Numbered from the stretch's first letter, positions 1 to 37,725 are shown. The stretch: DNA of 37,725 nt from Candidatus Fermentibacteraceae bacterium (GCA_016936235.1 JAFGPK010000048.1:1-37725); one strand, 5' to 3'. Made by a program: numbers and translations. The notes: generated from the sequence alone by a model not told the origin.

Positions 1-56
1 AATCAACAGGGGACAGGTATCATGATCGGTATCTGATCCGTGGAAATGGGGTTCAT

Positions 57-560
57 ATGACAGCGGCCTTTCTGCTCTTCAGTATTCTCTCCGCACCGGT
101 TCCTCCGGATCTCCTGATGCTGCAGGATACACTGGACCTTCACTACGACAATGTGTTCCTGGAGCTGTACAGCTGCCCGATACCATCGGTGGATCATTAC
201 GGCGCAGTTGAGATGGACTGGCTTACGGAGGATCCTCTTTCTCCGGACGACTGGTTCGTGATAGGCGATACCCTGGTCTCCCGTGAGATCGACACTTCCA
301 TGTTTCTCTTCAAGCCCGAAAGCGACAGTGAGGCTGCCGAGACGGCGGCATGGCTGGCATCGGCGCGGTATTGCCACTGCAGGATCCTTTCCGTGAACGT
401 GATTCCCGAACCTGATGGGTATACCATTCCAGTCTCGCTCACCGTCTATCACTCTCCTCCGATGATGGGGGATGCTGATTCTGCACTGGTGCTGCATGTC
501 TACACAGTAACCGGCGACAATTGGCACATGGAGGTTCAGGAAGCGGATTCAATTCCATGA
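57..560 (+). CDS. Small secreted protein of unknown function
   Basis: This 167-residue protein opens with a short hydrophobic segment (residues about 3-13, rich in Ala, Phe and Leu) that looks like a signal peptide. The body is acidic, with no domain I recognise. Two Cys lie close together (YCHC near residues 103-106) in a region with alternating beta-strand character. The ATG follows a G-rich stretch (GGGG about 6 bases upstream). Base composition and codon use match the neighbours. It is probably an exported protein and seems unrelated to the redox operon downstream. No function is proposed. Confidence 0.6.
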   Translation: MTAAFLLFSILSAPVPPDLLMLQDTLDLHYDNVFLELYSCPIPSVDHYGAVEMDWLTEDPLSPDDWFVIGDTLVSREIDTSMFLFKPESDSEAAETAAWLASARYCHCRILSVNVIPEPDGYTIPVSLTVYHSPPMMGDADSALVLHVYTVTGDNWHMEVQEADSIP

Positions 561-645
561 CATGATACACTGGTATCAAAATCGTCGTCGCAGAAGCGTT
601 CCTGTCCGGGTCTCTCCCATCTGCGTATCTCCCCTGTTCGATAGC

Positions 646-674
646 TTGACCATGACAGGAAGCGTTCTTATCAT
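646..674 (+). promoter_or_regulatory. Candidate sigma-70-type promoter for the ArsR gene
   Basis: TTGACC (646-651) and TATCAT (669-674) are separated by 17 bases. Each matches the sigma-70 consensus at five of six positions. Transcription would start near 681, leaving a leader of about 45 bases before the regulator start at 727. This is by inspection only. Confidence 0.5.
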
Positions 675-726
675 TGGTTTTCAAATCCTGTCCGGTAATG
701 GAATCAAATATGAGCGGCGAGTATGA

Positions 727-993
727 ATGAACAGTTTTGAAGAGCAGTCGAGAATACTGAAAGCACTGGCACATCCTCACAGGCTGGAAATAGTCATGCG
801 TCTCAAGGAAGACGGCTGCAGCGTCTCAGAGATCCAGGATAATCTGGGTCTTCCGCAGTCCACCATCTCGCATCATCTGCTCATATTGAAGAATGCGGGG
901 GTGCTCTCAAGTCGCAGAGAGGGAACCGTCGTCTGTTACAGCATTGAAATAGAGGCTGTCAATGAAATACTGGGAATCCTGGCCGAGATTTGA
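727..993 (+). CDS. ArsR/SmtB-family winged-helix repressor
   Basis: This 88-residue protein has the compact ArsR fold. The AHPHRLEIV motif lies in helix 2 (about 15-23), the recognition helix reads LPQSTISHHL (42-51), and the beta wing follows (REGTVVCYSI, 64-73). It is a dimeric DNA-binding repressor by family. The classic arsenic/metal ELCVCDL box is absent. Only Cys31, at the start of the equivalent helix, and Cys70, in the wing, are present, so the signal could be redox, sulfide or something else. It ends 106 bases before the first iron-sulfur gene, with a promoter and inverted repeat in between, so it is the obvious candidate regulator of the operon. Confidence 0.85.
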   Translation: MNSFEEQSRILKALAHPHRLEIVMRLKEDGCSVSEIQDNLGLPQSTISHHLLILKNAGVLSSRREGTVVCYSIEIEAVNEILGILAEI

Positions 994-1019
994 ATTTTTT
1001 TATACGTAATATCGGAATA

Positions 1020-1049
1020 TTGACATATATGGATAATATCATATGTAAT
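1020..1049 (+). promoter_or_regulatory. Candidate promoter of the iron-sulfur operon
   Basis: A perfect TTGACA (1020-1025) is followed after 18 bases by TGTAAT (1044-1049) in a very AT-rich island (about 995-1055), unlike the GC-rich surroundings. A start site near 1056 would leave about 43 bases before the ATG at 1099. That is one reason to prefer 1099 over the ATG at 1060. Confidence 0.55.
1023..1046. promoter_or_regulatory. Inverted repeat overlapping the promoter, possible ArsR operator
   Basis: ACATAT (1023-1028) and ATATGT (1041-1046) form a perfect 6-base inverted repeat with a 12-base spacer, lying between and over the -35 and -10 elements. AT-rich interrupted dyads in this position are typical operators for ArsR/SmtB repressors. 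Binding by the adjacent regulator is inference. Confidence 0.4.
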
Positions 1050-1098
1050 AAATTCACAGATGGATTCACATTGGCCGACACAGAAGAGTATTGAGAAG

Positions 1099-1536
1099 AT
1101 GAACAGGCAAACCGATACCGAATTCACTCCGAAGATCGTGGGTTTCCTCTGCAACTGGTGCACTTACGCGGCGGCCGACCTCGCGGGAACCTCCCGGCTC
1201 AAGATACCCTCGACATTCTCCGTGATAAGGGTGATGTGTTCCAGCAGGATCGATCATAACCTTCTGCTCACTACTTTTTTCAAAGGTGCCGACGGGATCC
1301 TCGTGGCCGGCTGCCATCCAGGGGACTGTCACTACGGTGAGGGCAACTACTACGCAAGGCGGAGGTTCGCACTGCTGAAGAAAGTCATGGAAGTATTGGA
1401 CATTGATGCGGAAAGGCTGCAGCTTAGCTGGATATCAGCTGCGGAAGGGCACAGGTACGCCGAAGTCGTCGGAAAGTTCACCGAAAAGATACGTGAACTC
1501 GGGCCGAACCCAATAAAGGGCAGTACACGTTTCTGA
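1099..1536 (+). CDS. mvhD: MvhD-type [2Fe-2S] adaptor subunit (first of three)
   Basis: This 145-residue protein belongs to the MvhD/FlpD family, the small [2Fe-2S] subunit that passes electrons from a hydrogenase, formate dehydrogenase or NADH module into HdrA. The five family cysteines are present: Cys18 and Cys21 (LCNWC), Cys47, and Cys72 and Cys77 in GCHPGDCHY. I chose the ATG at 1099 because GAGAAG precedes it and because the ATG at 1060 sits almost on the predicted transcription start; 1060 would add 13 residues. It is the first gene of the long operon and lies 17 bases before an HdrA half. It is cytoplasmic. The paralogues at 6909 and 10390 share the same Cys pattern. Confidence 0.9.
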   Translation: MNRQTDTEFTPKIVGFLCNWCTYAAADLAGTSRLKIPSTFSVIRVMCSSRIDHNLLLTTFFKGADGILVAGCHPGDCHYGEGNYYARRRFALLKKVMEVLDIDAERLQLSWISAAEGHRYAEVVGKFTEKIRELGPNPIKGSTRF

Positions 1537-1553
1537 CGGAAGGTAACCGGGCA

Positions 1554-2879
1554 ATGTCGCAGAATGGCAGTGTTCTGATAATAGGTGCCGGGATCGCCGG
1601 GATGAAGGCCGCGCTCATGCTTGCGGGCGCCTCCAGGAAGGTGCATCTGGTCGAAAGACTGCCTATCATAGGCGGCAAGGTCATCAAGAACGAAGAGAGC
1701 TTTCCCAACATGGAGTGTTCAACCTGCATGGTTGCCCCCGTGCAGCAGGCGGTTCTGCAGAATCCAGATATCGAGACATATACCTACAGTACGGTGGACA
1801 GGATCGATGGAGGTCCCGGGTGTTTCAGTGCTGTGATCAGGAAGAAAGCGCGCTACATCAGCCTCGTGGACTGCATAGGATGCGGAATGTGCTTCGATCC
1901 GTGTCCCGTTTCGCTGGCCAACGAATGGGAAGAGGGGCTGATGCCGCGGAAAGCCGTGTATGTCCCATGTTCGGGATCACTCCCCAACGTGCCCGTGATA
2001 GACGCTTCCTCCTGTCTGCATCTCAGCGGGAAACAGGAATGCAGCCTCTGCGCTGAATCATGCGCTTTCGAGGCTGTCAACCTTGATGACAGCGACCAGG
2101 TAATCGAGATCGAAGTCGGTTCGGTGATCATTGCCACGGGAGCGGATACTTTCGACCTTTCCGCTCTGCCGAATCTCGGCTACGGAATACTGCCCTCCGT
2201 TTACTCTCCCTTCGAATTCGAGCGTCTCTTCGCGTCCAACGGCCCGACTCAGGGGGAGATCACTCTCAGAGGTTCCGGGACAGTGCCCCGGAGGATAGCC
2301 ATCGTCCACTGCATCGGCCGCACCGAAGCCGGGTACTGCTCTTCGGTATGCTGCATGTATTCCTTCAAATTCGTTCGTTTTCTCCGGCACAAGCTGCCGG
2401 AAGCAGAGGTGTTCAATATCCATCTGGATGTCTGTACCCCGGGGAAGAGCTATCAGAGCTTTTTCACCTCGCTGGACGACAGGGATACGACGATGCTCTT
2501 CACTCCTTCCATCGATGATGTGAGGGTGACTGAGAACGGACCGTCGCTCACGTTGAGCTATCCTGCTCCGGACGGGAACACGAGGGAGATCGAAGTCGAC
2601 ATGGTGATACTCGCTGCGGCCATGGTGCCTGATCGCGGACTTGGGGAGATCGCTCAGATGGCGGGAATCCAGCTGGACAGACACGGGTTCGTAATGACTG
2701 TGGACCGGGAAAGCGGTTCGCTGCAGACTTCCAGGGACGGGATCTTCGTGGCGGGTACCGCGGAGGGTCCCAAGGATATACAGAATACGGTAATTCAGGC
2801 TGAATCGGCTGCGGGGCAGGCTCTTGAAGCCATGTCCGCGGCGGCGGCCGTCAACAAGGAAAGAGCATCGGGTTCATAG
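1554..2879 (+). CDS. hdrA: HdrA-like flavoprotein, N-terminal half (split HdrA unit 1)
   Basis: This 441-residue protein corresponds to the first FAD module of HdrA, the electron-bifurcating flavin subunit of heterodisulfide-reductase-type complexes. Visible features are GAGIAG (11-16) for the FAD ADP moiety, a CSTC pair (55-58), a ferredoxin motif at Cys107/110/113/117, a second cluster set at Cys154/163/166/170, the HdrA signature YCSSVCC (261-267) and a C-terminal FAD motif (DGIFVAG). It is diverged: the usual TNDCSMCILSPK block reads MECSTCMVAP here. The single TAG stop (2877-2879) is in frame with the next gene and no other stop intervenes. The two genes together match the 1019-residue fused HdrA at 7331. 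It may work as a two-chain HdrA. Confidence 0.88.
   Translation: MSQNGSVLIIGAGIAGMKAALMLAGASRKVHLVERLPIIGGKVIKNEESFPNMECSTCMVAPVQQAVLQNPDIETYTYSTVDRIDGGPGCFSAVIRKKARYISLVDCIGCGMCFDPCPVSLANEWEEGLMPRKAVYVPCSGSLPNVPVIDASSCLHLSGKQECSLCAESCAFEAVNLDDSDQVIEIEVGSVIIATGADTFDLSALPNLGYGILPSVYSPFEFERLFASNGPTQGEITLRGSGTVPRRIAIVHCIGRTEAGYCSSVCCMYSFKFVRFLRHKLPEAEVFNIHLDVCTPGKSYQSFFTSLDDRDTTMLFTPSIDDVRVTENGPSLTLSYPAPDGNTREIEVDMVILAAAMVPDRGLGEIAQMAGIQLDRHGFVMTVDRESGSLQTSRDGIFVAGTAEGPKDIQNTVIQAESAAGQALEAMSAAAAVNKERASGS
2877..2879 (+). other. Single in-frame TAG separating the two halves of HdrA unit 1
   Basis: The frame of the 1554 gene continues through 2880-2915 without another stop and joins the ATG at 2916 in the same frame. 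Reading through TAG would give a protein of about 1015 residues, close to the 1019-residue fused HdrA in this operon. A GGGG-containing ribosome site lies just upstream of 2916, so separate translation is at least as likely. Confidence 0.6.
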
Positions 2880-2915
2880 AATCATGATATCGTTTTGCTG
2901 CAGCGGGGTTTTACT

Positions 2916-4601
2916 ATGAGGGCAAAAGTCGGTGTTTATATCTGTGAATGCGGTCCGAATATCGCTGAAAAAGTCGATATCGACGGAATAATCGCCGGGC
3001 TCAGCGAGTTCGACGGTTTCGGGGAAACCGAGCTGGTAGTGAAGAAGTACGGTTTTCTCTGCTCGAAATCCGGAAGGGAATTCCTCGAGGAGGAGATCAG
3101 GAACCTCGGTCTCACACACCTGGTGATAGGAGCTTGTTCCCCCAGGGACCATGATTCTACGTTCAAAGGAGTGTGCGGCCGAACCGACCTCAATCCTTAC
3201 CTGTACAGGATAATCAACATACGCGAGCACTGCTCATGGGTAATAGACGACGTTGAGAAGGCGACCGAAAAGGCAGAGAGTTATCTTCGCGGGGGCATAG
3301 CAAGGGTTCTCCGCCAGTCAGAGCTCTTCGAGAATCCCATCGATGTGAATCCCGATGTTCTGGTCATCGGGGGAGGAGTAGCCGGGATGCAGGCCGCCCT
3401 TTCACTCGCCGCGGAGGACCGCAGGGTCAGCATTGTCGAGAGAAGCGACCGCCTGGGAGGGAGAGCTCTGGAGCTGTCGGGGCTCTCTTCAGGGACTTTC
3501 AGGGGATCTGATATCGCAGCCGGGCAGGTGGAATCCGTCATGGGGAATCCGTACATCGATGTGTTCCTGAATACCGGGGTCTCATCGGTCATCGGATTTC
3601 TGGGTAATTTCGTCATCGAGCTCCTGTCGGATGAGGACGGCGCCACGACCGAAATAAGCTCCGGAGCCATAATCGCCGCCACGGGCTGTGCAGTATACGA
3701 CCCCTCCCTGAGCGGTAGTTACAACTACTCCGACCGGGACGATGTCTACAATCCTCTTGAGATATCGAGGATGCTCTCCTCGGAAGGCGGGGTCGCTCTC
3801 AGATCCGGCGGGCGACCGGAAAACATAGCGCTGGTCCACTGCGCGGGACGGGATGAGTTGAACTACTGCAGCGGGATCTGCTGCGGGGTCATGATGAAGA
3901 CCGCACTCCTGCTCAAGGAGAGTATCCCGGGTGTCGACATCACCGAATTCTACCGGGATATCTGTGTCCCTCCCCACGAAGGCCGGCAGCTGTACGAGTC
4001 CGTTCTGGAGGCTGGTGTCGATCTTGTCAGGGTCGAGAGTGCCGGTCTGTCAGGCACCACGGTCAGCTTCAGAGAGAAGAGCGGGGTTGAAGACCAGCGG
4101 TCCTTCGACATGGTGGTTACCGCTCCAGCTCTGATACCGTCCCCGGATACCGCCGATATCGCTCTTCTGCTTGGAATTCCGCTTGACGACACCGGGTTCT
4201 TCCAGGAAGCCCACAGAATGACCGATCCCTCCGGAACGACAACGGACGGCGTATTCATCGCCGGCACTTCGCAGGGACCCAGGGGTATTCTTGACTCAAT
4301 GAGATTCGCACGCGCGTCAGCCGGTCTGATCCTGACCAGGCTGATCATCGGTGAGAAGCTGGTACCGGAAGTGGCGGTCTCCGAGATACTTGAAGCCTAC
4401 TGCACCGGATGCGGCAACTGCCTTGAGGTATGCGTCTACGGGGCCATCTATTCCGACGGATCAAAGGGTGTATCAGTGGTCAACGAAGCCATCTGCAGGG
4501 GATGCGGCAACTGCTTCGGCAGCTGTCCTTCGGGAGCACTGAGAACGAAGCACTTCACGAATACGCAGCTTTATCGCGAGGTTGACGAGGCTCTGAGATG
4601 A
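2916..4601 (+). CDS. hdrA: HdrA-like flavoprotein, C-terminal half (split HdrA unit 1)
   Basis: This 561-residue protein is the second half of a double HdrA. The N-terminal HdrA-specific Cys region has CxCG at Cys10/12, Cys49, Cys74 (ACSPRDHD) and Cys106 (REHCSW). A second FAD Rossmann motif GGGVAG lies at 152-157, followed by a CSGICC signature. A C-terminal double ferredoxin has Cys496/499/502/506 and Cys527/530/533/537. In HdrA proteins the C-terminal ferredoxin domain passes low-potential electrons to free ferredoxin. The ATG at 2916 is preferred over an upstream TTG at 2895 because AGCGGGG lies about 8 bases before it. Some signature residues differ from unit 2: HDSTF replaces HEPLF. Confidence 0.88.
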   Translation: MRAKVGVYICECGPNIAEKVDIDGIIAGLSEFDGFGETELVVKKYGFLCSKSGREFLEEEIRNLGLTHLVIGACSPRDHDSTFKGVCGRTDLNPYLYRIINIREHCSWVIDDVEKATEKAESYLRGGIARVLRQSELFENPIDVNPDVLVIGGGVAGMQAALSLAAEDRRVSIVERSDRLGGRALELSGLSSGTFRGSDIAAGQVESVMGNPYIDVFLNTGVSSVIGFLGNFVIELLSDEDGATTEISSGAIIAATGCAVYDPSLSGSYNYSDRDDVYNPLEISRMLSSEGGVALRSGGRPENIALVHCAGRDELNYCSGICCGVMMKTALLLKESIPGVDITEFYRDICVPPHEGRQLYESVLEAGVDLVRVESAGLSGTTVSFREKSGVEDQRSFDMVVTAPALIPSPDTADIALLLGIPLDDTGFFQEAHRMTDPSGTTTDGVFIAGTSQGPRGILDSMRFARASAGLILTRLIIGEKLVPEVAVSEILEAYCTGCGNCLEVCVYGAIYSDGSKGVSVVNEAICRGCGNCFGSCPSGALRTKHFTNTQLYREVDEALR

Positions 4602-5782
4602 TTTCCGGAGAGGAAGAGCGGATGGATGCTGCCGGTATCCCTTACATGATTCGACCCGGGAAAGGACCGGAGGGATCGGTCCTGGACCTTCTGGGACAGC
4701 TGATCGGATCGGGAGGAGCCGACGCTCTGTTGCTCCCCTTCAGGGTACCGTCAGGGGATTCCTTCGCGTGGATAATGTTCAGTGATGTCTCCCTGCTGAA
4801 AGACGCTGTGCCCTTCCCCGCAACGATGCCGGTTCAGGGAGGCAGGGCTCTCCGGAGCCTGACAAGAAAGGAAAAGGGGAAGCTGAGAATCATCGCCCTG
4901 ATGCGTCCCTGCGAGATAAGGGCCGGCATGGAACTTTCAAAGCTGGGTCAGGTAAACACCGAGAATCTCATCCTGGCCAGCTATGACTGTCCCGGTGCCG
5001 TCAAGCTGGAGGATTACGTGGCCGACCCGGTCTCCTGCGACAGTGCCCACAGCGAGATGAGAAGCCGTGGCGAACCGTCCGGAAACGCAAGGAGCGCCTG
5101 TTCCACATGCGTGGATTTCTCCATGGTGGACGCTGACATTCATTTCGGATACTTCGGCATCAAGGACGGCGGAATGCTTGTTCTTCCCGGAAGTCCGGCG
5201 GGAAGAGCCCTCCTCGAAGGTCTGAACCTCGAGGAAGGAAGGGGACTGCTCCCGCAATGGGAGGCCGAGATTTCCAGGCTCGCCGAAAGAAGGGCCGCCA
5301 CCCGTGAAGAGACCTTCAGGGAAACAGCAGAGAGAATAAGCGGTTTCGACGGAATGCTTGCGACCTTCTCCAACTGCATCGGATGCCACAACTGCCAGAG
5401 CGCCTGTCCTATCTGCTACTGCAGACTCTGCTATTTTGATTCGGAGGTGTCCAGGACCGATCCCGAGGCTCTCATTACCGCAGCGGAGAAGCGGGGAGGG
5501 ATCTCGATTCCCCCTGACAGGATAATGTTCCACACCGGCAGACTGGCGCATATGAGCCTTTCCTGCGTATCCTGCGGACAGTGTTCCGATGCCTGCCCCG
5601 TATCCATTCCCGTTGCGGATGTCTTCAGCTTCGTAGCCGAGCGCACGCAGCGGGCGTTCGATTACAAATCGGGGAGAAGCGATGGAGAAGCGCTCCCCCT
5701 GAGGAGATTCCTGAAGAACGAACTCGACGGAGTGCATGAAATGGTGAAGGATGCCGAATCGGAGGCCTCGCCCAATGAGTAG
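4598..5782 (+). CDS. FdhB-like dicluster iron-sulfur protein (first of a tandem pair)
   Basis: This 394-residue protein resembles beta subunits of formate dehydrogenase and related F420-hydrogenase-type proteins. The C-terminal half carries two [4Fe-4S] motifs, Cys260/263/266/270 and Cys323/326/329/333. The first runs into the family signature CPICYCRLC (270-278). The N-terminal half has RPCEIRA (103-109), which is usual near the nucleotide/flavin region, and scattered Cys at 131, 147, 168 and 171. The start overlaps the HdrA stop (ATGA), so the genes are translationally coupled; an ATG at 4622 with a good ribosome site is an alternative. The next gene is a paralogue with the same layout. The electron partner is unknown. 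Confidence 0.8.
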   Translation: MISGEEERMDAAGIPYMIRPGKGPEGSVLDLLGQLIGSGGADALLLPFRVPSGDSFAWIMFSDVSLLKDAVPFPATMPVQGGRALRSLTRKEKGKLRIIALMRPCEIRAGMELSKLGQVNTENLILASYDCPGAVKLEDYVADPVSCDSAHSEMRSRGEPSGNARSACSTCVDFSMVDADIHFGYFGIKDGGMLVLPGSPAGRALLEGLNLEEGRGLLPQWEAEISRLAERRAATREETFRETAERISGFDGMLATFSNCIGCHNCQSACPICYCRLCYFDSEVSRTDPEALITAAEKRGGISIPPDRIMFHTGRLAHMSLSCVSCGQCSDACPVSIPVADVFSFVAERTQRAFDYKSGRSDGEALPLRRFLKNELDGVHEMVKDAESEASPNE

Positions 5783-6869
5783 CATCTCTATTGATAAAAG
5801 CGTAGCGATGGGACTGAAGGATCTTCTTGGGTATCTTCTTGATTCGGACAAGGTGGATTCCGTGCTTACGATGCGCAGGATACCGGAAACCGGGGCATGG
5901 GACCTGGCCCTGATCACGGATTCGGGGAACCTGGGCGAAGCCGAACCCCTGGCGCCGGTTATGACGGTGAACGCCGGGAAGGAGCTCTCCTCTCTGTCCC
6001 TCTCCGGCAAGCGGATCGCCGCTGTCCTCAAACCCTGTGAACTCAGGGCTCTGATCGAGCGTGTGAAACGGGAACAGGGCTCTCTTCAGAACCTTCTGAC
6101 GATCTCCCATACATGCAGCGGTGTGTTCCCCCTTGAACAGGCGGCCGACGGCAGTATGAACGAACTGCTGCCCAAATACGAAAAGGTCGCTTCAATGGGT
6201 GAGGTTCCGTCCAGCGTTCGGGACACGTGCAAAGCCTGTCAGCATTTCATCCCGGTGCATCCCGACATAATGCTTGCCTCCGCGGGTGCGCAAAGACCCG
6301 GTGAGGGCTGTGTTCTCTATCTCGAAGGCGGGAAGGCGGAGGAAGCGCTCAGGGAATTCAGGGGCGTCCGCGATGACCGGGTTTTCGATCCGTCATCCCT
6401 GGACAGAACGGCCGCCGCGAGGAAGAAGGAGAGGGACAGGCTGTTCGCGCGCGTAGAGAATGACTGCTCGGGACTGGACGGTCTTCTTAACGTATTCGGC
6501 AAATGCGTCGGGTGTCACGGCTGCAGCAGAGTATGTCCCATTTGCTACTGCGCCCTCTGTGATTTCGAGTCGATGAACTTCGACTACAATCTGCCCTATT
6601 TCGAGGAGCATCTCAGCCGCAGAGGCGCATTGAGGCTGCCTCCCGATACGGTAATGTTCCATCTGGGAAGGCTTACGCATATGAGTTTTTCCTGCGTGGG
6701 CTGCGGCATGTGCTCGGATGTGTGTCCGGTGGGAATACCCGTGGCCGCGGTATTCAGCAGGACAGGGGAGAGAACGGCTTCCCTTTTCGATTACGTTCCT
6801 GGAAGGTCTCTCACTGAAGAGATCCCCGTAATGGTGTTTAAGGAGGAGGAGTTTTCCGAACTTGGATAG
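5775..6869 (+). CDS. FdhB-like dicluster iron-sulfur protein (second of a tandem pair)
   Basis: This 364-residue paralogue of the preceding gene probably arose by tandem duplication. It keeps KPCELRA (86-92), Cys113, TCKAC (151-155), and the cluster motifs Cys244/247/250/254 (running into CPICYCALC) and Cys307/310/313/317. The start at 5775 overlaps the previous stop and has a strong GGAGG at 5761-5765; an ATG at 5751 lies inside the upstream gene and has no ribosome site. It ends 39 bases before the second MvhD gene. Two such proteins side by side may form a heterodimeric conduit next to the split HdrA. That is inference. Confidence 0.8.
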   Translation: MSSISIDKSVAMGLKDLLGYLLDSDKVDSVLTMRRIPETGAWDLALITDSGNLGEAEPLAPVMTVNAGKELSSLSLSGKRIAAVLKPCELRALIERVKREQGSLQNLLTISHTCSGVFPLEQAADGSMNELLPKYEKVASMGEVPSSVRDTCKACQHFIPVHPDIMLASAGAQRPGEGCVLYLEGGKAEEALREFRGVRDDRVFDPSSLDRTAAARKKERDRLFARVENDCSGLDGLLNVFGKCVGCHGCSRVCPICYCALCDFESMNFDYNLPYFEEHLSRRGALRLPPDTVMFHLGRLTHMSFSCVGCGMCSDVCPVGIPVAAVFSRTGERTASLFDYVPGRSLTEEIPVMVFKEEEFSELG

Positions 6870-6908
6870 GTCCGGTGAGCGGTCCGTCCTGATGCTACGG
6901 AGAAGAAT

Positions 6909-7334
6909 ATGAACAAGGAATTCGTACCGAGGATCACGAGTTTTCTCTGCAAATGGTGCTCATACACAGGTGCAGATCTGGCGGGCACCAGCAGGCTTCA
7001 GTACTCGGCCTCCATAATACCCATCCAGGTGATGTGTTCCAGCAGGGTCGATCCGGTCTTTCTGCTGAAAGCCTATCTCAGCGGTTCGGACGGAGTGCTT
7101 CTCGGAGGCTGTCATCCCGGGGACTGCCACTACGAGACCGGCAATTACCACACTCGCAGAAGGTTCGCGATAGTCAGGGAAGTGTTCGAATCGCTGGGCC
7201 TGGAATCCGACAGACTCAGGCTATCCTGGATATCAGCGTCTGAGGGGCCGAAATTCGCCAGGATCGCCAATGAATTCACCGAAGAGATCAGGCTGCTCGG
7301 AGAGAATCCAACGAGAAAGAGCATTTTTCTGTGA
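6909..7334 (+). CDS. mvhD: MvhD-type [2Fe-2S] adaptor subunit (second of three)
   Basis: This 141-residue protein has the MvhD cysteines Cys14/17 (LCKWC), Cys43, Cys68 and Cys73 (GCHPGDCHY). It is closely similar to the copy at 1099, including the R-M/V-CSSR segment and an LSWISA segment near residue 110. The ribosome site GGAGAAG lies just before the ATG. The stop overlaps the GTG start of the fused HdrA that follows, so the two are coupled and this copy most likely docks on that HdrA. Confidence 0.92.
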   Translation: MNKEFVPRITSFLCKWCSYTGADLAGTSRLQYSASIIPIQVMCSSRVDPVFLLKAYLSGSDGVLLGGCHPGDCHYETGNYHTRRRFAIVREVFESLGLESDRLRLSWISASEGPKFARIANEFTEEIRLLGENPTRKSIFL

Positions 7335-10300
7335 AGAAGAGCAGAAACTCCGTTCTGGTTCTGGGTGCCGGTATCGCCGGGATACAGGCATCCCTTGATC
7401 TTGCAGAGATGGGCGTGGGTGTGCATCTGGTGGAAGGGACACCGACCATCGGCGGCAGGATGCCCCAGCTGGACAAGACGTTTCCCACCAACGACTGTTC
7501 GATGTGCATACTGTCCCCGAAGATGAGCGAATGCGTGAGACACCCTCTGATAACACTTCACATTAAGTCCAGCCTTGAGAAGATAGAAGGCGCTCCCGGA
7601 GATTTCCGGTGCACGGTTATCGAACGGGCGAAGTACGTGGACCCGGTCAAATGCGTATCCTGCGGGCTGTGCGAAGAGAAATGCCCTGTCAAGATCGATG
7701 ATGTCTTCGATGAGGGGCTCAGGAAAACAAAAGCCATCTCAAGGTATTTTCTGCAGAGCATCCCTTCGGAGTACACCATCAATGCCGGACACTGTCTGTA
7801 CCTCACTAAAGGTGTATGCAGGCTTTGCGAGAAGGTTTGCCCGACCGGAGCCATCAATTACGGGGACATGGACAGGGAAATCGAGCTGAACGTGAACGCT
7901 GTCATTCTCGCGACCGGGATCGATCCCTACGACCCGATAGGTTTCGGTCATTTCGGCTATCGCCGATACAGCAACGTCGTGACATCCCTGGAATTCGAAC
8001 GGATGCTCTCCGCATCCGGACCCCTGAGCGGTCATGTGGCACGGGCATCGGACGGCAGGGCCCCCGAGAACATAGCCTTCATCCAGTGCGTGGGATCGAG
8101 GGATATAAGCATTGACAGGAATTACTGCTCCTCGGCCTGCTGCATGTTCGCCATTAAGCAGTCCATCATCGCCAGGGAGCACAACAGAGACCTGAGCGCA
8201 ACCATATTCTACATGGACATAAGAGCTTTCGGAAAGGATTTCGACAGGTATTACGAAAAGGCTCAGGAGCAGTACGGCGTGGAGTTCGTAAGGTCCAAGG
8301 TCGCCGAGGTCAGGGAACTCAGGAACGGGAACCTCGAACTGAAGTACACCTTCGAGAACGGTGACATTCAACACAGAGAGTTCGATATGGTGGTTCTGTC
8401 CATAGGTCTGCAGCCACGGGCCGGAAGCAGGGAGCTTTCCGGGAAGCTCGATATCGGGCTAAACAGATTCGGTTTCTGCAGATCGGACACCTTCAGACCT
8501 CTTAACACTACACGGGACGGTGTTTTCGTCTGCGGCGCCATGAACGGTCCGAAGGACAATCCGGAATCCGTCGTATCCGCGTCCGGAGCTGTCGCAGGTG
8601 CGATGGAGTATCTGGACGCGGCAAGATACGAACCATCCGCCGGCGGCGGGGGCGTACCGGAAAAGCATGTCACCGGTGAACGGCCGAGAATAGGTGTTTT
8701 TGTATGTCACTGCGGCATCAACATAGCGGGAGTAGTGGATGTAAAGGATGTAGCCGCATACGCTGCCGGTCTTCCGAATGTAGAGCATGCGGAGAATGTG
8801 GTCTACGCCTGTTCCACCGACTGTCTAGAGACCATTAAGAGCCGCGTGGCTGAGCACGACCTGAACAGGGTGGTGGTCGCAGCCTGTACTCCCAGGACCC
8901 ATGAGCCTCTGTTCCGTCAGACCATCAGTGAGGCAGGCCTCAATCCCTACCTTTTCGAGATGGCGAATATCCGCGACCAGTGTTCATGGGCTCATATGGA
9001 TGAACCTGAACAAGCCACGAGCAAATCAAAGGACCTGGTGGAGATGGCGGTAGCCAAGGCTCGCGGACTTACGCCCCTGGAAAGACTGCCTATCGAGATA
9101 GATCCGGAGGCTCTTGTCATAGGAGGCGGGCTGTCAGGGATGTCGGCGGCTCTGTCCATCGCTGATGCCGGGCACGATGTCTATCTTGTGGAGCGGGCGG
9201 AAGATCTCGGGGGGAACATGAGGGACATCTTCTTCAATTTTGACGGTTCCGATCCGCAGGAGTTCCTCTCCGGGCTGATTGACCGGGTTCTCGGTCACAA
9301 CAGGATAAAGGTGTGGAGGAAAGCATCGATAGAAGACATAACAGGATACGTGGGTAATTTCCGCACGAAACTGACGGGCGAATCGGGAGAGCTGGAAGAA
9401 CTCAGTCATGGCGCGGTGGTGGTGGCGACCGGCGGACAGGAGCATGAGACCGAAGAATACCAGTATGGCCGTTCATCTAGGGTGGTGACGCAGAAGGAAT
9501 TCGAAAGGATGCTTCATGACGGTTCCTTCCCTGCGGGCAGGCTCAGGGAAGTCGTAATGATCCAGTGCGTCGGATCCAGGGAGGAGGGCCGAATGTACTG
9601 CAGCCGCATATGCTGCAGCAAAGCGGTCAAGAATGCTCTCCAGTTGAGAAAGAGGAAGCCCAGGGCCAATATCTACTTCGCGGTCAGGGACGTGAGGACT
9701 TACGGTTTCGCCGAGGAGCACTATTCAGAACTCCGGGACAGCGGAGCGCTGTTCTTCAGATATACGCCCGATTCCAAACCAACAGCGGAGTTGATCGATC
9801 CTGAAGATCCCCACAGCAGGGTAAGGGTCACCGTTCTTGATCCGGTGCTCGAGAAGGAAGTGGTGATCGACGCAGACCTGCTCGTTCTGGCTACGGCGAT
9901 AGACGCTCTGCCCGAGAACCTGAAACTGGCCCGGATGCTGAAGGTACCGCTGAATTCAGACGGGATGTTCCTCGAGGCCCACGTGAAACTCCGTCCCGTT
10001 GATTTCGCCACCGAGGGTATCTTCGTATGCGGACTGGCCCACGGACCGAAGGACATGAGCGAATCCCTGGTACAGGCCAGGGCTGCCGCCGGGAGGGCGC
10101 TTACGTTCCTCAGGAAGAAATCCATCCTTGCCGAGGGTACCATCGCGGAAGTAAGGCGGGAAAGGTGTTCCGGCTGCGGCTACTGCCAGGCTGTATGCGC
10201 CTATTCGGCCATCGAGGTCGATCCTGAGGAGCAGGTGGCCGTGGTCAACGACGCGCTGTGCAAGGGTTGCGGCGCATGCGTCGCTTCATGCAGATGCGGT

Positions 10301-10390
10301 GCCCTGGATCTTCGCGGGTTCAGCAATATTCAGCTTTACTCAGTTTTCAATTCTCTTGTCCGGGAGACTGCGGAAGGAGTAGTCAACTGA
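7331..10390 (+). CDS. hdrA: Full-length double HdrA flavoprotein (HdrA unit 2)
   Basis: This 1019-residue protein contains two complete HdrA modules in one chain. The first has GAGIAG (12-17), the conserved TNDCSMC block (Cys56/59), ferredoxin Cys108/111/114/118 and a second cluster at Cys155/163/166/170. The second begins near residue 455 with VCHCG, has FAD motif GGGLSG (598-603), and ends in a double ferredoxin (Cys946/949/952/956 and Cys977/980/983/987). Fused double HdrAs of about 1000 residues are common in sulfate reducers and syntrophs, where they are candidates for flavin-based electron bifurcation. The GTG start overlaps the MvhD stop, and the next MvhD overlaps its own stop. It is the least diverged of the three HdrA units here and a good reference for the other two. 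Confidence 0.93.
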   Translation: MKKSRNSVLVLGAGIAGIQASLDLAEMGVGVHLVEGTPTIGGRMPQLDKTFPTNDCSMCILSPKMSECVRHPLITLHIKSSLEKIEGAPGDFRCTVIERAKYVDPVKCVSCGLCEEKCPVKIDDVFDEGLRKTKAISRYFLQSIPSEYTINAGHCLYLTKGVCRLCEKVCPTGAINYGDMDREIELNVNAVILATGIDPYDPIGFGHFGYRRYSNVVTSLEFERMLSASGPLSGHVARASDGRAPENIAFIQCVGSRDISIDRNYCSSACCMFAIKQSIIAREHNRDLSATIFYMDIRAFGKDFDRYYEKAQEQYGVEFVRSKVAEVRELRNGNLELKYTFENGDIQHREFDMVVLSIGLQPRAGSRELSGKLDIGLNRFGFCRSDTFRPLNTTRDGVFVCGAMNGPKDNPESVVSASGAVAGAMEYLDAARYEPSAGGGGVPEKHVTGERPRIGVFVCHCGINIAGVVDVKDVAAYAAGLPNVEHAENVVYACSTDCLETIKSRVAEHDLNRVVVAACTPRTHEPLFRQTISEAGLNPYLFEMANIRDQCSWAHMDEPEQATSKSKDLVEMAVAKARGLTPLERLPIEIDPEALVIGGGLSGMSAALSIADAGHDVYLVERAEDLGGNMRDIFFNFDGSDPQEFLSGLIDRVLGHNRIKVWRKASIEDITGYVGNFRTKLTGESGELEELSHGAVVVATGGQEHETEEYQYGRSSRVVTQKEFERMLHDGSFPAGRLREVVMIQCVGSREEGRMYCSRICCSKAVKNALQLRKRKPRANIYFAVRDVRTYGFAEEHYSELRDSGALFFRYTPDSKPTAELIDPEDPHSRVRVTVLDPVLEKEVVIDADLLVLATAIDALPENLKLARMLKVPLNSDGMFLEAHVKLRPVDFATEGIFVCGLAHGPKDMSESLVQARAAAGRALTFLRKKSILAEGTIAEVRRERCSGCGYCQAVCAYSAIEVDPEEQVAVVNDALCKGCGACVASCRCGALDLRGFSNIQLYSVFNSLVRETAEGVVN

Positions 10391-10809
10391 TGAGCGAATG
10401 GCAGCCCAGGATACTGGCGATACTCTGCAACTGGTGCTCCTACGCCGGAGCCGATCTGGCAGGCGTCTCAAGGATACAGTACCCGCCCAACATAAGGGTC
10501 GTGAGGGTCCCGTGTTCCGGCAGGGTGGACCCGCTGTTCATATTGAAGAGCCTTCAGGCTGGTTTTGACGGTGTTCTCGTTTCAGGGTGCCATCCGGGCG
10601 ACTGTCATTACATTTCCGGGAATTACGTTGCCAGAAGGAGGTTCGCGATCCTGAAACCTCTACTGGAGTTCGTTGGGATAGAACCGGACAGGGTGCAGTT
10701 CTCGTGGATATCTGCCGGTGAGGGGGAGCGGTTCGCGACGGTGGTTACCAAGGTGGTCGAAGACGTTAGAAAGCTCGGTCCCTCGAAGAGGATTGTGAAG
10801 AAAGCATGA
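10390..10809 (+). CDS. mvhD: MvhD/FlxD-type [2Fe-2S] adaptor subunit (third of three)
   Basis: This 139-residue MvhD-family protein has Cys13/16 (LCNWC), Cys42, Cys67 and Cys72 (GCHPGDCHY). The start is the ATG at 10390, which shares its A with the HdrA stop (TGATG); the open frame extends upstream to 10258, but that part lies inside the HdrA gene. It differs from the other two copies in PCSGR instead of MCSSR, and it sits at the head of an Flx-like gene set (FdhB-like, HydB-like and HydG-like proteins). It may therefore be the FlxD-type adaptor that takes electrons from the NAD(P)H module at 11777-13652. Confidence 0.93.
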   Translation: MSEWQPRILAILCNWCSYAGADLAGVSRIQYPPNIRVVRVPCSGRVDPLFILKSLQAGFDGVLVSGCHPGDCHYISGNYVARRRFAILKPLLEFVGIEPDRVQFSWISAGEGERFATVVTKVVEDVRKLGPSKRIVKKA

Positions 10810-11771
10810 ATGTGACCGCGAAGCTGAGAGAGACGATAAGAGAGCTTTTCTCCGCAGACAAGGTGGACGTCTTCCTCGCGTGGGAAGAGGGATCGTTGCC
10901 GATGTCCTCCACGCCTCTTTTCATAACTGACGGGGCTCAGGCCGACCGCGCGATCTTCGACCCCAGATGCGGCAACAACCTCTCCGTTTATTTCACGAAG
11001 GACTCAAGGCAGTTCCGCGGCAAAAGAGTGGGGATAGCCGTCAAGGGCTGTGACGCGAGATCGCTGGTCCTTAACATCCAGGAGAACCAGGTCCTGCGCG
11101 ACATGGTGGTGATAGTCGGAGTTCCATGCAACGGAGTGATCGACGGGAAGAAGATCCGGAGGAGAACGGGTGGGAAACAGGTAACCGAAGTGATGGAGAA
11201 CGGAGATTCGGTAACGTTGAAAGGACCGGAGTTCAGCATTACTCTTGACCGCAGCGAAGTCCTGAGTTCCTCATGTCTCAGATGCGTTCATCCGGATGCC
11301 ACGGAGTACGATGTATTTCTGGGTGAAGCGAGGGCAGAGGTCGGTAACGAAAACAGAAGAAAAGCGCTGGACGAGGTCGAGGCGCTCTCCTCCGCCCAGA
11401 GGTGGGAGCGGACAAGAAAGGAATACGAGAAATGCATCCGCTGCTACGCCTGCAGGAATGTATGCCCGTCCTGTTACTGCAGCGAGTGCTTCGTTGATCA
11501 GAACGATCCTCAGTGGATCGGCGGCACCTGTGATGTCACCGACACGGTGATATTCCACCTGATCAGGAACCTGCACGTCGCGGGGAGATGCGTGGAATGC
11601 GGCGCCTGTGCGCGAGCCTGTCCAATGGACATCGATCTGCTCCTGCTGAACCTGAAGACAGCGGAGGAGATAAAGAAGAGATTCGGCGATACTGCCGGGA
11701 TCAGAATCGACGGAAGACCGGTGATGGCAGAATTCCGTGAAGACGAGAAACAGGAATTCATAATGGGGTAA
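10806..11771 (+). CDS. FdhB/FlxC-like dicluster iron-sulfur protein
   Basis: This 321-residue protein is related to the two FdhB-like proteins at 4598 and 5775 but shorter. It has GCDARSL (81-87) in place of PCEIRA, Cys108 (VPCNG), SSCLRC (155-160), and two [4Fe-4S] motifs: Cys210/213/216/220 (running into CPSCYCSEC) and Cys262/265/268/272. The start overlaps the MvhD stop (ATGA). Its position between an MvhD and the HydB/HydG-like pair suggests the FlxC place in an Flx-type complex. The FlxC assignment rests on context and is tentative. The iron-sulfur nature is clear. Confidence 0.78.
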   Translation: MNVTAKLRETIRELFSADKVDVFLAWEEGSLPMSSTPLFITDGAQADRAIFDPRCGNNLSVYFTKDSRQFRGKRVGIAVKGCDARSLVLNIQENQVLRDMVVIVGVPCNGVIDGKKIRRRTGGKQVTEVMENGDSVTLKGPEFSITLDRSEVLSSSCLRCVHPDATEYDVFLGEARAEVGNENRRKALDEVEALSSAQRWERTRKEYEKCIRCYACRNVCPSCYCSECFVDQNDPQWIGGTCDVTDTVIFHLIRNLHVAGRCVECGACARACPMDIDLLLLNLKTAEEIKKRFGDTAGIRIDGRPVMAEFREDEKQEFIMG

Positions 11772-11776
11772 CCGGA

Positions 11777-12826
11777 ATGTACAGACTTGACAAGGGCAGA
11801 TTCGACGAGTTCATCCGGCTCCTGGGCAGGGAGTACAGGACTTACGCTCCCGTGCGCACCGCCGGACGGACCGGTTTCGCCATCGTAGACTCGGCCGGGA
11901 TGATAGACACCGATGTCCTCGTAACTGACATGTCTCCCAAGGAAATATTCTTTCCTCCTTCGGAAACGCTTTTCAGATACGGCAGGAACGGCATAAAGAC
12001 CGATGAGGTCCCGGAAAGACCCATCGCGGTCTGGGGCATCAGGAGCTGTGATGTCAGGAGCCTGTCCATGCTCGACAGGGTATTCGGCAGCGCCGTACAG
12101 ATGCCCGAAGATGACAGGTTCAAGGATCCCTACTGGAATCACAGGTACGGCAGCTCCCTGCTTTTCGGCTCCGCCTGCATCGATCCCTCCCCGACCTGCT
12201 TCTGCAACTGGTTCGGCGGAGGACCCTTCAATAAGGACGGCATGGATGTATTCACGGTGGACGCCGGGGAGTACTACCTTCTGGAACCGGTAAGCGGGAA
12301 GGGACAGGAATTCATCGGCGGACTGGCCTGTCTTGCTCCTGCAGGTGAGAGTGAGCTGGACCTCGTTTCCGCCATTGCGGCTGAAGCCGCTTCCAGGATG
12401 CCGGAGGAGGAAGACCTGAAGGAGGCCGGCAGGAAGCTCTCCGATATCTTCGATGAGCCTGTATGGAGCGAATTAAGCGCCAAATGCGTCAACTGCGGAG
12501 CGTGCACTTTCTGCTGCCCGACCTGCCACTGTTTCGATATCCAGGATGAGAGCCAGGGATCCGAAGGTCGAAGAGTACGCATCTGGGATTCATGCATGTT
12601 CCCGATCTTCACAAGGGAAGCGTCGGGCCATAATCCGAGAGCCCTCTCAAAGGAGCGGGTGAGGCAGAGGATCATGCACAAGTACAGCTATTCCCTGGAG
12701 AACTACGGGGAGTTCCTCTGTACCGGTTGCGGAAGGTGTGTTTTAGTATGTCCTGTGAATCTTGATATAAGGGATGTTCTGAGAAGGCTTCTCCATTACC
12801 GGGCCGAAGGAAAATGCAATGGATAA
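11777..12826 (+). CDS. Sulfhydrogenase beta/AsrA/FlxB-type 4Fe-4S dicluster protein
   Basis: This 349-residue protein matches the family of the sulfhydrogenase beta subunit (HydB), anaerobic sulfite reductase subunit A and FlxB. Family marks are GIRSCDVRSL (87-96), a Cys134/141/143 set ending CFCNWFGGGP (141-150), and two [4Fe-4S] motifs, Cys237/240/243/247 (followed by CPTCHC) and Cys315/318/321/325. These proteins relay electrons between the FAD/NAD(P) subunit and the rest of the complex. Its stop overlaps the start of the next gene, which encodes that partner. No hydrogenase small or large subunit follows, so it serves the HdrA system here rather than a sulfhydrogenase. Confidence 0.85.
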   Translation: MYRLDKGRFDEFIRLLGREYRTYAPVRTAGRTGFAIVDSAGMIDTDVLVTDMSPKEIFFPPSETLFRYGRNGIKTDEVPERPIAVWGIRSCDVRSLSMLDRVFGSAVQMPEDDRFKDPYWNHRYGSSLLFGSACIDPSPTCFCNWFGGGPFNKDGMDVFTVDAGEYYLLEPVSGKGQEFIGGLACLAPAGESELDLVSAIAAEAASRMPEEEDLKEAGRKLSDIFDEPVWSELSAKCVNCGACTFCCPTCHCFDIQDESQGSEGRRVRIWDSCMFPIFTREASGHNPRALSKERVRQRIMHKYSYSLENYGEFLCTGCGRCVLVCPVNLDIRDVLRRLLHYRAEGKCNG

Positions 12827-13652
12827 TAGCTACGTTCCGATACGCATGAGAGTGGAAAAGATAGCGGTGGAGGATCCTGAGCGGAACCTGAGAACGTACG
12901 ATCTGGCCTTTGAGGATGAGGATGCCGGGAAACGATTCAACTACCTTCCAGGGCAGTTCTGCGAAATGTCCATCCTCGGAAAGGGTGAATCGCCCTTCGG
13001 AATAGCCTCTTCACCCTCTGAAGGGGATCTCCTCAAGTTCACCGTCAACAGGGCCGGTTCGGTGACCGGCGAGATCCATTATCTGAGAGAAGGGGACGCA
13101 GTAGGCATCAGGGGACCCCTTGGAAACTGGTACCCCGTTGAAAAGCTCAAGGGGATGAATGTCCTGATAATAGGTGGAGGCTTCGCCTTTACCACACTGC
13201 GTTCCCTTCTTGTCTACCTTCTGGGATCCAGGGGCGATTACGGAGACATCAACGTAATCTACGGGGCCCGGAATCCCGACCTGTTCATATACAAGAACGA
13301 AATAGAGGAATGGAGAACCAGGGAGGATATGGAGCTGCACCTCACCATCGACAGCCCGGTGGATGGCTGGAGCGGCATGACCGGGTTCGTACCCTCCGTT
13401 ACCGGCGAACTGGCACCCGGACAGGAGAACACCATGGCCATCGTGTGCGGTCCGCCCATCATGATCAAGTTCACGCTCCCGGTACTGACGGAACTTGGAT
13501 TTCCCGATGAGCGGATATACACCTCTCTGGAGCGGAGAATGAAATGCGGCATCGGCAAATGCGGCAGGTGCAACATCGGTTCCCGCTACGTCTGTATTGA
13601 CGGCCCGGTGTTCTCCCTGGCTCAGCTGAGGAACATACCGGAGGCATTTTAG
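12819..13652 (+). CDS. FAD/NAD(P)-binding, [2Fe-2S] reductase subunit (HydG/AsrB/FlxA type)
   Basis: This 277-residue protein has the ferredoxin-NADP reductase-type fold of sulfhydrogenase gamma, AsrB and FlxA. It has an FAD barrel with PGQFCEM (44-50) and FGIASS (60-65), an NAD(P) Rossmann start at IIGGGFAFTTLRS (117-129), and a C-terminal [2Fe-2S] motif with Cys243, 248, 251 and 259. The usual GGxGxAP nucleotide loop reads GGGFAFT, so nucleotide preference is uncertain. It overlaps the preceding beta-type subunit by 8 bases. It is one of two independent pyridine-nucleotide entry points in this operon, the other being the NuoF protein at 16169. Confidence 0.88.
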   Translation: MDNSYVPIRMRVEKIAVEDPERNLRTYDLAFEDEDAGKRFNYLPGQFCEMSILGKGESPFGIASSPSEGDLLKFTVNRAGSVTGEIHYLREGDAVGIRGPLGNWYPVEKLKGMNVLIIGGGFAFTTLRSLLVYLLGSRGDYGDINVIYGARNPDLFIYKNEIEEWRTREDMELHLTIDSPVDGWSGMTGFVPSVTGELAPGQENTMAIVCGPPIMIKFTLPVLTELGFPDERIYTSLERRMKCGIGKCGRCNIGSRYVCIDGPVFSLAQLRNIPEAF

Positions 13653-13666
13653 ATGGAGATAGCCTG

Positions 13667-14137
13667 ATGGACAAGATAATAATCGCTGAAAAAGATCCCG
13701 ACTTCAAGAACGACATTGCTTCCCAGCCGGGTGCGGAATCCTTCATGCGCTGTTTCACGTGCGGCACATGCACGGCCTCGTGCCCGGTGGCCGAAGTGAA
13801 TGACCAGTACGACCCCAGGAAGATCATAAGGATGTCCATTCTCGGCATGCGGAAAGAGGTCCTTTCATCGGACATCCTCTGGATGTGTTCGCGGTGCTAC
13901 ACATGCCACGCCCTTTGCCCGCAGAACGTGAAGTTCACCGATGTCATCAGCATTCTGAGGGATATGGCCGTCAAGGAAGGGTACGTACCTGCTGAAAGAC
14001 TGGAAAAGGCAAGGGAGCTTGACAGGATCATCCAGGATCTCAGATGCAGGATCATCGGGAACAAGCTCCATCCAGACGAGGAACTCGGAAAAGAGATACT
14101 GAGAATGGTGCAGGATGAGATCGTCGAAGAATGGTAG
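13667..14137 (+). CDS. hdrC: HdrC-like 4Fe-4S dicluster subunit
   Basis: This 156-residue protein has the HdrC pattern: Cys29/32/35/39 (RCFTCGTC) and Cys74/77/80/84 (MCSRCYTC), then the usual helical tail. HdrC links HdrA to HdrB, the disulfide-reducing subunit. HdrB normally lies next to HdrC and would show CCG-type cysteine repeats. None is encoded here; an FrhB-type flavoprotein follows 3 bases later instead. GGAG at 13655-13658 is the ribosome site. HdrC may feed the FrhB protein directly, or an HdrB-like partner may be encoded elsewhere. Confidence 0.88.
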   Translation: MDKIIIAEKDPDFKNDIASQPGAESFMRCFTCGTCTASCPVAEVNDQYDPRKIIRMSILGMRKEVLSSDILWMCSRCYTCHALCPQNVKFTDVISILRDMAVKEGYVPAERLEKARELDRIIQDLRCRIIGNKLHPDEELGKEILRMVQDEIVEEW

Positions 14138-14140
14138 ATC

Positions 14141-15274
14141 ATGACTGAAGAGAGAATACGATCGTTTGACAACCTTATGTCAGAGGTGATCTCAGCCGGG
14201 ATCTGCGGGAAGTGCGGGGGATGTGTCTCAGTGTGTTCGGCCAACATGATAAGGGCTCTGAAGCTTGATGAGAACGGCTTCCCGACCTACGCGGAGAAGG
14301 ATAGATGTCTTGAATGCGGCCTGTGCTACATAATCTGTCCCCAGACTCACTGCGTAAGGGATGAAGTGAGGGCCAGGTTCAAGTGGGAGCCTCCCATCGG
14401 CTACTACTCGGATGTCATCTCGGCACAGTCCACCGACCGGGAGATACTGGACGTAGCGACGGACGGCGGTGTCGTAACCGCTCTGCTTGTCCACATGCTG
14501 GAATCCGGGTTCATAGACGGCGCGGTCGTCTCCATCAGCAGGGACGGTTTCGGCCGGGAACCCAGCGTGGCGGTAACGAGAGAGGAACTGATATCGGCAG
14601 CGGGTTCACATTTCGGCGAGCTCCCCCATCTCGAGGAACTGGGTGACAGGTATACCAATTACGTCTCCGCTGTGAGATACGCCACCAGAGCCGCTCCCCG
14701 GAAGCTCAACAGGCTGGCGGTGGTGGGAACTCCATGTCAGATAACGGCCATACGCAACATGCAGGCCCTCGCCATGATGCCCTCGGACATAATGACCTTC
14801 ACCATAGGCCTTTTCTGCATGCAGTGCTTCGATCTAAGGAAACTCCTGGAAAAGGACTTTCTCAGCAGGAGGAACATCAGTCTCGATGACATACTGGGGA
14901 TGAACATAAAGGATGAATTCATTCTGACACTGCAATCAGGAATAAACGTCCGCATTCCGATGAGGGAGATCGAGGAAATAGCCAGACCCGCATGTCTCAA
15001 ATGCCAGGACTTCGCCAATGATTTCGCCGATATCTCGGTGGGCGGGCTCGGTTCGCCTGACAAGCACACCACGGTGATGATCAGGACCCTCAAGGGTAAG
15101 ATGATGATTGCCGATGCCCTGGCCGGCGGCCTCATCCGGAAGACGGGTGAGGGTTCTTCTGAAAAAGCGGGACCGGGCCACTCGGGGATGGTATCCCTGG
15201 TTAAGGAATTCGCTGAGAGGAAAAAGGCCAGGGGAGCCCGTTACAGGAGTACACCGGGCGGGAAGAATGACTGA
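14141..15274 (+). CDS. FrhB/FdhB-family flavo-iron-sulfur oxidoreductase
   Basis: This 377-residue protein has the full F420 hydrogenase/dehydrogenase beta-subunit layout. Two N-terminal [4Fe-4S] motifs are present (Cys22/25/28/32 and Cys56/59/62/66), then the conserved DGGVVTALL segment (about residue 108), VGTPCQI (195-201) in the FAD/deazaflavin domain and CLKC (285-288). Archaeal members reduce F420. Bacterial members next to Hdr genes often have unproven acceptors (NAD(P)H, ferredoxin, thiols). It occupies the place where HdrB is expected, directly after HdrC. Its stop overlaps the ATG of the HdrA-NuoE fusion. Confidence 0.85.
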   Translation: MTEERIRSFDNLMSEVISAGICGKCGGCVSVCSANMIRALKLDENGFPTYAEKDRCLECGLCYIICPQTHCVRDEVRARFKWEPPIGYYSDVISAQSTDREILDVATDGGVVTALLVHMLESGFIDGAVVSISRDGFGREPSVAVTREELISAAGSHFGELPHLEELGDRYTNYVSAVRYATRAAPRKLNRLAVVGTPCQITAIRNMQALAMMPSDIMTFTIGLFCMQCFDLRKLLEKDFLSRRNISLDDILGMNIKDEFILTLQSGINVRIPMREIEEIARPACLKCQDFANDFADISVGGLGSPDKHTTVMIRTLKGKMMIADALAGGLIRKTGEGSSEKAGPGHSGMVSLVKEFAERKKARGARYRSTPGGKND

Positions 15275-16172
15275 ATTGAAGAAGAAAGAGAAGATCGGAA
15301 CCCCTGATACGGCTGACCGGCAGTCGGGTGCCGTAATGGTCGTGGGCGGAGGTATCGCAGGAATTCAATCCTCGCTGGACCTTGCCGATTCGGGTTTCAA
15401 GGTCTACCTGCTGGAGAGGACCCCGGCCATCGGCGGGACCATGGCCCAGCTTGACAAGACCTTCCCCACCAACGACTGCGCCATGTGCGTTATTTCCCCC
15501 AAACTGGTCGGAAGCGGTCGGCACCTGAACATCGACCTCATAACCAATGCCGAGCTGATGGGCATTGAAGGGGATGCCGGCAATTTTACCGTCAAAGTGA
15601 AAAGGCATCCCAGGTACGTTGATTCGGAGAAATGCACCGGCTGCGGCGCGTGCGTCCAGAACTGTCCGGTATCCAGGATCATTTACGCTGTGGAACTGGA
15701 TGAGGTCGAACTGGAGAGGAAGGATCTCGATATCGTCATGCCTCTGCTGGAGGACAGCGCGGGGACCAGGGGATCGCTCATGCCCGTACTGCAGGCCATA
15801 GACAGGCATTACGGTTACCTCCCGAAGGATGTCATCAGGTTCATTTCCGGAAAACTCGATGTGAGCATATCCGAGATCTACAATATCGCCACCTTCTACA
15901 ACTCCTTCAGTCTCGTACCGAAGGGCAGGCACAGGATAAGCATCTGCATGGGGACCACGTGCTATGTAAAAGGGGCGGAGAAGATCATGCAGAAACTGTG
16001 CAGGGATCTCGGGACCGAGCCCGGGGGGACTACTGAAGATCTGAGATTCTCCGTAGAGGCTGCCCGTTGCATAGGATGCTGCAGCCTGGCTCCTGCAATA
16101 ATGGTAAATGACAGGGTTTACGGAAGGGTCAAGCTCAGCGACCTCTCCGGCATACTTAAGGAATACGAATGA
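15267..16172 (+). CDS. Fusion: HdrA N-terminal FAD segment + NuoE
   Basis: This 301-residue protein joins two parts. Residues about 20-140 match only the start of HdrA: GGGIAG (27-32), the conserved TFPTNDCAMC block (Cys71/74) and ferredoxin Cys123/126/129/133. The remaining two thirds of that HdrA FAD domain are missing. Residues about 155-301 are a complete NuoE-type thioredoxin-like [2Fe-2S] subunit with Cys227/232 and Cys268/272. The missing HdrA part occurs two genes downstream behind a NuoG-like head. The ATG at 15267 overlaps the upstream stop and has GGGAAG before it; an in-frame ATG at 15108 lies wholly inside the FrhB gene. The split FAD site may be rebuilt between chains. Confidence 0.88.
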   Translation: MTELKKKEKIGTPDTADRQSGAVMVVGGGIAGIQSSLDLADSGFKVYLLERTPAIGGTMAQLDKTFPTNDCAMCVISPKLVGSGRHLNIDLITNAELMGIEGDAGNFTVKVKRHPRYVDSEKCTGCGACVQNCPVSRIIYAVELDEVELERKDLDIVMPLLEDSAGTRGSLMPVLQAIDRHYGYLPKDVIRFISGKLDVSISEIYNIATFYNSFSLVPKGRHRISICMGTTCYVKGAEKIMQKLCRDLGTEPGGTTEDLRFSVEAARCIGCCSLAPAIMVNDRVYGRVKLSDLSGILKEYE

Positions 16173-18073
16173 TCGGCAGTTATACCCGGCTTCTTGACGG
16201 TCTTCAGGAGACCGGCCTTTCATCGCTGTACCCCGACAGGTTCAGGATATCCGTGGGAATGGCCACCTGCGGCCTGGCCACCGGGGCCATGGGAGTATTT
16301 CAGCGGCTGAAGGAGGAACTGGACAGGACGGGTTTCGATGCCGTCCTCTCCAGGACGGGCTGCCTTGGCTTCTGCCAGAGAGAGCCCGTGGTCGACCTTT
16401 ACGTTCCCGGCGGACCCAGACTGACATACGTGGAGATGACGCCGGAAAAGGCGGCAGGGTTCATAGACGTTCTTTCCAGGGGCGGCATACCGGTGGAAGA
16501 TCTCCTCTGCGTGCATCAGAGCGAGACCCTGCTGGGCGATACGGTCCGGGAGTACGGTACGAAGGGGATGGATCAGCTGTCCGGCGTACCGCTTTACACC
16601 GAAGTGCCATTCTTCTCCAAGCAGAGCAAGATCGCCCTGAGGAACTGCGGAATCATCGATCCCGTATCCATAGAGGAATATGTGGCCAGGTCCGGCTACA
16701 GGGCCCTTCATGACGTCCTGCTGGAGAAGACCCCGGAAGAACTCATCCGGGAAGTGAAGGAGTCCGGTCTCAGGGGAAGGGGCGGCGGAGGTTTTCCCAC
16801 AGGCCTGAAATGGGAGTACACCCGCAGGACGGAGGCCGATGAGCGTTACATCGTCTGCAACGCCGACGAGGGGGATCCCGGAGCCTACATGGACAGGTCG
16901 GTTCTCGAGGGGGACCCGCATTCCGTGATAGAGGGGATGATCCTCGGGGGGTTCGCCATGGGCGCGTCCACGGGATTCGTCTACGTAAGGACCGAATACC
17001 CCCTTGCCATACAGCGGATGGAGGAGGCCATCGCCCAGGCGGGTAAGAACGGTTTCCTCGGGGATGACATTTTCGGTTCGGGATTCTCCTTCGATATAGA
17101 GATCAGGCAGGGTTCGGGAGCCTTCGTATGCGGAGAGGAAACCTCGCTGATGCACTCCATCGAGGGTGTATCACCCGAACCTCGCAACAGGCCTCCTTTC
17201 CCTTCGGAATCGGGCTTATGGGAGAAACCCACGAATATCAACAATGTCGAGACATGGGCCAACATCCCGGCCATCATCCAGAAGGGAAGCGGCTGGTTCT
17301 CCTCCATCGGGACCGGGAAATCCAAGGGGACGAAAGTATTCTCCCTCGTGGGCACAGTGAGGAACACGGGGCTTGTGGAGGTGCCCATGGGGATAACGCT
17401 CCGTGAGATCATCTTCGATATCGGGGGTGGCATTCCGGAAGACAGGGAATTCAAGGCCGTTCAGACAGGCGGACCCTCGGGCGGATGCATCCCGGCGTCT
17501 CTGCTTGACCTGCCGGTGGATTACGAGCGGCTTGCGGAGGCGGGCTCCATCATGGGCTCCGGCGGAATGGTGGTCATGGACCAGTCCTCCTGCGTGGTGG
17601 ACATAGCCAGGTATTTCCTGGAGTTCACCAACGATGAGTCATGCGGGAAATGCACTTCCTGCAGGGACGGCAGCGAACTGATGCTCGAAATACTCACCAG
17701 GATAACCCGGGGCAACGGGAAATCCGAGGATATAGATTTCCTGGAGGAGCTCGGCGTCGCCATAACCGACGCTTCCCAGTGCGGATTGGGCCAGACCCTG
17801 GCCAATCCCGTTCTTTCCACTATCAGGTACTTCCGGGAGGAGTACGAAGCCCATATTGAGCGAGCCGTCTGCCCGGCCCACGCGTGCAAGGCTCTTGTCA
17901 CCTACAGAGTCGACGCCGGGCGGTGCACGGGGTGCACCCTCTGCGCCAGGAACTGCCCCAGCGGAGCTGTCAGAGGGAAGTTGAAGGAAGCCCATACCAT
18001 AGACCAGGGAAACTGCACAAAGTGCGGATTATGCTTTGATGTCTGCAATTTCAATGCGATCGTCGTGGAGTGA
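16169..18073 (+). CDS. nuoF: NuoF/HndC-type NADH dehydrogenase (diaphorase) subunit
   Basis: This 634-residue flavoprotein is of the HydB/HndC type found in NAD-linked bifurcating complexes. It has an N-terminal thioredoxin-like region with Cys34, Cys65 and Cys69, the NADH/FMN loop GRGGGGFPTG (203-212), CNADEGDPGAY soon after, and an N3-type [4Fe-4S] at Cys492/495/498 and Cys538. A C-terminal double ferredoxin has Cys586/589/592/596 and Cys616/619/622/626. It oxidises or produces NADH and passes electrons through FMN to the NuoE and NuoG-type partners. The start overlaps the NuoE stop (ATGA), and its stop abuts the NuoG-HdrA gene. It therefore lies between the two pieces of the split HdrA. 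Confidence 0.95.
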   Translation: MIGSYTRLLDGLQETGLSSLYPDRFRISVGMATCGLATGAMGVFQRLKEELDRTGFDAVLSRTGCLGFCQREPVVDLYVPGGPRLTYVEMTPEKAAGFIDVLSRGGIPVEDLLCVHQSETLLGDTVREYGTKGMDQLSGVPLYTEVPFFSKQSKIALRNCGIIDPVSIEEYVARSGYRALHDVLLEKTPEELIREVKESGLRGRGGGGFPTGLKWEYTRRTEADERYIVCNADEGDPGAYMDRSVLEGDPHSVIEGMILGGFAMGASTGFVYVRTEYPLAIQRMEEAIAQAGKNGFLGDDIFGSGFSFDIEIRQGSGAFVCGEETSLMHSIEGVSPEPRNRPPFPSESGLWEKPTNINNVETWANIPAIIQKGSGWFSSIGTGKSKGTKVFSLVGTVRNTGLVEVPMGITLREIIFDIGGGIPEDREFKAVQTGGPSGGCIPASLLDLPVDYERLAEAGSIMGSGGMVVMDQSSCVVDIARYFLEFTNDESCGKCTSCRDGSELMLEILTRITRGNGKSEDIDFLEELGVAITDASQCGLGQTLANPVLSTIRYFREEYEAHIERAVCPAHACKALVTYRVDAGRCTGCTLCARNCPSGAVRGKLKEAHTIDQGNCTKCGLCFDVCNFNAIVVE

Positions 18074-18078
18074 CCGGG

Positions 18079-21000
18079 ATGGAAGACAATACGGTAAGAC
18101 TTGTAATTGACGATAACCAGGTCCAGTGCCAGAAGGGAACGACTCTCCTGCAGGCCTGCAGGCGTCTGGATATAGACATTCCCACCCTTTGTTATCACCA
18201 ATCGCTATCTCCCTACGGTTCCTGTCGTCTCTGCCTTGTGGAAGTGGAGCAGAACGGAAGGACCTCCATACAGACCTCCTGCAATTATCCCGTCCAGGAA
18301 GGCTTGACCGTCAGGACTTCCACCGACAGGGTGATCCGGACAAGGAAGCTGATGGTGGAGCTCCTCCTGGCCAGATGCCCCGATTCCCGGGAGATAATGA
18401 GGCTCGCCTCCGAAATGGGCGTCACCGGAGAGCGGATCGAACCGAAGAACGAGGACTGCATACTCTGCGGACTTTGCGTGAGGATGTGCAGGGAGCGGAT
18501 GGGCAGGGGGGTCCTTGGTTTCTCGAACCGCGGAAGCAGGCGGATAGTATCGCCTGCTTTCGATGAACTGTCGGAGGAATGCCGGACATGCGGGGCGTGT
18601 TTCAGTATCTGCCCTGTGGAGAACGGGATAAAACTCGAGAAGATAACGGGTAACGTACCGCTTCCCATCAGGTCCGAATTTGACGAGGGGCTGGTGGACA
18701 GGTCGGCGGTGTACATACCCTATGCCCAGGCGGTCCCCAATTATGCCAGTATCGATCCCAGGTACTGCGTGCATCTTAATACGGGCGACTGCGGGATATG
18801 CAGCGAGTACTGCGAAGCCGATGCGATCGATTTCGACCAGGTGGAGGTGACATCGGACATAGGTGTCGGCGCTGTGATCCTGACTACCGGAGCCGAGCCC
18901 TTCGATCCGACACCGCTGCATGAATTCGGTTACGGCAGATACCCCAACGTTCTTACGAGCATTCAGTTCGAAAGGATCCTGGCGGCTTCCGGACCCTTCG
19001 AGGGGCATCTGCAGAGACCCTCCGACGGCAGGGTCCCCACCAGAATCGCGTGGCTCCAGTGCGTCGGTTCCAGGACCGAGGATTCACACATGCCCTACTG
19101 CTCCTCGGTCTGCTGCATGTACGCCATGAAGGAGGCGATAATCGCAAGGGAGCACGTAGGGACCGTTGAGCCCACCATTTTCTTCATGGACCTCAGAGCC
19201 CACGGCAAGGATTTCGACAGGTACTACGAACGCGCGAAGGAGACAGGTATCAGGTTCCAGAGGTCCAGGGTCAGTAAAGTGAGGGAGATCAGGGAAACGG
19301 GGAACCTGGAGATCAGGTACGTCACCGAAGACGGTACCGTGTGCCTTGAGGAGTTCGACCTTGTAGTGCTTTCGGTCGGTCTCGCTCCGGGGGATGGCAA
19401 CGGCATCCTGTCCGACAGGCTGGGATTGCGCCTGAACGAGTACGGTTTCATCGGGGGTTCGAGCGAGTCTCCCGTTGGAACGACCCGGAACGGCGTCTTC
19501 GTCTGCGGACCCGCAGGTTCGCCGATGGACATTCCCGAGACGGTCATACAGGCATCCGGAGCGGTGGCGGGAGCCGCTGAACTACTTTCGGCCGCCCGTG
19601 GCACTGAAATTGAGCAGAAGCGGTATCCGCCGGAGCTTGACGTACGAGGTAAAAGGCCCAGGATAGGCGTTTTCGTATGCCACTGCGGCACCAACATAGG
19701 CAGCATAGTCGATGTGCCGGATGTGGCGGAGTACGCCAGGAACCTTCCGGATGTGGTATACGCAGGCGAGAACCTGTTCACCTGTTCCCAGGATACCCAG
19801 GAGAAAATGAAGGAGCTCATAGAGGAGTACAGACTGAACAGGGTCGTGGTCTCATCCTGTTCCCCCAGCACCCATGAGCCCCTTTTCCAGGAGACGATCA
19901 GGGAAGCCGGTCTGAACCCATACCTGTTCAACATGGCCAACATCAGGAACCAGTGCAGCTGGGTCCACAGGAACGATCCGGCGGAAGCGACGAGGAAGGC
20001 CAAGATACTCACCAGGATAGCCGTGGGCAAGGCCAGACTCCTGAAGCCTCTCCATACCGTAGCCCTGGATGTGATCCAGAAGGGGCTGGTGATAGGAGGG
20101 GGGCTGGCCGGTATGACTGCCGCCCTTTCAATCGCCGATCAGGGTTTCCAGGTCGCCCTGGTGGAAAGAGAGAGTTCTCTTGGAGGCAACCTCCACAGAC
20201 TCTCGCGCAAGCCAGACGGTCATGTCGTCAGCGAGTATCTCGAGGAACTCACCGCCAGGGTGGAGAACCATCCCGGCATTACGGTCCACACAGGTTCCTG
20301 CATCACAGGCATCGACGGCTACATCGGTAACTATCTGACATCCATATGCAAAGCGGATACCGATACCCCAGTGGAGTACGAACATGGAGTGATCGTCATC
20401 GCAACCGGGGCGGAAGAGACAGTTCCCGATTCCTACCTTTACGGCGAATCCGGGGGGAAGGTACTGACACAGCTGGATCTCGAGAAGGACCTGGAGGAGA
20501 ACGGACAGGCCTTCGCGAAGCTGGGAACCGTTGTCATGATCCAGTGCGTGGGATCCAGGGATGACGAGCACCCCTACTGTTCGAGGGTCTGCTGCACCCA
20601 GGCGGTGAAGAATTCGCTGCGGCTGAAGGAACTCAACCCTTCGATGAACGTGTTCGTCCTCTATCGCGACGTGAGGACCTACGGTTTCAATGAGAAGTAC
20701 TACCAGCAGGCGAGGTCGAAGGGCGTGATATTCGTAAGGTACGATGAGGATGAGAAACCGGAAGCAGCCCTGGCGTCCGCCGATCCGGGGAGCGTGATAA
20801 CGGTAAGGGTCAGGGACCATGTCCTGGGTTCGATCCTCGAGATCAAAGCCGACAGGGTCATTCTGGCGTCTGCCATGAAACCGAGGGAGGATGCTTCGCT
20901 GCTCTCCCAGATGCTCAAGATACCCCTTAACGAGGACGGGTTCTTCATGGAGGCGCATGTAAAACTCCGACCGGTGGATTTCTCCGCGGAAGGGATATTC

Positions 21001-21354
21001 CTGGCCGGTCTCGCCCACTCCCCCAAGACCATGGACGAGACCGTCTCCCAGGCCAGGGCGGCTGCGGAAAGGGCATGCATAATCATCAGTTCCGACAAGT
21101 ACATGTCCGTCGCCAATATAGCCAGCGTCAACCCGGACGTATGCGCGGGATGCGGAATGTGCGTCTCCGTCTGTCCCTACAGCGCGCCGGGCCTGGTATG
21201 GAAGGGCGGCAGACAGGTCTGCTCCATCAATACCGCTCTGTGCAAAGGCTGCGGCAGCTGCTCAACCGTCTGCCCCTCGGGAGCCATGGAACAGCTTGGC
21301 TTCAGCGAGGAGCAGACACTGGAGATGGTGAACTTCTCTCTCATAAACCTGTAG
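18079..21354 (+). CDS. Fusion: NuoG-like N-terminus + HdrA lacking its first FAD-binding segment (HdrA unit 3)
   Basis: This 1091-residue protein starts with a NuoG/HydA-type [2Fe-2S] domain (Cys38/49/52/68) and [4Fe-4S] motifs at Cys127/130/133/137 and Cys168/171/174/178. It then enters HdrA at the second cluster (Cys230/238/241/245) and continues through the rest of FAD module 1 (YCSSVCC and GVFVCG motifs). It has a full second module (VCHCG, GGGLAG at 673-678) and a terminal double ferredoxin (Cys1022/1025/1028/1032 and Cys1055/1058/1061/1065). The first GxGxxG Rossmann of HdrA is absent and is found instead on the NuoE fusion at 15267. ATG 18079 is preferred over GTG 18070 because GGAG lies 8 bases before it. 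This is the last gene of the operon. Confidence 0.92.
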   Translation: MEDNTVRLVIDDNQVQCQKGTTLLQACRRLDIDIPTLCYHQSLSPYGSCRLCLVEVEQNGRTSIQTSCNYPVQEGLTVRTSTDRVIRTRKLMVELLLARCPDSREIMRLASEMGVTGERIEPKNEDCILCGLCVRMCRERMGRGVLGFSNRGSRRIVSPAFDELSEECRTCGACFSICPVENGIKLEKITGNVPLPIRSEFDEGLVDRSAVYIPYAQAVPNYASIDPRYCVHLNTGDCGICSEYCEADAIDFDQVEVTSDIGVGAVILTTGAEPFDPTPLHEFGYGRYPNVLTSIQFERILAASGPFEGHLQRPSDGRVPTRIAWLQCVGSRTEDSHMPYCSSVCCMYAMKEAIIAREHVGTVEPTIFFMDLRAHGKDFDRYYERAKETGIRFQRSRVSKVREIRETGNLEIRYVTEDGTVCLEEFDLVVLSVGLAPGDGNGILSDRLGLRLNEYGFIGGSSESPVGTTRNGVFVCGPAGSPMDIPETVIQASGAVAGAAELLSAARGTEIEQKRYPPELDVRGKRPRIGVFVCHCGTNIGSIVDVPDVAEYARNLPDVVYAGENLFTCSQDTQEKMKELIEEYRLNRVVVSSCSPSTHEPLFQETIREAGLNPYLFNMANIRNQCSWVHRNDPAEATRKAKILTRIAVGKARLLKPLHTVALDVIQKGLVIGGGLAGMTAALSIADQGFQVALVERESSLGGNLHRLSRKPDGHVVSEYLEELTARVENHPGITVHTGSCITGIDGYIGNYLTSICKADTDTPVEYEHGVIVIATGAEETVPDSYLYGESGGKVLTQLDLEKDLEENGQAFAKLGTVVMIQCVGSRDDEHPYCSRVCCTQAVKNSLRLKELNPSMNVFVLYRDVRTYGFNEKYYQQARSKGVIFVRYDEDEKPEAALASADPGSVITVRVRDHVLGSILEIKADRVILASAMKPREDASLLSQMLKIPLNEDGFFMEAHVKLRPVDFSAEGIFLAGLAHSPKTMDETVSQARAAAERACIIISSDKYMSVANIASVNPDVCAGCGMCVSVCPYSAPGLVWKGGRQVCSINTALCKGCGSCSTVCPSGAMEQLGFSEEQTLEMVNFSLINL

Positions 21355-21430
21355 GCTCTGCAGTGAAGCCCATCATGCCTGCAGACTTGGTTCGACCGCA
21401 CTATCTCATTGCCGCGCCCAACGCTAGTTG

Positions 21431-21459
21431 TTGACAAGCAGCCGCATCACAGGCAGTAT
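21431..21459 (+). promoter_or_regulatory. Possible promoter before the secreted protein at 21562
   Basis: A perfect TTGACA (21431-21436) lies in the 207-base gap after the operon, with only a weak -10 match (CAGTAT at 21454-21459, spacer 17). It would give the next gene its own transcript with a leader of about 95 bases. Confidence 0.3.
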
Positions 21460-21561
21460 TGAACGACAATGCAGGCGGGATACCGTTCATCACAGGCGGC
21501 AGGAGAAGAACCATCCTCAGCATCCGCTTCTGTGGCTTCACGGAAAGTTTCGAGGTTTGAA

Positions 21562-22710
21562 ATGGCTTTCGGAATGAATTTTCTTTTACTGCTCGTGTCC
21601 TTTGCGGGAGCCGGGGACCTTGGCTGGGTGGTGGACATAGGGGTGTTCGACAGGGAAGAGATCGCAGATCCCCTTTCGATGGAGCTTGATGCTGCGGTGG
21701 AACCCTTCGTGGGCATTCTCCGGGTTCCTGACTGGAGTTCCCTCGGGAACGAGTACGGGGGATGGATGGTCTACTCCGGGCCGTACGAAACAGGTGACGA
21801 GGCCGCCGGGGAAGCCTGCCGGTTCCTCTATCGGTATCCCGGAGTCAAGGCAGTATGGGTCGGCGACGGACCTCCACGGGAGGAAAGGCTGCCTGAAGCC
21901 ACGGAGTTCAGCCATCTGTACGGACTGACGCCGGACCTTTCCGACATGTACTCCGTTCCTCCCGGATGGGTACTCAGGAGAGAGTATCCTGATGTGGGCG
22001 AGGTGGAGGAATGGGAGCAGCCCGAACTCATCACACTGACTCTGTCCGATTGGACCAAGACCTACTGCATCGATGTCTACGCGGGACCACTGGAGACAAG
22101 GGCCGTGAGGGTGAGGTTCTTCGACGCGGAGGACGAGTACGCCTTCGCGTCGGATTTTCTCAAGAGCAGCGCCGATGCCCTGGATGCGGAGATATTCGAG
22201 GACGCCGGCAGATATACCGTTGTCCACAGGCTGCCCGATCCCGTGGACAGGGAGGGGGATCGTGACTTCTGGGTCGCCATTCACGGCGATACCCTGGAGT
22301 ACGGAAGCAGGACAAGGCTGTTCTACGGTGAGATGCCCTACAGCTGGCCCTACATACCTTCGGATGTCCGCACATCGATGATACCCGACGCAGTCTCGAA
22401 CGAAGAGCAGGCAATAGACTATCTTGTTACATTCCTTTCATTGAGCGGAGCCTGTCCCGGGCAGTTCCCCGAGGGTCTCTCCTTCGGGATCGCATGGATG
22501 GACGGTCTTCCGGAAGAGGCTTGCAGGGATTACTTCGATATCGTCATCAGGGAGGTCCATGAGCCCGGCGGACCCGGAGATCCGAACGTGTCGCCGGTGG
22601 TTGACCGCTTCAGGGTCTACAGCAGGGGAGAGGTGATATGGTACGATCCTCTGCCCGGGCGGTTCGTGCCCTTTGAGGACTGGCTGGAACCGCTCTTCCC
22701 GGAACGGTAA
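21562..22710 (+). CDS. Secreted protein of unknown function
   Basis: This 382-residue protein has a clear signal peptide (MAFGMNFLLLLVSFAGAG), which fixes the start at 21562 with GAGG 7 bases upstream. An in-frame ATG at 21469 would place 31 polar residues before it. The mature protein is acidic and rich in aromatic residues. An early stretch (GGWMVYSGPYETGDEA, about residues 72-87) looks SPOR-like, but I cannot assign a family. It is probably periplasmic or exported. It is separated by 207 bases from the redox operon and is unlikely to be part of it. Confidence 0.7.
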   Translation: MAFGMNFLLLLVSFAGAGDLGWVVDIGVFDREEIADPLSMELDAAVEPFVGILRVPDWSSLGNEYGGWMVYSGPYETGDEAAGEACRFLYRYPGVKAVWVGDGPPREERLPEATEFSHLYGLTPDLSDMYSVPPGWVLRREYPDVGEVEEWEQPELITLTLSDWTKTYCIDVYAGPLETRAVRVRFFDAEDEYAFASDFLKSSADALDAEIFEDAGRYTVVHRLPDPVDREGDRDFWVAIHGDTLEYGSRTRLFYGEMPYSWPYIPSDVRTSMIPDAVSNEEQAIDYLVTFLSLSGACPGQFPEGLSFGIAWMDGLPEEACRDYFDIVIREVHEPGGPGDPNVSPVVDRFRVYSRGEVIWYDPLPGRFVPFEDWLEPLFPER

Positions 22711-22989
22711 CGCCCGTCTTTCAGTGTGACAGGCGTATTCAACGGTCTGTCCATGGGTCATGTGAATTCCGGCAGGGATAACCGGGAGACAGGTCCGCTT
22801 GATCCCGGAATCGGATCCTCCTGTTCTTCAGGCAGGATCGCACATTCCGGTCTCATTACAATACAGACGGACAATTATCAACTGAATTTCCGGTTCGCTT
22901 TCAGTTAGCGTGCATGCGCATTCCTCTCTATATTGCAACTGTAATCCGCTTTCTGAGACACTGTCATTCGGCCGGAACAGGGGTGCGGC

Positions 22990-24741
22990 GTGATGAAGAG
23001 TGATCAGGCACTCGAATTCATGGACCTCTTCGACATGGATAGGCTGCAGGAGCTTCAGGACGCATTCGCGGAACTCACCGGCACCGCATCCATCATCACT
23101 GATACCCGGGGCATTGCGATCACGCGGCCCAGTAATTTTGCAAGATTATGCAGCGAGATAATCAAGGGAACTGAGCAGGGCCGCCGTAACTGCGAACGCT
23201 CCGACCTGAAGACCGAGGCCGCCATCGGCAGCCCGGAAGCCGGAGGACCCGTTATAACCGAATGCCTCAGTGCCGGACTCTGGGACGCGGGAGCCGGGAT
23301 ATACGTCGGTGATACCCATATAGGTAACTGGCTGGTGGGCCAGGTGAGGAATATCGAGACCGAAGACCATCATTTCCGGGAGTATGCCCGCAAGATCGGC
23401 GCGGACGAGAAGGAGTTCATGGAAGCGCTGTCCGAGGTGACCACCATGAGCAGGGAGAGGTTCGGACTCATCTGCCGGACCCTCTATCTCATGACCGGGC
23501 AGCTGTCCGAACTGGCCAACCAGAACCATGCTCTCAAACTTGAGATGGAATCGAGAATTGCGGCGGAGGAGCAGAACAGGGTCGTGGAAGCGCAGATGCT
23601 GAATGCCCAGAAACTTGAAAGCCTCGGAGTCCTCGCCGGAGGGATAGCCCATGATTTCAACAACCTGCTGATGGTCATCCTGGGCAACGCCGAACTTGCC
23701 ATCGGCAGCCTGCCGGAAGACGGCAGTTCTCCGGAGCATCTTGTGGAAATAAAAAAAGTCGCCAGACAGGCTGCCGACCTGTGCAATCAGATGCTGGCAT
23801 ACGCCGGGCGGGGCAAGTTCGTCATAGAAGTCATCCATCTCAACAGCCTCATTTCGGACATGAAGCACATCCTGCAGATGTCCGTCTCGAAGAACGTAAC
23901 TCTTTCCTACCGCCTCATAGAGGATTGCCCGCAGATCCGCGGAGACCCGGGCCAGCTGAAGCAGGTACTGCTCAACCTGGTGGTCAACGTATCCGAGGCA
24001 ATAGGCGATAACGGTGGAATGATAGAGATCGAGACCGGAATAGCCGACAGAAGGGAAGTCCTGAATACCGGGACGCTGTTCGGTTTTCTGCCGGAAGGAG
24101 AAAATTACCTCTGTCTCAAGGTGACGGATAACGGGTGCGGCATGGAGGAGGCCACTCTGAACAGGATCTTCGATCCATTCTTCTCCACGAAGCTGACAGG
24201 CAGGGGACTGGGAATGGCGGCCGTTCTGGGTATCATGAAAGCACACAGGTCTGCGATCAATGTTTCCAGCAGTCCGGGAAGCGGATCCTCATTCAGTTTC
24301 TTCCTTCCCTTCCATGAAGCTCATGAAAAGGGTTCGACGAATATCAGATCAGGTGATGCCCAGGGCCGGGGGGCAAGAACAGGCACTGTGCTGCTGGTGG
24401 ATGACGAGGAGGGTATAAGACAGGTGGCGGGGAAGATGCTGGAATGCATCGGTTTCACGGTACTGACCGCCGCAGATGGACAGAAGGCCGTGAGCATCCT
24501 GAAGGCGGGAACAGACCCGGTGGACTGCGTTCTCCTGGATCTGACCATGCCCGGTCTTTCCGGGGCGGAGACATGCAGCGAGATAAGGAAACTGGATCCT
24601 GACCTGAAGATAGTCATAAGCAGCGGATTCGACGAGAAGGATGCCTCGCGGCAGGTTCCCCGTGAGTACATCTCGGGTTTCATCCAGAAACCCTACGGAC
24701 TGGCGGCCCTGGACCAGAAACTCAGGGAGATACTGGGGTGA
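22990..24741 (+). CDS. Hybrid sensor histidine kinase with PocR sensory domain and receiver
   Basis: This 583-residue protein has three parts. Residues about 10-175 form a PocR-type ligand-binding domain with Cys53, Cys68 and Cys92 and the CSEIIKGTEQGRRNC segment. The kinase core follows, with phospho-acceptor His221 (GGIAHDFNNLL), N-box near N333, DNGCGM (380-385) and GRGLGM (405-410). A C-terminal receiver has acidic DDEE (471-474) and phospho-acceptor Asp517. There is no DNA-binding output, so it needs a partner phosphotransfer protein. No transmembrane segment is seen, so it should sense a cytoplasmic signal. The start is GTG 22990 or ATG 22993, after AGGGG. Confidence 0.88.
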   Translation: MMKSDQALEFMDLFDMDRLQELQDAFAELTGTASIITDTRGIAITRPSNFARLCSEIIKGTEQGRRNCERSDLKTEAAIGSPEAGGPVITECLSAGLWDAGAGIYVGDTHIGNWLVGQVRNIETEDHHFREYARKIGADEKEFMEALSEVTTMSRERFGLICRTLYLMTGQLSELANQNHALKLEMESRIAAEEQNRVVEAQMLNAQKLESLGVLAGGIAHDFNNLLMVILGNAELAIGSLPEDGSSPEHLVEIKKVARQAADLCNQMLAYAGRGKFVIEVIHLNSLISDMKHILQMSVSKNVTLSYRLIEDCPQIRGDPGQLKQVLLNLVVNVSEAIGDNGGMIEIETGIADRREVLNTGTLFGFLPEGENYLCLKVTDNGCGMEEATLNRIFDPFFSTKLTGRGLGMAAVLGIMKAHRSAINVSSSPGSGSSFSFFLPFHEAHEKGSTNIRSGDAQGRGARTGTVLLVDDEEGIRQVAGKMLECIGFTVLTAADGQKAVSILKAGTDPVDCVLLDLTMPGLSGAETCSEIRKLDPDLKIVISSGFDEKDASRQVPREYISGFIQKPYGLAALDQKLREILG

Positions 24742-24807
24742 CCTCCCTGCAGGCGGACATTCAGATCTCGGCCCGGTTATGGATATGTCCCATGGAGGAG
24801 GCGTGAA

Positions 24808-26706
24808 ATGATTTTTCTGATGATCCTTGCCCTGTGCTCAGGTCTGCACCCCCTGCTGCAGGAGCAGGCACTGCGAAGACCCCTGCCCGTATGGACCGTT
24901 GTGGAGACCGATCATCCCGATGATCCCGTGGACATCCTTCATTACGATCTTGCCATAGAAGTGTTCAGGGATGTACAGGAGATATACGGTATCACGGGCA
25001 TACTGATGACCTCGGCCGGAGGCGCCGTATCGGATATCAGGCTTGACCTCAGGCAGCTGACGGTGGACTCGGTCTGGGATGCCGGCGGAAACCTCTCCTA
25101 CTACCAGCAACAGGATTCCCTCTTCATCACTCTCTCGTCCCCGCTGACCCCGGCGGACACAACCGAAGTGTTCGTCGCTTACGGCGGCACTCCCTACCAC
25201 GAGTCCTGGGGGGGATTCTGGTTCCATCCCTACATCACCTACCAGATAGGAGTGGGCATCTATACCCCGGGTCAGTGCATGGGCAAGTGCATGTTCCCCT
25301 GCTGGGACTTCCAGAACGACAAGGCCTCCTACGATTTCCATATAACCTGCCCTGACACCCTTTACGCGGTGGCCAACGGGGACTCGGCGGGAGTGGAGTA
25401 CGCCGGCGGGAAGGCAACCTTCCACTGGACCTTCGACCAGCCCCTGCCCACTTACCTGGTTACCATGGCCGTGGGGGAATACGCCGTGCTCCACGATTCC
25501 ACGGATTCGCGTATCTACTACTATGTCTACGAGTGGGAGATCGACGACGCGCTCGGCAGCTTCGTCAATGTTGACCTGATGCTGGCCAACCTCGAGTCTC
25601 TCTTCGGAGCCTACCCCTGGGACTGCAAGTTCAGCCTGGTGGAGACACCCAACGGTGACATGGAACATACTTCGGCCATCGCCCACTGGGCCACTGCCGT
25701 GAACGGCACAACCTACTGGGAATGGCTCATCGCGCACGAGATGACTCATCACTGGTGGGGCTGCTGCGTTTCCCACGAGGACTGGCAGAGCATCTGGCTC
25801 AAGGAGGCTTTCGCCACTTACGGCGAGGCGCTTTGGGCTGAGACCTTCGGGGAGTACGAGTATACGGAGTACATGGTGCAGAGCATAATGATACCCTACC
25901 TCAACAGCGGCGAGCTGTTCCCCATCGCCTACCCCACGACACCTTCGCAGATATTCGGCTACACAACCTACGAGAAGGCGGCATCCGTGCTCCACATGCT
26001 CCGGTACGTGCTGGGAGACGATGATTTCTTCGACTCCATGAACTGGCTGTTCCAGCAGCACATGTACGGGCTCGTGACGAACGAGGACTTCCATGACGCC
26101 GTGGAGTACGTCACCGGAGAGGACATAGACTGGTTCATGGATACCTGGATATACGACTGGGGCTACCCGGTATACGATATCACCGGCAGCTGGACCGAGA
26201 TCCTGGACGCCTGGGAGCTGACCCTCACCGTGGACCAGACCCAGACTACCGGGCCGTTCTTCGAGATGCCTCTGGAGTTCCTCGTTCAGGGTGTCTCCCA
26301 GGATACGCTGGTCACCATGTGGAACGAGATCTCCGGTCAGCAGGAGATCTATCAAATCTCCTTCGAGCCGGTGGAAGTGATATTCGACCCCTACAGCCAC
26401 ATTCTCTGCGGGAACGTCCTCACGGGCATAGAGGAGACGCCTCTTCCGCCCGCCGGGCTGGGAACGGTACATATGGGGCCGAACCCCTGCGCGGGTTCCA
26501 CCTCCCTGATCTGGGACGGGGCTGATTCCATGGAGTTGAGGGTGACCGTCTACGACATGACCGGAAGGGTCTGCATGGTGGAGAGAATGATGCCTGGAGA
26601 GAGGACACTGGACGTCTCCGTACTTCCCCCGGCAATGTACCTGCTGGACGTGAGGGGCGAGGGGGTCCTGAGGCAGTCCGTCAGGCTCGTGGTCCTGGAC
26701 CAGTGA
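24808..26706 (+). CDS. Secreted M1-family metallopeptidase with T9SS sorting domain
   Basis: This 632-residue protein starts with a signal peptide (hydrophobic residues 2-12). The gluzincin site is complete: HEMTH at 310-314, with Glu333 following 18 residues later. The M1 exopeptidase motif usually written GxMEN appears as GDMEH (283-287), so aminopeptidase specificity may be altered. The last 85 or so residues, from MGPNP onward with YDMTGRV and a beta-rich end, match the type IX secretion C-terminal sorting domain. It is probably exported across the outer membrane to digest peptides. GGAGG lies 9 bases before the ATG. Confidence 0.9.
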   Translation: MIFLMILALCSGLHPLLQEQALRRPLPVWTVVETDHPDDPVDILHYDLAIEVFRDVQEIYGITGILMTSAGGAVSDIRLDLRQLTVDSVWDAGGNLSYYQQQDSLFITLSSPLTPADTTEVFVAYGGTPYHESWGGFWFHPYITYQIGVGIYTPGQCMGKCMFPCWDFQNDKASYDFHITCPDTLYAVANGDSAGVEYAGGKATFHWTFDQPLPTYLVTMAVGEYAVLHDSTDSRIYYYVYEWEIDDALGSFVNVDLMLANLESLFGAYPWDCKFSLVETPNGDMEHTSAIAHWATAVNGTTYWEWLIAHEMTHHWWGCCVSHEDWQSIWLKEAFATYGEALWAETFGEYEYTEYMVQSIMIPYLNSGELFPIAYPTTPSQIFGYTTYEKAASVLHMLRYVLGDDDFFDSMNWLFQQHMYGLVTNEDFHDAVEYVTGEDIDWFMDTWIYDWGYPVYDITGSWTEILDAWELTLTVDQTQTTGPFFEMPLEFLVQGVSQDTLVTMWNEISGQQEIYQISFEPVEVIFDPYSHILCGNVLTGIEETPLPPAGLGTVHMGPNPCAGSTSLIWDGADSMELRVTVYDMTGRVCMVERMMPGERTLDVSVLPPAMYLLDVRGEGVLRQSVRLVVLDQ

Positions 26707-26726
26707 GACTGAGGGAACCGACGACT

Positions 26727-26748
26727 CGGGCATGGTCCGGCATGCCCG
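26727..26748. terminator. Hairpin after the M1 peptidase gene, possible terminator
   Basis: CGGGCATG (26727-26734) and CATGCCCG (26741-26748) form a perfect 8-bp stem with a 6-base loop, 20 bases after the stop. No T-run follows directly (the nearest is TTTT at about 26762-26765), so intrinsic termination is uncertain. Confidence 0.3.
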
Positions 26749-26789
26749 TCAGGCGGTGCGGTTTTATCTGAAGGAGCGGGGGGATTGCA

Positions 26790-27245
26790 ATGGCCATGCG
26801 GCTGGACATCAACTGGGGAGTATTGAGCGTATTCGGAGTACTTATCGCGGGATGCATTGTAGCCGGTTTCCTGGCTCCGGTGGAAGCGCAGGCCGACAAC
26901 GGTTCTTTTCTGGATAACCCCTTCTTCCGTATGGGGGGCATGCTATTCATGAGCATGGGCGGACTTGTTCTCTGGGCCACCCTCTCAAACAGGAGAAGGG
27001 CCGTGAGGGAGAGAACATGGCTCGATGCTCCGGCTCGGATAATAGAAGTATCCGAAACCGGGACAACCGTCAACAACCAGCCCAGGATCAGGTTAAGACT
27101 GAGGGTTCAGTCCCCGGTTCATCCCGTCTGCGAAGTCATCCACAAACAGGTAGTTCCCCTCACGGCTCTTGCCCTGTATTCCGCCGGAGCCACTATAATG
27201 GTGAAAGTAAACCCCGATGACCCGAAGGACATCATGCTGACCTGA
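26790..27245 (+). CDS. Small membrane protein, DUF3592-like
   Basis: This 151-residue protein has two hydrophobic helices (about residues 10-30 and 47-65) followed by a basic NRRRAVRER turn. The beta-rich soluble domain after it (WLDAPARIIEV, then VNPDDPKDIML at the end) resembles DUF3592-type proteins, whose role is unknown. A G-rich ribosome site (AAGGAGCGGGGGG) precedes the ATG. It lies 84 bases after the peptidase and 99 before the SPFH-like gene. No function is proposed. Confidence 0.65.
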   Translation: MAMRLDINWGVLSVFGVLIAGCIVAGFLAPVEAQADNGSFLDNPFFRMGGMLFMSMGGLVLWATLSNRRRAVRERTWLDAPARIIEVSETGTTVNNQPRIRLRLRVQSPVHPVCEVIHKQVVPLTALALYSAGATIMVKVNPDDPKDIMLT

Positions 27246-27344
27246 GAGAGCTGGAGTGACGCGATTAGCGCAGCCTCCCGCCGTGAATATGATCATCCTG
27301 AAAGGACGATCGTCATTTGCTCCTCAGATAGAAGGGAACCTTTT

Positions 27345-27758
27345 ATGGGGCTGTTCGGAAAAAAGAGTAAGAGCGGAAGACTCGCGCCCAAGGAATGGCA
27401 GGAGATCAAATGGGGGATATCCTCACCGCTCATGGTGCGACTGTCGGGTGGTATCGGGAAAGTCCGGGCCTTCGGGAGCTTCAAATGTGAAGTGGCCGAC
27501 GCCGGTCTCCTCGCGGAGAACGGATGCGACGCGGGTAGCAGCGAGTCTCTGGAGCGATTCAAGCACTACCTCAGCGATGTGGTGGCAAGCTCTTTCAGGG
27601 ATGTACTCGGCGCAAGAAGCAGCGGCATGACCGGGGAAGAGCTTCAAGGCAGCTCAGAACCGCTGTCACGGGCAGCCCTGGAAGGAGCTGTGCCGAAACT
27701 GGCCGAAAAAGGGGTGGCTCTCGTCGATCTCAGTGTTGAGAAGATCCTGAACGCCTGA
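27345..27758 (+). CDS. Short SPFH/YdjI-like domain protein
   Basis: This 137-residue protein has a core running from WGISSPLMVR through GKVRAFGSF (about residues 26-47). It resembles the start of SPFH (band 7) proteins of the YdjI/virion-core-like type, which read WGTxxPIxFRD...VRLRAFGTY. A middle segment (LERFKHYLSDVVASSFRDVLG) and a final KGVALVDLSVEKI also fit that domain. The long C-terminal part and zinc ribbon of YdjI are absent, so only the SPFH core remains. It may be a reduced family member. The family call is by eye. Confidence 0.5.
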   Translation: MGLFGKKSKSGRLAPKEWQEIKWGISSPLMVRLSGGIGKVRAFGSFKCEVADAGLLAENGCDAGSSESLERFKHYLSDVVASSFRDVLGARSSGMTGEELQGSSEPLSRAALEGAVPKLAEKGVALVDLSVEKILNA

Positions 27759-27862
27759 TCGCCGCCGGATATACCCTGGATGAACGGCGATATGCAGTGA
27801 CAGGAGGTCTGGTAACCCGAACTGTCTGCTGGTCCTTCCCGGCCCCGGAACTCTTTGTTGTA

Positions 27863-30800
27863 TCAACCCGGCTCGTTCTTCAGCTCCAGGATACGCCTTT
27901 GATACTTCGCCTTCGGGGTCAGGACCTGAAGTTCGCTGTAAAGTCTGACGGCTGTTCCGGAATGTAGCCGGCGCCCCGAACCCGGAATTGGGCATGACTC
28001 TTCCCGGGAGTTGCCGCACCTCCAGAGTTCGTAATGCAAGTCCGCCTGATCCTCCTTGCTCTCGGCTTCTGCCAGCATACCCTCCAGCGTGGAGACGGCC
28101 GCTTCTCTGTGACCAAGAGTGAAATCGATCTTGGCCGAGAGGATCCTCCCCTGGATCAGTATGTCCCTGCGGCTGACAATCTCGGCGAGTTGAATCCCTT
28201 CCGCCGCCGCCGCCGCCGCTTCGTCGATATCGCCCAAATGGTAGAGAGCCTCGGCCTTGAATACGAGATAGGAGCAGAGCTGGTAGTTGGCGTTCTGGTT
28301 CCTTCCCAGGGCTATTGCCCTGTCGAAGCACTCTATAGCCTCATCGTACCGACCTTCCGTAGTGTGAATGAGGCCCATGTTCCCAACGCTGATGGAGATG
28401 CTCCAACTGTCGCCCAGTTCCTCGCTGATCTCTATGTCCTTTTCGAAGCACTCCATCGCCTTTCCGTTCTCGCCTCTGAGGCCGTATACGTTACCCATGT
28501 TCCCGTAGGCTATGGAAATGCTCCACTTGTCTCCCAGCTCCCTGCTTATCTCCATGTACTTCTGCAGGTACTCCATGGCCTTCTCGTAATTGCCCTCGTT
28601 CGTGAAGGTCAGCCCCATGTTGCCGGTGACCCTTGAAACTCCCAGTCTGTTGCCGGACTTCCGGTTCATCTCAAGTGCCTGGTCGAAATATTCCAGCGCT
28701 CTCCCGTAATCTCCCCTGTCGTTATGAACAAGTCCCATGCTCATCAGTACCGACGGCATCGCCAGGTCATCGCCTGATTCACGCCATGATCGGAGGGTTT
28801 CTTCGTAGCATTCCACCGCCCTGTCCAGGTCGCCCTTCCGACGATGGACGTTCCCGATGTTCACCACTGCTTCCGCGATCTTCCGGATATCGCCTGTCTC
28901 ACGGCATATACTCAGGTCCTTTTCGAAGCACTCCATAGCCATTCGGTGATCGCCCTTCCGGTAGAAGAGCATACCGAGTGTCCGGCTGGCCAAAGCGATC
29001 CTGCCGGCGTCACTCATCTCTTCGCTCAGCGAGAGTGCTTTCTCAGCCGCTGTCCGGCATTCCGGCAACCTCCCGATGAGCCTGAGTATCCCGCTGACCT
29101 TAAGGAGCGTGTCGATCTCGAGACCTCTCGAGGGTTCAGTAACCCTGGCCTGGCTTGAGAGAAGCCTTTCGTAATAGTCCAGTGCCTGCTGATTCTGATA
29201 GCCCGTCCTGGCCTGATCGCCGGCTTTCTCCAGGTATTCCGCAGCTCTGTCCGGGATTTCCGCCTTTTCGTAATGCCAGGCCAGGTCACCGTAGCGGAGG
29301 TGAAGATCGGATTTGCAGAGCTTCTCGATGGCCCTGGCCGTGAGACAATGAAGTTCGCGAAGGCGGGTTCGCAGCTGAATGTCATAGACTGCATCCTTGA
29401 GAAGTGCGTGCTTGAAGATGTACACCAGTTCACTCAGTCTGGAGAGTATCTGACCCTCCTCTGCTATCCTCACCTGCGGTCCTACATCAGCCTGCATCAC
29501 AGCGGAGAGGATCCTTATCTCGAATTCCATTCCTATCACGGCCGCCGCTTTGATGACGTCCTTCACCTGCCGGGAGAGCCTGTCGATCCTGGCTATGATT
29601 ATCGAATTGATTCCCACGGGGATCGAGAAGGACTGACCGACATCGACTGAATCCGCCTCAAGATACCCGTTCTCCTGCAGGTAGAGGGTGATCTGCTCAA
29701 TGTAGAAGGGATTGCCCTCGCTCTTGTCGAAGATGAAACCCGCGATTCCTTCGGGTAAATCCCCGATTCCGCTGGATGCTGCGATGTCCCTGATCAGGGT
29801 TTCTGAAGACACGCTGTCCAGATACTCCAGTTCGATCCTGTTCTCGACGACATCCTGCAGCCCGAAACTGAACACGTTGCCGTCGTCCCGGTAACGGCAG
29901 GCCGAGATGACGATGAACGGGAAATCCTCGACATTCCTGGTCAGGACCTGCAGCAGTTCCAGGGAATCGCTGTCGATGGAGTGACCGTCCTCCAGTTCGA
30001 TTATCACAGGCTGCAGCAGGCTTTCCGCCTTGATCAGATTCTTGATGGCGAAGAGGGAATTCTCATAGCGGAGCCTGGCGTCCAGCTGTTCGTATAGCGA
30101 GTCCTCCCAGAACAGATTGACGAGGGCACCGAGGATGGACCTCGATTTCTCCAGTTCGTCGCGGACCATCCTCCACTGAGACTCTTCGACCTTGCCGATT
30201 GAATGGTCTCCGGCCAGGTCCGAAGGATCAGGGCGGTGCAGTCTGCCCAGCAGACGGACGAAACGGTCCTCGAATTCCTTCCTGTTCTCTTCCGTCGTTC
30301 TCTGCACCGACTGACCGAAGTAATCCCTGAGAAAATGGACAAAGGGATTGAAGCTCTTGCGCAGGATGTCATCGCATGGAAGGTGCAGCCACAAGAAGCC
30401 CGGACCTTCCCTAGCTGCGGCTTCCGCCAGGCTGTTGTGCAGTTCGTGGACAAGCCTGCTCTTGCCCGCACCCACTGAGCCGTCGACATGGACTATGCCG
30501 CCGAAACAATGATGGAAGATCGACTGGGTCAGAGCGATAAGCTGGCCCAGCTTCTCCCCGCGACCGACCATACGTCCCGCGAACAGCTGTCTCGATACCG
30601 GATTCTTGCCCAGCAACAGAAATGTCGGGACCGGTTCGGCGATGCCCTTGTAGTTGAAATCACCGGAATGCTCTATGTAATATTTATGTCCCGCGAGTCT
30701 CCGGACCTGCTCCGTAAGATAGACGGAACCCCATTCCGCCTTCATCATAAGACGGTTGGACAGGTTCACGATCTTTCCTACAGCGGTATACTCGCACCGG

Positions 30801-31846
30801 TCGTCTCCGCCGATGACGCCTGAATAGACGAGACCGAAAGCCAGTCCGGCCCGCCATTTGAAATCACGACACTTCATGCTTTCCGCCAGGGGGATGTCCC
30901 TGAGGGCGAGGAGAAAGTCGAGAGCCCTTTCCGAATCGTTCTCGAAGGCCACGGGTGCCCCGAACAGGACCAGCATGACACCGCCCTTGTCACCGAAATC
31001 CATCTTGTTGAAGAATGCCCTGTATCGATTCGCAAGATCAATCACCTTCGTTGCGAAGATGTCAAGACTTCCGATATCCTCGGGTTCGGTGAAAGAAATG
31101 AATACTGAGCAGGCGTTGCGGAATTCACCTTTCCCGCCAAGATCAATCACTTCCGTCGGCACGAACATCTGCTGTACAGAAGGGTCGATCGGGGTATTTC
31201 CGGATGGCTTCGATGGAATATCCAGCCGGTGGTCGAGCAACCTGTAACCGGTTCCCGAAGGCTCGGACTCAACACAGTCACGGATCAGGGGCATCATTCT
31301 TTCATCGGCTATGATGTCGCCCGTCGCCGCTCTGTGCTCCGCCTTCGCGCAAGCGTCCACAGCTTCGCCACGGAAGAAATACGTGAGACTGCGGTCCCTT
31401 CCCAGTATTCCCCAGCTGACTCTCCCAGCTGACAGACCGATCTTTACTCCGATCTCGAAGCTGCCGTACTCTGTCTGTGCCATCCGGTGATCCTCGAAGA
31501 AACGGTTTATGAAGAACGCGGCCTCTACAGCGTGCAGGTGGGCATCGATGTTCCCGTATCCCTCTGCGATGTTTTCCGAGGGGAACGGGAAGAGCGCGGT
31601 AAACGCGTCTCCGGCGAATGTGGAGATGATCCCTCCATGATCGCGTACGCATCTGACGACGGGATCGAAGGTGCCGTTGAGAACCCCTTTCAGAACCTCC
31701 GCGCCGTCTTTTTCATGGAGCATCAATGATTCCGTCAGCTTCATGAAGCCGGAGATGTCCACGAACATGGAAACCGCTCTGAAGTCCCCGTGAAAGCGAT
31801 TATCCAGGTACTGTCTGCCTATGTACTCCGGGATGAGGTTGTTCAT
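27863..31846 (-). CDS. Tandem class III cyclase + STAND ATPase + TPR protein (soluble adenylyl cyclase-like)
   Basis: This 1327-residue protein begins with two cyclase homology domains. Domain 1 (about 24-190) has both metal aspartates, Asp30 (FVDISGF) and Asp80 (FAGDAF), but its VNxxxR position reads AVDACAK. Domain 2 (about 245-410) has Ser251 in place of the first aspartate but keeps Asn361 and Arg365 (VNLSNR). Together they could form one active site as in mammalian C1/C2 pairs. A P-loop ATPase follows (GSVGAGKS, 456-463; Walker B-like IIELEDGHSID). About ten TPR repeats fill the C-terminal 500 residues. This order matches animal soluble adenylyl cyclase. It is cytoplasmic. A run of GCC codons (about 28201-28216) encodes a poly-Ala stretch between repeats. 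Confidence 0.88.
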   Translation of the reverse strand: MNNLIPEYIGRQYLDNRFHGDFRAVSMFVDISGFMKLTESLMLHEKDGAEVLKGVLNGTFDPVVRCVRDHGGIISTFAGDAFTALFPFPSENIAEGYGNIDAHLHAVEAAFFINRFFEDHRMAQTEYGSFEIGVKIGLSAGRVSWGILGRDRSLTYFFRGEAVDACAKAEHRAATGDIIADERMMPLIRDCVESEPSGTGYRLLDHRLDIPSKPSGNTPIDPSVQQMFVPTEVIDLGGKGEFRNACSVFISFTEPEDIGSLDIFATKVIDLANRYRAFFNKMDFGDKGGVMLVLFGAPVAFENDSERALDFLLALRDIPLAESMKCRDFKWRAGLAFGLVYSGVIGGDDRCEYTAVGKIVNLSNRLMMKAEWGSVYLTEQVRRLAGHKYYIEHSGDFNYKGIAEPVPTFLLLGKNPVSRQLFAGRMVGRGEKLGQLIALTQSIFHHCFGGIVHVDGSVGAGKSRLVHELHNSLAEAAAREGPGFLWLHLPCDDILRKSFNPFVHFLRDYFGQSVQRTTEENRKEFEDRFVRLLGRLHRPDPSDLAGDHSIGKVEESQWRMVRDELEKSRSILGALVNLFWEDSLYEQLDARLRYENSLFAIKNLIKAESLLQPVIIELEDGHSIDSDSLELLQVLTRNVEDFPFIVISACRYRDDGNVFSFGLQDVVENRIELEYLDSVSSETLIRDIAASSGIGDLPEGIAGFIFDKSEGNPFYIEQITLYLQENGYLEADSVDVGQSFSIPVGINSIIIARIDRLSRQVKDVIKAAAVIGMEFEIRILSAVMQADVGPQVRIAEEGQILSRLSELVYIFKHALLKDAVYDIQLRTRLRELHCLTARAIEKLCKSDLHLRYGDLAWHYEKAEIPDRAAEYLEKAGDQARTGYQNQQALDYYERLLSSQARVTEPSRGLEIDTLLKVSGILRLIGRLPECRTAAEKALSLSEEMSDAGRIALASRTLGMLFYRKGDHRMAMECFEKDLSICRETGDIRKIAEAVVNIGNVHRRKGDLDRAVECYEETLRSWRESGDDLAMPSVLMSMGLVHNDRGDYGRALEYFDQALEMNRKSGNRLGVSRVTGNMGLTFTNEGNYEKAMEYLQKYMEISRELGDKWSISIAYGNMGNVYGLRGENGKAMECFEKDIEISEELGDSWSISISVGNMGLIHTTEGRYDEAIECFDRAIALGRNQNANYQLCSYLVFKAEALYHLGDIDEAAAAAAEGIQLAEIVSRRDILIQGRILSAKIDFTLGHREAAVSTLEGMLAEAESKEDQADLHYELWRCGNSREESCPIPGSGRRLHSGTAVRLYSELQVLTPKAKYQRRILELKNEPG

Positions 31847-32239
31847 CAGCTGAACCTCTCGAAATCAATATGCATACGGGCAGTCTTCCATGATCCATTC
31901 TTCCAGTTTCAGGCTACATCCCGCCTTCGCGCGCGTGATTGCCTCAGTCCCGGGAAAGCGGCATGGCCAGGTTCCCGTGGTTCACGTGTAAGCCATTGGA
32001 CAACAATAAAGACTGGGTCAGGCAATCACAATTACCTGTGAAATGATTCCGACGGTGGCTGCGCGACCTTTACGATTGGGGGAAAGCAGGATGAAAAGGA
32101 GCAGCGTTCAGGACTTCCCACGGGCTCCGCTCATGTTCTGAAGCAGCATACTTTGACTGGTCCGCTTCATGCTGTTATGGTCTTTTCATCTGATAGACCG
32201 ATGGGAGAGAACGGTAGGATTATCATTAAGGGGGGAGGC
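31847..32239. other. Intergenic region between divergent genes
   Basis: This 393-base gap separates the cyclase-like gene (- strand) from the TPR protein (+ strand) and must hold both promoters. I see TTGACT at 32153-32158 but no good -10 at the proper spacing, and no convincing pair on the - strand. No RNA gene or repeat was recognised. Confidence 0.5.
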
Positions 32240-33550
32240 ATGACCCGACGAATGAAATCAATGACAGCCCTCAGCCGTGAGTTCCGCAGTTCCCTGTCAC
32301 AGGTCCTCTGCAGGATCGTAACTCTTTTCGCGTTCAGCTTCTGCTTCACGGTCACCTTTTCGCAAGCCTTTGCCGGGGATCTCCAAACCAGGCTGAACTA
32401 CGATTTCGGATCCGACGCGGAAGCCGACAGTCTGCTGGCGTACTTCAACAGCGCCCTTGCTGAGAACCCCGATGATCCGACCCTGCTCCGCGACAGGGCG
32501 GGGCTTCTCGGGTTCATGGGCGACATGGAAGCCGCCTTTCGGGATGCCGCCAGGCTGATAGAGACAGCGCCGGACCAGGCCGACGGCTACGCCATGATGT
32601 CCATTCTCCATCTCCATTCGGGCAATCCCGCCGGAGCGATGGAGTACGCAGGGAAAGCGATAGAGCTGGCACCCGATTCCACGGCACCCTACACCGTAAG
32701 GATCCTGGCGGCCACATCCCTGGGAGATTACCGGCAGGCCCTGGACGACTGCTGTGCCGTGGCTGAACTGGAGCCCGACAATGCTGATAACTACAACAAC
32801 ATGGGAAACCTGCAGAGTCAGCTGGGTCTCTTCGACATGGCCGTTTCCAGTTACGACAGGGCGATATCCATGCAGCCCGATTCCGCTTCATACCTGTGGA
32901 ACCGTGGCCTCTGCCGCATGTACATGGGACTTACGGACAGCGCCCTTGAAGACTTCTGTCAGGCTGTCTTTCTTGATCCGTCCAATGCGGAAGCCTACGC
33001 CCACAGGGCGAGATTCTACCTGGAATCGGAGTACAGGGACGTCGATCTTGCTTTCCAGGACCTGGACAGGGCCATCGAGCTGGATCCCGACAACCCTCTC
33101 AGATACAGGCAGAGGGCATCTGCGTACTACTACCACCTGAACGATTTCGAATCCACGATAGAGGACATGAACAGGGCGGTGGAAGTGGCTCCCCTGGACC
33201 CTGAAGTGGTCCACGCAAGAGGGATTTTCTACAGTGAGAACGGACAGCTGGAGCTGGCTGTAGAGGACTACGACAGGGCACTGGAACTGGATCCCTGCTA
33301 CACACACGTCCTCCTGAACAGAGGTCTCGCCATATACGAAATGGGCGACATCGAAGGTAGCATTGCGGATTTCACCAGGGCCATCGAGATGGACTCCACC
33401 GCGGCAAATGCCTACTACTACAGAGGCGCCATGTACGAACTCCTGGGGGATATCGAACGGGCTGTATCCGACTTCGAATCATGCCTGCGGTTCGCCGATG
33501 ATCCAATGGTGGAGATGTACGCCCTGGCTGCCCTCAATAAATACAATTAG
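32240..33550 (+). CDS. Exported TPR-repeat protein
   Basis: This 436-residue protein has a long signal-like N-terminus: a basic start, then a hydrophobic core near residues 26-44 ending in FAGD. About eleven tetratricopeptide repeats follow, several with the classic DRAIELDPDN form, filling the rest of the chain. TPR arrays are protein-interaction scaffolds. The start is the ATG at 32240, which has an excellent AAGGGGGGAGG site; an in-frame ATG at 32153 lacks one. It is divergent from the cyclase-like gene, whose C-terminus is also TPR-rich, but the two need not be linked in function. Confidence 0.85.
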   Translation: MTRRMKSMTALSREFRSSLSQVLCRIVTLFAFSFCFTVTFSQAFAGDLQTRLNYDFGSDAEADSLLAYFNSALAENPDDPTLLRDRAGLLGFMGDMEAAFRDAARLIETAPDQADGYAMMSILHLHSGNPAGAMEYAGKAIELAPDSTAPYTVRILAATSLGDYRQALDDCCAVAELEPDNADNYNNMGNLQSQLGLFDMAVSSYDRAISMQPDSASYLWNRGLCRMYMGLTDSALEDFCQAVFLDPSNAEAYAHRARFYLESEYRDVDLAFQDLDRAIELDPDNPLRYRQRASAYYYHLNDFESTIEDMNRAVEVAPLDPEVVHARGIFYSENGQLELAVEDYDRALELDPCYTHVLLNRGLAIYEMGDIEGSIADFTRAIEMDSTAANAYYYRGAMYELLGDIERAVSDFESCLRFADDPMVEMYALAALNKYN

Positions 33551-33599
33551 ACCGGCCTGTATCCTATCATCACATTTGAAGGAGAGCAGTTGAAGAAGG

Positions 33600-33624
33600 A
33601 AGGGGCGCTGGAAATGCGCCCCTT
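33600..33624. terminator. Bidirectional terminator-like hairpin between convergent genes
   Basis: AAGGGGCGC (33600-33608) and GCGCCCCTT (33616-33624) form a perfect 9-bp stem with a 7-base loop, lying between the ends of the TPR gene (+) and the small secreted gene (-). T-rich sequence follows only on the - strand side (TCCTTCTTC). The position strongly suggests termination. Confidence 0.6.
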
Positions 33625-33641
33625 ACGGAGTGAGATCGGTA

Positions 33642-34229
33642 CTACTGCATCGTGGCCTTGATCGCCCCCCACGTTGTCTGCTCGAGAGAATACCCGCCGA
33701 ACAGGAAGTTGGGACCGAAGCGGCCTATAGATGTCGAAGTGGAAGCGGGGAAGACGAATCCAAGTTCCGATGAGGCTGGATAGACCGAGCTTAACCAGGT
33801 GATTTCCGTGGCGGCGGTCATGGAAGAGGCCGAAGAGATATAGTAGTCGCTGTCGCCCGGAAAATACAGGGCGCCGATGGTATAGGTCTGCCCTGTGAAG
33901 AGACTGGTAGGGGCTACGCTGGCGTAGATCCAGTCGCCCACTACGGTTCCGCCGGCGTCGACTGTGGCCGAGGTGACAAGGTTCTGGGACCCGTCCCAGA
34001 TGCCGACCTGGTGCGGCGATTCGATACCGCCGGTCTGGTCGGCGTTCCACACGCCCAGATCGGTCACATAGAGATCATCGTTGACCGTGAACCGCCAGCC
34101 GATGACGTCGCCGGAGGCGCTCCCATAGTAAGAATCATACTGAGAACCACCCGCAAACCCGATTATCGCCTGCCCCAGGGCGACCGGTGCGCAGACGAGA
34201 AGCATGATCCCGTACACTGCTGCTCGCAT
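33642..34229 (-). CDS. Small secreted beta-rich protein (DUF4082-like)
   Basis: This 195-residue protein has a signal peptide (about 1-19, ending in ALGQ) and a beta-rich mature domain. The motifs GWRFTVNDDLYVTDLGVWN and GGTVVGDWIYAS resemble DUF4082-type or PEP-CTERM-associated carbohydrate-surface domains. No C-terminal anchor or sorting sequence is seen. GGAGGGAG precedes the ATG. It is probably a single-gene unit, with its own candidate promoter upstream and a hairpin downstream. The role is unknown; an extracellular or cell-surface location is inferred. Confidence 0.72.
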   Translation of the reverse strand: MRAAVYGIMLLVCAPVALGQAIIGFAGGSQYDSYYGSASGDVIGWRFTVNDDLYVTDLGVWNADQTGGIESPHQVGIWDGSQNLVTSATVDAGGTVVGDWIYASVAPTSLFTGQTYTIGALYFPGDSDYYISSASSMTAATEITWLSSVYPASSELGFVFPASTSTSIGRFGPNFLFGGYSLEQTTWGAIKATMQ

Positions 34230-34270
34230 ATGTATCTCCCTCCTTCATCGCATCCCACCACACCGGGGAT

Positions 34271-34299
34271 ACTATAAAAACACCTTTGAATTTGGTCTG
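34271..34299 (-). promoter_or_regulatory. Possible promoter for the small secreted protein
   Basis: On the - strand, CAGACC (34299-34294) and TATAGT (34276-34271) are separated by 17 bases. The -10 matches five of six consensus positions and the -35 only three. The start site would be near 34264, about 35 bases before the gene. Confidence 0.33.
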
Positions 34300-34325
34300 A
34301 AGGACCCTCGCAGTCAAGTCCCGGC

Positions 34326-35000
34326 TCATTTCCGCCAGATACCCCAGACTATCCTCCACTTCATCTCTGGGAGCAGGTCAGGGAGATGTTCGACATGCAT
34401 TGCAAGGAACTCCCTGTCAGGTGCACGGGAAGTGCTCAGGACTTCTCCGCCGTATTTCCTGAAGAACCCTGACTTACTGAAGTAATCATCCAGTCGTCCT
34501 CCGTGTCCGGTATGGAGCCCCGATCTACGTAGACCGGAGAGCAGTTCCGCTCCGAGCCCTCCGTCCGGACTGACGACGGTGGCCTCGTAATCATACTCAC
34601 CGAATACGGCGAACAGGCCTCCCGGTGAAAGCCTGTCCCTTACCCTCCTGAGCCATTCCACCGGTTCACGGATGCTGGAGAAGAAGAATGACGCGACGTA
34701 GAGGTCCGCTTCACGGGGGTCACTCAGGGCGTCTCCATGGAAAAAGCCGTCTTCCCCCGGGAGTATGCGGCTGTCCAAGTCCATGCCTGTATAGACGGCG
34801 TCTGTCAGGTTCCTGAGCTCCCGGCCGAGAAGCCCGGTGCCGCAGCCGGGTTCGAAGACCCTGCCGATGCTGCCGAGGGGCAGCATCGAGAACATGCGCC
34901 TTCGAAGTGGGGCGAGCTCCCGGAACTGCCTTTCATAGATCCGTGCAAGGACCCGCCTGTCACATGGAGTCCCTGCAGGGCCCTCCGCGCTTGCTCTCAA
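34326..35000 (-). CDS. Class I SAM-dependent methyltransferase
   Basis: This 224-residue protein has the Rossmann methyltransferase motif I EPGCGTG (50-56), acidic Asp74 after strand 2 (GMDLD), a GDAL segment (89-92) and a motif II-like DLYVASFFF (99-107). LSPGGLFAVFGEYDY (125-139) follows. The start is a TTG at 35000 with a strong GGAGGAGG 8 bases upstream, inside the last codons of the radical SAM gene, so the two overlap by 41 bases and are coupled. By context it may methylate the product of the radical SAM enzyme. Small-molecule methylation cannot be excluded. Confidence 0.85.
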   Translation of the reverse strand: MRASAEGPAGTPCDRRVLARIYERQFRELAPLRRRMFSMLPLGSIGRVFEPGCGTGLLGRELRNLTDAVYTGMDLDSRILPGEDGFFHGDALSDPREADLYVASFFFSSIREPVEWLRRVRDRLSPGGLFAVFGEYDYEATVVSPDGGLGAELLSGLRRSGLHTGHGGRLDDYFSKSGFFRKYGGEVLSTSRAPDREFLAMHVEHLPDLLPEMKWRIVWGIWRK

Positions 35001-36279
35001 GGGGACATCCTCCTCCGCACAGACTGTAATGGACGCAGCTTGAGCATTCCTCCTCCACCCATGTCCTGTCCCTGGCGCTTTTCATCAGCCGGCTGTTCCA
35101 GATGGAATCCCAGGTATCCGTGAGGATGTTGCCCGCGGATTCGTACCAGCTCTGACAGGGCAGCACTTCACCGTCGGGCTCGACACAGAGGTTGTACTCC
35201 CCGGCTGTGCATCGCTTGGGCCCGAGGGAGAATTCCAGGGGATTGAACTCGCAGTACCTGGTGGGGGAGTACCAGATCAACCTCATGTCCAGCTCGTCCA
35301 CCGTCTCCGTCAGCTTCAGCATGGTGGATTCCAGCTCCAGGGGCGATAGGGAGAAGTCTCCTTCCAGGGCCTTCCCGGAGTGAATGACCGCGTTGGCCGC
35401 GATGGCCTCCAGCCCAAGGTCACGGGCGAATCGGACCGTGCCGCTCATCTGATGGCCGTTGAGCCTGGTCAGTGTCGTGTTGGTGATGGTGTGCAGCCCC
35501 GCATCCAGGCAGTTCCTGATGGCCAGGACAGTGCTGTCGAAGCCGTCCTCTCCCACCATCATGTTGTGAACGCTCCTGTCATGGGATTCCAGGGTTATCT
35601 GGACATGGTCCAGACCTGCTTCCATGATATCCTCGAGGTAATGGCCGTCAGCCAGTCTGATTCCGTTGGTGAGCAGACCAGTGACCATGCCCAGGGATTC
35701 TGCGAAGCCTATGAGCTCGGACAGGTCCTCTCTCAGTGTGGCCTCCCCGCCGGTGAAGATCACGTGGGGAACGCCAAGGTCCCATATGAGCCTTATCACG
35801 CTCTTCCACTTCCCGGTGGGGAGTTCCTGCTTCTCCCTGGCCTGGTTGTAGCAGTGCCCGCATTTCAGGTTGCACCTGTAGGTGAGGGCCAGGTCCATCC
35901 TGTAGGGCACCTCGACAGGGCTCTGGAAAGGTTCCCTCACATCCATGTTCAGGAAGGAGATCGGCTCCGACGCCCCGGTCTCCAGTATCGCTTCCAGGAC
36001 ACCGCTGAAGTCCGCGAGGTCGGACACGGCCTTCCGCCTGCCCACATTGTACCTGTTCCTCAGCATTCTCACGGTTTCGCTGCCGGTTAGGTCCGAGAGC
36101 ATCATCCATGCCATGTCAACCGCTACGCTGTTGAGATGTATTATCCTGGACGCGTCCACCGTGAGTATGCCGCTTCCGGACTCGTCCGCCCTGAGGTGAA
36201 GCCTGTGTCCGTTCCTCAGGAAATGATGGATGCCCTTGGGGCAGATCCTTCCGCCTGAATTCTTATTCTTCTCCGACAT
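34960..36279 (-). CDS. Radical SAM/SPASM enzyme with N-terminal PqqD-like domain
   Basis: This 439-residue protein is built like a peptide maturase. Residues about 17-100 resemble PqqD, the RiPP recognition element (IIHLNSVAVDMAWMMLSDL, then a helical end). The radical SAM cluster motif is Cys136/140/143 (CNLKCGHC), followed by TGGEA (177-180 region). The C-terminal SPASM domain has Cys357, 365, 375, 412, 415, 421, 425 and 435 (CGGGC at 421-425) for auxiliary [4Fe-4S] clusters. ATG 36279 is chosen because GGAGG lies 8 bases upstream; an upstream in-frame ATG (36306) lies inside the Cys-tail gene. It starts one base after the stop of the gene whose product ends in a Cys-Ala repeat, its probable substrate. 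Confidence 0.9.
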   Translation of the reverse strand: MSEKNKNSGGRICPKGIHHFLRNGHRLHLRADESGSGILTVDASRIIHLNSVAVDMAWMMLSDLTGSETVRMLRNRYNVGRRKAVSDLADFSGVLEAILETGASEPISFLNMDVREPFQSPVEVPYRMDLALTYRCNLKCGHCYNQAREKQELPTGKWKSVIRLIWDLGVPHVIFTGGEATLREDLSELIGFAESLGMVTGLLTNGIRLADGHYLEDIMEAGLDHVQITLESHDRSVHNMMVGEDGFDSTVLAIRNCLDAGLHTITNTTLTRLNGHQMSGTVRFARDLGLEAIAANAVIHSGKALEGDFSLSPLELESTMLKLTETVDELDMRLIWYSPTRYCEFNPLEFSLGPKRCTAGEYNLCVEPDGEVLPCQSWYESAGNILTDTWDSIWNSRLMKSARDRTWVEEECSSCVHYSLCGGGCPLESKRGGPCRDSM

Positions 36280-36280
36280 G

Positions 36281-37725
36281 TCACCTGCCTCCCCCGGCAC
36301 ATGCACATGCGCAGCCCGCGCAGGCGCAGGCGCATGCGCAGCTGCTTCCCGAGCTTCCTCTGTAGGTCGAGACCGGCACCGGATTCGTTGCGGCTGTGAC
36401 GCTCCTGGACATCTTCGTCATGTCGCCCACCATCCGTCCGGCGGAACCCTCCAGGAACCCGGCCATCTCGGAGCAGGCCCTGGAGAGCGATATGCCCCCG
36501 GAGATCCCTGAGGCTGCCTTCCCGGTGAAGAAACCGTGCATGAAGGAGGGGAGGTAGACCATCCTGTCTTCAGGAAGGTCCTTGATCCTGGATTCGAACT
36601 CGTCGTCCGCCAGAAGCCACCCGAACATGTCGCCAAGTCTCTTTCCCAGCTTCTCGGTGGACTGGTCAGCCTCCACCATTCTCCATGCGCTCCGGATGAC
36701 GCTCCTGTAGTACTCCCGGGTCTCCTCAAGGGAGTACCCCTTCATCTTCTCCTCCAGTTCCTCTATCATGTCCATGAATATCTTCCTGATCCCCTCCCCC
36801 GGAATCGGCCCCTTCTCCGGGACGATCTCCAGCAGGGCCGTCTCGTATGACCTGAGGCCGTCCACGGAACCGGTCCTCCTGAGGGAATCCTCCTCCAGCT
36901 GAAGGACCCCCTTCCTTATCATGCCGTAGATGATCATCAGGAAGACCCTGTCCAGCTTCTCCTCCAGCAGAAGCGCCGCCATGGGCGCGGTGAGTCCCCT
37001 TCGGACGCTGGAACCCTCAAGGCCGATGGTCGGGGGAAGGTACTGCTCCCTTCTTTTCCTGGCCTTCCGGACGGAGATCACTATGACGAACGCGATAGAC
37101 CCGAAGATTACGAACATGATGAAGAAGGATATGATCGTGGCGATGGCGGCGGGGCTCAGGAGAGGTTTTTTCGGCCTTTCCGCCAGGGGGCCGTCAACCA
37201 GGTCCGCCGGGAAGGATATGCCGACCGTGTACGGCGAATCGACCTTCCTGGCCTCTTCCCACACGAAGACCACATTGCCCTGTCCGTTTACATAGGAGTC
37301 GGTGAACGGCCTGTCATGATAATAGACATCGCCCGGTTCAGCTCCCGGTGGGAAGACCATCTCCATCCTGAAATCGCTCCGGCCGCTTAGAATGCCTCCG
37401 TCGAACCATGTGGGAGAGAATTCCACAGATGCATAGCCGTCCTTTTCATCGTCCAGAAAAACCATTTCGGGATTACGACCCGAGAGCATGAACCTCCCGC
37501 CGGTTCCCTGGCGGATGGCGTTCCCTCCCAGATGGACTTCCACGCCTATGTCTATGTATTCCGACGGGTAGATGCGGTAAAGGCGCTCTCCATCTACGGA
37601 GGCGGATACAGAACCCATGTCGTAATCGTCCGTGGGAAAACCGATATCCACGATGTCTATGCTGCTTCGGCCGATCTCGCACTGGAACAGGATGTCGTAG
37701 GAGATGGAGATGCTCCTGTCCCGAT
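36281..37725 (-). CDS. DUF2207-like membrane protein with Cys-Ala repeat tail (5' end beyond window)
   Basis: About 480 residues are visible and the frame stays open to the window edge, so the N-terminus is missing; the GTG at 37651 is internal. An extracellular beta-rich region comes first, then one strong transmembrane helix (codons about 37150-37075, followed by RKARKRR). A helical cytoplasmic region with AALLLEEKLDRV and YGMIRKGVLQLE follows, as in DUF2207 proteins. The chain ends, after a Ser/Gly linker, in seven Cys alternating with Ala (36299-36340), split by one Gly, and a final GGGR. A maturase-like radical SAM gene follows after one base. The tail is likely a modification site or metal ligand; which one is unknown. 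Confidence 0.75.
   Translation of the reverse strand, partial: RDRSISISYDILFQCEIGRSSIDIVDIGFPTDDYDMGSVSASVDGERLYRIYPSEYIDIGVEVHLGGNAIRQGTGGRFMLSGRNPEMVFLDDEKDGYASVEFSPTWFDGGILSGRSDFRMEMVFPPGAEPGDVYYHDRPFTDSYVNGQGNVVFVWEEARKVDSPYTVGISFPADLVDGPLAERPKKPLLSPAAIATIISFFIMFVIFGSIAFVIVISVRKARKRREQYLPPTIGLEGSSVRRGLTAPMAALLLEEKLDRVFLMIIYGMIRKGVLQLEEDSLRRTGSVDGLRSYETALLEIVPEKGPIPGEGIRKIFMDMIEELEEKMKGYSLEETREYYRSVIRSAWRMVEADQSTEKLGKRLGDMFGWLLADDEFESRIKDLPEDRMVYLPSFMHGFFTGKAASGISGGISLSRACSEMAGFLEGSAGRMVGDMTKMSRSVTAATNPVPVSTYRGSSGSSCACACACAGCACACAGGGR
36284..36346 (-). repeat. Cys-Ala dipeptide repeat tail coding region
   Basis: This stretch encodes the linker end and seven Cys residues, each followed by Ala, in a 4+3 arrangement around a single Gly, then GGGR and stop. 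Both TGC and TGT and four different Ala codons are used. The protein pattern is therefore kept although the DNA repeat has decayed, which suggests selection on the peptide. Confidence 0.85.
36288..36292 (-). promoter_or_regulatory. Ribosome binding site of the radical SAM gene inside the Cys-tail codons
   Basis: GGAGG, read on the - strand, is formed by the codons for the terminal Gly-Gly and lies 8 bases before the ATG at 36279. It decides that start over 36306 and places translation of the enzyme directly behind that of its presumed substrate. Confidence 0.7.

Follow-up and report, generated by a model that had tools for sequence, protein, structure and literature searches.

This locus raises the question of whether a cysteine-rich tail at the end of a large membrane protein is the substrate of the radical SAM enzyme encoded immediately after it. 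The window, which is the whole stretch of DNA analysed, corresponds to an entire contig of 37,725 nucleotides from Candidatus Fermentibacteraceae bacterium. The membrane-protein ORF is cut by the contig end, so the N-terminus of this protein and the zinc-ribbon gene that usually lies upstream fall outside the window. The features considered here are the following:

36281..37723, minus strand: membrane protein, last 480 aa (the N-terminus lies beyond the contig end; domain order from the sequence and the model of a full-length homolog)
Inside 36281..37723, minus strand: beta ectodomain, one transmembrane (TM) helix (about 37046-37153) and basic, putatively cytosolic anchor KARKRR
Inside 36281..37723, minus strand: winged-helix-like and helical region, putatively cytosolic, Gly/Ser linker and tail
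36284..36340, minus strand: terminal tail CACACACAGCACACAGGGR, the stretch proposed to be modified (its final 17 residues do not vary among homologs of the same type)
34960..36279, minus strand: RRE-radical SAM-SPASM enzyme, 439 aa, the first gene after the tail
35980..36234, minus strand: PqqD/RRE-like domain at the N-terminus of the enzyme, residues 16-100 in the model (predicted structure; Pfam PqqD weak)
35851..35874, minus strand: radical SAM cluster motif CNLKCGHC (CX3CX2C), cysteines invariant in 35 aligned homologs
34999..35253, minus strand: SPASM region, invariant Cys 343, 357, 375, 412, 415, 421 and 425 (homolog alignment)
34326..35000, minus strand: class I SAM-dependent methyltransferase, 224 aa (Pfam Methyltransf_12, 8.3e-9)

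Direct reading of the ORF at 36281-37723(-) gave a C-terminus of ...SSGSSCACACACAGCACACAGGGR followed by the stop codon. As the preliminary description had it, seven cysteines alternate with alanines before the terminal GGGR, and a single glycine separates the fourth Cys-Ala unit from the fifth. The tight gene coupling proposed there was likewise recovered, since the TGA stop occupies 36283-36281 and the radical SAM gene starts after one base with an ATG at 36279, while the methyltransferase ORF (34326-35000), which starts with TTG, overlaps the enzyme gene (34960-36279) by 41 bases.

A relaxed version of the tail pattern occurred once in the 2.68-Mb genome, and the reversed control gave no occurrence. 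A degenerate DNA pattern for CACA-x-CACACA-GG was then used to scan about 85,000 GTDB genomes, which resulted in at least 118 tail loci. Among the matches listed, these were found in Chloroflexota, Fermentibacterota, Acidobacteriota/Aminicenantes, Zixibacteria, Coatesbacteria, Edwardsbacteria, an actinomycetote and Asgard archaea. The Cys and Ala positions were fixed by the pattern itself, which left the middle residue and everything past GG free; among the matches listed, the middle residue was Gly in every tail locus, and all loci ended in GGGR-stop except one (L129, GGGGGR). The 17-residue block CACACAGCACACAGGGR was invariant, and the 131 unique contexts used both Cys, four Ala, four Gly and six Arg codons as well as the three stop codons. 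The tail is therefore not a product of chance, given its single genomic occurrence, the empty control and the use of all synonymous codons to encode the same protein sequence. Moreover, the last 17 residues were the sole long invariant block in an alignment of 48 family members, and such letter-for-letter conservation in two domains and several phyla points to a strict chemistry.

Regarding the protein that carries the tail, 115 of 115 testable tails among the matches listed were the C-terminus of one membrane-protein family, which supports the earlier proposal that the candidate substrate is the end of a membrane protein. A homology search found this protein in 26 of 42 Fermentibacterota genomes, with the same tail in each copy whose end was sequenced and one copy truncated by a contig end. 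Among the matches listed, 95 loci extended at least 1.5 kb downstream of the tail; the next gene was the enzyme in 82 of them and a pseudo-enzyme in six further ones, and seven loci had no adjacent enzyme. Six of the seven genomes with unlinked tails were checked, and all six encoded an enzyme from this clade at another place, scoring at least 528 bits, whereas the best unrelated radical SAM protein there reached at most 170. In the seventh, L149, a second tail-family protein is encoded downstream.

The preliminary description had named tails regularly found in genomes without the radical SAM gene as a refuting outcome, and the opposite was obtained. The tail and enzyme sets were identical in the 42 Fermentibacterota genomes, 25 having both and 17 neither (Fisher 4e−12, phylogeny ignored), and within the home genus both were present in some species only. 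Among 150 Anaerolineae genomes, all 15 that matched the tail pattern carried the enzyme at 511 bits or more, and five others had such an enzyme with the tail pattern unmatched. Three of these five could be explained away: in two, a permuted tail, CACAG(CA)4GGGR, which the pattern missed, adjoins the enzyme, and one has its enzyme on a short contig. The remaining two (G058 and G059) have the enzyme and the methyltransferase, and the tail protein was not found in their assemblies. As for the 196 Asgard genomes, the tail pattern was detected in 14 and strong enzyme matches in 36, and 16 of the 20 enzyme loci read had a (CA)5 or (CA)6-GGGR tail directly upstream. A single Asgard genome (G220) had the tail and gave no match in the enzyme search, possibly through genome incompleteness. 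Since the tail is nearly unchanging and the enzyme nearly always accompanies it, the tail is very probably a dedicated substrate of the adjacent enzyme, as far as comparative sequence data can tell.

A second tail type came from weaker enzyme matches in Anaerolineae (327-375 bits), which formed a separate clade with a support of 100/100. These sister-clade enzymes adjoin a homologous membrane protein whose tail, some 50 residues long, is based on CHSA units and thus rich in both His and Cys. The CHSA tail pattern was present in 19 of the 150 Anaerolineae genomes, all of them within the 20 having a sister-clade enzyme, and it was absent from the Anaerolineae genomes with CA tails. The same pair of CHSA tail and enzyme was found in Asgard archaea, divergently encoded in the loci read. 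Judged from these sequences, tail type and enzyme clade co-vary across two domains, as an enzyme-substrate pair predicts, and this adds to the case that the CA tail very likely serves as a dedicated substrate.

The same observations bear on two explanations in which the tail stays unmodified. CXC spacing resembles that of thiolate metal-binding motifs, and a zinc-ribbon small membrane-protein gene was found upstream in 78 of 81 loci among the matches listed, both of which would suit a metallothionein-like metal-binding segment with the enzyme acting elsewhere in the same pathway. However, such tails usually allow Ala substitutions, whereas here Ala and GGGR are invariant, and an enzyme clade that tracks the tail type also makes this explanation improbable. 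Alternatively, a Cys-rich partner of a three-cluster enzyme might be a cluster- or sulfur-delivery arm assembling the Fe-S clusters of that enzyme. This appears very improbable, as related SPASM maturases are not known to need a delivery partner, and the CHSA sister pair would require a separate adaptation.

The enzyme in the window matched the Pfam families Radical_SAM (1.6e−22) and SPASM (7.9e−10), and weakly PqqD (E = 0.028; E = 0.0018 in a second scan). The cysteines C136, C140 and C143 of the CX3CX2C motif were invariant in 35 homologs. When compared to the SPASM cysteine motif (CX9-15GX4C, CX2CX5CX3C and a final C), C357-x12-G370-x4-C375 and CX2CX5CX3C (412-425) were invariant, together with an extra C343, while the final Cys varied. 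In the AF2 model of the enzyme (mean pLDDT 88.0), residues 16-100 form beta strands followed by three helices, and the top PDB folds were SkfB, CteB, SuiB and PqqE, the first two being the best, with the epimerase EpeE also among the matches. This RRE-like N-terminal domain, in a fold like that of SkfB, CteB and SuiB, bears out the RiPP-recognition-like domain that had been attributed to the enzyme. The best named NCBIfam match was PqqE (TIGR02109), with 144.8 bits and a cut-off of 381, and among the matches listed the enzyme was above no NCBIfam cut-off. Fold likeness of this kind cannot tell whether an enzyme forms sactionines or instead catalyses C-C coupling, epimerisation or decarboxylation.

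With respect to the genes further downstream, many Anaerolineae have a radical SAM paralog following the enzyme, in which the fold and the RRE-like part are kept and the cluster cysteines are lost. Methyltransferase homologs were found downstream in many Asgard, Anaerolineae and Fermentibacterota loci; the model did not detect one in 11 of 38 loci with at least 4.7 kb downstream among the matches listed, nor near the CHSA enzymes in the loci read.

As for the membrane protein, intact homologs have about 510-620 residues, and a 74% identical homolog (L004) supplies the missing signal sequence and the upstream zinc-ribbon small membrane protein. The L004 model (mean pLDDT 87.4) shows a signal helix, a beta ectodomain, a long TM helix and a winged-helix-like region placed in the cytosol, with the tail disordered. 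Given this topology and the basic residues that follow the TM segment in most family members, the tail is predicted to lie on the cytosolic side of the membrane, together with the enzyme, and we consider this probable. Some Asgard members have extra TM segments, so this prediction may not extend to every member. A Foldseek search with the membrane protein gave partial ectodomain likeness only, to beta domains of M1 aminopeptidases and oligosaccharyltransferase subunits (TM-score ≤0.30), and provided no functional clue.

The order of RRE-radical SAM and methyltransferase genes, as in RiPP clusters, could also mean that the membrane protein serves as a very large leader, with the tail being cleaved from it to yield a free RiPP natural product. 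Against this stand the predicted cytosolic location of the tail, its scarce diversification, unlike most bioactive RiPP cores, and the fact that no conserved protease or exporter was found among the recurrent neighbour clusters; consequently, a released product seems unlikely. The size of the candidate, a membrane protein of more than 500 residues and not a small precursor, and the lack of a conserved peptidase or exporter beside it also count against the substrate reading, as do the seven loci with no enzyme beside the tail, the two Anaerolineae genomes G058 and G059, and the loci in which a methyltransferase was not detected.

Overall, the best explanation is that the tail is modified by the RRE-radical SAM enzyme, with the methyltransferase acting second, and persists as a membrane-bound appendage, to which we assign a probability of roughly 0.7. 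The membrane protein would be inserted so that the beta ectodomain lies outside and the C-terminus reaches into the cytosol. There the RRE-like domain of the enzyme would bind it, and the radical SAM centre and SPASM auxiliary clusters would modify the Cys-Ala repeat. The likeliest reaction would be an intramolecular thioether from Cys sulfur to the alpha carbon of Ala or Gly (sactionine). The methyltransferase would introduce a second modification at a Cys sulfur or at the C-terminus, and for methylation of the tail the chances appear evenly balanced. The pseudo-radical-SAM paralog of many Anaerolineae would probably be a recognition partner. The mature tail would be a rigid thioether-rich or metal/redox-binding cytosolic appendage and not a released peptide.

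Thioether cross-linking is favoured by analogy, since thioethers are the products of the closest maturases and ruminococcin C1 provides a precedent for a Cys-to-Ala sactionine (PMC8172795; see also PMC8188230); even so, its chances are put at just under even. Another possibility, which we hold to be less than likely, is that the tail is the substrate of a non-thioether reaction, e.g. C-alpha epimerisation, Cys oxidation or decarboxylation, or C-C coupling, yielding a metal- or redox-active site. PqqE as the best named match, the PqqE, SuiB and EpeE folds and the His-rich CHSA tails would fit such a reaction, whereas the two best folds belong to the thioether/sactipeptide maturases SkfB and CteB, and no residues other than Cys, Ala, Gly and Arg are available in a CA-type tail. 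An argument for a hairpin, in which the single Gly shifts the register so that Cys faces Ala, was discarded as non-diagnostic, because the Asgard (CA)6GGGR tail lacks the interruption and could pair through another turn.

As to novelty, no CA-tailed protein scanned was above a Pfam or NCBIfam cut-off. The tail CACACAGCACACAGGGR was not found in the open-access literature (subscription papers and preprints lay outside the search), nor was any open-access paper linking DUF2207 to radical SAM enzymes. Shorter tail strings matched many papers, and those listed were unrelated and did not contain CHSACHSAC. Thus, the pairing of CA tail and radical SAM enzyme is in no family database or open-access paper searched. 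A distant hint of function comes from Streptococcus mutans, in which a DUF2207 protein influences tolerance to stress (PMC10457818). Tentatively, bacteria and Asgard archaea may share two sister lineages of membrane proteins whose cytosol-facing (CA)n-GGGR and (CHSA)n tails are turned by co-evolving radical SAM enzymes into a new kind of cross-linked, metal or redox site that stays bound to the protein and has a housekeeping and not an antibiotic role. RRE-radical SAM enzymes would gain a conserved membrane-anchored protein substrate, as opposed to a diversifying secreted peptide. Furthermore, tail swaps between the two natural enzyme-tail pairs offer a direct test of specificity, and cultured Anaerolineae that carry the tail, such as Levilinea saccharolytica and Ornatilinea apprima, allow native mass spectrometry of it.

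Compared to known systems, the locus resembles those of sactipeptide/ranthipeptide maturases (SkfB, CteB, RumMC2) in the RRE-like N-terminus, the CX3CX2C core, the SPASM region and the adjoining gene for a Cys-rich substrate, and RumC1 offers a Cys-Ala sactionine precedent for the CA tail (PMC8172795). In contrast, the candidate substrate here is the tail of a membrane protein that spans the membrane once, is conserved in several phyla and is about 510-620 residues long, instead of a short precursor with a cleaved leader, and a pseudo-enzyme paralog and a methyltransferase are present with no small precursor or protease. PqqE/PqqD is similar as the best named NCBIfam match and in its PqqD-like domain, but the score lies below the cut-off (144.8 vs. 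381 bits), there is no PqqA-like substrate, and a Cys-Ala tail takes the place of Glu-Tyr.

The term DUF2207-like, used in the preliminary description, stands on the CHSA-tailed sister protein and on architecture, as these proteins share a signal, a beta ectodomain, a TM segment, a cytosolic winged-helix-like region and a Gly-rich C-terminus. It fails as a Pfam assignment, since the fragment in the window had no Pfam or NCBIfam match, neither it nor two full-length homologs matched Pfam at E ≤ 1, and the CA-tailed family lacks a match to PF09972/PF20990; a score above the PF09972 cut-off was reached only by the CHSA-tailed sister (25.4 vs. 24.4). In a DUF2207 protein used as an example (L169), the tail is Gly-rich and contains no Cys.

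That enzymes may mature Cys tails of membrane proteins has already been put forward for TIGR04222 proteins, whose Cys-rich C-terminal tail was proposed as the substrate of MNIO enzymes (PMC12452194). That membrane protein is distantly related to the present one: the TIGR04222 match was weak, with 5 of 48 family members at E ≤ 0.1 (best 7.8e−5), L004 at 13.7 bits and the CHSA-tailed protein at 33.8 bits against a cut-off of 43. The two systems differ in that the enzyme here is a radical SAM-SPASM protein and not an MNIO, no MNIO gene being found among the recurrent neighbour clusters (Pfam on representatives). Moreover, the tail is predicted to be cytosolic here and periplasmic there, and the TIGR04222 tails are diverse and Ser/Gly-rich, while CA tails are nearly invariant. 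Taken with the TIGR04222/MNIO case, the present locus suggests that the DUF2207-like group of membrane proteins may be a general carrier of enzymatically matured tails.

Outside the operon encoding the Cys-Ala tail, its radical SAM-SPASM enzyme and the methyltransferase, the following genes were observed in the window:

1554-21354, plus strand: a long series of FAD/4Fe-4S (Hdr-like), FrhB/FdhB and NuoF/NuoG-like ORFs
22990-24741, plus strand: a single protein combining PocR sensory, histidine kinase ATPase and response-regulator domains
27863-31846, minus strand: a 1327-aa multidomain protein (guanylate cyclase, AAA ATPase, TPR)
33642-34229, minus strand: a 195-aa, secreted-looking protein, immediately downstream of the methyltransferase

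The first series looks like a flavin-based electron-transfer operon. The top NCBIfam match of the 1327-aa protein was a TOMM system kinase/cyclase fusion, far under the cut-off, and the 195-aa protein presented a sub-threshold match to DUF4082.

Among the loci of other genomes (L numbers), the tail also appeared in variant forms: CACAG(CA)4GGGR and, in a Hermodarchaeota genome, CACACACVSCACACAGGGR. In the Asgard locus L229 the tail was followed by two tandem enzyme genes. Moreover, in many Anaerolineae the active enzyme gene was directly followed by that of a pseudo-radical-SAM paralog, which has lost the cluster cysteines and retained the fold and the RRE-like part.

L165:6382-8466, L179:1282-3123 and L229:432-2351, all plus strand: tail variants
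L042:2121-3278, minus strand: pseudo-radical-SAM paralog (with its orthologs in alignment A3)

Furthermore, Anaerolineae and Asgard archaea have a sister system, in which a DUF2207-like membrane protein carrying a (CHSA)n tail has a radical SAM-SPASM partner from a distinct clade. Downstream of this enzyme, the place of the methyltransferase is taken by genes for a coiled-coil-like protein (~410 aa) and for a membrane protein with a zinc ribbon.

L172:2368-4287 with L172:4291-5703, plus strand: CHSA membrane protein with its enzyme
L218-L222, L224-L226, L228 and L230: CHSA-type pairs in Asgard loci
L172:5707-6930, plus strand, and L173:3898-5142, minus strand: genes after the CHSA-type enzyme
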